This document shows, piece after piece, positions 1-64,000 of a stretch of DNA of 64,000 bases. The notes beneath the pieces were generated by a model, which had not been told where the DNA came from, did not search any database, and saw only the letters and a program-made list of their open reading frames with translations. This DNA is from Strigamia acuminata (Eukaryota; Arthropoda; Chilopoda; Geophilomorpha; Linotaeniidae). Made by a program: the position numbers and the translations under genes. Position 1 is the first letter of the stretch. Each line of letters starts with the position of its first letter. The stretch spans positions 2,108,001 through 2,172,000 of the forward strand of contig OX442315.1 in NCBI GenBank assembly GCA_949358305.1. The letters run 5' to 3'.

Positions 1-397
1 TAAGTCTTATAAACGGCATTCACTTGCGTTATCTTATACTGTATAATAAAAAGCCGGATCGCAGCGCGTTGTTGTGAGACGCTGCATTCGCCTTCAAATT
101 TTTTAAGATTATGTCAAAAGCGGTTTGGTTTTTTTTCTAATGACTGATTTGCAGGGCTAAATTTATGCATAAGCAAAATAAGCATTTGCTAAAGGTCCTC
201 ACCTATCGAGGGCCCTGGAAGAAAATCTCCCAATTTTCCAGGAAAAAATGTTGTAATAATTTTGATGTTTTTGTTGTGAATGAATGTATTTAAATCAGAC
301 CTATAATGTATATTTAACTTTTAAGTAATTTTTTTCTTTGTCACAGGTATTTATATTTAAAAAATCTAAAAAAAAAATTGTGCTTGGGAGCCTCGCA
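1..397. other. Non-coding flank, nothing recognised
   Basis: AT-rich sequence without a convincing reading frame or repeat. It ends at the ATAG target-site duplication of the solo LTR that follows. Confidence 0.5.
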
Positions 398-401
398 ATA
401 G

Positions 402-892
402 TGTCATGCGGTTGAGGCGCGTCGTCTGCCGATCGCCTCAAACCAGCACAAATCTTATTGGAGTTGCTAAAATCTATCACTAGACAGTGTGCGTGATGAT
501 TGCATCACGGCCTGTTCAATTATGATTAACTGAGGGGGGAATCTGGTTATAAAAGAGCCACTTTGGCTCTGAGAACTCAGTCCATCCCGGGCTTCTAAAC
601 GGTTAACAACAGCCAGCAATTGGCGTGGAGTGACCGTTTCCCTCCAATCTGAACTGAAATCAAAGTGTTAATCATATCTCTTAATTTATATGTATTTCAG
701 GTTTAATTAGGTTTAGTTTTATAATTTGTATTCATGCTTTAGTTTTATGATTTATATTTAAAGAATAAAGAATACTGTTTTGTTTTCAACTCAAACTCTG
801 ACTGTTCATTTCACTCTTAGTTATTAAATGATGTTTAGCAGTAAAATAGTAAACATTACGTGGTCCAATTAGGCCAAGCGGGCCACGTAACA
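402..892 (+). mobile_element. Solo LTR of a Ty3/gypsy element
   Basis: The 491-bp segment starts TGTCATGCGG and ends CCACGTAACA, the same terminal style as the LTRs of elements A and F. It is flanked by a perfect 4-bp duplication, ATAG at 398-401 and 893-896. A TATA box (TATAAAA, 548-554) and an AATAAA signal (764-769) give it the U3-R-U5 layout of an LTR in forward orientation. No internal element sequence adjoins it, so it is best explained by LTR-LTR recombination. Its family is related to A but clearly different in sequence. Confidence 0.85.
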
Positions 893-896
893 ATAG

Positions 897-2153
897 CTAA
901 ATGCGGCCCTACCGATTTATATGAACAATATGAGGCATTTAAATTTTGTTTTTTAATGCATAAGTGATTTTTATTTAGACACAGGTGGTGCTGCATGAGG
1001 GCAGTGTCACAAATTAACATATTTGTAAAAAAATTTTATGGAATGCAAACACTCCAGTATCCTTGAGTTTCACTATATTAATCCGTTAAATCAGTGATGG
1101 TAAAACTTTTCGTAATTCAGCACCCCTTAGGTTCTCCAAATACTTTCTTGCACTCCCATGTTCAGTTGGACACCAGAGGACAAATTAAAGATCTCCCTGC
1201 AGTACAGCTACTTAAAGTTTGTCACCATTGCGGTTGTGGTAATCCCAAATTATCATAAATAAAAGGATTATCCCTAATGTTGTAATTTAGTAATAAAATA
1301 TTTAGTAATCAAAGAGTTTCAACAATATTTAGGGATCACAGGATGTAGCCCCTATGATTTCGGTGAGAACAGGAAAATCTGGGCTACAGGAAATGCTACG
1401 TCTTGTTAGCAAGAAGGAGAATTGTTGGTGATATTGTTTGGTGCGTCACCGTCAGGTGGCGTACATGATCATTTGAATAATTATATGTACACTAAACACA
1501 GAATAAATCCACTTCCTGTTTAACATGTAAATGCTATACACGTGCCTTACTTTTGTCTCCTACTCCATCACATGCAAATAACGTAAATTATTCCGGGTCG
1601 GAATAATTCCCATCTTGTCATAAAAATGTTTTCATTAAACTTAGAATTATTTCAGAGAACTTGGTCATTTATGTATAAGCCTTAGATTAAGCATCCGCGA
1701 TCTTATCTGTATAGAAAATAAGAAACGCGACACAGTGTAAAAACCGTTGAGATCTAATGACATTAGCATTGGCCAGGTTTATTTTCTGGATGATGTGGCC
1801 GTGGTATGGTCTAGGTAAAACTGTTGACCATAAGCAATTTCCGTTGCAATTTTCAGATTTGGAAGCCAAATACGGATCAAAGGTTTGTTATGCCCATTAG
1901 TGTGGTGGACAAACTTGAAACAACTGCACTGCACCCAAGATGTGAAGGTGATTGTGTGACATCATTTAAATTTTAAATGTCAATTTGTCATAACTTATTA
2001 GTGAGTTTTTCCACTACCCAGTGGATACTGCCGAAAATGTTCATTCTGCAAGTGAGCTTCAAGCCTGAATGGTATGATTTTTATGTCCAAAGCTATACAG
2101 TACGAGGTCGCGTGGGACCAGGAAAACCAATCAGCGATGAGTGTTAAATAACC
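897..2153. other. Intergenic, no gene seen
   Basis: About 1.25 kb of AT-rich sequence. Only short unconvincing frames are present (for example 1687-1869 on the reverse strand) and no repeat or RNA gene was recognised. Confidence 0.4.
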
Positions 2154-2243
2154 AGAGCGTTGTCGCTTGTTAGATTACAAGTGATTTTATTAAACAAATT
2201 AGTTTAATAAAATCACTTGTAATCTAACAAGCGACAACGCTCT
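2154..2243. repeat. Perfect 42-bp inverted repeat with 6-nt spacer
   Basis: Left arm 2154-2195 (begins AGAGCGTTGTCGC) and right arm 2202-2243 are exact reverse complements, separated by AAATTA. Identity stops abruptly at both outer ends. It could be a short fold-back element, the product of a palindromic duplication, or an assembly or sequencing artefact at a hairpin. Confidence 0.9.
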
Positions 2244-2271
2244 CCATTGTATCGTGTGACGTTTATTCCCA

Positions 2272-2303
2272 CCACTAGTGTGAACACAAGTGTAAACCCA
2301 CCA
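2272..2303. repeat. Terminal fragment of the MITE family at 3351-3718
   Basis: Contains CTAGTGTGAACACAAGTGTR, the same terminal string found at the right end of the MITE at 3351-3718 and, inverted, at the left end of the copy at 4253-4463. Only about 30 bp is recognisable. Confidence 0.5.
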
Positions 2304-2616
2304 TAATGAAACCAATATAATCTATAAGTCTCACATCCACAAAATGGGCGTTTTACACTGTTGGTTAAGAATGAATAAATTACTGCTTCAATTACTAGCT
2401 TTCAAGTCACGGCATGCCCTTGGTTGTAGTTGCACGTAGATTTTCTAAACGGAACCTCCCCAATTATGTACAAAACTTAATTTATTCATTCCAACAACCA
2501 GTCGTTCTGCTCGTCCCTTTTCATGTTGCTTTCCAACAAGCAGTTATTATGTAATTACTTATTCGACGCATTCATTATAATCTTTTCAAATTTCTTGTGG
2601 ACAAGCACAGTCCGCC

Positions 2617-3087
2617 ATGGCCCTCAGACTCAAGTCACATTTCCGATTGAAAATCCGTCGATTGATAAGAAATCATAATGCAGCCAAAGACACCAATTAC
2701 GCTTTCTTAAGCATTGTGCGAAAGATAAACGATGGTAAACTCAATTGGATTTTCCGCTTCTTCTGGAGCTTCATTCTTATGCTGAGCATACTTCTCTGCA
2801 TTGCATTGGTCTACGACCGATTTGCTTACTACTGGTCCGAACCGTCAATTGTCAATATTTACAGCCGAGAGGTCAACACCATTAACTTTCCTAGTCTCTT
2901 CATGTGTACGACCACTACCCCTGAGTTTACGGAGTTTGCTTTGAAGGTTGATAACGGCAAGATTCCTGAAATTCTGTCGATGTCATGCATGGCACCGTTG
3001 AATAACTACAATGGATTCGCGAGTGCATCAAAACTGTGGTCCCTGTTGAACAGTAGTTGTGTTATTGACAGCATTCACTTTCTCCAA
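2617..3087 (+). CDS. DEG/ENaC (pickpocket-like) sodium channel, N-terminal exon
   Basis: This 157-codon open segment has the start of an arthropod DEG/ENaC subunit: a short basic cytoplasmic N terminus, a first membrane helix at about residues 46-68 (rich in F, L, I and ending at VYDRF), and then the post-TM1 stretch with NTINFPSLFMC, matching the family's FPAVTVC-type motif. Two further Cys residues follow in the extracellular part. The ATG sits in a good context (GCCATGG). A plausible splice donor CAA|GTAATG lies at 3088 in phase 0; past it the frame reads low-complexity sequence and stops at 3153. No later exon was recognised. The gene may continue past the transposon nest, or this may be a gene fragment. 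Family members form trimeric cation channels in the plasma membrane; the specific role here is unknown. Confidence 0.7.
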
Positions 3088-3350
3088 GTAATGACAAAAA
3101 TCTTTCTCTCCATCTTTGTTCAATTTCATAATTTTGACAAATTTTTTTTTTGAGAATCCATCTAAAAATCTGAAAGAAAATTTAACGTATCGGTCCACTC
3201 CTTTAGGGTTGTGTGTAGCGATCAAGATTGGTAAGAAAATCTTATTTTAGTTTATTTATGCACCTGTGTTTGAGTTTCTGTTTTGCCGCTCCCAAGTTGC
3301 ATAACTGATAGCGGCAGCCATGTGGATAATTGTATAATGTGCTGAGTTTG

Positions 3351-3718
3351 AAGCTAGGTTCACACTAGATGTAACACAAAGAAAAATTAGTCAAACGCAA
3401 CGCAGAGTCTGTTCACACTGTCGAGCCAACCAGATGGTTTCAATGAAACCAGGAGTTGGTTATAGAACTAGTTCCAGAATCCGAAAATAGCAGCCTGTTT
3501 GCATGTGGCAAAGTCTCACTAACCAGACGTGAATCGACGAGAGTTGGAATCGATCGTGATTGGCCGCAAGACGTTTTCTTGCAGTGCATTGCTTACTTCA
3601 ACTTGGAGTTGAAGCAGGAATTGGCATTAACGTAAAGAATTTTTGGACACAAGCAGCTTGTGTTGTGTCTGTTTTCTTGCGTTGGGTCTAGTGTGAACAC
3701 AAGTGTGAACTTAGCTTA
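3351..3718. mobile_element. MITE with terminal inverted repeats
   Basis: The 368-bp segment starts AAGCTAGGTTCACACTAG and ends with the near reverse complement (GTGTGAACTTAGCTT). It has no coding capacity. Parts of it recur at 2272-2303 and, inverted, at 4253-4463. The superfamily was not identified, and no clear target-site duplication is visible. Confidence 0.65.
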
Positions 3719-4252
3719 AGGACTGTAGAGATTTACTTGAAGCGTTGGTGATATGGGCAAGGGCTACTGTCACCAATTCTAAGCAATATTCTTACATTAG
3801 AATTTGTTTTGTTTAGATCAACAAGTTCATTTATCTAATCCAAAAATGCAATTGGTTTTTAAATTTGACGAAAAGAATCTCGGGAATAGATGTGCAATTC
3901 CACAGCTGAAGGTAAATTTATAGTAAAGGCGGAGCTGTCTTTAGACGGACAAACACTGAAGTTTCATTAAGTATACTACAGTCGTTTCTTGTTTATTTTG
4001 CAATTTTGAATTCACAAATAATTTAACTTATTGTGAGTTTTTTGAGATGACTGCTGTGGAAGTATTCCTGTACATTTAGGTCCTACTGTAATGCCATATG
4101 TGGGTGAAGTGAATGTTCAGTAATTATTTACATTTATTTATTCAGTTATCATAAATTGTAGCTAAATTGGCAAAGTTTATGCACTTACAGTTACAAGTTG
4201 TTGTTCTTGTTGGATTGAATTGGTCTCGGTCGCATCTCGAAAACGTTCCGTA
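3719..4252. other. Non-coding gap between two MITE copies
   Basis: AT-rich, with no supported gene or repeat. Confidence 0.4.
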
Positions 4253-4463
4253 AAGGCAGGTTTACACTTGTGTTCACACTGCCACAACGCAAGAAAATTG
4301 ACAAAACGCAGCTGCTTGCATCGAAAAATTCCTGACGTTGATGCCAATTTCTGCAAGTTGAAGTAAGCGACGCAACACAAAGAAAAATCTTGGGGCCAAC
4401 CAACCAGAATTGACCCCAACTCTCGTCGATTCACGTCTGTGTTGGTGAGATTTTGCCGCATGC
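4253..4463 (-). mobile_element. Truncated inverted MITE copy
   Basis: The reverse complement of this segment aligns with the right half of the 3351-3718 MITE (shared stretches around AATCGACGAGAGTTGG and TTACTTCAACTTG). It breaks off at about 4463, exactly where copia-type coding sequence begins. The short frames here on the reverse strand are not genes. Confidence 0.65.
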
Positions 4464-5379
4464 AGCGACAACGGGAAAGAATACGTAAATAGAAATTTTC
4501 AATGATTTCTTATCAGACAACGGTATGAAACGTCAATTGACGATCGAGTACACGCCACAACAAAATGGCGTCGCCGAGAGATGAAACTAAACGCTGGTCG
4601 AAATGGCACAATGTCAGATTTTCAATTCAAATTTATCGCAAGCATTATGGGCTGAGTCAATATTTACCACAAATCACATTCGGAATTGCTGCCCTTCTAA
4701 ATCACTAAATGGTGAAATTTCATATTCGATTTGGAAGGGAAAAAAACCGGATATCAGTTATTTTCAGAAATTCGGATCAAAACCCTTTTTTCTTGACAAG
4801 AACTCCAATCTTGGAAAATTCCGTGTGAAATCATTCGACTGCATTTTCACCGGATACGGCGAAGATTCAAAAGCGTACTAATTTTACAATGTTCAAAAAC
4901 ACGGTTTATTTAAAGTACGCGACGTAAAATTTGTAAACGAAGACGCCAGAATCAAAACCGAGTTCCGAGATGAAGACTAAAACAAAAATGAATACGATTT
5001 TCTTGAAATTCAAACGCCTCCAACCGTCAAACCAACTGAAACCAAAGTTTCTAATAAAACTGAGGCTGAAGAAGCCGAATCCAAAGCCCAAATTCCTGAG
5101 ATCGTGCCGGAAGTGAAAAATATCATGCCTGACGCACCCCAACAGTTTAAGAGAGGGGCCCAGACGTCCATTGATCATCAAAACTGGTCAGAAAGGGCGA
5201 TCAGCCAAAGTCTACAAGACAGTTCAAGCCGCTCCAACCGAAACCGATGACTAAAACGGGGATAAAATTGTGAAGTTTGTTGAATGTGGCGATCTGACAA
5301 TCGCCCAAGATTTCGTATAAAATACGATCACGGTGGGACAGCAGAAATATGCTTTGGATGTTCTGAAACATTTTAATAT
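4464..5379 (+). pseudogene. Decayed Ty1/copia polyprotein fragment (element G), 5' part
   Basis: Frame-shifting fragments of a copia integrase and reverse transcriptase are legible. Around 4468 SDNGKEYVN is the second catalytic Asp region of integrase. Near 4540-4580 TPQQNGVAER carries the catalytic Glu. At 4603-4881 there is the region around ALWAES, IRNCCPSKSLNG and FTGYGEDSKAY. At 5338-5379 QQKYALDVLKHFN is late RT. Stops and frameshifts separate the pieces, so this is an old, dead copy. Element A is inserted right after it, and the RT reading resumes at 37460, proving that the two pieces were once continuous. Confidence 0.8.
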
Positions 5380-5949
5380 TGTCACGTGTACGAACCGTGT
5401 CGATTAATGCGCGATTCGTAACACGTAATTTGAGTTATTATTAGTTTAATGTTGCTAAATTTCGGCAACAGATGGCGTGGCGATTGGAAACCGTCATCGT
5501 CGTCTGTTAGACCGATCAATTCGATTAAGGGTAGAATAGGAGATTTCCTATGAACTGACCCACTCTAAGACAGCTCACTTAATCTTATGTTGCTTTACAG
5601 GAAACATCAAATTACTTTACCAGTCTAATGTCGCTCGATACTGAGTACGGCTGCCGACTTGGGTTTTGACATTTATTTAACTTAGATAATTTATCACCCA
5701 GTTGTTAAGTGTTTGTTTGATTGTACTGAATTAATATAATGTAAATGCCATTTCATTCAAAGTTGTTGATGATGATTTATTCGATTTGTAAAGCGCACAA
5801 TTAATGAAGGTCGAACAGACTTTGTCTGTCCGATCTAATAAAGATTAGATTTGAATTTAAAACTATAAACAACGCCTCATTCTTTCTCTATCACTCAGTC
5901 AAAATACAGTTGCGTGGAACTCGGATTGGAGCCCAGGATCCACGTAACA
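5380..5949 (+). repeat. 5' LTR of element A
   Basis: Starts TGTCACGTGTACG and ends CCACGTAACA. It matches the 3' LTR at 36886-37455 over 570 bp with one visible difference. An AATAAA signal lies at 5837-5842. No strong TATA box was picked out. Confidence 0.92.
5809..5842 (+). promoter_or_regulatory. Hairpin abutting the LTR poly(A) signal
   Basis: GGTCGAACAGAC and GTCTGTCCGATC pair around a TTT loop, giving 12 positions with one A/C mismatch and one G/T wobble. AATAAA follows one base later. The diverged LTR of element F has the same structure at the same place (40296-40323) with compensatory base changes, which argues for an RNA structure. It recurs in the 3' LTR of A at 37315-37348. A role in 3' processing is inferred from its position. 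Confidence 0.6.
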
Positions 5950-5951
5950 AA

Positions 5952-5967
5952 TGGTGGAGATGCGAGT
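5952..5967 (+). promoter_or_regulatory. Primer binding site of A, tRNA-Ala type
   Basis: TGGTGGAGATGCG begins two bases after the LTR. Its complement ends CGCATCTCCACCA, which from memory matches the 3' end of insect tRNA-Ala including CCA. Element H has the near-identical TGGTGGAGGTGCGG at the equivalent place. Confidence 0.65.
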
Positions 5968-7121
5968 CTTTCCCATACCGCATAAAAATTAGAATAAAAT
6001 TTGAAAAATTAGCGAAAATTTTGAAATTAAGCTTAGTTTGCTTGAGTTTACCTAGTGATTGGTTTTTCAGGAAATTGGAAAATTAAAATTGGGAAATTTA
6101 AGCATTTAGAATTGAAATTTGTGGAAAATTAGTTTAAAAATCATATAAAATTTTGAAAAATTGTAACTTAATTTGCATACAGATGATTCATTGATAAGAG
6201 TGATAGAAATGAAAAAGGTGACTCATTGCTAATAAAGATAATAGACTTAATTGAGTTAATTGGTGAAATTGGGAAATAAAATATAACAAAATAACTTTGA
6301 ATATTTAATTGAATGAAGTGATATTGAGTGATATTTATTGTGAAGTTTAATTGTAAATTGAATATGAATGGTGACGTTTATTATTATTAAATAGGGAATT
6401 TAGTGTTTTCCATTTTGATGAAAGAGTATATTAATAAAATATATAGTTTGAATTTATTAATGAATTTTTGAATTTCAGGATATTTTTGTAATTATTTACT
6501 AATAAAAAGTTTTCTTGAATATTTGCTACTAATAGATTTAATAAAGTTTTGAAATATGACCATGAAAATTTAATTGTTTTGAAAATTTTGAAATTTGATT
6601 GTGAAGATTGAATTGTTTGAATTGTTTAATCATTGACTTATTTTCAGAGAGTTAAAAGTGTTATAGTGTTATTTGCAATTGAATAAACTGAGTCTGAGTG
6701 CTTCAAAGGATTGTGTCTTCAGTTTAATTAATTAATCATTGCGGAATCCAAACGTTATAAACTGCCAGAGTTTGTAGCAGATTATCTGTTTTCCAAAAAG
6801 GAACCAGGAGAACCTGATACACCTAAAGAGTTACTGGATGATAAAGTAACTGGTCGGAAGTATAGATCAAAATCCAAAGGTGAACAAAAAACACAAAAAA
6901 GGGAAGATCTTGAAACTCCCGAGCAGCGTAATAAAAGATTAATAGATCCAGGTGTGTATAATTGGTTATTGCCTAAGAAACAATTAGAATTAGGCGATCT
7001 TTTGGAAAGGGTACAGGTAAATTTGGACGACGTATTTGAGGACGCAGCCAAAGATATTGAAGAGCACGAGGAACCAATTCAACCAAAAGTGGAAATAAAA
7101 ATTGAACAATCTTCTACTAAA
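5968..7121 (+). other. Leader of element A, with in-frame extension upstream of gag
   Basis: Very AT-rich untranslated leader up to about 6730. From about 6732 the gag frame is open all the way to the first in-frame ATG at 7122, and it encodes a charged, protein-like sequence without any ATG. Element H has a comparable ATG-less in-frame extension before its gag. This may mean non-AUG initiation or a spliced upstream start. Confidence 0.5.
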
Positions 7122-8243
7122 ATGGCTAATGCTTCGCCATCATCAGAACTGGTAGCAATACAGACAGTGTTACAAAACTTAGTGGTCAATAGAAGAAATC
7201 CAGTTGATTTTGATCCGGCTACAGGAAATATTGACACGTGGTTGATTGGATATGAAGATACGATCGCCGATGATACTGAACGTATTAAGCATCTGTCAAT
7301 TGTGCTGAAATCTTCCGCATCATCATGGTATTTAGATCAACTTCCACTGTATCCGACTAGAACATGGACACAATGGAAAGATGCGTTGAAGACGAAATTT
7401 AGACGACAAATAACAACGATTTTGTCGAAATTACAAGCAATGCAGCACAAGGATGGAACAGCTTTGGAACACATGCAGAAGATACTAAAAGAATGTTCTT
7501 TTGCAAGACCATCATTCACTGAAGAGCAAAAGATATTTCATGTGTTTCAGACACTTAAAAAGGCGACTAGAGATAAATTAGTAGTCAACTTTCCAAAGAC
7601 GTTGGATCAACTAACATCTCAACTTGGGTTATTGGAAGCTCATGCATTCAATGAGGACCCTGCAGAAGTTTTACTAACCCTACTGCAAAAAGCTGTTGAT
7701 ACACCTAGTAAGGTGACACCGAGTTGCTTGGTAGAACCGAGCGACGTCAATAAAACAAAAGACGAGTTGTTAGCAGAGGTCAAAGTGCTAAGACAACAGC
7801 AGCAGTTTGGGGATGTTCAATATGCAGAGGTTACTCCAGTCTTCTACCAAAACCAATGGTATACGCCACATCCAAACCAGGCGCAGTTCTACAATAGAGG
7901 TAACTTTAGAGGACGACCTGGACAACAACGAGGATGGTGGAATAATAACAACAATTGGAACCAAGGTAGAGGATGGAACAATAGAGGTCAAAACAGAGGT
8001 AATTGGAATGATCAGTGGAATAATTCAGGTCAAGGATTCCAACAACAATATCCACAACAGCAATGGAATCCGCCACAACAGCAAAGGAACCCACCACAAG
8101 GTCAAAGACAACAGGGGAATCCAAATAACCAAGGTCATCCTAAAAATCCAAATTATAAAGGTAAAAATTTTATTGAAAATTACCAAGGCCGAGGAAATCG
8201 AGGAGCCCCACGTGGTGGACCACCTAATGCATCGGGAAACTAG
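7122..8243 (+). CDS. gag: Gag of element A
   Basis: Structural capsid/nucleocapsid precursor that would assemble the cytoplasmic particle. The start chosen is the first in-frame ATG (AAAATGG). It aligns in position with the ATG of H Gag, since both precede the GNID-W capsid motif by a similar distance. The frame stays open upstream to about 6732. Capsid-like helices cover about residues 40-170 (motifs SWYLDQLP, TWTQWKDALK, FHVFQTL). The C terminus has no CCHC zinc knuckle; instead it is RG/QN-rich (GNFRGRPGQQRGWW), likely acting as the RNA-binding part. It ends TCG GGA AAC TAG, so the stop directly follows a slippery heptamer leading into pol. The frame is intact. Confidence 0.85.
   Translation: MANASPSSELVAIQTVLQNLVVNRRNPVDFDPATGNIDTWLIGYEDTIADDTERIKHLSIVLKSSASSWYLDQLPLYPTRTWTQWKDALKTKFRRQITTILSKLQAMQHKDGTALEHMQKILKECSFARPSFTEEQKIFHVFQTLKKATRDKLVVNFPKTLDQLTSQLGLLEAHAFNEDPAEVLLTLLQKAVDTPSKVTPSCLVEPSDVNKTKDELLAEVKVLRQQQQFGDVQYAEVTPVFYQNQWYTPHPNQAQFYNRGNFRGRPGQQRGWWNNNNNWNQGRGWNNRGQNRGNWNDQWNNSGQGFQQQYPQQQWNPPQQQRNPPQGQRQQGNPNNQGHPKNPNYKGKNFIENYQGRGNRGAPRGGPPNASGN
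8234..8240 (+). promoter_or_regulatory. -1 ribosomal frameshift site GGGAAAC in gag-pol of A
   Basis: The heptamer lies in the canonical phase (G GGA AAC in the gag frame) and is followed immediately by the gag stop TAG at 8241-8243. Slipping back one base enters the pol frame, which is open from 8228 onward. pol has no ATG near its start. GGGAAAC is an established retroviral-type slip sequence. Confidence 0.8.
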
Positions 8244-11200
8244 AATGGCCACAAAGACGAAATAACAAAAAGAAGAGAAGAAGAAAAAGGAAGTTAGAAA
8301 TTATTGAGTTGAACGCCACAGATGAACTTTTGCAAATTCCAGTAGTGGTGAATGGTATGGAGATAACAGGTGTCTTGGATTCTGGAGGTTATCGTAATAT
8401 TATTAATGAAGATTTAGTAAGAACATTGCAGCTCAAATATCAACCATGTCCATACATTCGACTTAGAGTTGTAGATGGTTCAATAATAATCCCAGAAGGA
8501 AAAACCAAGATCACTATTGACGTTGGACAACAGCAACACACCATTGAAGTGCTGATCGTCAACGGATTTGGCCACCATTTACTGCTCGGGCATAGCTTTC
8601 TGACATCTGCGAGGTGTAAACTTGATTACGACCACCAGAAGATCTTTGTAGGCCCAAAAGATGAACAACAAGAAATTTTCCCAATGTCTAAAAATCATAC
8701 CGATCAAAATTACATAGCTCGAGTTTTGAAACCTATTACTATACCAGCTTTACATGAATGTATTGTACCAATAAAAATTGCAAAGAAAGTAGACGATGAA
8801 TTATTTATTGGACCACTTAGTGGAGTAGTAGATCGATTTGGAGTGATTTGCTGTAAAACATTGACCAAATTCAGAAAAGGTGAAGGAGTTCTGCGAGTTG
8901 CAAATCCGACTAAAAAGACAATTTATTTAGGACGTAATTCAGCAATTGCAAAAGCTTTTTATGTAATTGAGTCTGGCGTGCTTGATGAAAAAAGAGATGA
9001 TCATTTTGACTTTAGCACGTCAATGGCAAATGACAATATGACGCCATCACAACAGGAGCTGATGCTACAATTGTTGAAGAAAAATTCAGATAGATTTGCG
9101 AAGACTGATAATGATTTAGGCAGAGCTCACACGATTAGGCATCGAATAGATACTGGAGATTCTCCTCCAATCCATTTACAACCTTATAGACGATCAATTA
9201 AGGAAAAAGAAATCGAGGATGCTGAAACAAAGAAGTTACTTGAGCAAGGAGTCATTAGAGAATCTGAGAGCCCATGGAGTGCACCAGTACTACTCATCAA
9301 AAAGAGAGACGGCAAATGGAGATTTTGTGTAGATTGGAGACGTTTGAATGCAGTGACAAAGAAAATGGTGTATCCCTTACCACGTATAGATGACACCCTA
9401 GATCAGCTAGCGGGTGCAAAGTATTTTTCAATGATGGATCTCATTCAGGGATATCACCAAGTCGAAATAGATGAACAAGATCGTGAGAAAACAGCGTTCA
9501 CTACTTCAAGCGGACACTATGAGTTTAATGTCCTTGGAATGGGATTATGTAACAGTCCAGCAGCCTTTCAAAAATTGATGAATAAGGTACTTGGTAATCT
9601 CCTGGGAAAAGTATGTATAGCATATCTTGACGATTTGATAGTGTTTTCAAAGACTTTCGACCAGCACCTCGTCGATTTGGAGGCAGTTTTCGAAAAACTA
9701 AGAGCAGCGAATTTAAAAGTCAAACTGAGTAAATGTACGTTTGCAACAGACACCATACGATACCTCGGACATGTGGTTGATGCTGAAGGTATTTCACCGG
9801 ATCCCAGGAATCTGGATTCAGTAGCTAAGTTTCCAATTCCTGTGAACGTTAAACAACTACGTGGTTTTCTTGGATTATGCTCGTATTACCGGAAATTTAT
9901 TAAAGGTTTTGCGGACATTTCCAAACCTCTGGTGAATTTAACCAAAAAGGATGAAAAGTTTGATTGGGGACCTCCTCATGAAAAAGCATTCCACACGCTT
10001 CGAACAGCATTAATAACAGTGCCGGTGTTAGCGCATCCAGATTTTACTCAGCCCTTCATGATTTCATGCGATGCAAGTGCTTACGGATTAGGAGCTATTT
10101 TGAAGCAAAAAGTCAACAATCAAGAGCGTGTTATCGCTTATGCAAGTCGTATGATGAGCACAGCAGAAATGAATTACACTGCGACTGATAGGGAAATGTT
10201 AGCAATCATCTTTGCTATTGAAAAGTTTAGACCGTACTTATATGGACAGAAATTCCAAATTATTACCGACCATTCTGCCCTCCAATGGCTGAAAGGAGTC
10301 CGAAATCCAAATGGACGTCTAGCCAGGTGGGCGCTGCAACTAGCTGAGTATGATTTTGAAATATTTCATAAAAGTGGCAAGAAGCACACAGATGCTGATG
10401 CCCTGAGTAGGATCCAGGAAGAGTTAAGTGAAGAAGAAATCAAAAAATTGCCTTCGCTTCTCTTAGAAAATTTGGACCTCCCTGCTGAGCAGAGGAAGGA
10501 TCCTAAACTTCTGGACCTCATAACAGCGCTAGAAAACCAAGAGCAACTTCCAAGAAAAAGAAGACGACCTCTAAAGCAGTTCGTTCTTCAAAACAAAACG
10601 TTGTTCAGGAAGAAAAAACTAAATAGTTCCCTGAACATGGAAGATTTGTTACTAGTAGTTCCAAAACAACTTCAAACAGATGTATTATATGAAATGCATG
10701 ATGGATTACTAGGAGCTCATTTAGGTTTGGCAAAAACGTGGAAACGAATAAGAACACGATTCTTTTGGACAAGAATTTATAGGGACGTTAGAAATTACGT
10801 CTTGTCCTGCCAAAGTTGCGCGAAAGCAAAAACGATGACTACACCAGCGAAGGGACTAATGCAGCCATGGTCAACAGTTTCAAAGCCTTTTGAGCGAATT
10901 GGAATAGATACACTTGGACCATTTCCATTATCACGTCTTGGAAATAAACATGTTTTTGTTGTGACTGATTATCTTTCGAGAAATGCAATAGCTAGACCAG
11001 CAGCAGCAGCTACAGCGTTAGAAGCAGCGAAAACATTGCTTTATGAAGTTATTCTGAAAGAAGGCAGTCCGAGAGAAATCCTAAGTGACCGTGGAACAGA
11101 ATACAGGAATAAAATGGTTGAGGAAGTCTCAAATATGTTTAAAAGTTTGCATAAAACTACGTCAGGATACCATCCAAGAACAAACGGATTAACTGAGAGA

Positions 11201-11293
11201 TTTAATGCGACATTCGCAAAAATGTTGCAAAGTTACGTTAATGAAGAACATACTGACTGGGACGAATTTCTTCCATTTCTTCTGTTTTCATAC
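8240..11293 (+). pseudogene. pol: Pol of element A, 5' part (protease, RT, RNase H, integrase), interrupted by B
   Basis: Read in the -1 frame from gag. Domains in order, numbered from nt 8309: aspartic protease with LDSGG at about residue 24; reverse transcriptase with the YLDD box at about 439; RNase H (CDASAYGLGA, TDREMLAI, TDHSAL); integrase zinc site (H-H-C-C around HDGLLGAHLG and SCQSCAKAK); and the DDE core with GIDTLGPF, LSDRGTEYRN and TNGLTERFN. No stop or frameshift occurs before 11293, where the frame runs into the truncated LTR of element B and stops at 11326. The rest of the integrase lies at 25373-26019. Comparison with F shows that about 135 bp of pol are missing at the junction, so excision of B alone would not restore it. 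Confidence 0.9.
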
Positions 11294-12584
11294 ACACATC
11301 AGGCCACCTCAGTTCTCCACAATTAGTATTCATTACTATTTTGTTATTACTGTTGTAGGGCCTTTTCGGGAAGGCCAACTCCGGTAATAGACATGCATTC
11401 GCATGAAATGGCCCCGTAACGTTAGCCAGCTGTTCTACGGGACAGTAGGACTTCGTACGGTGGCTTAATATAACGGTCGTATACAGTACGACCTTGCTAA
11501 ATGAAAGTAGGTCTCTCAGCTAACTGGCCACAGTCCGCTGCAGGATGGTTGTTGTAAACAGCCCACGCAGGTTCCCGTCTTTCTACGATTGGTCCTTCCG
11601 CTCGTTAAAAGTCGGTAAAGGCCTAATGCACAGGTAACACGCCGGGTTGGTAGCCCGTGAGTAATATCTGCAGATGTTGCGATAAATAACTACCTGGATA
11701 ATGGTAATCCAACGGCAGTGGCCAAATAATATTTTACCCGGTGCTCGATCGTTGGATCCCGCCATCGTAAGGCATGCTGGCGGATGGAGGAGTCAAATCC
11801 TCCCGCGATGGTTCTCTCGACCGTCGTGACGGTCCCCGCCCCATCATACCCTCCGGGTTAGTAACCCGTGAATGATATAAAATATATCATGTTAAACAAA
11901 TTACTCGGGCATTGGTAATCCTGTATTGGCAATATCTTTTAGACCCGGTAAGTCCATAGAAATGTTTACCTGGTGGTTGGTACCACCGATAGCGAGTTAA
12001 AGCACACAATTAAATACTCGGCGCCTGATCACGAGATCTTGTCGTCGTAAGGCATGCTGGCGGATGGAGTCTCAACAACTCCCGCGACGTTCTCTCAATT
12101 GTCGTGACGGTCCCCGCCCAATTAATATTTATACAACAATTCATTTGTTGTATTCCACTAATTACTTTACTTTTATTCATTTGAAACAATGGAATATTCT
12201 GCCGAATATTCCTGTTTATACGAAGGACTCTTTGCATATTTAGATAATCGATGCTGCGGACCAAATACGTCTCCGTAGCGATATTTGTGACGATGCCGCA
12301 AGTCAGCCGTATCCCTCTGGCTTCGCCCGGATCCTCAACCAGTTGATGCCGCCCGTTTACACGCGTGAAGAACCCATTTTTTGTTATCATTAATATTTAG
12401 TAATAAATATGTTAAGTCACACTAAAACTGTAAGTTATTTCTATTCGATCACGTATTCATGTTTGTGAAGGCTTCCGTAGCTTATCTCGGTTAGGTTGTT
12501 GCTAAACTTAGCAACGTCTTGTATAAACCGATTAGTTATCTATCTTAAATGGCTATTAAACCAGCCAAAAGTAGAATCGTCACA
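11294..12584 (+). repeat. 5' LTR of B, lacking U3
   Basis: Corresponds exactly to 24082-25372 of the 3' LTR. The missing part contains the TATA box (23975-23982 in the 3' copy), so this copy has no promoter of its own. Two related hairpin-rich modules lie within it: about 11640-11843 and 11850-12120. The short frames here (11583-11765, 12010-12390) are also in the other LTR and are not genes. Confidence 0.9.
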
Positions 12585-12607
12585 AGTGGAGGTTCTACCG
12601 AGATAGG
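12585..12607 (+). promoter_or_regulatory. Primer binding site region of B
   Basis: TGGAGGTTCTACCGAGATAGG directly follows the LTR. Element C has the closely similar TGGAGGTCCCACCGAGATTAGG at the same place, which links the two families. The primer tRNA was not identified. Confidence 0.55.
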
Positions 12608-13884
12608 CTGCAAAAATTCAAATGAATTTTGAAGTTTTCGTGTGTTTATGAGAATTCGGAAATGTACTTGCAGTGTTAAAATTTCGAATGAAATTTTTTT
12701 TTTTTTGTGTGACAGATCCCATGTTTTGTTTAATGTTTTTCTTCTTGTTATAGGAATCTCGTTAGAACCGTCACAATTCCATTGAATTTTGAGTGTGTGT
12801 ATTTATGAGAATTCGGAAATGTGCTTACGGTGATAAAATTTCAAATGAAACTTTTTCTGTGTGTAAAATAAATTTCGAACGAAATTTATATTTGTGTTTA
12901 ATATATTTTATTCTGTTTTAGAACTTCTCGCATGAAAATAAGTGTAATTCACTTTATTCCGGTTTTCCGTCGGAGAAATTATGTGTTTTAACAAAACTAA
13001 TAATTTCTATCGCGTGGTCAGGCCTAAAGGCCCAACCCCGAGAATAAGAGTCTTGCCCGAACTTGTTGAAGTTGGTTCCGCCCGGGTAACGTCATTTCGT
13101 CGTCGACAATCTGACAAAACCACGCGGTCGGGCCTAATTTTGAAAAGTTGACTTTTGTTGGAGTTCTTAAAGAATTCTATCAATTTAACGGTTGTTTTAA
13201 TTTTAGAAATATTTTTCACATGTATTTTGCTTGAGACTTCAAGTTAAACCTAAATTTATTTGCCTAAATAAATTAGAAAGAAAATTGACGCTTTTCGAAG
13301 GAATTAAAATTTATATTTTATTTCAAAATGGGTTTACCTTATTCTACAGACTTGATCTACATTAAAATGTTGGTTAAAAATCGTGATCTCAAACCATTGA
13401 AATCGAATTATACGAATGGAATACCATTCGAATTTTAGCGAAGAAAAATTCTTGCTGTTGTGTTGCCTAGCGACCCGTGTTGTGCAGAAAAGCCGTTGAT
13501 TCAAACGAATCGGCGCGTCTTTTGAAATTACGAGTTTAAAAAACTTTAAAAAATTCCATAAAGGTGATCATTCATTTATTAATAAATGCGGTGATATTTA
13601 AAAATATTTTGAAAAGAATCCATTTTTGTTTGGTGACTACGTCATAACACTGGAATCTGTCAAGATTATGGTTCCACGAACTTGATGATTTCCACCAATC
13701 TCGGACGAGATTGGACTCTCGCGAGACTAGCGTTGATATTTGACCAATCAGAGAGGCGTATCGAAGTACCCTTACTTCCTTTCGAACTAGTGTGACCACT
13801 GCTTCGTTTGCGATCCTCCTGAACGTTTGCAACTTCATCGTTATCTCTCAGACTTAGGAAATTTTCTTAGTTTTAAGTTTAATT
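12608..13884 (+). other. Leader of element B with small palindromes
   Basis: Non-coding and AT-rich. It contains several short palindromes such as AAATTTCGAATGAAATTT (about 12676) and AAATTTCGAACGAAATTT (about 12870), a type that is expanded in the leader of element C. A segment at about 13463-13520 (CCTAGCGACC, then AAAGCCG and a GATTC/GAATC stem) resembles 23428-23490 in the 3' region. Confidence 0.55.
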
Positions 13885-16113
13885 ATGACTAATAACCAGC
13901 ATCACATGAACACTCGTGGTAAGGAAAGAACTTGTTTGACCGGTGGAATGAATCTATCCGGGTTTATACCTGTTCCTAATGGAACTGAAGAAGTGGAAAA
14001 CCACGCGGTCCATAATGGCGTTTCAAATGAAACAGCCGGACCATCTGGAGAGAATAGGGCTCCACGTGAACCTACTCCGCCTGGAGAAGAGGAATGCATT
14101 CCTGAAGGTTCTCATTTAGGCCGAGGCGGTCTATTATTTTGTCAGGATCACGGTTTGAACCCAAACCAATTTAGATCTTTGACTGAAGTGTTAGATTTCG
14201 TGCACGCGCAACGTGCTACGTCGGAGCATCCTAATTCCCCAGCAAGCCAAAGATTAAATAATTTTAGTCCCACTCCTTCAACGCCTATTTCTAGATATAG
14301 AAATAAAAACGCACAACCTCCTCGTCAAGATCAGTCGAATTTGACTCCAGGAGATTTTAATCGCGCTTTCCAACAACGATTACGAGCGAATAACTTCGCT
14401 CGCAACCAACAAAGGGGATTTACAAATCCAGAGAACTTTGAGAATACGTTCACCAGAGCGAATTTGGGTCCGCCTAATATGGCCAACCCTAATCCAAGTT
14501 TTCCAAACGGATCCAATAGTTGTCCGAATCTCGCTGGAAATTTGAACCCAAATTCAGGTGCGACAAGAGGTCCAAACCGCCGTTTTGACCCAAATTCTAG
14601 ATTTGCAAACAATTCTAGTCCAGCACCTAACATACAAAGGGGTCACCCAGTTCCTCCGAACTCGAATAACCCAAATAATCCTTCTACTGGAACTCCAGGA
14701 AATTCAAATAACTATTTGAATCGGGGTACGCCAGGTAATTCGAACTATCGTCCGAATTTTGGTAATCAAGAAAGTTCGAACAACCGTCCGAATTTTGACA
14801 ATCAGGGTAATTCTAATAATCATTCGAATTATGGGAACCAAGGCAATTCGAATAACCATTCAAACTTTGGTAACCACAGCAGGTCAAATCAAGGAAGGTC
14901 GAATAATTTCAACCCTAATAGTGGTGGCTCAAGTCAAAATAACTCGAGTCAACCTAACAATGGCGGATCGTCAAATGACAATTCGCGCCCCCCCAGTAGC
15001 TTTGGAATGACGGCTGATGACCTCGCGTCAATTGCCACGACCATGCACAAGTTGATGCAGGCAGGAAAAAGTTCCGCCACTGTCCCTCAAACCAACTGTT
15101 TGAAACCACCAGATATCCCTGTATTCTCTGGAAAAGCAGAAGAAAGCGAACGCTTTCTCAATATTGTAAAAAATGTCGCTTTCCTGCGAAACATGTCACT
15201 CGATGACATGCTTGTTAAAGGCGTGGCCGGTTATTTAACCGAGCAAGCGCATGGTTGGTTTCATGAAAGGAGAGAAGATTTCATATCTTGGGAAGTATTT
15301 GAACAGGCGTTCAAAGAACGGTTTGTAGCCACTCGACAAGAGCGGACGAACCAACTAACTAAGTTGAAACAACTGGAAACAGAAAGTCTTTACGACTTTA
15401 TGCACAAATATTACCAGTTATGGATATTGCAAGACAGTCTTGATGCAAAAGGGGCTGGTTGTCTTTTTATTGGGAGTGTAACTCCTGCTAACGATTTGCT
15501 TTTGCATACGCAAGGCATAGCGGATTTACCTCTGACAGAGATTTATACCGTTATAACTAAAAATAAAGGCTTGTACAGTCGTACAGCTAATGGAGCAAAG
15601 GAAAATATTTCCAATCCAGTCGTTTTCCCACCTAGGAAAACTGACACACGTCCTCAGTCGAAGACAAATGCTAAATCTTTAACTTTGGATTCACAAGAAC
15701 AACTTAATATTTGTGAGGAAGAGTTACCTGAGGAGTGCGAGACTGTTTATTTAATAAATGGAGTATTAGATCAGACCAGACGTGGTCAATTAGTTTGTTA
15801 CCACTGTAAGAAACCAGGACACATGCGTCGAGAATGTCCAGATTTAAAACCACGTGCAAATTTCAACTCTGAAGAGTTGCAAAAACGAAGTATGCCGGAT
15901 TCCCCGACTGTGGATCCTACTTCTAAACGTCCCAATAATAGGTGGATAACTCAAGAAGTGTTGGATGCAACACTAGACGCTAAACTTGATGCGAAATTAA
16001 ATACTTTTGAAAATAAGTTACAAACTTCGCTGACTAATTCGTTGGCAGAAATGGTCAAGACTTTGATCAAGCCCGAATCGACAGATTCAAGTGCTACTAG
16101 TTCAAAAAACTAG
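13885..16113 (+). CDS. gag: Gag of element B
   Basis: A 742-aa structural polyprotein. Residues 82-110 carry a motif of spacing L-x4-F-x8-F-V that is present three times in the protein of element C. A long Asn/Gly/Ser-rich low-complexity tract (about residues 130-375) follows; it is prion-like in composition. The capsid-type region is at about 425-520 (HGWFHERRE, FEQAFKERF, LYDFMHKYYQLW). A single CCHC zinc knuckle starts at residue 638 (CYHCKKPGHMRREC). The C terminus looks helical. The ATG at 13885 is the first in frame. It ends TCA AAA AAC TAG, placing a slippery heptamer directly before the stop. Confidence 0.88.
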   Translation: MTNNQHHMNTRGKERTCLTGGMNLSGFIPVPNGTEEVENHAVHNGVSNETAGPSGENRAPREPTPPGEEECIPEGSHLGRGGLLFCQDHGLNPNQFRSLTEVLDFVHAQRATSEHPNSPASQRLNNFSPTPSTPISRYRNKNAQPPRQDQSNLTPGDFNRAFQQRLRANNFARNQQRGFTNPENFENTFTRANLGPPNMANPNPSFPNGSNSCPNLAGNLNPNSGATRGPNRRFDPNSRFANNSSPAPNIQRGHPVPPNSNNPNNPSTGTPGNSNNYLNRGTPGNSNYRPNFGNQESSNNRPNFDNQGNSNNHSNYGNQGNSNNHSNFGNHSRSNQGRSNNFNPNSGGSSQNNSSQPNNGGSSNDNSRPPSSFGMTADDLASIATTMHKLMQAGKSSATVPQTNCLKPPDIPVFSGKAEESERFLNIVKNVAFLRNMSLDDMLVKGVAGYLTEQAHGWFHERREDFISWEVFEQAFKERFVATRQERTNQLTKLKQLETESLYDFMHKYYQLWILQDSLDAKGAGCLFIGSVTPANDLLLHTQGIADLPLTEIYTVITKNKGLYSRTANGAKENISNPVVFPPRKTDTRPQSKTNAKSLTLDSQEQLNICEEELPEECETVYLINGVLDQTRRGQLVCYHCKKPGHMRRECPDLKPRANFNSEELQKRSMPDSPTVDPTSKRPNNRWITQEVLDATLDAKLDAKLNTFENKLQTSLTNSLAEMVKTLIKPESTDSSATSSKN
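16104..16110 (+). promoter_or_regulatory. -1 ribosomal frameshift site AAAAAAC in gag-pol of B
   Basis: The sequence reads tcA AAA AAC TAG in the gag frame, the canonical X XXY YYZ phase, with the stop directly after it. The -1 frame is open from here into pol, which has no early ATG of its own. Confidence 0.8.
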
Positions 16114-19100
16114 ATCCGGGGGACGAAGGTTTATTCCATCCCCCAGAAGTGGCTAATGCTACGTCGGAATCTTTATTTATGGATGTAGACACAACTTGTC
16201 TTGAAGTAGCCACTAGTCATAGTGGCGGAGTAGAGGAAAATTTGCAAGAAATGACAGAACAATTAAAAAATCTGACATTATTTCCTCACAAGTGTTACAC
16301 GAAGAAATTCTGTAGACTTCGCCGACTCAACAGAGTCATAGGCGGCAATAATTTGCACAATATTACTTTAGGTAATAATAAAGATGATCCTCGAATGAAG
16401 ATCACAATTGGTGGGCTCACCTATAACGCGCTCATGGATACAGGAGCATCTCAATGTTACATTGGAGAACAACTTTTGTCTGAAACTCAGGCTCTGCCGG
16501 AATTTTTGCAAGAGGCTCCCAGAAACATGATGGTGAATGCTGTAGGCGTAGCACACAAGCCTGTCGGACAAATAACTTTGTGCGTGCAATGGGCTGATGA
16601 ATTTACACCAATGAATTTCATCGTTTTAGCAAAACGAGTTTGTGGCTTGATACTTGGTCACAATTTCATGCGCAGACAGAAAATTAGTCCGCATCCACAT
16701 CTACAAGAGTTCTCTTGTGCAGATAAGCCCAATTGGTCCGCTCCTTATGAATCGGAAGAAGCCAATTTGGCCCTCGCCCCGTTGAATCGAATTACTTTCG
16801 ATTATTTAGGACTGTCGTCCACTCTCAACTCAATTGAGTTAACAGACGTTCCTGTGTTGACTTGGGATGAAAAATTAGTTGAGGAGAGCGACTGCACTCC
16901 AGAACAACGACTAGCACTTCGCGAAGTGGTTAAATCGATACCGAATGTATTTCGTGATCAAGTTGGGTGCACTAACGTGACCCAACATCGTATTAAGTTC
17001 AAAGAAGGGCATTCATTGCCCAAAATGCAGTATAGAATGTATAACCCGGCCAAGAGAGCCATTATGACCAAACTAGCTGCAGAATTGGAACAGGATGGAC
17101 TCATTGAAAAGGCCAAAGGGCCCTTCATAAGTCATCCCGTCATTGTTGCGAAGCCTGACGGCTCGTATAGGATGTGCATTGACTACCGGTGGCTAAATGC
17201 CATCACTGAAGTCGAAGTAATACAAATGCCAAGTATTGACCTTTTGTTGCATAATACTGGTCCGGCAAAGTATTTTACGTCTATTGACCTTGTTAAAGGT
17301 TACTACCAAGTCGAAATGTGTAAGGAAGATCGTCCAAAAACGGCGTTTTATACGCCAAACGGCCCTTATCAATTTGTACGAATGCCGTTTGGCCTTTGCA
17401 ATGCGCCTTGTACTTTCCAGCGTCTGATGGAAGGCATTTTAGGCTCAGCTTTACAAGACTACGCGTTAGTTTATTTGGATGACGTAATTGTATATTCAGA
17501 TAATTGGGATGATCATCTCAAACATGTTCGAGATGTTTTGGAAAGGCTTAACCAAGCCAACATGACAATAAATAAAGCGAAATCTCGTTTTGGGCGTACA
17601 GAATTAAAATTTTTGGGCCACTGGATTAAACCTGAAGGTCTCTTCGGTGATCCCGATAAAATATCGGCGATTATGAAATTTCCCACCCCCACGTGTGCTA
17701 AAGACATTCAGCGCTTTCACGGCATGACTAACTTCTTCAGGAAGTTTGTTCCAAATCACGGAACTATTGCCGCACCATACACACGTATGATGAATGAGAA
17801 AACTCCATTTGAATGGGGAGATGAGCAGACAGAAGCTTTTAATAAAATTAAAGAGCTACTTTGTGGTGACAATTGTCTACACAAACCAAATATGACGTTG
17901 CCATTTGTTGTCATGACTGACGCTTCACATGAAGGCTTAGGAGCTGTCCTTTGCCAAGACGTCGATATATTCGATGAAAAGAAACAGAAAAGCATTTCTG
18001 TACCCAGACCTGTAGCTTATGCAAGCAGAGTTTTACGTGGAGCGGAGAAGCGTTATACAACGCCGGAACTCGAATGTCTCGCAGTCGTGTGGGCTATTGA
18101 TCGATTTAAACCATATCTCGAATATGGTACATTCACTTTAGAGTCAGATGCAGAAGCACTGAAATGGTTGATGCGAACGCCTGAACCATCTGGGAAATTT
18201 GGCCGATGGGCCTTAAGAATCCAATGTGGAAATTTTAAAATTGTTTTTCGAAAAGGTGCTGCTAACCAAGTTGCAGATGCACTTTCTAGAGCCCCACTGA
18301 CAGAGGAAGACATTCCTCTTCAAGATCATGTGGAACCTGTCGAAATTAAACAATACTGGCCTGAATGGGACGGAAATCCTTCTGTTTCATTAAATCGTGC
18401 CCCGGAGAAACGAGAATATTTGGCTAGTGTGCGTTCCTATTTTTCAGAAAATTCTAAAGAATGTTCTGAAGAAAAGGAGGGGGAGGAAGTACAAGAAACC
18501 TTGTACAGTGCGTTGACTGAAGTACTTAAAGAAGTCCCTCCTACAAGGAGAGAAATAATAAATGCTCAATTACTAGATAATGAATGCAAACGCATTCGAG
18601 AATATTTATTGAATAACAAGGTTGTTGGGATACCACAATCTGAAATAAAAGAATGGAAAAACAAAGTCAAAAACTATTGTTTGGACAAAAAAGAAGTTGA
18701 TGGTGATCAAATGATCATCTATTTTAACCCTTCGTTCGAAGAGGAATTAAACGATTCGGGAAACGGCTTTAAAGCCGTTGTACCCAGTTCACTCGTAAAA
18801 CGAGTACTCTTCGCTTGTCATGGCCACCCCCTAAGCGGTCACGCTGGGATGAGTAAGACGCTTGAGAAAACTCGTTTAATATATTTCTGGCCTGGTATGA
18901 GTAGAAGTGTCAGGAACTACGTCAAAAGCTGCACGCACTGTGCTCAGTACAAGCCTATTCAACAGAAAAGGCACGCAGCTCCTTACACGCCACACAACAT
19001 GACCAATCCTTGGGAATGTATTAACATGGACTTGATGGGCCCGAAACCCGCGGGAAGGTCCCAAAACCAGTATATTTTTGTCATTATTGACAATTGTACC

Positions 19101-20309
19101 AAGTTCGTTGAAATTAAGGCTTTGACCAAAGCCACGAGCGCTAACTGCGTTCAAGAATTAAGATCTGTTACAAACAGATGGGGACACCCCAAAAAGATTG
19201 TGAGCGATAACGGAAAACAATTTGTTTCCGATATTTACAATGAGTATTGCGAAATGTACAACATTCGCCCGTCTCATACGAGCACGTATCATGCCCAGGC
19301 GAACCCGACAGAGCGAGCCAATAGAGATATAAAGACGATGCTGGCCCTGTACACAGATGTGCACACGCAATGGCCACGTTATCTAGACGAATTCGCGTTT
19401 GCGATGAGAAATAATGTCTCAGCGGCAACAGGCTCAAGCCCAATGTTACTGAACACAGGACGAATCGTAACATTACCTTTCGACCCAAGGATTATTAAAC
19501 ATGCCAATCCATTTGACAAAGAAAATCCAGAAAAATATGTCAGAGTACTATTAGATATATTACGCAGATCGCATCAAGAGATGCATCGCAGAATTCAATT
19601 GAATTTTGAACGACATAGAAAAATACACGAACAAAAGTTCGTAATTACGGAGTTCGAAGTTGGAGATTTAGTTTGGAAACAAACTCACATTCTCTCGTGC
19701 GCAGATAAAAATATTTCTGCTGGTTTCGCGGAGAAGAGAGATGGTCCGTGGGAGATTACTAAAGTACTTCCTGGCGGAGCGTATAAATTACGCAAATTAG
19801 CTGATGGTTCGATTGAAAAATCAGTAAATATTAAAGCGTTGTATCCCTATACTCCGTCGTACCCGATTGAGACTTGGAAAATAGGACAAAAGTCCGCCTC
19901 TTACTCGCCTCAAGAAAATCCTAGATGGATGGACGAAGGTAATCAACTTCCGAATGCTGAAGAAATGGAATTAATTCCTGAAACTTCCTCAGAAATTCCA
20001 ATGGAATTATCCGACTCAACTTCAGTGCAGATTGACAAATCTGCACCCACAAAGTCTAAACATAGACATAGACAACGATTAACTGCTATAGAAAGGAAAG
20101 CGGCGTTAAAAAGAGGTGAAGTTCCAAAGAAACCGCCTCGAAAACCCCGCAAACCCCAACCGATAGTTCCACGAACTAGCACTCGTCCACGACGAGAACG
20201 AAAACCAAATCCTAAATATGCAGATGAAAATTTCGTGCGAAACATCACTGCAGTATTTAAAAAACCATACCAACAACGAGGAAAAGCCTCAAAGTTCTGT
20301 TGGAATTAA
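16110..20309 (+). CDS. pol: Pol of element B (protease, RT, RNase H, integrase)
   Basis: Uninterrupted -1 frame continuing from gag. Numbered from nt 16149: aspartic protease with MDTGAS (Asp97); reverse transcriptase with YLDD at about 442 and FGLCNAPCTFQ just before it; RNase H (TDASHEGLGAV, PELECLAVVWAIDRF); integrase H-H-C-C finger at about 891-932 (HPLSGHAGM, CTHCAQY); catalytic D, D and E near residues 960, 1019 and 1054 (NMDLMGP, VSDNGKQF, NPTERAN). The C-terminal tail is basic (RRERKPNPKYA). Length and domain order are those of a complete Ty3/gypsy Pol with no visible inactivating change. It would copy and integrate the element. Confidence 0.92.
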   Translation, partial: LDPGDEGLFHPPEVANATSESLFMDVDTTCLEVATSHSGGVEENLQEMTEQLKNLTLFPHKCYTKKFCRLRRLNRVIGGNNLHNITLGNNKDDPRMKITIGGLTYNALMDTGASQCYIGEQLLSETQALPEFLQEAPRNMMVNAVGVAHKPVGQITLCVQWADEFTPMNFIVLAKRVCGLILGHNFMRRQKISPHPHLQEFSCADKPNWSAPYESEEANLALAPLNRITFDYLGLSSTLNSIELTDVPVLTWDEKLVEESDCTPEQRLALREVVKSIPNVFRDQVGCTNVTQHRIKFKEGHSLPKMQYRMYNPAKRAIMTKLAAELEQDGLIEKAKGPFISHPVIVAKPDGSYRMCIDYRWLNAITEVEVIQMPSIDLLLHNTGPAKYFTSIDLVKGYYQVEMCKEDRPKTAFYTPNGPYQFVRMPFGLCNAPCTFQRLMEGILGSALQDYALVYLDDVIVYSDNWDDHLKHVRDVLERLNQANMTINKAKSRFGRTELKFLGHWIKPEGLFGDPDKISAIMKFPTPTCAKDIQRFHGMTNFFRKFVPNHGTIAAPYTRMMNEKTPFEWGDEQTEAFNKIKELLCGDNCLHKPNMTLPFVVMTDASHEGLGAVLCQDVDIFDEKKQKSISVPRPVAYASRVLRGAEKRYTTPELECLAVVWAIDRFKPYLEYGTFTLESDAEALKWLMRTPEPSGKFGRWALRIQCGNFKIVFRKGAANQVADALSRAPLTEEDIPLQDHVEPVEIKQYWPEWDGNPSVSLNRAPEKREYLASVRSYFSENSKECSEEKEGEEVQETLYSALTEVLKEVPPTRREIINAQLLDNECKRIREYLLNNKVVGIPQSEIKEWKNKVKNYCLDKKEVDGDQMIIYFNPSFEEELNDSGNGFKAVVPSSLVKRVLFACHGHPLSGHAGMSKTLEKTRLIYFWPGMSRSVRNYVKSCTHCAQYKPIQQKRHAAPYTPHNMTNPWECINMDLMGPKPAGRSQNQYIFVIIDNCTKFVEIKALTKATSANCVQELRSVTNRWGHPKKIVSDNGKQFVSDIYNEYCEMYNIRPSHTSTYHAQANPTERANRDIKTMLALYTDVHTQWPRYLDEFAFAMRNNVSAATGSSPMLLNTGRIVTLPFDPRIIKHANPFDKENPEKYVRVLLDILRRSHQEMHRRIQLNFERHRKIHEQKFVITEFEVGDLVWKQTHILSCADKNISAGFAEKRDGPWEITKVLPGGAYKLRKLADGSIEKSVNIKALYPYTPSYPIETWKIGQKSASYSPQENPRWMDEGNQLPNAEEMELIPETSSEIPMELSDSTSVQIDKSAPTKSKHRHRQRLTAIERKAALKRGEVPKKPPRKPRKPQPIVPRTSTRPRRERKPNPKYADENFVRNITAVFKKPYQQRGKASKFCWN

Positions 20310-21363
20310 TAAGTTTTATTCAAAACTTGAAGACTGTAATTATTTACATGTCCGACAGGTGTAGTGATTTATAATCTCAACACCGGGGGACAAGATATTA
20401 CGATATTTATTGAAATTTATATTAAAAATATGAATTTGTTGCGAGGACTTAAATATTCGATAGAATATTTTAATTTTTTGGTCGTATTTACATGTATTTT
20501 AACCAAAATACAGAGAATTACTTTGAAAAGTGATAATCTCGCGTAATTACGAAGGTACGAGACTTACGAGGTGTGATTAAACCTCGAACCCGACAATTAA
20601 TAGGGAATAAAATTCCCAGGGTTCATTGCACACAAAACACTTCGTAACACACGTGGATATAAGTGACTTCGTCCCTTCGTCCCTCTTCACTTTTCGACTC
20701 GAGATTTCAACGCTAATTCATTTAGTCGACTCAAGCAGGGAAACAAGCTTCAACAGTAAGTAGTTTTCGTTATTATTCTTTGACCAAAGAATTGCAAAAA
20801 TTGTTCGCAACAATTGAAAAATATCGGCGTCCCGATAAAAGTTAAAAAATTCACGTGTATTATAAGCGTGAATCGGCATTAAATCACTCTGGAAGTTTAG
20901 CTATTCAGTCGAATAGTTGGTTTTAAAATTAATAATGAATTATTAAGTTTAAGTATGTAGGCACTAATTATTTAAATCAAGTCGCGGTCGAGGCTTGCAT
21001 AAATTATTTGGCGATGAATTTCCGATATGAGATATTTATTAGACTAAGTGTTAATTAATTAATACGAAAAAGTTATCTTTGATACTCGGAAGTTGGGTTA
21101 AATAGTTTACAAAATTAAAGGGAATTTTTCTTTGAAAAATCAACAAGTTGCGATTTTCAATGAAAATCGTTGTCAGGCGAGTCCATTTTTTCGTGTCATA
21201 AACACAAGGGGAATGTGACTCATTAGTGTCACGTGTTAAGGGTTATAAATAACTCAAGTTGTGTATTTTCGTTGCGAACAATACGTTTTAATTCTTTGGA
21301 CTCAAGGAATGATTATTTAGAGTGGAATTATTTTTTAATAAAATAATGTATTTGCGTCTGCAG
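20310..21363 (+). other. pol-ORF3 spacer of B with candidate splice acceptor
   Basis: About 1 kb of non-coding, AT-rich sequence with small palindromes (GATTTTCAATGAAAATC near 21153). It ends in TTTGCGTCTGCAG directly before the ATG of ORF3. This is a good 3' splice site at 21362-21363, suggesting that ORF3 is expressed from a spliced subgenomic RNA. The donor was not identified. Confidence 0.55.
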
Positions 21364-22884
21364 ATGGGAAGTGGTAAACACCGCTCAAAACGGAGTCATC
21401 GACGACACCGTCATGAAAGCTCGTCCAGCTCGTCCACCTCGTCTAGTGACGAGCAACGCCGTTCAGCGGAACGTGCTTACATGAGGGCCCAACCGATACC
21501 GACGGCGCCCGCCTCGATGTACGCCCTGACTCCGCTGCAACTCGCGACGCTAAATTGGCTCAGTGTCCATCCGGACGGATTTCCGCTCGATTTGAATGCG
21601 ATGATGCAGGCCCCGTCCACTTCGGCACAACCGACTGTTTATGAGTCGGCGCAAATGGCCCCGCTGGCCCAGGTGGCGTATCCGCCCGCGAACGTTATCA
21701 ACGTCCCGTTGGCCCCGCATTCGCCAGAATTTCGGCCGCCAACTGCAAGCGTGGCGCCCACCGTCGCCAACCCGTCAAATGCAGCTGCACCGACTGTGGC
21801 AGGACAACCAACGTCTGTTGCACATCTTCCTGCCGGTGCTGAATCTTCGGCATCCGAATACGGATGGAACGAGCCGCCGCCGGGCGCTTTGCGTTATTCT
21901 GAGCCTGTTTCTCGCAACCGCGAGTACCGAGCGGCCAACAAGGCCAGAAAGAAGGACGAGAAGGCCCGCCTGCGCAAAGAACAGTGCGAGCGTGACATGG
22001 CAGCCGGAATACCTCACGATAACATCGTGACGGACCAGGCCACGGAGACGATCTGCCCATTTTGCGTCGGCTGTGGGTGGTGCTGCGATGCATCCGCAGG
22101 TTCCTCATTAATGAGATGTCCCAACTGCCGTGGAAGAAAAACGCGACCGCGTTCGGAGCCGTGGCGCAAGGAGGTTCAGCCCCACGTGGTGAAAGGCATT
22201 AAGCCGAATGAGAAGCGATGTTGGGCTCACTGCCCCAAGTGCCGATTGTTTTTGAACAGCCGTGGCGAAGCGGTTTACATCGACCCGCGCTTCCTCACCT
22301 GGGCCCGCGCTGAAGCCAACGCCGGCGTAAGAGTCGAACTCCTTCGACAGTCGCCGCCGCCGTCTGAAGACTCCGAAGTTTCAACTGAAACTGTCCAGGC
22401 CGTCGAGAGCGCCGGAAGCGAGGTGCAGGAAGAATTCGTTCGACCGAGAACGATGTCGCGTGGACGAGGCTGTCTGACGCTCGACCGAGCAAGAGAAATC
22501 GCCAAGGTTCAACGAACCAATATCTTGGCACGAGGGCGAGCTCGTAAGCTTCAACAGGCCGTAGAAGCACCGTCTAAACCCGTGGAGGATCCTCCAGCGG
22601 TCGTAACCGACGTGTCGAGCGCTCCTATCGCGTCTAAGTCCGAGACTTCGGACGACGCTCAGTTTGAGGACGCCGAAGAGCTGCTTTCCGTCGTCGATTT
22701 CGTGGCGGAGTTGCTCGAGGATCTGCCGTTCCCACCTCCGAGTCCGGATGAGATGGAAGCGCCGGAGGAAGCCGTGTTTTCCGCCGTCTCGGCAGAGGCG
22801 ACTGAAGAGTCGGATTTCCTGACTTCTGCCGAAGTCGAGAAACCAGAAGTGAAGGATCCGACTGAAGTCGAAAAGAAGGATTAA
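21364..22884 (+). CDS. ORF3 of element B: Cys-cluster protein of unknown function
   Basis: 506 codons from ATG 21364, chosen because it directly follows a splice-acceptor-like AG. The open frame extends 14 codons further upstream to 21322. Counted from 21322: a basic SR/H-rich N terminus (about 15-50), a Pro/Ala-rich middle (60-190), a charged segment, and a Cys cluster with residues at 245, 248, 251, 254, 255, 266, 269, 300, 304 and 307 (CPFCVGCGWC, then CPNCRGRK, then CPKC). The C terminus is acidic and proline-rich. The Cys pattern resembles a zinc-binding DnaJ-type or ribbon fold. There is no signal peptide or membrane helix, so it is not an envelope. It is visibly GC-richer than gag and pol, which suggests a separate origin. 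No homologue was recognised. Confidence 0.8.
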   Translation: MGSGKHRSKRSHRRHRHESSSSSSTSSSDEQRRSAERAYMRAQPIPTAPASMYALTPLQLATLNWLSVHPDGFPLDLNAMMQAPSTSAQPTVYESAQMAPLAQVAYPPANVINVPLAPHSPEFRPPTASVAPTVANPSNAAAPTVAGQPTSVAHLPAGAESSASEYGWNEPPPGALRYSEPVSRNREYRAANKARKKDEKARLRKEQCERDMAAGIPHDNIVTDQATETICPFCVGCGWCCDASAGSSLMRCPNCRGRKTRPRSEPWRKEVQPHVVKGIKPNEKRCWAHCPKCRLFLNSRGEAVYIDPRFLTWARAEANAGVRVELLRQSPPPSEDSEVSTETVQAVESAGSEVQEEFVRPRTMSRGRGCLTLDRAREIAKVQRTNILARGRARKLQQAVEAPSKPVEDPPAVVTDVSSAPIASKSETSDDAQFEDAEELLSVVDFVAELLEDLPFPPPSPDEMEAPEEAVFSAVSAEATEESDFLTSAEVEKPEVKDPTEVEKKD

Positions 22885-23620
22885 AAGGGACAAATTAACA
22901 TTCGTTATTTTTCCGAGTGGATATTTTTGACTAAAATAATCCAAGTGTTTTGTTGTGTTTTTGCAATTACGAAATATTCTCATGAGTGTTGTGTTTGTTT
23001 GGTTTCAAGATTTTGAACTAATCATTAAATACTCGAACGAGTATAGTTTAATTTTAAAATTGGATTCAATTTAATTTGTTTTGTTTTTCGAATTCAATTT
23101 GGATATTTATTTGAATTAATCATATTAATATCTGTGTGATTGTTTAGTTTATTTTTCATAATTATTTGTGAAAATTGTGTTTGTTTTTGCTTTGATCGAA
23201 GCGTTGAAGAATTTCAAGTTGAAATTCGTTAATTTTTTATGACAATCGTAATAAAAAATGAGTAGTTTAGATTTTCGATAAATAAAGTTTTGCATAAATT
23301 TATTTTATTGATTATCTTGTTGATTAATAAACTATGAAAAAGTTTATTTGACGGAGAAATAAAATTTCTATCGAAATTAGTTTCTCGAGCATGTATCCAT
23401 GTTCGGACGAGTTCATTTCCGTCGCCTAGCAACCGGGAGTTGCGCAGTGCAGAGAAGCCGATTAGTCTAACCGGGTGGCGAAGTTTCTGAAAGAAATAAC
23501 ATGATTAAGTTAATAAAATACTTACCAAGTGGATTAATTCGATAGAATTAGGTGAACAATCTTATCCATTAAGAATGACAATCGAGAGTTAGTAAACTCT
23601 ATGCTTGTCACCGGGGGATG
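22885..23620 (+). other. 3' non-coding region and polypurine tract of B
   Basis: AT-rich, no gene. At about 23428-23490 it holds a segment resembling the leader at 13463-13520. The polypurine tract CCGGGGGATG (23611-23620) directly precedes the LTR; element C has the equivalent AGGGGGATG. Confidence 0.6.
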
Positions 23621-25372
23621 TGTGATGATTACAAATCGATAGTTATCAATGTTCACCATAGATGGCGCTGTTTAACCAACGCGCGTATTTCAAACTCGGT
23701 TAAAACTAAAAAGTGTGATAAATAATTATTTAGACACGGTGAATAAAATATAACTATTTTATTCGACATAAACTAAGTATTAATTACTTGATGATGTTGA
23801 TTCTATCGAATCAATATCCACATTACTTACCTGTCGAAGGGAACCAATCGGACCCTTCTGGACCCCAACTGGGCCCATCTGGACATAGTCATATATTAGG
23901 TCCGGACTAGTGACCCACGAATCCGTCGATTCGTACGCTGATTGGCTGTCGCCAATCTAGTAGTTCTACAGAACTATATAAGCTCCAGTTTCTCACCCAC
24001 CCCCTGGCTTGATTTTGATAACTGAACTTGTATATTGTCTGTAGTTGAATTGTTATCGTTTGATTTCATTATTCTCTATCGACACATCAGGCCACCTCAG
24101 TTCTCCACAATTAGTATTCATTACTATTTTGTTATTACTGTTGTAGGGCCTTTTCGGGAAGGCCAACTCCGGTAATAGACATGCATTCGCATGAAATGGC
24201 CCCGTAACGTTAGCCAGCTGTTCTACGGGACAGTAGGACTTCGTACGGTGGCTTAATATAACGGTCGTATACAGTACGACCTTGCTAAATGAAAGTAGGT
24301 CTCTCAGCTAACTGGCCACAGTCCGCTGCAGGATGGTTGTTGTAAACAGCCCACGCAGGTTCCCGTCTTTCTACGATTGGTCCTTCCGCTCGTTAAAAGT
24401 CGGTAAAGGCCTAATGCACAGGTAACACGCCGGGTTGGTAGCCCGTGAGTAATATCTGCAGATGTTGCGATAAATAACTACCTGGATAATGGTAATCCAA
24501 CGGCAGTGGCCAAATAATATTTTACCCGGTGCTCGATCGTTGGATCCCGCCATCGTAAGGCATGCTGGCGGATGGAGGAGTCAAATCCTCCCGCGATGGT
24601 TCTCTCGACCGTCGTGACGGTCCCCGCCCCATCATACCCTCCGGGTTAGTAACCCGTGAATGATATAAAATATATCATGTTAAACAAATTACTCGGGCAT
24701 TGGTAATCCTGTATTGGCAATATCTTTTAGACCCGGTAAGTCCATAGAAATGTTTACCTGGTGGTTGGTACCACCGATAGCGAGTTAAAGCACACAATTA
24801 AATACTCGGCGCCTGATCACGAGATCTTGTCGTCGTAAGGCATGCTGGCGGATGGAGTCTCAACAACTCCCGCGACGTTCTCTCAATTGTCGTGACGGTC
24901 CCCGCCCAATTAATATTTATACAACAATTCATTTGTTGTATTCCACTAATTACTTTACTTTTATTCATTTGAAACAATGGAATATTCTGCCGAATATTCC
25001 TGTTTATACGAAGGACTCTTCGCATATTTAGATAATCGATGCTGCGGACCAAATACGTCTCCGTAGCGATATTTGTGACGATGCCGCAAGTCAGCCGTAT
25101 CCCTCTGGCTTCGCCCGGATCCTCAACCAGTTGATGCCGCCCGTTTACACGCGTGAAGAACCCATTTTTTGTTATCATTAATATTTAGTAATAAATATGT
25201 TAAGTCACACTAAAACTGTAAGTTATTTCTATTCGATCACGTATTCATGTTTGTGAAGGCTTCCGTAGCTTATCTCGGTTAGGTTGTTGCTAAACTTAGC
25301 AACGTCTTGTATAAACCGATTAGTTATCTATCTTAAATGGCTATTAAACCAGCCAAAAGTAGAATCGTCACA
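23621..25372 (+). repeat. 3' LTR of element B, complete
   Basis: 1752 bp, starting TGTGATGATT after the polypurine tract and ending AATCGTCACA. Positions 24082-25372 match the 5' LTR with one visible difference (CTTCGCA here, CTTTGCA at 12228-12234). Confidence 0.9.
23975..23982 (+). promoter_or_regulatory. TATA box in B 3' LTR
   Basis: TATATAAG, followed about 25-30 bp later by a pyrimidine-rich likely start region. It is absent from the truncated 5' LTR. Confidence 0.55.
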
Positions 25373-26019
25373 AGTTTACTTTAAGAACAGCGAAATTCAT
25401 TCGAGCAGCCAGGAAAATTGCAAATGAGAGGCTTGAAAAGCAATCAGCAAAAAGTAAGAAAAGGTTTGATGAAGATAGAGTCAACAAGGAGTTTGAACCA
25501 GGTGAATTGGTATATCTGAAAACCATTAATAGAAAAGTTGGCTTGTCAGAGAAGCTTTTACCGCAATTTTCCGGCCCATATGAAATTGTGCGAAGAACTG
25601 CACCGAATGATTATGAAATAATCAATTCAACAAGAAAGAAAAGTGATATAGTGAATGTAGAAAGATTAAAACCGTATAAAGAACGAGTTGAACCAGAAAT
25701 AGACGAAGTTTTGAAAGAATTACCAGAAAAGAAAGTGAAATTTGCTGATAAAGTAAAGAAAATCAGTAAAAAAGGACAAAGTGTAGAAGAAAACATCGAA
25801 AAACCAGTCGAAATGACGAAAATCAAACCGAGAGAACGTTACATAGACGATACAGAACAAATCTCATTAAAATCGCTATTTGAACCACAGCCTTTGATAG
25901 GAACTAATGAAAATCAACTTAAAAATCCGCCACAAGATGGCGCAAATACACAAAAAGACGATTTCCGGTCGCGCAGACTCAGACCGCAGAAACGAAAAGA
26001 TTATCGCCATTGCTACTGA
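25373..26019 (+). pseudogene. pol: Pol of element A, 3' part (integrase C terminus)
   Basis: Continues the integrase of A after element B. It contains the GPY/F-type motif (SGPYEIVRR), a long Lys/Glu-rich tail, and the basic C terminus (FRSRRLRPQKRKDY) that is also found in F and H. It is closely similar to F at 41772-42400. About 135 bp between this piece and the one ending at 11293 are missing. Confidence 0.85.
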
Positions 26020-26908
26020 TTCTTGCTACGGTGAACACGAACTCATAGTGTGACCCGGAAACAAAATCCTTTTTTTTTGTCTATTTATTTATATTTTGTG
26101 TATAATATTGTGTTTCAAAAGGTTTGTACGAATGATATTAATAATTTTAAGTGATTTTAGAGATGAATTTTGAGGTTTTAAACGTTTTTTTGAGCGATTT
26201 TCGTAAGGTGAAACTAATCGCCATGTTCGTTCATTCGTGTTAGAATTTTAATTAGGTGAAAATGTTTTAAACTAAAATTTTAAATAATTAAGAGTAAAAT
26301 TTAATGACACATTAGTGTGAAATAAAATGATTTTAAAGCATAAATAAGAAGTAATGAAAGTGCGAATGGCGGGGACGCTAAAGGACCCAACGCGATCTTC
26401 GTTCATCTGCATTGAATTTTAATTAGGCTTAATAATTTGGGTAAAGTTTTAAAATTATAAAATGCTGAATTTAATAGCATAGTAGAGTAAATTAAAAATA
26501 AATTTCAAAGAGAAAATTTGAAAAATTTAGTTCTAACAACACGAATGATTCGAGACGCGATAAGTGAATTCATTGCGAATTTTGTTAAAATTGAATAAGT
26601 CGGATGAATGTAAATATTTTTCGATGGAAATTTGATTGAATTTTGATAAGAATAATTTATTGTAAATAAGTAAAATGGAATAAGTTGATGTTTGTTTTTG
26701 AAAATATTAATGATTTTTTTTAAAGAAAACTTTTAGGAATTGTTAGAAGTTTGAAGTTTATTATGGAATATTTATTTACAATAGGAATAATTTTATTTAT
26801 TAGGCATAATATAGTTGACATTATTTAATTTCATTTTGTTTTGTTGTATTTTCTTCATAAGTAGGTTGGAACCGTTCAGTGCTTAGTGACAGTGCGAAGG
26901 ACCGTCAA
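26020..26908 (+). other. pol-ORF3 spacer of A with candidate splice acceptor
   Basis: AT-rich non-coding sequence, recognisably homologous to the 3' region of F. Its end has a pyrimidine-rich run (TTTTGTTGTATTTTCTTCATAAG, about 26838-26861) with AG at 26861 or 26864, about 45 bp before the ORF3 ATG. This looks like a 3' splice site for a subgenomic ORF3 message. Confidence 0.5.
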
Positions 26909-27270
26909 ATGGAAAATATGGCGAGCAAATTCGACAGGATGGACATCCATTCGAGCTCAGATGAGAGTGACGAGTTTGAAATACCAGAATACGAACCAAC
27001 CAAACCGATTGAAGTTGAGCCGATTGAACCAACTGAAGAGTCAACGGACTTAAACGACGTAATGCCTGATCGAGCTGAAGTAGAGATCGACCCGATGGCC
27101 ATGTGGAACTGGTACGACAGGAGTATAGACCTGAACAATCCAACAGCGGGTACCAGTAAAACGATTAAGTTGGAAGACATAGTCCAGTTCGAGCGCCCAT
27201 TTACCAACAGACGTAAGAAAGGTCACAGCCAGCCACCAATGATGCTAGATCCAAATGACCCGAAGTATAT
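26909..27270 (+). pseudogene. ORF3 of element A, N-terminal part, interrupted by element H
   Basis: About 120 codons from ATG 26909. The sequence is strongly acidic (SSSDESDEFEIPEYEP and a run of PIE repeats), then becomes basic (NRRKKGH). The native frame ends at KY where H inserted; the following TWPD and stop at 27289 come from the H LTR. The protein resumes at 35501. The two parts are in the same frame and total 480 codons, the same as if H and one ATAT copy were absent. The acidic part is not recognised; the peptidase domain is in the other half. Confidence 0.8.
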
Positions 27271-27777
27271 TGTTACGTGGCCAGACTGACTACTGTTTGA
27301 CCACGTAAATACTTATGTATTATAACTGGGGGTTTGTAATTGCATTAAGTTAAACTAGCATTTAAACTGTGTTGCTAATAAGAAGGAAATGAAGAGGACT
27401 CATTGTATTATTATTAAAATATAACAGTATGTTTATTAAACCATAAATACAATCTGAAAACAAATATAATTTAACTTAAACTAAATTCTAAAACTATCTT
27501 AAAAATAACCTAAGACTAAATAAGCATGAATAACTTTTGGGATGGGGAAACCTAGAGATGCCACAGCAATAACTGCTTGTCAACCTCTGTGCCCATTTGG
27601 CTCTTGTCAAACATTAAATAGAGCTCGATCGTTCTATTATTCAGTGATAGGTAAAGTCATTACCTCATCCGCTTAAGGCGGACTCTAGTGAGAGTTTTAG
27701 GGGTTATTCTCTAATGATTAACTACGGAAGCGAGGTGGCGACAGCTGATTCACAGCGTGCTCGTCCACCGCGTAACA
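27271..27777 (-). repeat. 3' LTR of element H
   Basis: 507 bp, TGTTACGTGG to CGCGTAACA on the plus strand. A pyrimidine-rich CCCCCTCCTTT follows at 27778-27790, which is the polypurine tract of the reverse-strand element. Confidence 0.9.
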
Positions 27778-28276
27778 GCCCCCTCCTTTAGCTTTTTCGG
27801 ACTCTCGAAAACAAAATACCTAAATAATTACCCCAATTAGCTAACCATGTTATTCATGTTTATAAGTCTGTTTCCCATGTTATTCATGCTTTTACATAAT
27901 TCACACTTCATTTCAAACAATAAAATAATCAAACACAATTTCAAACTATGAAATCAAATGATATGTCAATTTCAACACAATACACTCTATAAAGATAACA
28001 CTTTTTGCTGTTTTTCTCACTTATATTAATTTTTTTGTTTACAGTTTTCCTATTTTCTATACAAACTAATAACTCAAAGAAATAATGCATTACATTCAAT
28101 GTGAATGAAAAATGAAAACAATTACAAAATCAAAAAAAAAAATAATATCAAATTCAAAATAATGAAAGAATTACGCTGTCTCTGCTCGCTCCAGTATACC
28201 TGGGCTCACATCATTGACAAAACAATGAAACAAATAATACAAAAAAAATAATATACACACAACACTTAATGTCCAA
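27778..28276 (-). other. 3' non-coding region of H
   Basis: Polypurine tract next to the LTR, then AT-rich sequence without a gene. Confidence 0.5.
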
Positions 28277-28408
28277 TTAAGGCTGGTTTTCCTCCTTTTC
28301 GAATGGGATCAACTTCTCGTGTAGAATTTCGTACACTATACGCTGGCGCAATTCGATGGGATGGCCATGGCGCATGTTGTCCCTATCCTTGATATACGGT
28401 CCATTCAA
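28277..28408 (-). pseudogene. Remnant of the peptidase ORF3 in element H (C-terminal tail)
   Basis: The reverse strand reads about 43 codons ending in TAA at 28277. The stretch with RDNM, IELRQRIVYEIL and KLIPFEKEE aligns with the last part of A ORF3 (RDLM, SELRVRILYEIQ, KFEPFEE). The catalytic domain upstream is gone; 28409-28948 is AT-rich with no coding sequence. This shows that ORF3 was part of the common ancestor of A and H. Confidence 0.75.
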
Positions 28409-28948
28409 GTTTAATATGTACAAAAATTAAATTAAATTCATTAATGACCAATATAATATACAATCAATTTGTCTAAATTTCATTAAATTTCTAACTTTAT
28501 ACAATATTCAAATTATTTCATCTAAACCAATTAAATATTCATAACTATTTCTATTAAATTCCAAAATTAAATGCTAAGTTACATTTTGAAAAATGTGCTA
28601 AGTTCGCTTTATTTGCTGGAAAAATGGCGATAGATTCGTTTCGTTTCGTTCACTTTCGGGACTTTTATTAATATCTTCCAAAATCCATGAGAATTGTCTT
28701 AAATCTGTTCAAATCATCAAGTAAATTCAAGTTATTCTTGGTTCACTGCAAATAACTTGCGTTCGCCTCAAAAAAACAAGAAAATACAACATCAAAATCA
28801 CATCACGTCTCGCCTACGTTCATTTCAACTTTCGTCAAACAAAAGTACCTACTTTCTCCAAAACTACACAAAATCCTCGTCAATCACGTCTCGAATAACA
28901 GCAATTCCCTTTGCTCACTGCAAATAACTTGCGTTCACTCAAGGAAAG
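28409..28948 (-). other. Non-coding spacer in H
   Basis: AT-rich, nothing recognised. It occupies the place of the pol-ORF3 spacer and the lost part of ORF3. Confidence 0.4.
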
Positions 28949-31900
28949 CTAGTAAAATGCAGTGTAATCCTGGCGTGGTTGCGATCTAAGTCGTCGTGAC
29001 CGGAAATCACTTTCAGCAGGACGTCGCACATGCGTATCGGCGCCAACAGCACTTGCGACACCTGGTGATGGTTTCTGCGACCGATTCTTCTTGCTTTCGT
29101 CTAGCGACGATTTTAGCAACTGATTTCGCTGTTCTAATTCAACCTCCTTTTTCACTCGACGTGCCTCAATTTCCTTCGGCCCGTAAATTGCCTTCAGTCG
29201 CTCCTTTTCAGTTAGAGCTGGTAAATCCGACGCTTTATCTTCGGATTCAAAGAAATTCCGCAACGAAATTTGATCGTCATCATCAATAAACCTTTCCTTC
29301 GCTTCTTTTTTAGGCTTATCTCGCGAATCATCGTCCTTCTTCACAATTTCCGCATTCTGATCGTCTTTTTGCGAATTTTCTTGCACTTCATCAGAAAATG
29401 TTACTTTCTTTGGTGGTAAATCCTGCAGAATAGTTTCTGGAATTTCCTCTCGTGGCTTGTATGGTTTTAAACGCTCAACATTGACAATACTAGTTTTCTT
29501 TCCTGATGAATTCCTTACTTCATAATCGTTTGGCGCTGTGCGTCTAACTATTTCATATGGTCCAGAAAATGGTGGCAGGAGTTTTTCGCTCAACCCTACT
29601 TTCCTATTTGGGGTTTTCAAGTAAACTAGTTCTCCTGGTTCGAATTCAACCACTATTCTGTCCAAATCAAATCTTCTCTTGCTCTTCTCACTCTGCCATT
29701 CTAGTCTTTCGTTGGCAATTTTCCGCATCTCCCTCATAAATCTAGAAGTGCGAAGAGTGAATTCCTTTCGAGGAAGGTTCAAGTTCACATCCACACTCAA
29801 ATCAACTTCATAACCTTTCAACAAATAATATGGGGTATATCCAGTTGTTTCATGGACTGCTGAATTATAGGAGAAAATGACAAATGGTAAAAATTCATCC
29901 CAATCTGTATGATCTTTATTAGTATAACATGTCAACATTTTGGCAAACGTTGCATTGAATCTTTCCGTTAATCCGTTGGTCCTTGGGTGGTACCCGGAAG
30001 TAGATTTGTGCTGGGATTTAAACAGTGCTGATACCTCATTAATCATTTCGTTCCTGTACTCCGTCCCCTTATCGCTGAGTATCTCGCGTGGACTTCCCTC
30101 TTTGAGCATTACCTCGAATACAAGAGTTTTCGCTGCTTCCAACGCTGTACATGCTGGAGCCGCTCTGGCGATGACTGCACGCGACAAGTAATCAGTTATG
30201 ACAAATACAAACTTATTTCCACTATTTGAAACTGGAAAGCTTCCTAACGTGTCTATACCAATCCTCTCGAACGGTCTTGAGATCGTCGACCAAGGTTGTA
30301 ATAAACCTTTTTGTGGAGTGGTCATTGACTTACTTCCTGCGCAATGTGGACAACTGAGAACGTAATTCCTTACGTCCCTGTATATCCTCGGCCAAAAGAA
30401 TCTTACTCTAATTCTTTTCCACGTCTTATTTAGGCCGAGATGAGCACCTACGAGCCCGTCATGCATTTCTTCTAACACTTGCTTACGTAAATGCTGCGGT
30501 ACTACTAAAAGGTTTCCTTCCATGTTTAGAGAATTGTAACTTTTCTTTCTAAACAACGTGTTATCCAGGAGAACGAACTGTTTTAAAGGACGTTTCCTGT
30601 TCCTTGGAAGTTGCTCAATATTCTCCATTGCGGTGATGATCTCCAAAATTTTCTCGTCCTTACGCTGTTCTACAGGTAAGTTGAGTTTTTCGAGAAGTAG
30701 TAAGGGAATAATTTCTTTTTCTTCCTCACCAATCTCTTCTTGGATTCGGCTAAGAGCATCTGCGTCCGTGTGCTTCTTGCCTGAGTTATGCATCACATCG
30801 TAGTCATAATCTACCAGTTGTAAACTCCACCTGGCCAACCTACCGTTGGGATTTTTCACCTTATTCAGCCATTGTAACGCAGAATGGTCTGTCACAATTG
30901 TAAATTTCCTACCGTAAAGATATGGTCTGTACTTGTTAATGCCGAATATTATGGCTAAACATTCTCTTTCCGTAGCTGTGTAATTCTGTTCCGCTGTACT
31001 TAATAATCGACTGGCGTAACAAATCACATGTTCTTGCTTGTTAATACGTTGCTTCAGAATTGCACCGAGTCCATAAGCACTTGCATCCGTAGACACAATG
31101 AATGGCTCTGCAAAATTTGGATGTGCTAAAACTGGTACCGTAACTAAAGCTGTTCGTAAGGCCTTAAAAGCTGTTTCCTGTGGTGGTCCCCAATCAAAAG
31201 CTTCATCTTTGCGAGTTAAGTTGGCTAAGGGCTTGGATACGTCCGCAAATCCTGGAATGAACTTTCGATAATACGAACACAAACCCAAAAACCCTCTCAA
31301 CTGCTTCAAATTTGTTGGTTTTGGAAATTTAGCTACACTTTCCAAATTACGTGGATCAGGTGACACTCCATCAGAATCAACTATGTGGCCTAAATATTTG
31401 ATGGTATTAGTACCAAACGTACATTTGCTAAGTTTAACCTTCAAGTTCGCCTAACGCAGCTTACTGAAGACAGCATCGAGATCCTCCAGATGCTGATCAA
31501 AAGTCTTCGAGAAGATTATAAGGTCGTCAATATAAGCTATACAGACCTTGCCAAGAAGATTACCAAGCACCTTGTTCATCAATTTTTGAAACGCAGCTGG
31601 GCTATTACATAATCCCATTCCTAGGACGTTAAACTCAAAATGTCCGCTTGAAGTGGTAAACGCTGTTTTTTCACGATCTTGTTCATCTATTTCGACTTGA
31701 TAATATCCTTGAATAAGATCCATCATCGAAAAATACTGGGCCCCTGCCAGTTGATCTAAGGTGTCATCAATCCTGGGCAGTGGGTATACCATTTTCTTTG
31801 TGATCGCGTTTAACCTCCTCCAATCGACACAAAATCTCCATTTACCGTCTCTTTTCTTGATGAGTAGTACTGGTGCACTCCATGGACTTTCTGATTCCCT

Positions 31901-32984
31901 AATGACTCCCATCTCAAGCAACTTTCTGGTCTCTTCTGCCTCTACTTCTTTTTCCGCGATTGAACGTCTATAAGGCTGCAAATGTATTGGATCATGGTCC
32001 CCCGTATCAATTTTGTGTTTAAATGTCGTTACTCTACCTAAGTCTTTGTCTGTGGCTGCAAATCTATCTTGATTCTTTTGAAGTAACTCCTTCATCTGCT
32101 CTTGTTGGTCATCTTATCTTTAGCAATCGAGGAGTCAAAGTCAAAGCAATGCACTTGCTTTTCATCTGTCAACTCAACCGCTTTGGTTGAGGAGTCAGAG
32201 CAATGCACTTGCTTTTCATCCAACAACCCAATCTCAATAATGTAATACGCCTTACCAATTGCAGATTTCTCCTTCAGAAAGACTGATTTGTTTGTTGGAT
32301 TAGCCACACGCAGAACTCCTTTACCATACTCAAAATTTGTTAATGTTTTACAACACAAAATCCCAAACCTATCTATTACATTTCCTAGAGGTTCCATAAA
32401 CATTTCTGTGGTTAACTTCGTATTTAAATAAACTGGTATAACGCATTCATGCATTGGTGGAATTGAAATATTCTTCATCACTCTGGCGACATAACTCTGG
32501 TCCGAAAACGATTTATTTATTGGAAAAACTGCTTCTTCTACTCCACTATCATTGTTCCGGCCCACAAAGATTTTTTGTAAATCATAATCGACGACAGTTC
32601 TCGTTGACCTCATGAATGGATCCCCCAATAAAAGCTGATGATGAAATCCTGACACTATTAACACTTCCACTTTATAGGTCAGTTTTCCAATTGCAATGTT
32701 CATTTTTGTTTTACCCACTGGAACTACCAAATCCTTTCCTATCCCACGTAGCCTAATGTTAGGGCTGGGTGAATAATCCAATTGAAGAGCTATTGCGACT
32801 TCTTCACTTAGAAGGTTTCGTTTGGCTCCAGTATCCATTACCGCTTTTATTTCCATTTCTTTTACAATTACTGGGATTTCCAACAATGACTCCGATACCT
32901 GAACGTCAATTATAACTATCTTACTCTTCTTCTTTTGTCTTTTCCTTTTCTTTGGGTGGCAACAATTTCTCTGTGGCCGTTCAA
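28949..32984 (-). pseudogene. pol: Pol of element H, inactivated by a frameshift and a stop
   Basis: Read in the -1 frame from gag. Protease (VMDTGAKRN) is in 32092-32886. The reading then shifts: compared with A there is a 7-nt deletion near 32100, leaving an ATGA overlap of stop and next frame. RT continues at 31451-32095 with YIDD and is cut by a TAG at 31451-31453 between KLR and ANLKVKLSK. The rest (31444 to 28949) is open: RNase H (TDASAYGLGA, TDHSAL), integrase finger (HDGLVGAHLG, CPHCAGSK), core (IDTLGSFP, LSDKGTEYRN, NGLTERFN), GPYEIVRR and the basic C-terminal tail. It cannot make a normal Pol without correction of both lesions. Confidence 0.9.
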
Positions 32985-34025
32985 CTAGTTTTTCGAATTT
33001 TGGGCCTTCGTTTGTGCCTGAGGATTAGGGTTTCCATCTTGCTGTTCACCTCTTCTCCTCTTTTTATTCCACTTCCAGCTGTTACTTCCACCTCTTTCCT
33101 GTTGCTGTTGTTGTTGTTGTTGTTGCCTGGGTGGATTATAAAACTCACAGCTGAAATGATGATAACATCCGCATGAACGGTTATTAGAATTATTACTATT
33201 GTTAGTATTATAATTATTGTAATTAGGATTAAAGCCTTGTCTACCGCCTCTACTTCTACCTCCTTGATTATACTGTCCCCTATTCCTTATTGGCGCATAC
33301 CACTGATTTTGTATCAGTATCGACTCTTCATCCAGCAAATCCACTGACTCCGCTTCTAATAATCGCTGCTTTAAATCAGCGACTTCAGCTATTAACTCAG
33401 CGTGGGTTGGTTGGGTCCCCACAGTTCCACTCAGTTTACCTGCTGTTACTGGGATCACCTTCTCATCCACGATTTTTTTAAACGCTGCGAGTAGAACATC
33501 TGCTGGGTCTTTTACTTTATGACTTTCGAATAACTTAATTCTCTCTTCCATATCCGCCAAAGTCTTCGGGAATACAGTAATCAACATCTTTTGCATTTCC
33601 GGCTTCAATCCTTGAAAAATGTAATTAATCTTCAAATTCTCAGGTAATTCTGGTCGCGCATAAGCACATTCGGCCAAGACCTTCTTCATAAATGCATCGG
33701 CTTTACCTTCTGCATGCCTCATAAAATGAAGAGTGTTCAACACATTTTCCTGGCTTTTCCTGAACTTCTTTTCGATTTGTGGCTTCCATTCTGTCCAAGT
33801 CCAGGTTGGATTCGTTTTATATTGTTCCACAAACCATGCCAGTCCGTCAGTCTTAAGGGCTAACGGTAATTGCTTCACTCGTTCATCATCTGATGCTATT
33901 GTAGCTTCATAAGCCACAAGCCATTGGTCAATGTTACCTTTTTCCGTATCATAACAAACAACTTCGCGCTTTTGTATCAAAATACCCTTGAGAAGATCAG
34001 TTAAAACTGTTGTTGGATCCGCCAT
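32985..34025 (-). CDS. gag: Gag of element H
   Basis: 346 codons from the ATG at 34025 (AAGATGG context), the position matching the A Gag start. The frame is open a further 100 codons upstream with no ATG. The capsid part includes NIDQWLVAYE, LAWFVEQY, WTEWKPQIEKKF and YIFQGLKPEM. The C terminus is RGG/Asn/Gln-rich (GGRSRGGRQG) with a few Cys/His residues but no proper CCHC knuckle. It ends TCG AAA AAC TAG. The frame is intact, so H could still contribute a Gag protein. Confidence 0.85.
   Translation of the reverse strand: MADPTTVLTDLLKGILIQKREVVCYDTEKGNIDQWLVAYEATIASDDERVKQLPLALKTDGLAWFVEQYKTNPTWTWTEWKPQIEKKFRKSQENVLNTLHFMRHAEGKADAFMKKVLAECAYARPELPENLKINYIFQGLKPEMQKMLITVFPKTLADMEERIKLFESHKVKDPADVLLAAFKKIVDEKVIPVTAGKLSGTVGTQPTHAELIAEVADLKQRLLEAESVDLLDEESILIQNQWYAPIRNRGQYNQGGRSRGGRQGFNPNYNNYNTNNSNNSNNRSCGCYHHFSCEFYNPPRQQQQQQQQQERGGSNSWKWNKKRRRGEQQDGNPNPQAQTKAQNSKN
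32988..32994 (-). promoter_or_regulatory. Possible -1 frameshift site GAAAAAC in H
   Basis: The heptamer lies directly before the gag stop, as in A and B, and the -1 frame is open from here through the protease. Its first base is G instead of A, so it is one change from the canonical AAAAAAC and may slip less well. Confidence 0.5.
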
Positions 34026-34969
34026 CTTGGATACAGTTCCTTTTGATGTGGATTCCTTTAATTTTACTGGTGTTAACAATTCAAATACTGATTGAAAAGA
34101 CTTTGATTGCGCAAATTTTAATGGGGTTGCAAAAACAAGTTTATCATCCAATGTGGAAGTATTTTGCTCAACCTCCTTTATTCCAGGTTCCGACTGTGAA
34201 GTTGTTTTTCTTTTCCTAACCGCTACTTTGGAATCATCCACTGTGCTTACTAATTCTCTGTCTAATTCTTGATTCTTTAAGTCCAGTAGATTATCCACTT
34301 GCGCCTGTGACAACTTAACTGGCTGATCCACTGTTAAGCCTTTAATTATACCTTCACTTTATTCACACAACGCTGTAGCAACTCACAACTTTCACTAACC
34401 CTGAAATAAACTTATGCACAATTAATTATCACAATTAGTCACTAATTCAAAATAAATTTCAATAACCAAAAAAAAATTATTATTTTTTCCTGAAAAATAA
34501 TCAAAATTAATCATCAAAATCAACATAAACTTCTACATAAACCAAAAAGAAAACATTTCCTATAATTGAATCATTATTAATATAAGTTTTATCATTAAAC
34601 AAACATTGAATATTCACCACTCTTAACCTCCAAAACAACCTCATTTTATTATAAATTCAACTTGGGTAAATATCTTTAATAAATTCAAATATGTAAATCT
34701 TATTAGTGCACTATAATTAAATATTCAACTGCAATTGACTCTAAAAGAAAGTTTTCACAATGAGTCACCTTTCAATCTTATCACTCATGCAAATGAGTTT
34801 GCAACTTTTCAAAATTTTATATGACTTTTATTTGAATTTTACTGAATTTTAATGCAAATTTGTACGAATTTCAAATGGATCTTCTAATTTTAGCAAATAA
34901 CTGGCCAATTTCACTTTACTTTTACTACTTTTCACTACTTTTAGCCAATTAATGGGTCTCAAATAGAAA
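34026..34969 (-). other. Leader of H with an ATG-less in-frame extension of gag
   Basis: 34026-34331 continues the gag frame upstream without an ATG and encodes a plausible charged sequence, as in A. 34332-34969 is AT-rich non-coding leader. Confidence 0.45.
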
Positions 34970-34986
34970 GAACCGCACCTCCACCA
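34970..34986 (-). promoter_or_regulatory. Primer binding site of H, tRNA-Ala type
   Basis: On the reverse strand TGGTGGAGGTGCGG starts three bases inside the LTR. It differs by one base in the first 13 from the site in A. Confidence 0.6.
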
Positions 34987-34989
34987 CTT

Positions 34990-35496
34990 TGTTACGTGGC
35001 CAGACTGACTACTGTTTGACCACGTAAATACTTATGTATTATAACTGGGGGTTTGTAATTGCATTAAGTTAAACTAGCATTTAAACTGTGTTGCTAATAA
35101 GAAGGAAATGAAGAGGACTCATTGTATTATTATTAAAATATAACAGTATGTTTATTAAACCATAAATACAATCTGAAAACAAATATAATTTAACTTAAAC
35201 TAAATTCTAAAACTATCTTAAAAATAACCTAAGACTAAATAAGCATGAATAACTTTTGGGATGGGGAAACCTAGAGATGCCACAGCAATAACTGCTTGTC
35301 AACCTCTGTGCCCATTTGGCTCTTGTCAAACATTAAATAGAGCTCGATCGTTCTATTATTCAGTGATAGGTAAAGTCATTACCTCATCCGCTTAAGGCGG
35401 ACTCTAGTGAGAGTTTTAGGGGTTATTCTCTAATGATTAACTACGGAAGCGAGGTGGCGACAGCTGATTCACAGCGTGCTCGTCCACCGCGTAACA
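34990..35496 (-). repeat. 5' LTR of element H
   Basis: Identical by eye to 27271-27777 over 507 bp. On the plus strand it supplies an ATG at 35433 that is in frame with the downstream half of A ORF3. Confidence 0.9.
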
Positions 35497-35500
35497 ATAT

Positions 35501-36581
35501 CAAAAAGAAAAACCGTCAGGACCGACGTAAGCGAAATAGGACCTTGCGTCGTAAAACTGAAGGTATCGAGAAAAAGAAATTAACACCAAGGGGTTTGAAA
35601 ATTATTCGAGAGCAATCTCAGCGAGCGGTGAGGAGAAATTTCCGTCGTTTGCTGGAGATTAACGTTGAACGGAGAAATCTAGCGGCGGCGGTTATTCCTC
35701 TTCAACCGAAGGGCGCGGAAGGACGACCGATCTTTCAAGCTTATAAGCAGGAGGCGCAGGTATTGATTCTGGAAGAAGCGAAGATTCGTAATAAAGTGGA
35801 TCGCGCGAAAGAATTAGGGAAAAGAACAGCGCTTTATGATCCGCGAATCAACCTACCGTTACCACCAGTTGACTATGAAGTCAAGATTCCTGCAGATAAA
35901 GCGATGGAAGCCCTGGAGAAATGGCCGGAATATTTTCAACATCACCCGGATGAGCAAATGTACGTGTCGGAAGTGCGACCACACATCGCGGTCGGCCCTA
36001 GAGAAATGATCTCTTTAGGAGCATTAATGCCAGGCCGCATATCTTGGGTTTACGACACGGTGGTTGACTATTATTTGGGTATGTTGATGAAGCAATATCC
36101 AATAGTTTATGCGTTTCCAGTGGCAACCGTGGCGAAATTAATGAAAGGCGAGGATAAACCCAATACATGGCGATGGTTCCGTGACCAAGTTGACCAACCA
36201 ACAAAGCAGCACAAGATCTGGTTCTTCCCCATACCGGCGGAGGAGCACTGGATCATATATGTGTTCAATATGGAGCGTTCTCCGCCGTGTGTGGGGTTCT
36301 ACGACTCGTCGGGAAAGCCACACGTGGATCATTTCACGTGGTGGAGTAATATTAAACTCAATTTAATAGGTTCTGGATACGAAATACCGAGATACGAGCC
36401 ATGGGAACCACCAAAAGCAGCCCAGCTCGATGGGGACAGCTGTGGGCCCATGATTTTACATTTTGCTCGTAGATACGTTGAGTGCCGAGACCTGATGAAG
36501 TTAGCGGAGGGCTCGGAATTGCGAGTTCGAATCCTGTACGAGATCCAGCATGGAAAATTCGAACCTTTCGAAGAAATTTAA
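35501..36581 (+). pseudogene. ORF3 of element A, C-terminal part: ULP1/SENP-like C48 cysteine peptidase
   Basis: About 360 native codons. A Lys/Arg-rich, probably nuclear-targeting segment comes first (KKKNRQDRRKRNRTLRRK). The peptidase fold follows. Counted from the open frame at 35433: substrate-side motif MPGRISWVYDTVVDYYLG (about 199-216), catalytic His272 in EHWIIYVFN, Asp291 in GFYDSSG, oxyanion Gln331 and nucleophile Cys337 in QLDGDSCGP. The Q-C spacing of 6 and the His-Asp and Asp-Gln spacings (19 and 40) agree with Ulp1. Family enzymes cleave SUMO-type or related protein linkages, or process viral precursors in adenovirus-type relatives. It could process element proteins or remove host modifiers; either role is inference. 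All catalytic residues are present, but H separates this half from its start at 26909. Confidence 0.85.
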
Positions 36582-36762
36582 GTTTGATTTTGTTTTGATT
36601 TATTTTTGTACTTTTCATTTCATTTCAAAAAACATGTAAAATAAAATATAGAAATACAAAAGATCTGTATAGATTAAACTAAAAGGGAGTACATGTAAAA
36701 AAAATTGTGAAATTTTCTTTTGATTTTGAGAAATAATTGTAAAACAACTGAGTGATAACTTA

Positions 36763-36793
<31 letters not shown>

Positions 36794-36885
36794 CCGAACA
36801 TTCCTTATGAATGTCCGACTATAAAAGAGACCTGTCTGGACCGAAATTTGTAATTTGGGGTCCAAATCACAGCAAAAAAGGGAGT
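36582..36885 (+). other. 3' non-coding region of A: A-run and two polypurine tracts
   Basis: AAAAGGGAGT at 36681-36690 and AAAAAAGGGAGT at 36874-36885 are separated by about 190 bp; the second abuts the LTR and is the primary polypurine tract. F has both at the same places. A run of about 26 A residues (about 36764-36789), absent from F, lies between them. Confidence 0.65.
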
Positions 36886-37455
36886 TGTCACGTGTACGAA
36901 CCGTGTCGATTAATGCGCGATTCGTAACACGTAATTTGAGTTATTATTAGTTTAATGTTGCTAAATTTTGGCAACAGATGGCGTGGCGATTGGAAACCGT
37001 CATCGTCGTCTGTTAGACCGATCAATTCGATTAAGGGTAGAATAGGAGATTTCCTATGAACTGACCCACTCTAAGACAGCTCACTTAATCTTATGTTGCT
37101 TTACAGGAAACATCAAATTACTTTACCAGTCTAATGTCGCTCGATACTGAGTACGGCTGCCGACTTGGGTTTTGACATTTATTTAACTTAGATAATTTAT
37201 CACCCAGTTGTTAAGTGTTTGTTTGATTGTACTGAATTAATATAATGTAAATGCCATTTCATTCAAAGTTGTTGATGATGATTTATTCGATTTGTAAAGC
37301 GCACAATTAATGAAGGTCGAACAGACTTTGTCTGTCCGATCTAATAAAGATTAGATTTGAATTTAAAACTATAAACAACGCCTCATTCTTTCTCTATCAC
37401 TCAGTCAAAATACAGTTGCGTGGAACTCGGATTGGAGCCCAGGATCCACGTAACA
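36886..37455 (+). repeat. 3' LTR of element A
   Basis: 570 bp, same termini as the 5' LTR with one visible difference. ATAT (37456-37459) follows as the target duplication. Confidence 0.92.
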
Positions 37456-37459
37456 ATAT

Positions 37460-37602
37460 GGATTAGTGCCAACCCATTGACACTCTGCTCAACACAAATG
37501 CTAAACTACGACGATCAAACATCAAAATAGAGAATTGTTAACCGGAACATTGTAAATTTTCATACCAACGCCTAGTCGAATTGCTGATATACTTAGCTGC
37601 CG
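37460..37602 (+). pseudogene. Ty1/copia fragment (element G), 3' part
   Basis: Continues the RT reading broken at 5379: NMD, stop, CQPIDTLLNTNAKL, then after another stop FSYQRLVELLIYLA, the copia motif usually reading YRxLVGSLLYLA. It is cut off by the minisatellite. Confidence 0.7.
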
Positions 37603-38167
37603 AGGTCGTCTAGAGGTTGTCCAGGGATTGTTCAGAAGTCGTCCAGGGGTCGTCCAGGGGTCGTCCAGGGGTCGTCCAGGAGTCGATTAGGGGTCGACCA
37701 GGAGTAGTCCAGGGATCATCCAGGAGTCGTCCAGGGATCATCCAGGGGTCGTTCAGAGATCGTCCAGGAATCATCCAAGGGTCGTCCAGAAGTTGTTTAG
37801 AGGTCGTCTAGGGGTCGTCCAGGGGTCGTCCAGGGATCATCCAGGGGTCGTCCAGGGGTCGTCCAGGGATTGTTCAGGGGTCGTCCAGAGATCGTCCAGG
37901 AATCATCCAAGGGTCGTCCAGAAGTTGTTTAGAGGTCGTCTAGGGGTCGTCCAGGGGTCGTCCAGGGATCATCCAGGGGTCGTCCAGGGGTCGTCCAGGG
38001 ATTGTTCAGGGGTCGTCCAGGGGTCGTCCAGGGGTCGTCCAGGGGTCGTCCAAGGGTTGTCCAGGGGTTGTCCAGGGGTCGTCCAGGGGTCGTCTAGGAG
38101 TCGTCCAGGGGTCGTCCAGGGGTCGTCCAGGGGTCGTCCAGGAGTCGTCCAGGGGTCGTCCAGGGAT
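37603..38167. repeat. 11-bp minisatellite (CCAGGGGTCGT)n
   Basis: About 50 tandem variants of an 11-bp unit. A block of 12 units recurs once: the variant AATCATCCAAGG is at 37769 and again at 37901, giving a 132-bp higher-order period. Because 11 is not a multiple of 3, open frames with an 11-residue period arise on both strands; they are not genes. Confidence 0.92.
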
Positions 38168-38293
38168 AAACCAGGGACACCAGATTTGTGTCATATTCAA
38201 ATGCTTGCTGCTCGAATACTTAGAGAAGTAGAGACTTATATGCTTTTTAAGAAAGTCCTCTATCTTTTGGTGTTAAAACCATTGAAATTCGAG

Positions 38294-38930
38294 ACCAAAT
38301 TGATCAAATTGACCAAATTGATCAAATTGACCAAATTGATCAAATTGACCAAATTGATCAAATTGACCAAATTGATCAAATTGACCAAATTGATCAAATT
38401 GACCAAATTGATCAAATTGACCAAATTGATCAAATTGACCAAATTGATCAAATTGACCAAATTGATCAAATTGACCAAATTGATCAAATTGATTAAATTG
38501 ATCAAATTGACCAAATTGATCAAATTGACCAAATTGATCAAATTGACCAAATTGATCAAATTGATTAAATTGATCAAATTGACCAAATTGATCAAATTGA
38601 CCAAACTGATCAAATTGACCAAATTGACCAGATAGATTAAAAATACCAAATTGACAAAAAAGATCAAATTAACAAAAAAGACCAAACAGACCAAAAAGAC
38701 CAAACAGACCAAACAGACCAAATTGACCAAAAAGACCAAATTGACAAAAAAGATCAAATTGACAAAAAAGACCAAACAGACCAAAAAGACCAAACAGACC
38801 AAAAAGACCAAACAGACCAAACAGACCAAACAGACCAAATTGACCAAAAAGACCAAATTAAGAAAAAAGATCAAGAAGACCAAAACGATCAAAAAGACCA
38901 AATTGATCAAATTGGTCAAAAAGATCAAAA
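38294..38930. repeat. 9-bp minisatellite (CAAATTGAY)n grading into (ACCAAAMAG)n
   Basis: About 70 units. The first half alternates CAAATTGAT and CAAATTGAC (18-bp dimer); after about 38640 the units change to CCAAAAAGA and CCAAACAGA types. The 9-bp period keeps frames open on both strands (Lys/Leu/Ile/Thr one way, Leu/Val/Asn the other). These frames are spurious. Confidence 0.92.
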
Positions 38931-39420
38931 ATTAATTCTTAATTCTTTTTACATCAGTTGATGCCGTCAAAAGAAGATCGCTTAGATGTAACAGGAGCAA
39001 ATGATTATTCGTTACAATCTAAATATTCAGTACTAAGCCTTGCATCTATTCAAAAAGTATTTTTTCAAAACGTTTGTCAGGGCAGATGCTAATTTTCTTT
39101 TGTACAGTATGAATTTATGAACAAAATCAACCGACAGTGCTTGTCAAAAAAGAAATTTGCTTTGTGTGAAGCAGATTGCATACAACAGGAATTGAAAAAA
39201 TTGAACTTAAAGTGCAGGTTAGTTAGCGACATTCTTTCAGCGACGGTTTGTTTCGGCTACTTCTTGTAACAAAACAAATGCAAGGAAAAACGAGAAAAAC
39301 AATGCACAGCTTATGTGAATACAACCCAGGGGCCAGGAGGACAATAATCTAGAGAATTAAATTTAACCGCTTAACAGAGTATAGTTTAAGCATGGTACTT
39401 GATATGAACTATTGTACAAG
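38931..39420. other. Non-coding, nothing recognised
   Basis: Unique AT-rich sequence between the minisatellite and an inverted-repeat element. Confidence 0.4.
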
Positions 39421-39829
39421 TATACTCTGATCAACTACAAAAGTAGCCGATTACCCATTGTCCGAGCCATTTCAGTTGTGTGGTAATATAAAAAATAGAT
39501 CCAAACACTGGAATTGCATTAGATGTACAGACATTGTAGTCAATTACCTATAAAATTCAAAAATTGTTTGCTTTCCTGACAAAGCAACCAATAAACTAAA
39601 GAAACATCTATTTTAAAGTAAAAATGGCAGAAAACTGTATTTCATGAATAGAAAAAACATTTTATTATAAAATACAATCAAAATTAAATCATTTTAATCA
39701 TTATAATAATGTCAAAAATTAAAAAAAATGTATAACTACTTTTCCTGGTGGTAGTACACAGTCTACAGTTAGGAGTGAAAAGACTCGGCCAATGGGTAAT
39801 AGGCCACTTTTGTAGTTGATCAGAGTATA
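39421..39829. mobile_element. MITE-like element with 46-bp terminal inverted repeats
   Basis: The left end 39421-39466 (TATACTCTGATCAACTAC...) and the reverse complement of 39784-39829 match at 43 of 46 positions. The 317-bp interior is non-coding. Ends reading TA-TACTCTG and CAGAGTA-TA would fit a Tc1/mariner-type element with a TA duplication, but this is not proven. Confidence 0.7.
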
Positions 39830-40175
39830 AGACATACGGTTCAAGACTGAAAGCACCAAAATTTGAAAAAATCTCACTAAAATATAGAGCTATAAACGCC
39901 TTAAAGTGCCGATCAAACAATGCTTTGTAAACGTGCAGAAGTACAAAACGATTGACCGGTGCGCGGTGTATGCGGTTAAAATTGGAAAAAATTGATTGTC
40001 TCGTATTTTCTCGCAGTATCGTACCTCTGGGCTAGCACTAAAGCAGTGCAGTAGCAAAAATAAAAAATTAAAATTAAAAAATGTCTCTGTTCCAAAAATG
40101 CGATTACCGGGTTGCCCCAAAAGCATATGTTTAGTGCATTTAGCGATTGCTACCATATTGCTAACTATACCGTAT
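39830..40175. other. Non-coding flank of element F
   Basis: No supported gene. A reverse-strand frame at 39890-40156 has no recognised motif. Confidence 0.4.
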
Positions 40176-40748
40176 TGTTACGTGGATTCCGGGCCTAATC
40201 AGGTTTCCAGTCAACGTTATTTTATTTGGGGTTTAGTGAGTGTGAAAGGAAAGAATGAGATTTGTTTTATGCTTAAATTCAATTCTGTTTTATTCGACCG
40301 GACAAACGAAGTTTGTTCGATCCCTTTTAAACTCAGATACATTTATTCTCAGAAATAAGTCAGAATGTTATTTGGATAAATTGTCACTCTTACATTTGTT
40401 AAATTGTACAACCTTTATTAATTGGGTTATAAAACAACTATGTGATAACTTAATTTGTGTTTAATTGTTGCAGTTTATAGTCGGCAGCCGCTCTCTTTAT
40501 TGAGGCGACATTAGACTCTCTAGTCCTGAAAAGCAAAAGTGATTAGAGACCTGTCTTAGTGTGGGCTCCTTATTTATAGCAAATCTGCCATAAACCCCAT
40601 AATCTAATTGATCAGTCCATCACACGGCGATGACGGATTCCAGCCGTCAGCGCCATCTGTGGCCGAAATTTAGCAACATTTAACTGATAATAATTCGAAT
40701 TACGTGCTACGAATCGCGCATTAATTGGCACGGTTCGTACACGTGACA
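40176..40748 (-). repeat. 3' LTR of element F
   Basis: 573 bp from TGTTACGTGG to CACGTGACA on the plus strand. It is a diverged relative of the A LTR; most conserved are the two ends and the hairpin beside the AATAAA (40289-40323). Confidence 0.85.
40296..40323 (-). promoter_or_regulatory. Hairpin beside the poly(A) signal, F LTR
   Basis: On the reverse strand GATCGAACAAAC pairs with GTTTGTCCGGTC around TTC, followed at once by AATAAA (complement of 40289-40294). Compared with A, a G-C pair has become A-T, a G-T has become A-T and a T-A has become T-G, all keeping the stem. Confidence 0.6.
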
Positions 40749-41771
40749 ACTCCCTTTTTTGCTGTGTTTTGGACCCCAAAATACAAATTTCGGTACCAGA
40801 CAGGTGTCTTTTAAATCGGACATTCTTAAGGAATGTTCGGCTATTTCTACCTTTCATAAGCTATCACTCAGCTGTTTCATAATTATCACACAAACTTAAA
40901 TCATTTTGGAGTTGACTTTACTCCCTTTTATTCCAATGTTTACCATTCCAATCAAATCATAAAATCATTCAACTTAAACTAACTTAATTTCACCAATACA
41001 ATATTTGCTTTTCCATTGTTTATTTTTACATTTTTGAAAAGTCTAACCAAAAAAAAAAACATAAATTAAAAGAAAAATTTTGTCAAAATTAAATTATCAA
41101 AATCAAGGTCCATATATTTGCTCAACACTCAAAATCATTCACACTACAAACAAGCATTTTCATAATAAATTACAACTCTTAACAATTCTCCACTAATAGG
41201 AAAAGACAAATTCAAAAATATTTTTCCAATTTCTCTAATTTTCTTTAAAATTAACAATACCGTTAAAACATAAACTCATTTCAATTATTTACAATAATTA
41301 ACTCTTATTAACATTCAATCAAAATTATGCCGTGAAATATTTACATTAAATTTATCGAAAATTTCAACACATTATATTTTCAAACAAAATTTGCGATAGA
41401 TTCCTCTCGCGTCCACAGTCAATTCGCATTATTCAAATTAAATTTTTCCAATTTACTCTTTAAAACCATTTTTAAATTAAACTATTACACTACTAAATTT
41501 AATTTCAAATTATTTCAAAATTTTATCTAACTTATTAAATGCTATATTAATTCAAAGCAAATTGACGAAGATCGCGATTGGTTTCGATTCGCGAAGTCCG
41601 CTCATAAAGACGTTTAAAACTTAACATTTCATTCTAAAAATCACCTATAATTATTCAAAACACTTACACAAACCTTTTATAACACAATTTCAAACTCAAA
41701 ATAGCAATATAAATGTCAGAAGTTTTTGTTTTCCGGGTCACGCTATTAGTTCGCGTTCACCGTAGACAAAA
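40749..41771 (-). other. 3' non-coding region of F
   Basis: Homologous at both ends to the regions flanking ORF3 in A, including the two polypurine tracts (complement of 40749-40760 and about 40920-40930). No peptidase sequence is present. Confidence 0.6.
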
Positions 41772-44303
41772 TCAGTAGAAATGGCGATAGTCTTTTCGTT
41801 TACGCGACCGGAAATCGTTGGTTTGTGAACTTACGCCATCTAGTGGCGGGTTTTGAAGTTGGTTTTCATTCGTTTTCACCGTAGGCTGTGGTTCAAACAG
41901 TGATTTTAGAGAGATTTGTTCTGTATCATCTATATAACGTTCTTTTGGCTTGATTTTCGTTGTTTTCACTGGTTTTTCTGTGTTTTCAACTACAATTTCA
42001 CCTTTTTTACTGATTTTTTTCACTTTATCAGCAAATTTCACTTTCTTTTCTGGCATATCTTTCAGAACTTCATCTATTTCTTCTTCAATTCGTTCCTTAT
42101 ATGGCTTTAATCTTTCTACATTCACTATGTCACTTTTCTTCCTTGTTGAATTAATTATTTCATAATCATTTGGTGCTGTTCTTCTCACAATTTCATAAGG
42201 GCCGGAAAATTGCGGTAAAAGTTTCTCAAATAAGCCAACTTTTCTGTTGATGGTTTTCAGATAAACCAATTCACCTGGTTCAAACTCTTTGTTGACTCTA
42301 TCTTCATCAAATCTTTTCTTACTTTTTGCAGATTGTTTTTCAAGTCTCTCATTTGCAATCTTCCTGGCTGCTCGAATGAATTTTGCTGTTCTTAATGTAT
42401 ATTCTTTCTGTGGCAAGTCCAAATTAACATCTACTGTCAAATCTACATCATATCCACGAAGTAAATAATGTGGTGTATATCCTGTTGTTTCATGAACGCC
42501 CGTGTTGTATGAAAACAGGAGAAATGGAAGAAATTCGTCCCAGTCAGTATGTTCATCATTAACGTAACTTTGCAACATTTTTGCGAATGTCGCATTAAAT
42601 CTCTCGGTTAATCCGTTTGTTCTTGGATGGTATCCTGATGTTGTTTTGTGCAAACTTTTGAACATATTTGAGACTTCCTCAACCATCTTGTTCCTGTATG
42701 CCGTTCCACGGTCGCTTAGGATTTCTCTCGGACTGCCTTCTTTCAGAATAACTTCATAAAGCAATGTTTTCGCTGCTTCTAAAGCTGTAGCTGCTGCTGC
42801 TGGTCTAGCTATTGCATTTCTAGAAAGATAATCAGTTACAACAAAAACATGTTTATTTCCAAGTCGTGACAATGGAAATGGTCCAAGTGTATCTATTCCA
42901 ATTTGCTCAAAGGGTTTTGAGACTGTTGACCAGGGCTGCATTAGTCCTTTCGCTGGTGTTGTCATTGTTTTTGCTTTTGCGCATTGTTGGCAAGACAAGA
43001 CATAATTTCTCACATCCTTGTAAATTCTTGTCCAGAAGAATCGTGTTCTTATCCGTTTCCACGTTTTTGCCAATCCCAAATGAGCTCCTACTAATCCGTC
43101 ATGCATTTCATGCAATACATCCTTTTGAAGTTGTTTCGGAACTACTAGTAGTAAATCTTCCATGTTCAGGGAACTGTTAAGTATTTTCTTCCTGAACAAC
43201 GTTTTGTTTTGAAGAACGAACTGCTTTAGTGGTCGTCTTCTTTTTCTTGGAAGTTCCTCTTGGTTTTCTAGCGCTGTTATGAGGTCCAGAAGTTTGGGAT
43301 CCTTCCTCTGTTCAACAGGGAAGTCCAAATTTTCTAAGAAAAGCAAAGGTAATTTTTCTATTTCTTCTTCACTTAATTCTTCCTGGATCCTACTTAAAGC
43401 ATCGGCATCTGTATGTTTCTTGCCGCTTTTATGAAATATTTCAAAATCATACTCAGCTAGTTGCAGCGCCCACCTGGCTAGGCGTCCATTTGGATTTCGG
43501 ACTCCTCTCAGCCATTGGAGGGCAGAATGGTCGGTAATAATTTGGAATTTCTGTCCATACAAGTACGGTCTAAATTTCTCTATTGCAAAAATGATGGCTA
43601 ACATTTCCCTATCAGTTGCAGTGTAGTTCTGTTCAGCTGTGCTCATTAAACGACTTGCATAAGCGATAACACGCTCTTGGTTGTTGACTTTTTGTTTTAG
43701 AATTGCTCCTAAACAATATGCGCTTGCATCAGTTGAAATCATGAAGGGCTGAGCGAAGTTTGGATGCGCTAACACCGGCACTGTTATTAATGCATTTCGG
43801 AGCGTGTGGAATGCTTTATCGTGGGGTGGTCCCCAATCAAACTTTTCATCCTTATTGGTTAAATTCACCAGAGGTTTGGAAATGTCCGCAAAACCAGCGA
43901 TGAACTTCCGGTAATACGAGCATAATCCAAGAAAACCACGTAGTTGTTTGACGTTCACAGGAATTGGAAACTTGGCCACAGAATCCAGGTTCCTGGGATC
44001 CGACGAAATACCTTCAGCATCAACCACATGTCCGAGATATCGAATGGTGTGTGTCGCAAACGTACATTTGCTCAGCTTAACTTTGAGATTCGCTGTTCTA
44101 AGCTTTTGGAAAACTGCCTCCAAATCAACAAGATGCTGATCGAAAGTCTTTGAAAACACTATCAAATCGTCAAGATATGCAATACATACTTTCCCCAGGA
44201 GGTTACCAAGCACTTTGTTCATCAATTTTTGAAAGGCGGCTGGGCTGTTACAAAGGCCTTGTCCTAAGACGTTGAACTCGTAATGGCCTGAATTCGTTGA
44301 AAA
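41772..44303 (-). pseudogene. pol: Pol of element F, truncated by element E
   Basis: Open without stops from the element E junction to the C terminus. It starts within RT just before the FNVLG and GLCNSPAAFQ motifs, then YLDD, RNase H (TDASAYCLGA, TDREMLAI, TDHSAL), integrase finger (HDGLVGAHLG, CQQCAKAK), DDE core (IDTLGPF, LSDRGTAYRN, NGLTERFN), the GPYEIVRR motif and the basic tail (FRSRKRKDYRHFY). It serves as the uninterrupted reference for the integrase region that is partly deleted in A. Confidence 0.9.
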
Positions 44304-44628
44304 TGTTGAAATATAATATGTGACTGCTTATATATATGTTCATGTCATATTGTCAAGCAGTAATGCTTTCTAATTGTTATGACCTTTCGTTTGTATTTAC
44401 TTTTAGCTGCACGACTAATAGCAGCTTTGTTTACATTGTGTTTGCATTTGTAGCCATAAAATGGCGCTGTATACCGTGTGGCCAGTCATGTGACTAAAAG
44501 AATAAATCTTTCACTCTGTGTTCAGCTTCTAAGCAGCAACCAAGTTGTCTCTTTATTTCTGATCTAAAGTTCTTCCAATTCCACTGCAAAACCACGGAAT
44601 TATAAGTGGTTTCCTGCACAACTCAACA
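44304..44628 (+). repeat. 5' LTR of element E
   Basis: 325 bp, TGTTGAAATA to CTCAACA. A TATATATA run is near its start (about 44329-44336) and AATAAA is at about 44500. The partner LTR is not in the window, so the boundaries rest on the termini and the adjoining primer site. Confidence 0.75.
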
Positions 44629-44640
44629 AGGTTATGGGCC
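44629..44640 (+). promoter_or_regulatory. Primer binding site of E, internal initiator tRNA-Met
   Basis: AGGTTATGGGCC directly follows the LTR. It is complementary to the anticodon stem-loop of initiator tRNA-Met (GGCCCAUAACC), the half-tRNA priming mode known from Drosophila copia. Confidence 0.75.
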
Positions 44641-45386
44641 AATCAACCCAGGAAACTTTTGGAAAAGTTTTGGAGAATTTTCATCCATTTGGAGGTCATC
44701 TGGAGAAAATCCAACATGGCGGCGCCCATGATAAAGATTGTCAACTTGTGTTTGGACCAGTGCTTAGCAGAGTTTGAAGCTGATTTGGATCACCAAACAA
44801 CACAGAAACACTAGTTGGGTTCGAACAATATAAAATCTTTATTCATACGTTTTTCCTTTTTCCGAATTTCGGACGTTTTGCCCACGTATCGCAAGCGGCG
44901 ATACGTATCGTCAACGGGACGAATATTTCGGTTGGCAAACGAATCAACCAGTGCGATAATTCTCGGCAACCACACGAGAAGTGTGAACCGAGATTTTTGG
45001 ACAGGAATAAGCAACAAGGAGCTGAAAAACGACGGACAATTGGCGATAAGTTTGCGAGGTGCATACGAGACAAAAATCGACGAGATAGAACAATAGTGGG
45101 CTCGAAAATACACGTGAAGTGTGATACAACGAGATACAAAGCAGGGAAGCATCTCGAAGACATCATATAATGAACAATTATTGCGTTTATTTTCGGAATT
45201 ATTATATTGTTACTTTGTTAGCTTAGTGTTGTGTGAGGATAAATACTAACTTATTCTAAGAGCGAACTAACCTCGCAACATTGCACCTAGTTGCGTGTAT
45301 TCAGTACAAACAGTGTTTTTGAGGAAATTAGTGCGTGCACAAAGTGTTTTACGTGCCTTTTCAACGAGTTCAAGTCGCAAATTATC
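44641..45386 (+). other. Leader of element E
   Basis: No supported gene; short frames on both strands overlap each other. It ends at the gag-pol ATG. Confidence 0.5.
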
Positions 45387-48300
45387 ATGGAACCGGACAA
45401 ATTGGACAGAAAAGTCACATTGCTGAATAGAACAAATTATGACACTTGGAAACAGCAGATCAAGGTCCTCTTAATGCATCACGGATGCTGGGCATTCACG
45501 GACGAGACCGAAGAAGCTTTGGCACCAGGAGCATCATGGCGCGATCGTTCGGACTATAAATTACGCAAAGGACGGGCTTTTAGCTTAATTTATTATGCAA
45601 TTGAAGAGCAATACCACGAATTGCTCAGCGGGGTCGACGATGCCAAGAAAGCGTGGGACACGCTCAAAGCTAACTTCGAACCAGTGTCGAGAGCGAGGAC
45701 AATACGTCTACTAGACGAATTCTTTAGCCTGAAATACGACCCGGCGACGGAAACGATAGGAGTTTTTGCGGCAAAAATACGGAATGCGGCGAAGAAGCTC
45801 GCCGACGTTAAACACAAACTAGAGGATCTTTATCAGGCATTTCAACTCATTCGGTATTTGCCACAGGAATACCAATCCATCGTCCAGACCATATACCGAT
45901 GGGAGGACATAAATTTCACACTAGAAAAGGTTGAAATAGAATTGGTCGCCGAGGAAGGCAGGCTGGCACAGCAGAGAAGAGATTCGGGCCAGGGGCAAAT
46001 AATCGATGCTTTCAACATGGGACAGAACAATTTAAACACAAAGAACAGTGATAACACGCCCAAATCCCAACAACAAGGAAATTACAGCCAAAACAATCGT
46101 GGTTTTCAAGGCGGACAAAAGGGCGGCAAATCGAGTTATCGAGGCGGCAAAAATTCAAGAAATTTTCGCGGGAATACGACCGGATCATCACCACGGGGGC
46201 CGTGTTTTCGATGTAACCAACCAGGACATTGGGCGAGAGATTGCACAGTGCAACTCGCACCAAACAACAATTTGAACACGAATGCAATTGAGGAATTGGA
46301 TGCCAACATGATGGATGTCAGCTTTTTGACAGAATTGGCTAAAGAAGAAACATTGCAGTGCAGCGCACCCGGAAATTGCTGGATCTATGATACAGGAGCA
46401 ACCGGACATTTCTGCAAAGAAAAGGACCAGTTTTTCAATTTTAAACAAGCCACGGGAACCATCAGCCAAGCAGATAAAAAAACATTAATTCAAATACAAG
46501 GAGTTGGTGATGTTTGCGTGATGTGTGTTGTGGGAAAGGAAACGATTCCAATAACCTTAAAGAAGGTTTATTATGCGCCAGATTTGAGACAAAATTTGAT
46601 GTCGGGGCCATGTATTGACGAGGCAAGATGTAAAGTCGCGATTGGCTCTGGAATTGTTAAAGTTTACGATCCGCAGTGGCAAAGGCAATTAATGCAAGCG
46701 GAGAAGAAGGATAGACTTTATTACATCAAAACGAGTGATCAAAAGCCTGATTTTGACAAACTGAGATTGAAGGCAAACAACAAAGCGAATACGGGCGAGC
46801 AACAAAACGAGGAATCAACTAATTCAAGTAAAAAAGCATCCAGTCCAGAGGAAGCAAGGTTGTGGCATGAGCGACTTGGACACATCTACTTCCCAAGCGT
46901 GCAAGAGATGAGCAAGCGAAATGCGGTAGTTGGGCTGCCAATTCTCGACGTGCCAATTACACAGTGCGACGTCTGCACGTTGGCGAAGAAGAAATCGGTG
47001 TCTCACAAATCGCTGCCTGGAATTCGGTCGACGGAACCACTACAACTTCTGCACATGGATGTATGCGGAGCTTTTAACACAGCGACACTGTCAGGAAATA
47101 GGTATTTCCTTACCATTACGGACGATTTCTCCCGTTATTCTACAGTGTACCTCATGAAGAGAAAGGACGAGGTATTTGACATTTTCCAGAAACACGTCAA
47201 ACGAATAGAACGATTGTTAGGAAAATCGGTTTTGGCAATTCGGACGGACAATGGAATGGAATTTTGTTCAAATAAGTTTGGAGAATATCTTGAGGGACTT
47301 GGCATCAATCACGAGAGGACCAACGCGTACACACCTGCCCAAAATGGCGTGTCGGAAAGATTAAACCAAACGTTGGCCAATGGGATGCGAGCCCTTATTT
47401 ATGACGCAAAATTGGAGCACAGATTTTGGGGAGAAGCCATCCTCACTTTCAATTACCTTAGGAACAGAATAGCCAAGTTAAATTCGGACAAAACGCCGAT
47501 GGAGTTGTATTATGGACGCAAACCATCACTCCGACATTTAAGAAAATTCGGAAGCCTATGCTTCGTGCAAAAGAGAGTGCGAGATGGAAAGATAGACAAT
47601 AAAGCTTTGCACGGGATCATGCTTGGATACTCTAGGATCACAAAGGGATATCGAGTATGGCTGCCGGCCTTTTCAAAAGTCATCGAGACTAGCGACGTTA
47701 AGTTTGTGGAAAGCAAGCGCGGAGTTGAAGGCGTGCTGGGCCTACCTGAGAAATACATGACCTTTATTGACAATTTGAACGATAATTTGGACGACAACAA
47801 CGATCGTCAGTATTATTCAGATGAAGATGTGAGGCCGCCGCTACCCCCGCCAGCGCCAGTCAAAAGGAAAGAGGATCCACAACTAGAGTTACCTCAACTA
47901 AGACTCAAATTCAGATTGCCGAAAGAAAAGCTTCAAACCAGACCGCCAGCAATCATACCACAAGCGAGGGTACAAGATCCAGATCCAGTACGGACAGTCC
48001 CACGTCTTGTGTGGAAGAAAACAGAGAAGTTTAGGCCAACTGGACAGAAGGATGTCGAATACACAATTGAAGGATACGACAAGCCTAAATTACGATCGAT
48101 ACCTGATGTCAAACGCTATTGTGCGGATCACAATCTTTGTGTTCCAGAACACCTATTCGAAGACAAGAGAAGAAAGAAACCTTCTGAATCGAATGCAACG
48201 GCAGACTATTCAGACGCGGACATAGACGAATTAACTCTCGATTTTGAGGCTAATCATCTTGACGTCTATATACCTGCACGATTTGAGCAGATAGCCGACC

Positions 48301-49571
48301 TTCCTGAAAAGAAAGAATGGGATCAAGCAATGTGCGACGAGATTGATACGATGCATGAGCGAGATGTGTGGGAACTGGTTCCACCACCACCTGATACGAA
48401 GATCATCGGTTGCAAGTGGATTTATACTGTGAAGCTAAATGACAAACAGGAAATCGCACGCTATAAGGCAAGACTCGTGGCGCAGGGCTTCTCGCAAGTG
48501 TACGGAGAATCGTATGAAGAGACAGTCTCACCTGTCGTGGACTTCTCGATTGTTCGATTTATGTTCACATTACTCGTCTGCATGCTGAAGTGGAGCTACA
48601 TCCAGGCCGATGTGAAGTGTGCATATCTTTATGCAAAACTACATAAAACCGTTTACATGCGACAACCAAAAGGTTTTGTTTGTCAAGGCAAAGAAAATTA
48701 TGTTTGTCGACTCCTTCGAGCCATTTATGGTCTACACCAGTCGGGACGAGAGTGGGGCATCGAATTGGAGGACACTTTGTTAAAGCTTGGACTGCAACAT
48801 GTAAATTGGTGCAGTTGCGTCTACAAATATGGCAACATCGCATATTTGATAGTCTACGTCGACGATATTGTTGTGTTTGGAAAACAACACGAAGACGCAA
48901 TGAAAGTACTCGACATGATGGTCAAGACTCAATTCGACTTAGTCATCTTAGGACAGACGAGGAAACTGTTGGGAGTTGAGTTCTACCCATATGATCAACG
49001 CATGGTCTTACATCAAAGATCATATATCAACAAAGTTCTACTGAAGTTTAAGAACCATCTAGACTCTGTAAAAATCCGATCCCAACCGATGACAAAGGCA
49101 ACTATCCTTACAAAGCAAAGTTGTCCAAGTACGATTGAAGACTTCAAGATAATGGAGGGAATTCCTTATCGAAGCTTGCTGGGATGTTTGGCGTTTATCG
49201 CATCGAGAACAAGACCCGATATGACCTACGCTGTTAATATCCTAAGCCAATTCCAGTCCAACCCTGGATGGGACCATTGGATCGCATTGCTCGACTTGCT
49301 CAGTTACCTGAGAACGACGAGGAGCTTTGGATTGATGCTGTTCCCAAATGATCGAGTAGAAGTCATTGGTTATAGTGACTCTGACTATGCAAACAACAGG
49401 GATGACCGTATCTCTATTGGAGGAACTCTCGTAACACTAGGAAGTTCACCAATATACTGGAGAACATTTAAACAGCGAAACGTCACGCTGTCAACCATGG
49501 AAGCCGAATATGTGGCCCTTACTGAAACAGTAAAGGACTACATATGGATTGTAAGAGTTCTGCATGAAATT
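45387..49571 (+). pseudogene. Gag-Pol of element E (Ty1/copia), C terminus removed by element C
   Basis: One frame from ATG 45387 (ATCATGG context). Gag of UBN2/copia type (LNRTNYDTWKQQI, WDTLKANFEP) ends in a CCHC knuckle (CFRCNQPGHWARDC). Then come protease (WIYDTGATGHFC), integrase finger (LWHERLGHIYF, CDVCTLAKKK) and core (HMDVCGAF, IRTDNGMEFC, NGVSERLNQ), RT (YIQADVKCAYLYA, YVDDIVVFGK) and most of RNase H (GYSDSDYANN, STMEAEYVAL). There are no internal stops. The native sequence ends at VRVLHEI; the last residues before the stop at 49593 are encoded by the LTR of C. About 100 C-terminal residues are therefore missing. Confidence 0.9.
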
Positions 49572-51498
49572 TGTGACGGTTTACAAGGGGTATAAATGCC
49601 TATTTTCTACCGAAGAAGCGCTGTTGCGCCATTATCATAGTATTTCGAAGATATTCTGTGTAAATCTGGTATAATTCCTAAATAAAGATATTTGGGATGT
49701 TTCAAATACAAAGATGTTCGTTTATTAAGAATGAACACTCATTTCTACATGATATAAATATATCACGGCCAAATTACGAAGAGTCGTCTGCTAAAAACCC
49801 GCATTTGTCAATGCTCCATATCGCCACTAGATGGCGCGATCGCAATTAGCGGTAATTATGAATAAGAACTGGAAACCTCATGATTATTAAATATAAACAT
49901 ATTTAATCATGTGAATGAATTGTTCTAAACATTAATATAAATATATATTAATATCTGACATTGTTAAATACAATGTAACTTCCATTTTCTGCGGGACAGG
50001 ACATTCAGCGATCAATCGATCGTTCCTTCGATCTGATTGGTGGATCCATTTCCGGTCCTGGGTATCCAGTTCCGGTTGTGGTGTGAATTAGCATATTGTT
50101 CCTCCGTATCCACTTCCGGTGATACGGGATTGGAAGGATTCGTGGAACCCATGTTCCAATTGGATAACTGGATTAATCCTTAATCCAGTCAGGTTATATA
50201 AACCCAAACAACCAGCCATTCTGCAGCTCTGTTTGATTATTTCTGTTTGGTATTGTTACTTATGAAATATGATTCGTTGTTCACGTAAAAAACCTTTTTG
50301 GTTCTTTGTTGATTTATTCGCAAAGAACCGTTGCATGATTCTACAGAATCATGCCACCGCCGGCAATTGAAGTCGAAGTGCTGGGATTATTATGTTGCAT
50401 AAATGTTACAGTCTACGATTGCGACGCCGAAGGAGAACCCGCCGTTGTGCAATTCAGTATCCTCCGGACAGGACCAAGTTGTCTTTCTCGGTATGAACGT
50501 ATTCCGTTACCACGAGTAGCATCGGTATTGTTGAGAATTAGTTCCTTCACCTGATGGTGCCAAAGCAGTCTGTTTTACAGTAACCACGAGTAGCACCAAG
50601 TGTTTGGCAAGCTGATTCTCATGGTATTCGATGCCAAAGCAGTCGGTCTATTATTAGTACCGCGAGAGATTAAACTGCTGTGCGGAGCCGCGAGCTATCG
50701 ACCCCTGTGTACGTGGTACCGTCAACCACTCGATGGACGACCGTGCTGCGACGCCGGGGACGCTTGATACCGTTCTGCATGGCAAGGCGTATATTCTAAT
50801 CGATGGCAATTGTGTGTTGCGACGGGAAGATTAATCTTTATCTTTATTTATAACAGTGAAATCTGACTTGGGAACAAGTTAGTCAAATCAAGTCAAGTAA
50901 CTCGAATTACTTATATATTGTATTCAATATAATTATTAAGTTGGCGACAACTTATTTACAAGAACATCCAAATAGGAAAACACAACGATACGAATTAAAT
51001 ATAATTCGTAGAGCGGAATATTGATAACTAAATGAATACATTTAGTTACACCAATATCCTCCCAAAGTTGTGGCGGTGCACATGAGTCAACCGCATCTCT
51101 CAGATCATTCGATTCATCGACGTGCGATGGTATTACACAGCGAACCAAAGGAACCAGCAAAGCCGTATCGGACTCCAGGACACAGCCATCCGGCTTAGAT
51201 GACATCTATAACCAGGTCGAGCGATGGGAAAACCGCTCCCATCCCGTGGACACGTAATGATATTATTATAAAGCCATTTGGCTAACTTGTTGTATAGTTT
51301 AAATGGTTATTTAACGGGCCAAATGTCGGCATTAGTCTTATGTATAAATTAGCTTTGATATTATTGTTTGCCAACAATAAACTGTAGTGTGTTGATAATA
51401 TTGTCTCTTGTATTTATCTCGTATTGTATTCACTGTATTTTATTGCGATCTATTCCCGGGACCATTGTTAAATGGGAGTTGTGGTCGTCACCGTCACA
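49572..51498 (+). repeat. 5' LTR of element C
   Basis: 1927 bp. TATATAAA at 50195-50202 is a good TATA box. An internal duplication (units starting TACCACGAGTAGCA near 50508 and TAACCACGAGTAGCA near 50580, each ending in GCCAAAGCAGTC) lies downstream of it, and AATAAA is near 51376. Confidence 0.88.
50195..50202 (+). promoter_or_regulatory. TATA box in C 5' LTR
   Basis: TATATAAA, in the same relative position as the TATATAAG of the B LTR. The 3' LTR copy lacks it because D cut the LTR just upstream. Confidence 0.55.
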
Positions 51499-51525
51499 CG
51501 TGGAGGTCCCACCGAGATTAGGTTG
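51499..51525 (+). promoter_or_regulatory. Primer binding site region of C
   Basis: TGGAGGTCCCACCGAGATTAGG follows the LTR after two bases and closely matches the site of B. The tRNA was not identified. Confidence 0.55.
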
Positions 51526-54500
51526 CAAAGTTTAAATTCATGAGAATTTAATAAAGTGAATTCAGAGATAAATATAGATTAAGACTTTAAATAAGTTTGA
51601 CAAGTAACAGATTCAAAACACATTTTATTTTCTTGAAGAAAATTTAAAACCCAGTCCTTTACAAATGGAATTTCGAAATTTCAACTTATCACAAGTAAAG
51701 GTTATATCCAGATAGGTTGCAAGGAAATTCGATTGAATTGCAAAAGTGAATTTTGAAGATAAATATTTAACTAAAAAGGTTTAGTTAAAAACAGGCAAAT
51801 ATGTTTTCAGTTTACATTTTCATGCGAAAAGTTAGGCTGATGAATTGGAAATGTTTAGTGCATTTTCTTTTACCATTTTCGTTCGAAAAATTAAAGGAAT
51901 ACGAAGTATTTTAAAATAAGAAATCAAAAAGTTTCGAGTGAAATAAGAAAACAGATATTTTTTGATGTTTGTTTTATTTGAAAAGCTAAAATACGTACAA
52001 ATTTAGACAGCGGACTTCCTACGAATTTATCTTTCCACTTGAAAGCTAAAAGCAAGAAAACACCGCAACTATTTAGAAATATTTACAAGAAATTAAGTTT
52101 CCTGTAACGGTACGTCGACGCCGATACCCAGCGACCATGAGCCGTAGCAATACGCGACGATCTCCGTTAAAAGCGTGACCGGAAAGCCCCTCAAAACCTT
52201 CGACGCAAAGTGCGAACGAATGCTTAGAAATTACGGCGGACAAACGGATAAAAAACAGCGTGGAAATGTTACCGAAGGTTCGTAGAGATTTATTTAAGTA
52301 TTGTGAACTTATTTTCCACTGCCGTCGGTACCCAAGATAATTTGGTTGTTTGAAAAAAAAATAACACACTCCATTTCGCGGAAAAGATTTGCAAATCGAA
52401 ATAAATATTACCTTTATTTTGAAGGAATTAACTATTTTCAAAAGGTATAGTTTTCTTCGGAAAACAATGGAAAATTAAAATGGCGACAAATGAAATTGCC
52501 GACCACATGGAATAGTATATTTTCGTCGAAAATTAGGATTCACAATAAACAGTTTCCCTCGGAAAAGTAAAAGATTTTATCCAATCTTCTCTTTTCGGAA
52601 ATGTTAACAGTGTTTCAAGTTTCCAACGATATTTGGGTTTCCCAAATTTTGAGAATTTCTAAATGAAATTTAGCTGTTTGAAAAACAACAAATGTTTTAG
52701 TTATCTAATCGGATATTTTCCCAAGTGATTTCTTAAACCAGGAATAACAAATTCATTTGTGGCTACGAACTTTGCCACATGAAATATTTACGGATCGAAT
52801 ATTTCTTGACTGGATTGAAACTTTAAAAATCAGATAGCTGATTTAAACGAAGAAAATAAGTTTCAACGTGTTTATTTTCTTTCTGAAAGATCAAATAAAC
52901 CACCGCTGATGAAAAGTTGCATTTTTCCATTCAAAAAACTAAGAATTACAAGAAAGTTTATTTTCTATTTGAACATAGATTTTATTCGGAAAAGGAAAGA
53001 TTCAAGATGCATTATTTTTCTCTAAAAATTAAGAATGTAGTCAATTTTCCTAAAAAGCTAATGGAATGTGATCATACATTTTGTTCATAATTTACGTGTT
53101 AAAATTTAATCAAAAAACGATTATAATAAGTTTTATTTGCAATAACTAAAAGGAAAAGTTCTTTTAAAAATGGAATTTCGATGCAAATCCAACCTTAAAG
53201 GGAATGTTACGTTGTGTAGAATCAATTAACAAAAATCTGAGATAAAATCATTTTATTTCATGCAAAAATAACAGTGGAAAAGCTGTTACAAATATTTTCA
53301 AGAAAAATTATTTTATCGGCAAAAAAAGTAATTCACATGTCCTAGTGCGGACCGAGTAGTGAACTGCTTAAGTTATGACATTGATACTGTTATTGTGTCA
53401 CGTGTTATTCGAAATTCCAACAAATGAATTACGAATTGTGGTGCGATAGGAATAGAAGTCTGACAGTGAAGTTCATCTTTTATTCGAAAAGTTGAATTGA
53501 GGAATAGCTGCAACAGATGAAAGTATTTACGGAAATTGCGATCTGAATATTCTTTCATTCGAAAGATAAGATTTCTGCAAAACATCTCGTTATTAGAGAT
53601 AAGGGGGACGAATTATTAAAACGAATAATCAAAGACATGTCCTTCGTAAATACCGCAAAGGAATAACCAATTGTGAAAACAATTGTCCGCTCAAGAAAAT
53701 TGGAACTTAGCTAGATATTTTTCTTTCGAAAAATCAAAGCAATTTTCATCAAAAGAAAGATTTGATAAATGATTTTCACCCAAAAAAGTCTAAAAGATTG
53801 TCAAATAGTTTTCTCCCAAAAACTAGTACGCATTCGTACTAAATATCTTTATTGTTTAAAGTGAAGTTTCGAATATTTTCTCTTGGAAAATTAGAGAATT
53901 AGAGAATTTTTCTCGCAAAACAAATTTACAGTATTTTAACGAATTTTATTTGTTAAAAATTTGTTAAAAAAGGGGGAAAGTGGATGTAAACATCTTATAA
54001 ATTTATTTTTACACTCGAAAAATGGAATTTAGCCCTGAAAGTTTAAAAGACTTGATCAAATTATTTTTTCCTATTGGGAATAAGGATAAGATAGTAACAT
54101 TGTGAGTTTAAGAAAACTTTATTAAAACTGTAGTTGTACAAGTAATGATACCTGTATTACACACAAAAACAGAATAATTAAAGTAGAATATTTTCGAATA
54201 AAATTATTTAATTATTTGAATTGGTGAAAACACCCAAAGTTCAAGAAGATTGAAGTAAATTTATTTTATTTTTTATTGAAAATACAATTTTGGGAAATAT
54301 TTACGAATATTTCTCGAAGGAATTTTATTTTATTGGTAAAACTGAAATCTCGAAAGAAACGGACCTAGTAGAGAGCTGCTAACTAAGGATAACGTCTGTT
54401 ATACCATTGGCTAACGGTAAAAAACCGCCAATCAGGAGCTAGGAGATCAAGAGATCCCCAGCCCCCTGCTATTAAAGAGAATCCCGATCAGTTACTGATC

Positions 54501-54736
54501 ATTCGCATCCAGACCAGACCAGAAGACGTGTTCCAGAGTCATCTTGACCACGCCGTCCCGATTTCAGTCTCGATTCGAAATTTCTGTACCGTGTAAACTG
54601 CAAAGCTAACACGTGTTAAACAAACGCAAAGTATTAATTTTACTTTGTTAAAAGAAAAATTTAGAAGTATTTTCTTGTCGTATATTCGTGTTCTTTATAA
54701 AATAAAGAATCAAAATCGTCAGATTTTGAATTTAGT
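51526..54736 (+). other. Long leader of C made of recurring mini-hairpins
   Basis: AT-rich, no gene. A short palindrome of form TTTTC-N2-5-GAAAA, often followed by a TAA-rich tail, recurs about 20 times at irregular spacing, for example near 51817, 51876, 52450, 52518, 53468, 53725 and 53870. The last 350 bp, with AGATCAAGAGATCCCC near 54450, are different in character. The acceptor-like TTTGAATTTAG ends just before the ORF. Confidence 0.7.
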
Positions 54737-56281
54737 ATGGCTCAAAAACCATTTAATATGTTCGATCCAAAAGGAAATAATGAACGGACAAACTTAAATT
54801 TAAGTTGTATACCACTTGGCGATCAAACCGACATAATTCCCGATCATTTTACTCTGTATTGTAATCGTCATGGACTAGATAAAACCAAGTTTAAAAATAT
54901 AATCAAAGCCTCGAACTATGTAACAGCTAGGAACTGGCGAGATCGTACCCAATCTCAATCTTCGCATCGAGATCCAGTACGGAATCCACGAACATCCAGT
55001 CGAAACTTAGTGAATCAAGATTCTCATACTATGTTTCAAACATCCAGTAGTGGATCTAACTTTGAAAAGTTTAAACCACCTAATTCGGTAGATAAGGGGG
55101 AAGAGAATTATAAACCTAATAATCCTCATCCAGCGAGTTCCTTAACTAACCAGTCGGTTGTTCAGAACAAATTAAAACTCTATTACAATCGAGATCAGCT
55201 GATTTCAGTTCGATATACTAATCTAGCTGAAGCACAACGATATGTGGCTAGCCTTAATCTGCCGATTAACCTACCACTATCAAAAGAATTGGGAACGGTA
55301 AACAAAAGTTTTGGGCCACCAATACCAGTGCAAAAAGAAGATATTCGGGCTGCAAACAAACGTTTGCGGTCACCGAATCCTGGCGATGGATTTACGAATC
55401 CCTTTTCCAACTATACGAGCGAGAAAAGTGGTTTACCTACTCCAAACAAATGTTTGCAGTCACTTAACTTACAACAACGTATCCGATCGCCGAACACAAA
55501 CTCATGTTTGCGGACAAATGATTTGTCCACCAAAAAGAAGAGTCTTCAGCCAAGACAATTCTATCTAACGCCCATTTCAAAACGGAAAAAGGTCCAACAC
55601 AATAATAAGAGGGACTTTAAACCTAAAAAAGAAAGTTTTTTGACTAACCCACGGGAGATTCGGTATCAATTCGAACAGTATTGTAAACAATACCAGTTAA
55701 ATTCAGCTGAATTTAATAGTATAGACGAAGCGCAACAATTTGTATTTCGAAGTCAATACCGTACTCAACGAATAAACCCCGACCCAGTCGTCAATCTGAC
55801 TGGAGTACAACAATTTGCGCCTGGAAAGCAACTCTGCAATATCCAGAACAATTCATCTCAACGAGAGGAATTAAGACCCGCTAACAAGCATTTTCGGTCA
55901 CCAAGTCCAGCTGGTGATGAAGAAACTTCAAGTACGAACCAACATGTTCGAAAGCTGACTATAAACCCAGGTTTCCAGTCCTCAGTTCCACGACCTAGTG
56001 TCCAAATTAAAGCCCCTCGTAAGTTGCGAGATTTCACAATTCCGAATATGGGTCCTTTCCACGTATGGCTTTCCAATAAGGGTCCCATTCATGTATGGTT
56101 TTCCAGAGATGACTTAAAGCGAAAGTTTGGGTCATCACGGTCATTTACACTGCCAAGTGAGTACACTGTATGTAACTGCCCAAAGGAAAAGCGTCGAAAG
56201 AAATCAGTACAGCAGGCTGAGAGATCTCGGAGATTCGCAAATATGCGAGCTCAATATTTTGCAAGGAATCATGTTGACTAA
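54737..56281 (+). CDS. Single ORF of element C: Gag-related repeat-motif protein
   Basis: 514 aa, no known catalytic domain. Three copies of a motif lie at about residues 37-66, 145-174 and 308-338, each with spacing L-x4-[FY]-x8-[FY]-V (for example YCNRHGLDKTKF and then SNYV). The same spacing occurs once in B Gag (residues 82-110). Other internal repeats are ANKRLRSPNPGDG (206-218) against ANKHFRSPSPAGDE (382-395), and a tandem GPFHVWLS / GPIHVWFS (439-456). The C terminus is very basic. There is no capsid region or zinc knuckle. The frame is intact. It is probably an N-terminal Gag derivative that was expanded, possibly binding RNA; the function is unknown. Confidence 0.8.
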   Translation: MAQKPFNMFDPKGNNERTNLNLSCIPLGDQTDIIPDHFTLYCNRHGLDKTKFKNIIKASNYVTARNWRDRTQSQSSHRDPVRNPRTSSRNLVNQDSHTMFQTSSSGSNFEKFKPPNSVDKGEENYKPNNPHPASSLTNQSVVQNKLKLYYNRDQLISVRYTNLAEAQRYVASLNLPINLPLSKELGTVNKSFGPPIPVQKEDIRAANKRLRSPNPGDGFTNPFSNYTSEKSGLPTPNKCLQSLNLQQRIRSPNTNSCLRTNDLSTKKKSLQPRQFYLTPISKRKKVQHNNKRDFKPKKESFLTNPREIRYQFEQYCKQYQLNSAEFNSIDEAQQFVFRSQYRTQRINPDPVVNLTGVQQFAPGKQLCNIQNNSSQREELRPANKHFRSPSPAGDEETSSTNQHVRKLTINPGFQSSVPRPSVQIKAPRKLRDFTIPNMGPFHVWLSNKGPIHVWFSRDDLKRKFGSSRSFTLPSEYTVCNCPKEKRRKKSVQQAERSRRFANMRAQYFARNHVD

Positions 56282-56869
56282 ACATGATAAGATATACAAA
56301 AATTCCCCGATTATAGTGTAAACAGAAAAATCCTTTTCTATAAATCATGACCTCTTTTCTAGAGAAAAGGGGGACAAAATATAAAGTTAAAATTAACAAA
56401 TCTTGAAAAGTAATGCTACATTATTAAAAGACAACTAGTTTAATTAAAATTAGTCAATTATACAAAGAATACCAAGTGACTCCGGTCATGACCATTAAGG
56501 GAGACAATTATGATTTCTAATTGTCAAAATTTATCATCTAGAACTATTTTTTATAGCGATACATCTGACTAGGCATATGAAATAAATATTTTTGTGATAG
56601 CACAAATGATGATTTTATGTATGACAAAGGTTTCTTCAAAAAAGAAGACTTGGAAATAAATTCTCAACTTGAATTTGTACTATTAGAAAAATTATTTCGG
56701 CAGAAATTCAGAACTTAGATAAGCTAAATGGTTTACGTAAAACTCAAATTCAGAATTGGAAGGCACAATATCTCCAAGATATATCAAGTCCGAAAATAGC
56801 ATTTATGCTAATTAAGAGAATAACGAAAATTCTATAAAATTTTATTTAATTGTGTTATTAAGGGGGATG
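56282..56869 (+). other. 3' non-coding region of C
   Basis: AT-rich without a gene. It ends with the polypurine tract AAGGGGGATG directly before the 3' LTR. Confidence 0.6.
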
Positions 56870-57484
56870 TGTGACGGTTTACAAGGGGTATAAATGCCTA
56901 TTTTCTACCGAAGAAGCGCTGTTGCGCCATTATCATAGTATTTCGAAGATATTCTGTGTAAATCTGGTATAATTCCTAAATAAAGATATTTGGGATGTTT
57001 CAAATACAAAGATGTTCGTTTATTAAGAATGAACACTCATTTCTACATGATATAAATATATCACAGCCAAATTACGAAGAGTCGTCTGCTAAAAACCCGC
57101 ATTTGTCAATGCTCCATATCGCCACTAGATGGCGTGATCGCAATTAGCGGTAATTATGAATAAGAACTGGAAACCTCATGATTATTAAATATAAACATAT
57201 TTAATCATGTGAATGAATTGTTCTAAACATTAATATAAATATATATTAATATCTGACATTGTTAAATACAATGTAACTTCCATTTTCTGCGGGACAGGAC
57301 ATTCAGCGATCAATCGATCGTTCCTTCGATCTGATTGGTGGATCCATTTCCGGTCCTGGGTATCCAGTTCCGGTTGTGGTGTGAATTAGCATATTGTTCC
57401 TCCGTATCCACTTCCGGTGATACGGGATTGGAGGGATTCGTGGAACCCATGTTCCAATTGGATAACTGGATTAATCCTTAATCC
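56870..57484 (+). repeat. 3' LTR of element C, cut by element D
   Basis: Matches 49572-50186 with three visible substitutions. D enters after TTAATCC; the rest of the LTR should follow D beyond the window. Confidence 0.88.
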
Positions 57485-57827
57485 TGAAGAGTTGTAATGG
57501 CCTGTGCGCTGTCGAAATAACTCGGAAACATCATTTTGGCTGGGCGGATAAATCGGACACGCGTCCGCCATCTTTTATTACAAAAGTAAGTGTGTGACAT
57601 AAAACCTGGTTCGAGGCTAATCGCCCTCGATCTCAAAAACAAGGAAATCATAGAACAAATCATTGTTTCAATACACTGACTTGTTCTTTACAGAAAGACA
57701 AAACTAATGAATAAAACAAACAGAACAACATAAACAATAAGTGCTCATTTGAGCAGATGACAGGTTGTGTGTGTTGTCACGTAAACTACGCGGATGCGAG
57801 GACAAACAGGAAAACGTCAACCTAACA
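57485..57827 (-). repeat. 3' LTR of element D
   Basis: 343 bp. On the element strand it begins TGTTAGGTTGACG and ends CTCTTCA, so it has TG...CA ends. The complement of CCCCCTTCGTTT next to it (57830-57842) is the polypurine tract. Confidence 0.85.
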
Positions 57828-57844
57828 AATCCCCCTTCGTTTAG

Positions 57845-60800
57845 CTATTTGTCAATTACAAAGATGTATTCGCATAGCGCGTTCAATCTGGATTTAGCTA
57901 ACCATTTCGTCAGAATATCCGCGACATTTAATTCGCCAGAAACATGCTCGATTAAAAACGTTCCTTTCTCAAACCAATCTCTAACGAAATGGAGCTTCAC
58001 GTCTATATGTTTATTTGCCCTGTTCTCGATCCTATTCTTACAGTATTGGATAGCCGGCTGGCTATCCGCAAAAACACAGGGCGTATTTCGCTCGAGACAA
58101 AACATTATCTTCGCGTCGTAAAGGCGCTCGAGCCAAATAACTTCTTTCACCCCATCGACCACGGCGAGAAATTCGCTCTCCATGATCGACAGGGAGGTCA
58201 TCGATTGTTTGTGGCAATTCCACGAGATGGGAATGCCACCCATATAGACAATATGTCCCCCAAAGCTTCGTCGTCTGTCTTGATCTAGGGCAAACGACGC
58301 GTCGGTGTAAACTGTCAAATTCTCGTTTTTACAGTTCGATAAGTTAATCGAGTAATTCGACGTGGTGGCCAAATATCGCAGGACCTGTAGTAACATATTG
58401 ACATGGCGCGTCGAATGCGTCTCGTTATACTGGGAAAGCACTATTACTGAGAACAGTATGTCGGGTCTGGTTCGGCTGGCGATGAACAACAGACTTCCGA
58501 CCAGAGATCTGTACGGGAATGAGGTGTCGGCTTTTTCCCCGGTTCTTACACCTTGAATCATGGTTCCCGGGGTTACTGGAACCTTTACTCGATGGCACGA
58601 GTCAATCCCGTACGCTTTACAAAGCTTTTCAATATATTTCCGTTGGTGGATTTTAATCATGCCCCCGGACCTATCAAACTCAATTCCTAAAAGTAAAGTT
58701 ACGGGCCCCAGACTCACTACTTCAAACGATTCCCGTAACCACTTCAAAACGCATTGTTCCACATAGTCATCCTTGGAAAACAACACGATATCGTCCACGT
58801 AAAAGATGACTATTGCATCGTTGTCTAGGGCATAGACACAGTTTAAACCCAACAACGGTTGAAAGCCCAATTCAAGTAGTCGTATGTGGAGGACCTGGTA
58901 CCACATACGACCGGACTGGTGTAATCCATAAAGTGCTTTTAAAAGCATCCAGCATTTATGCTTATTATGGGCGGTACGATATCCCTTGGGGATCTCCATG
59001 TACTGTACCGTATCGAGGTCCCCGTAAAGGTACGCGGCCTTGATATCCAGGTGTAAATCCCGCCATCCCTTGAGTATCACCAAAGTGCAAAAGAACACTA
59101 TCACTAGCACAAAGTTGACGACGGGGGAGAACACCTCCGTAAAGTCAACTCCGGGCTTTTGCTTAAAGCCCTGTGCGACGAGTCGGGCTCGGTAGCGTTG
59201 GATAACACCCGTGTGGTCGCGCTTCATTTTGTATATCCATTTCGATCCCAAGAGAGTCGTACCCTCATCTAAAGTTGTTTTGTCAACTTCCTTGTAAACC
59301 GTTCTTTCATCGAACACATCAATTTCCTCTCTCATGGCTTTTATCCAATCAGGACGCTTGACGTGGTACATGGCTTCTTCGTAGGTTTCCGGCTCGACGG
59401 CACAGAAACCTGCAAACCCTAACGGTTCACCGTCCCCCTCTAATGTCTTAAAGTCAAATAAGGTCGCATCATATGCGTACCCTTCTTCATCGCACCACCG
59501 TGCGATATCAACTCGACTTCTTATCTTGTCCTTCAAGGGCGTGATGTAAACAACATCTATTTGTCCCGCCGTCGCTCCGTCTTTACGGACGGACGCGCGT
59601 CGTTCCCATTCCGCCATATTTAACGGCAGTAGTTCCGGATGTAACATCACGTTCCCTTGCTTTTTCCTTGATCGTGATCCACGCCGTGTTTGAATCCCAG
59701 GAGGAATTTCAGGTTCCCCATCATTGTCAGGATAGATGTTGAAGTAATTCCCATCATCCCCCTTCGCCCCACCAATTTCTTCAACAGGCTCATCCCCTGT
59801 ATCCCCGTCCCCAAGAATGGGGTTCCCCTCAACGGGCATGAGTGGGGGTTGCTGAGCTGCCTGTTTAGCGACTGGCCTCAATTCAGGTCTAAGAGTAGGC
59901 TTTGGGGTCGTGGGCAATGCGGGTTTCACTTTTTGCTGCGGAACAGGTTGTGGAACTTCCTGTATCGCAGGAGGGGGTTCCGGGATTTCCGCCGGAATTG
60001 GGTCACCGACAACACTGTCGTCGTCAGAAAATGACCCATTGAACGAGTCCGAACTCGAAGTATCAAAATCATTCTCCAATTCAGGCGACGTAACCGTCCC
60101 TAATTCAAACCAGAAATTGTTTTCAAAAATTTTGACGTGTTTAGACAAAAACACCTGATTTTTATTCGGATCCCAAATTCTATAGCCGCGTGTAGAAGCG
60201 GCATATCCAATTAATGCCCCAGCCCATGCCCTGTCTTGTAATTTCCCACCCCGAGTCTGAGATGGGATATGGACATAAGTCAATGAGCCAATGCACTTGA
60301 CATGGCGAAGGGACAATTTCTTATTATAAAACACAGAATAAGGTGTTTTCCCACCAATTCCCGTATGTGGGAAACGGTTTTTCAGATATACAACTGAAAC
60401 GGCAAGCTCTGCCCATAAAGTGGCGGGAAATTTATTCTCAAAAAGAAGTGCCCGAGTACCATTAAGAATGGTACGGTTCGCCCGTTCGGCGACCGAATTC
60501 ATTTCTGGGCTGTATGCATTAGTCCTCATACACTTAAGCCCAATTGTCGCCACATAAGCGTCCCATTGTCTAGATATGAATTCCCCTCCATTATCGGTTT
60601 TTATGGCCTTTACCTTCTTAGAGGTCGTTCGCTCAACTTCAAGTAGCCACCGCTTGAAATGTCCTAAAACGTCACTTTTCCGTTTCATGATGATTATCCA
60701 CATAAAGCGGGAAAAATCATCGATAAGAATGAGATAATAGTACGCCCCACCCAATGTTTGAACTGGCGCGGGGCCCCACACGTCTAAGTGCACTATTTCC

Positions 60801-62692
60801 AAAATACTTTTTGTCGTAATTCCAATTATTGGGGGAAAACTAGCACGTGTACTCTTCGCCCTGGCGCAAAAGTCACACGTCGACAACTCCTTGTTCGAGA
60901 GTTTCAGCCCAAAAACATCAGTTGACTTTTCTAATCCCGCAATTCCCTTTGCATTTAAATGCCCTAGGCGGGAGTGCCAAATGTCCATCGTTTGAGCCTT
61001 ATCTTTCTTGTCAAAAGTTTTAACCCCATCAGCAGAATTGTTCCCATTCTCTGCTTTGTCTGCATTGTTCTGCACAATCGAACCTGCCTCCTTAGAGGCA
61101 TTGGCAATCTTTGCCTTAATTTTATTCGAAACATTCGCTTGCGCATTAGTCGTAACATTCGCAGGCGCGTTGTTTGCAACACTCGCTTGCCCCTTTATCG
61201 CTGGTGCAGGTTTCCCTGACTCACTCGAATTTTGGGTTAATGCGTCCTTAAAACTAGGGTATGTTAGTATCGAATTTACAACCTCATCGCCTTTTATAAG
61301 CGGACTAGAAGACACTGTCGCAGCCTGTTGCGCAGGTAATGCGGCAGTGTTCACAGGAGAAATACGACAATTGACCTTATACATCCGATCACTCGTGCGT
61401 TCCGCAGTGATGGAAGGGTCATCAATTTTGTCGTTATAAATAACCATTTTGCCATTTTTAATCATGGTCGTTGCCCCAGCTTCATCCGTGCGACCCAACG
61501 AAATCAAATTCTTCCTAAAGTTGGGTGCATAAAATACATTATGCAATGTAATTGCACGGGTGCGGGTTCCATAAATCGATGTCAACGTCACATTTCCTAT
61601 TCCTTCGATTCTCGACTTTCCTTCTCCCTGTTGCACGTGGCCAGTTAATGGCTTGAAGTCGGAGAACCAGTCTTTGTTGAAGGAGAAATGGTCCGTCGCC
61701 CCTGTGTCGACGTACCATTGCGAATCATAATTCGCGTGAGACACGTGGGAAGCCGGCACAGGGGGTTGTTGTTGAAGCCAAATCGCCGCGGAGTAATAAG
61801 AGACTGGAGAGTCACTGAATATGTCAGCCTGTGTGACAGTGGCCTTTTGCTGGCCCCTTCCACGTCCCTTGCCCCGTGGATTGCCTCTAAATTGTCCAGT
61901 TTGGTTTCCTTTTGCTTGGAATTGCTGTTTCGGTGGAGTAGGGCATTCACGGGCGAAGTGGCCCGTCCCACCGCAAGTAAAACAGATGCGTGGGCCGCCG
62001 GGTGCATTTCCACCACGTCCGCGTTGTCTTCCGCCTTGGTTAAAGAAGGCACCAGTGTTCTCCAATGGCGCCTTGGAAGGCACGCCAAACTCGTCGGTTG
62101 TTACATGTAGGCGGTTGTATTCGCCTACTAGGCGTTCCTTGACCGCTGCTGCCGTGAACTCTGTGTCACCCCAGTGATAAACCGTCTGCTTGACCGGTTC
62201 GTATTGGGGTGGCAGCAGGTCAAGATATTGAAAGGCGTGAAACTCATCAGAAATTTGAATCTTGACATCTGCAAGCTGTACTACTTTCCGATCAACACGT
62301 GCGGTGAAAACAAACATCTCTTCGTTTTCATGCAACCGCATGTCTAAAAATTCCCTGCGAAGACGGGCTTTGCGTGCCCGTGTCGTGGGCTGGTAAGCAG
62401 CTTTCAGTGCGTCCCAGACCTCCTTCGCAGTAGCGTGGGCGACAGCCACAACCTGCTGGGCTTCGCCGCAAGCCAGACAAATAGTGGAGCGAGCCCTTTC
62501 TTCGCCTTTCTCGAAATCCCTTGTTTCTCGAAACGGTGATCCGGCCGGCGGCTCTTTAGTCTTGCCGGTCACGTGGCCCCAAACTCCGTACGATTGGAGA
62601 AGGAGCTGGACTTGTACGCTCCAAGTCGGGTAGTTGGTTCCATCCAACTTTTTCACATCCTTATAATCATCATGGCGGTCGTAGGACGCCAT
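57845..62692 (-). CDS. Gag-Pol polyprotein of element D (Ty1/copia), complete
   Basis: 1615 aa from the ATG at 62692. The frame is open 79 codons further upstream, but the copia-type Gag start (DGTNYPTWSVQVQ) lies just after this Met. Domains in order: Gag with a CCHC knuckle (CFTCGGTGHFAREC); protease (WYVDTGATDHF); integrase finger (IWHSRLGHLN, CDFCARAKS) and core (VHLDVWGP, KTDNGGEFIS, NSVAERANR); a Pro-rich linker; RT (LHLDIKAAYLYGD, FYVDDIVLFSK); RNase H (YTDASFALDQD, IMESEFLAV, FADSQPAIQYC, HIDVKLHFVRDW). It reaches the usual copia end (DILTKWLAKSR). There are no stops or frameshifts. Protease processing of one fused product is the known copia strategy. Confidence 0.93.
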   Translation of the reverse strand: MASYDRHDDYKDVKKLDGTNYPTWSVQVQLLLQSYGVWGHVTGKTKEPPAGSPFRETRDFEKGEERARSTICLACGEAQQVVAVAHATAKEVWDALKAAYQPTTRARKARLRREFLDMRLHENEEMFVFTARVDRKVVQLADVKIQISDEFHAFQYLDLLPPQYEPVKQTVYHWGDTEFTAAAVKERLVGEYNRLHVTTDEFGVPSKAPLENTGAFFNQGGRQRGRGGNAPGGPRICFTCGGTGHFARECPTPPKQQFQAKGNQTGQFRGNPRGKGRGRGQQKATVTQADIFSDSPVSYYSAAIWLQQQPPVPASHVSHANYDSQWYVDTGATDHFSFNKDWFSDFKPLTGHVQQGEGKSRIEGIGNVTLTSIYGTRTRAITLHNVFYAPNFRKNLISLGRTDEAGATTMIKNGKMVIYNDKIDDPSITAERTSDRMYKVNCRISPVNTAALPAQQAATVSSSPLIKGDEVVNSILTYPSFKDALTQNSSESGKPAPAIKGQASVANNAPANVTTNAQANVSNKIKAKIANASKEAGSIVQNNADKAENGNNSADGVKTFDKKDKAQTMDIWHSRLGHLNAKGIAGLEKSTDVFGLKLSNKELSTCDFCARAKSTRASFPPIIGITTKSILEIVHLDVWGPAPVQTLGGAYYYLILIDDFSRFMWIIIMKRKSDVLGHFKRWLLEVERTTSKKVKAIKTDNGGEFISRQWDAYVATIGLKCMRTNAYSPEMNSVAERANRTILNGTRALLFENKFPATLWAELAVSVVYLKNRFPHTGIGGKTPYSVFYNKKLSLRHVKCIGSLTYVHIPSQTRGGKLQDRAWAGALIGYAASTRGYRIWDPNKNQVFLSKHVKIFENNFWFELGTVTSPELENDFDTSSSDSFNGSFSDDDSVVGDPIPAEIPEPPPAIQEVPQPVPQQKVKPALPTTPKPTLRPELRPVAKQAAQQPPLMPVEGNPILGDGDTGDEPVEEIGGAKGDDGNYFNIYPDNDGEPEIPPGIQTRRGSRSRKKQGNVMLHPELLPLNMAEWERRASVRKDGATAGQIDVVYITPLKDKIRSRVDIARWCDEEGYAYDATLFDFKTLEGDGEPLGFAGFCAVEPETYEEAMYHVKRPDWIKAMREEIDVFDERTVYKEVDKTTLDEGTTLLGSKWIYKMKRDHTGVIQRYRARLVAQGFKQKPGVDFTEVFSPVVNFVLVIVFFCTLVILKGWRDLHLDIKAAYLYGDLDTVQYMEIPKGYRTAHNKHKCWMLLKALYGLHQSGRMWYQVLHIRLLELGFQPLLGLNCVYALDNDAIVIFYVDDIVLFSKDDYVEQCVLKWLRESFEVVSLGPVTLLLGIEFDRSGGMIKIHQRKYIEKLCKAYGIDSCHRVKVPVTPGTMIQGVRTGEKADTSFPYRSLVGSLLFIASRTRPDILFSVIVLSQYNETHSTRHVNMLLQVLRYLATTSNYSINLSNCKNENLTVYTDASFALDQDRRRSFGGHIVYMGGIPISWNCHKQSMTSLSIMESEFLAVVDGVKEVIWLERLYDAKIMFCLERNTPCVFADSQPAIQYCKNRIENRANKHIDVKLHFVRDWFEKGTFLIEHVSGELNVADILTKWLAKSRLNALCEYIFVIDK

Positions 62693-63928
62693 TTCGGGAA
62701 AATTTTCGACGAAATCCGGTGAAAAAGCGAAGCACAAATCACACAAATCACGTAAAAATTCGTCGCACGGATGCACAATTCCCCCAAAAGTGAAGGCGAA
62801 TAATGCACACAACCCGGGGAATCTCAATAAGTGAGATTGGAAAACCTTGACTAGCAATCCCCCAACTCTTCCGTTCGCGCCTCCTGGGGCCCGCGGGATG
62901 GTTGGGTGGCCGTGGATAAGCCTAGCCAAGAATACAGTGCTACGTGCCCGACTGGACGTAGGGTAGCACCGATTCTAACAGGGGACCACAACAAAACCTT
63001 AAAATTATACAAAGTTTCACGAGATAATAAATAAATATACACTGTCGGTGTGAAGGTGGCTTCCGTGATGAGATCCCACGCCGCAAAACGTTGATCCTGC
63101 ACGGAAATGGGCTGACGTGCCTTCTCGTATGCGCACGTCGCACAAAACGAGGGAAAAATGACGGTATTTCACCTCGTCGCCGTCGAATTAACTCACACGC
63201 ACGCCGGGGTGCTAATGTGAGGAGAATCCCTCTCAACTGGTGCACCCTATGTGCAAAACCAGGGTTTCCTCTTGAAATCGTCGGCAAACTCGTCTCGTTT
63301 GCTAAACGTTCGCTCGTCGCTCGAAATTCGTCGAAGCGACGTAAATAACGCTTCGAAAATTCCGCCGATTGTCGGATATCCTTCCCACGGTTCTAATGGT
63401 GTCCAACGTTGTTAATTTCCAGCGCTGGATATCCCAAAACTGCTTGAAAACGTCCGTGTTCAAGCGCAGACACGATGAACGATGGCCGCCGCCATCTTGG
63501 ATTTCATCGGGCGTGGATTCGTTTGAAAAAATGGCTTATTTCGCCAAAAATAAAATCGACAATTGTTCCTACCGTCCTTGGTAATCCAATAGTGTGTCTA
63601 GTTGGGCACACAACACCGTAGAAAATTCCTACAAAGCGCCGGGATTCGCACGCACTTGCAGAAATCTCGAAACACGATAAATCCGATCGTCGCTTTTTCC
63701 CACGACGTCGGGACGTTGACAACACGTATTTTCCGTGCTGGAAACGTTCACAAAAACACTCGAACCTCGTTGTAAACTCCGCACACGAATCCACGATAAG
63801 TTCCGCGATGAAATCCGCACCAAAAACTCGTTTTTACGACGAGCTGGGCGGGCGCACACTCGGCGACTTCTCGTAGTCGCAAAATGGCCGTTTCTTCTTC
63901 AAAAACGTCGTTGCCAGACCGTTTTTAC
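62693..63928 (-). other. Leader of element D
   Basis: About 1.24 kb, GC-richer than most of the window. Short overlapping frames on both strands have no recognised motif. It is unusually long for a copia leader. Confidence 0.5.
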
Positions 63929-63940
63929 CCTCTGCTACCA
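63929..63940 (-). promoter_or_regulatory. Primer binding site of D, 3' end of initiator tRNA-Met
   Basis: On the element strand TGGTAGCAGAGG lies three bases from the LTR. It is the exact complement of CCUCUGCUACCA, the 3' end of animal initiator tRNA-Met. Confidence 0.85.
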
Positions 63941-63943
63941 CTT

Positions 63944-64000
63944 TGAAGAGTTGTAATGGCCTGTGCGCTGTCGAAATAACTCGGAAACATCATTTTGGCT
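63944..64000 (-). repeat. 5' LTR of element D, partial
   Basis: 57 bp identical to 57485-57541; the rest lies beyond the window. Confidence 0.88.

Follow-up and report, generated by a model that had tools for sequence, protein, structure and literature searches.

A Ulp1/SENP-type (C48) peptidase ORF in the env position of a Ty3/gypsy lineage: a possible deSUMOylase acting on element silencing

In a Ty3/gypsy lineage of Strigamia acuminata, a third open reading frame, ORF3, occupies the env position, and the C-terminal half of its product is, as judged by homology, a Ulp1/SENP-type (C48) peptidase domain. Purifying selection acts on ORF3 in several subfamilies; as a gene it is accessory, resembling env in both its position and its loss. 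We put at about even the chance that the protein is a nuclear deSUMOylase which weakens the SUMO-dependent silencing of elements.

Within the window (the whole stretch of DNA analysed, 64,000 nucleotides), element A measures 32.1 kb counting nested insertions and carries gag, pol and then ORF3 ahead of the 3′ LTR, with the ORFs where the initial annotation had placed them:

5380..5949, + strand: 5′ LTR, TG...CA, with ATAT in front (5376-5379)
6954..8243, + strand: gag (Ty3_capsid, 9e-6, under the curated cut-off)
8309..11293, + strand: pol, first part; another gypsy element is inserted behind it, to 25375
25376..26019, + strand: pol, last part (integrase C-terminus)
36875..36884, + strand: polypurine tract ahead of the 3′ LTR, similar in related copies
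36886..37455, + strand: 3′ LTR, with ATAT behind (37456-37459)

The LTR pair of element A is 99.65% identical over the aligned stretch. The element that disrupts its pol is a different gypsy element, with LTRs at 11294-12587 and 24082-25375, and ORF3 is in turn split by element B, a younger relative of A. Both A and B have LTRs of the form TG...CA and an ATAT target duplication on each side, as in Ty3/gypsy elements; the LTRs of B are identical across 508 aligned bases and are flanked by ATAT at 27267-27270 and 35497-35500. The Pfam families of B come in the order Asp_protease_2, RVT_1, RT_RNaseH, Integrase_H2C2 and rve, which is that of a Ty3/gypsy pol. A further relative, element C, has had its ORF3 deleted, the deletion join lying between ~41106 and ~41146. 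The pieces of ORF3 and the two relatives are arranged as follows:

26909..27270 (end approximate), + strand: N-terminal piece of A's ORF3, with the acidic N-terminus; uninterrupted in intact copies, e.g. L010
35497..36581, + strand: C-terminal piece of A's ORF3, with the basic region and the C48 peptidase domain
27271..35496, - strand: element B, inside ORF3 of A, with LTRs at 27271-27777 and 34990-35496
32985-34331, - strand: gag of element B
32092-32886, 31451-32095 and 28949-31444, - strand: pol of element B
28417-28295, - strand: ORF3 relic in element B, the C-terminal 41 codons (46% over 41 aa)
40173..~44279, - strand: element C, 5′-truncated, with pol and 3′ LTR and without ORF3

Because B splits ORF3, the first 21 codons of the ORF that opens at 35433 (35433-35496) belong to B's LTR, as do the final residues, VTWPD, before the stop of the N-terminal piece. 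The initial annotation had counted its residues from 35433; the C48 domain that it recognized there is confirmed, but the LTR origin of those codons and the split by B were overlooked. In agreement with this boundary, the alignment to the 35433 query begins at residue 21 or later in all 29 other copies with loci (L010-L038), and at residue 11 in three distant matches (36-37% identity) among the 108 described below.

The match to C48, which the initial annotation had set as a test of its reading, was weak in Pfam for a single sequence and strong for the family. Against PF02902 the single ORF3 sequence scored 14.7 bits (E 0.028), under the gathering cut-off of 20.7 bits, which is a search threshold and not a biological feature, and four of 12 members matched Pfam C48 at E <=0.1 (best 0.017). 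Searched against solved structures, a profile built from 12 ORF3 sequences found SENP1 at 1.3e-11 (profile positions 251-441), followed by SENP5, SENP2, Ulp1, SENP3 and XopD (the last at 0.0011); all 17 sequences at E <=0.1 were SUMO-protease-type chains, adenain being absent among them. The residues H272, D291, Q331 and C337, correctly counted from 35433 in the initial annotation, correspond to H370, D389, Q429 and C435 of L010. In the 28 ORF3 proteins of at least 390 aa on which conservation was counted (seven shorter ones of the 35 were excluded), W303, W371, D389, Q429 and C435 (L010 numbering) are invariant, and the catalytic H370 is kept in 25, the exceptions being L035 and L036, where it is Ser, and L038, where it is Arg. 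In Ulp1/SENP enzymes the two Trp residues line the Gly-Gly tunnel, and the removal of SUMO-like marks by ORF3, one of the two functions that the initial annotation had suggested, would fit this set of conserved residues. The charge distribution noted in the initial annotation recurs, the N-terminal 70 residues being acidic in seven of eight copies and the middle basic in all eight. No Pfam match at E <=0.1 was found for the N-terminal half; across the 12 members, C48 alone among Pfam families was matched, and no envelope family was. A conserved hydrophobic stretch preceding a PF pair may contain a SUMO-interacting motif; a single-sequence structure model of the protein has a mean pLDDT of 39.

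ORF3 is widespread in this genome, and with the C48 match above, neither of the outcomes that the initial annotation had named as refuting its reading came about. Among 419 candidates, 108 scored matches were found, with identities from 100 to 36%, and the ORF sits behind at least five pol lineages; a tree of pol and a tree of ORF3, for seven elements, have one common topology. Comparison of dN/dS across copies, as the initial annotation had proposed, gave values of 0.05-0.13 in five of six within-subfamily pairs (0.046, 0.060, 0.075, 0.075 and 0.129); the sixth pair, L035/L036, gave 0.88 at a dS of 0.02. Downstream of the L042 type of pol, ORF3 is kept in 41 of 47 scored copies, at a distance of 396-480 nt from pol in 39 of the 41 pairs. 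It is kept in 10 of 17 scored copies of the A pol, six of 18 of the B pol (two B-type copies, L040 and L041, have it intact) and seven of 52 of the C-like class, and 40 scored copies without ORF3 span one common deletion join. Since so many copies are without it, ORF3 is dispensable in cis here. The reverse arrangement, elements reduced to ORF3 without pol, was considered as a successful class and rejected: the deletion in L023 is that of a single copy, its join being spanned by one of 40 scored matches, from 249 candidates.

How ORF3 would be expressed is weakly suggested by a candidate splice acceptor ahead of its start codon:

26838..26864, + strand: candidate acceptor, pyrimidine-rich, with AG at 26863-26864

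Tested by shuffling at 15 non-independent loci, the acceptor reached p < 0.05 in 10 and did not pass in the other five, L040-L043 and the copy of A in the window (p 0.063). The sole donor candidate common to the leaders of A (6218) and B (34768) is AAAG/GTGACTC, which has a poor base at +5 and also resembles an AP-1 site.

These features can be joined into a mechanism. The ORF3 protein would be made from a spliced mRNA and its basic middle region would bring it into the nucleus, where the peptidase may act on SUMO; its targets would be silencing factors of the host, such as those of the Piwi, Su(var)2-10 and SetDB1 arm, and the enzyme, if diffusible, would also serve copies without ORF3. In flies, a Piwi-bound SUMO ligase has been proposed as the recruiter of SetDB1 to transposons (PMC7272611). 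SUMO proteases do not necessarily help elements, however, since in yeast the nuclear-pore-tethered Ulp1 represses Ty1 (PMC8585004). In a broader form, which we advance tentatively as a possibility, the elements would have captured a deSUMOylase that selection has maintained and that has in part been exchanged among subfamilies, and this enzyme would dissolve SUMO-built heterochromatin on them; copies without ORF3 could exploit the enzyme because it is diffusible, and carriers and cheaters would coexist.

Other readings of ORF3 have to be weighed against a deSUMOylase directed at host silencing. The protein might instead strip SUMO from the element's own Gag, integrase or pre-integration complex during nuclear steps, a reading which homology and conserved residues fit equally well and with which the place of ORF3 behind pol in five lineages, and the topology common to both trees, also agree. 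We nonetheless consider it unlikely, as copies without ORF3 have multiplied (the 40 that span the common join), so that they would need the enzyme in trans. Improbable in our judgement is a non-catalytic ORF3, that is, a SUMO- or nucleic-acid-binding protein steering nuclear import or integration: the His is replaced in three of the 28 proteins, from two subfamilies and with open reading frames, and the middle is basic in all eight copies tested, but Asp, Gln and Cys never vary, and the His-less copies (L035, L036 and L038) may be decaying, because one pair has the dN/dS of 0.88 and no pol was found near them within the DNA retrieved around their loci. The initial annotation had suggested that ORF3 may process Gag/Pol; a cysteine peptidase encoded beside gag-pol could act as a second maturation protease, like the adenain-type protease of Polintons, but this is disfavoured, and in our view highly improbable, because pol itself encodes an aspartic protease of the retroviral type (Asp_protease_2, 1.5e-8) and the ORF3 profile finds, at E <=0.1, SUMO-protease-type chains and not adenain. 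That a single copy picked up a piece of a host protease by chance, as the window alone might suggest (A has ORF3 split, B has a relic of it and C has lost it by deletion), is rejected by the 108 matches in several subfamilies, their near-fixed distance behind pol and the purifying selection, and has virtually no probability left.

As to the origin of ORF3, its profile was run on eight C48 loci out of 29 matches in this genome and gave weak scores throughout: 11 bits for a SENP1-like exon (L001), 10 for L002, 8.5 for L005 and 7 for L004, and at most 3 bits, far under SENP1, for the multicopy C48-PHD ORFs (L003, L006-L008). No relatives at E 0.001 were found by protein searches with a single sequence or with 12 sequences (3055 and 5310 candidates), searches that depend on common 5-residue words, whereas querying with pol gave 1195. 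Of the 15 pattern matches among viral contigs, none proved to be a relative. Searches of open-licence PMC papers turned up no LTR retrotransposon with a C48 ORF. ORF3 extends C48 capture, known in several DNA transposons, to LTR elements at the env position. A SUMO-protease-like gene in a retrotransposon would be direct evidence of retrotransposons fighting the SUMO step of piRNA-guided silencing, in which flies employ a SUMO ligase, and would offer a natural tool for testing that step. One genome contains close kin that carry ORF3, that lack it and that have the His replaced, which makes it possible to test whether the gene acts in cis or in trans, whether copies cheat and what the gene costs.

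Among known systems, the Ulp1/SENP proteases share with ORF3 the order Trp, His-Trp, Asp, Gln-x5-Cys and a profile similarity over the catalytic domain; ORF3 differs in being distant, encoded by a retrotransposon and without a Pfam match in its N-terminal half. Ginger1 likewise unites an integrase of gypsy-like type with a Ulp1 domain within one mobile element (PMC2836005), but as a DNA transposon it is flanked by terminal inverted repeats and has its Ulp1 domain fused to the transposase, whereas the ORF3 elements have LTRs, a reverse transcriptase and a separate ORF. C48 proteases have also been captured by Mutator-type (PMC2836005) and, reportedly, Crypton (PMC3212892) elements, which, as DNA transposons, have neither gag nor a reverse transcriptase. 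XopD, the Xanthomonas SUMO protease that the ORF3 profile also finds, is a C48-type protein of a parasite, but it is bacterial and secreted, and the parallel is one of function only. In layout, ORF3 matches the env of errantivirus-type gypsy elements and endogenous retroviruses: it follows pol as a third ORF, precedes the 3′ LTR and has a candidate splice acceptor ahead of it; env, too, is repeatedly lost in copies that multiply, as set out in a review (PMC10536682). Unlike the env product, the ORF3 protein is protease-like and is not an envelope that Pfam recognizes. The coexistence of ORF3 carriers and possible cheaters in one genome can be likened to that of env-bearing and env-less retroviruses.

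Element A, a Ty3/gypsy retrotransposon on the plus strand of the window, contains a third open reading frame (ORF3) between pol and the 3′ LTR, in the position of env, and is interrupted by nested insertions:

5380–5949 and 36886–37455, plus strand: 5′ and 3′ LTRs of element A, 99.65% identical in the aligned stretch
5376–5379 and 37456–37459: ATAT target duplications on both flanks of element A
6954–8243, plus strand: gag of element A
8309–11293 and 25376–26019, plus strand: pol of element A, in two parts
26909 to about 27270 and 35497–36581, plus strand: ORF3 of element A, in two pieces
11294–12587 and 24082–25375: LTRs of a different gypsy element, inserted in the pol of A
27271–35496, minus strand: element B, a related gypsy inserted in the ORF3 of A, its LTRs identical over 508 aligned bases
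27267–27270 and 35497–35500: ATAT target duplications on both flanks of element B

The duplications shared by A and B hint at a preference for ATAT targets. The initial annotation had read the third ORF from 35433; its C-terminal part is genuine ORF3, but the first 21 residues derive from the LTR of element B. Past its own pol, the gypsy element nested in the pol of A likewise has a third ORF (21322–22884, plus strand) of 520 aa; part of this product is rich in Cys, and no Pfam family matched it at E ≤ 0.01. Elsewhere in the window are a piece of an amiloride-sensitive sodium channel (2617–3153; Pfam ASC, 2.5e-9), which points to an animal genome, long repeat arrays with 11-nt and 9-nt periods directly past element A (37536–39000) and a 514-aa ORF (54737–56281, plus strand) that likewise matched no Pfam family at E ≤ 0.01.

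The proposed kinship of ORF3 with the Ulp1/SENP-type (C48) peptidases was weak for the single sequence, which scored 14.7 bits with Pfam C48 (E 0.028), below the cut-off of 20.7, and was borderline against solved structures (SENP2, 0.0043; Ulp1, 0.0051). It became clear with a profile built from an alignment of 12 genomic copies, which retrieved SENP1 best (1.3e-11), followed by SENP5, SENP2, Ulp1, SENP3 and XopD; at E ≤ 0.1 the profile retrieved 17 sequences, every one a SENP, Ulp1 or XopD chain. Scanned singly against Pfam, four of the 12 members matched C48 with E values of 0.1 or lower, the best being 0.017. Among 28 ORF3 proteins of at least 390 aa (seven shorter ones of 35 were excluded), W303, W371, D389, Q429 and C435, numbered as in the intact copy L010, are invariant, and the catalytic His370 is present in 25, being replaced by Ser in L035 and L036 and by Arg in L038. 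Two Trp residues line the Gly-Gly tunnel of Ulp1/SENP enzymes; the two conserved Trp thus suggest that the substrate is a ubiquitin-like protein's tail. The start of the protein is acidic in seven of eight copies and its middle basic in all eight; a single-sequence fold model was poor (mean pLDDT 39).

The search for further copies in the same genome, of 237.5 Mb, yielded 108 scored ORF3 matches of 419 candidates (the window itself at 100%, the others at identities from 98 down to 36%). By hand count, 16 of these matches have an internal stop; complete copies have open frames of about 409–496 aa. Six ORF3-like pieces, three of them equal-scoring, lie on one strand about 10–32 kb apart at G000:C1:47990092-48098935, a local duplication. 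In four loci (L003, L006–L008; six equal-scoring copies), a long ORF combines a C48 domain with a C-terminus that looks PHD-like by eye; we take this to be probably a Mutator-like DNA transposon.

ORF3 is a family gene under selection. Whole-ORF3 dN/dS (Nei–Gojobori), a comparison the initial annotation had called for, was 0.046–0.129 in five of six within-subfamily pairs (L010/L019, 0.075; L010/L014, 0.060; L023/L031, 0.129; L040/L041, 0.046; L042/L043, 0.075) and 0.88, at a dS of 0.02, in the sixth (L035/L036); within-subfamily pol pairs gave 0.06–0.12, and silent sites were saturated in seven between-subfamily ORF3 pairs. For seven elements, a tree built on 363 columns of pol and one built on 437 columns of ORF3 agree in topology, with weakest node supports of 65 and 87, respectively. 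As judged from identities, ORF3 diverges faster than pol: ORF3 of A and of the B-type locus L040 are 39% identical, and pol of L040 and of element C, a 5′-truncated close pol relative of A, 69%. A-type and C-type elements agree at 80.5% of third codon positions in pol and 41.1% in ORF3 (3′ LTR, 70% identical; pol–ORF3 spacer, 68%), and these different depths suggest exchange between subfamilies.

Pol matches were paired with ORF3 matches by coordinates; only the best pol candidates were scored (69 of 4384; 66 of 6669), so that the counts compare scored copies, not totals. Of 17 copies whose pol is of the A type (99% identity to A or higher), 10 have ORF3 4.2–4.4 kb downstream; the window copy, whose ORF3 is displaced by nested elements, brings this to 11. 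ORF3 accompanies 7 of 52 copies in the 96–97% pol class (C-like, with at least one A-like copy), 6 of 18 of the B type, several intact B-type ORF3 copies having no scored pol, and 41 of 47 of the L042 type, an ORF3-keeping group with many equal-scoring copies that looks recent. ORF3 is often lost, by deletion: 40 scored copies (of 88 candidates) span the deletion join seen in element C (window positions about 41106 to 41146), and this join lies downstream in 28 of the 51 pol copies that lacked an ORF3 match (23 at 3.5–3.85 kb, 5 at 4.7–19.9 kb). Two of the remaining copies were inspected: the join in L050 is of this type, and that in L051 differs from it, extending into the LTR. Copies in the Strigamia acuminata genome thus do not need ORF3 in cis.

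Other loci may have ORF3 alone. In L035–L038, with L046–L049 (ORF3 58–64% identical to that of A; L037 with Arg at the place of the catalytic His), gag and pol were not found in the upstream DNA fetched (about 6.5 kb in L035, about 3.3 kb in L038, and about 1.2 kb in both L036 and L037), nor was either in about 2.5 kb fetched for L039 (52%). In L036 and L039, a polypurine tract and then an LTR-like start follow. These orphan copies may be decayed, non-autonomous or domesticated. Two rearranged copies were also seen: L023 (with L045) is a short derivative with the gag start fused to the pol end and ORF3 intact, and in L025 ORF3 directly abuts an LTR end and primer-binding region.

ORF3 starts about 0.4–0.9 kb past pol in the copies measured, and a pyrimidine-rich candidate acceptor lies 5–64 nt before its ATG (shuffle p < 0.05 in 10 of 15 loci), which makes a spliced, env-like mRNA plausible. 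The leaders of A (6214–6228, plus strand) and B (about 34772–34758, minus strand) share AAAGGTGACTCATTG, directly 3′ of a conserved stretch; this could be a weak splice donor or an AP-1-like site.

Processing of Gag/Pol, one role first envisaged for the ORF3 protein, is unlikely because pol encodes a retroviral-type aspartic protease. More likely, the protein would act as a nuclear deSUMOylase, whose activity would relieve SUMO-dependent silencing. In flies, Su(var)2-10, a Piwi-bound SUMO ligase, is a proposed recruiter of SetDB1 to transposons (extract of PMC7272611); in yeast, however, Ty1 is repressed by Ulp1 tethered at nuclear pores (extract of PMC8585004), which counts against a simple anti-silencing role.

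Ulp1 domains occur in Mutator elements and in Ginger1 elements, which have a transposase similar to the integrase of gypsy (extract of PMC2836005), and C48 is mentioned in a Crypton paper (listing of PMC3212892). Searches of open-licence PMC papers turned up no C48 ORF in any LTR element. Named pol relatives, among 120 listed, came from arachnids and one crustacean (37–52% identical), and the same protein collection held no ORF3 relative at E 0.001. The family thus consists of LTR retrotransposons whose accessory gene belongs to a class not found for LTR elements in the sources searched. The loss of ORF3 in this gypsy lineage closely parallels the loss of env in endogenous retroviruses (extract of PMC10536682).
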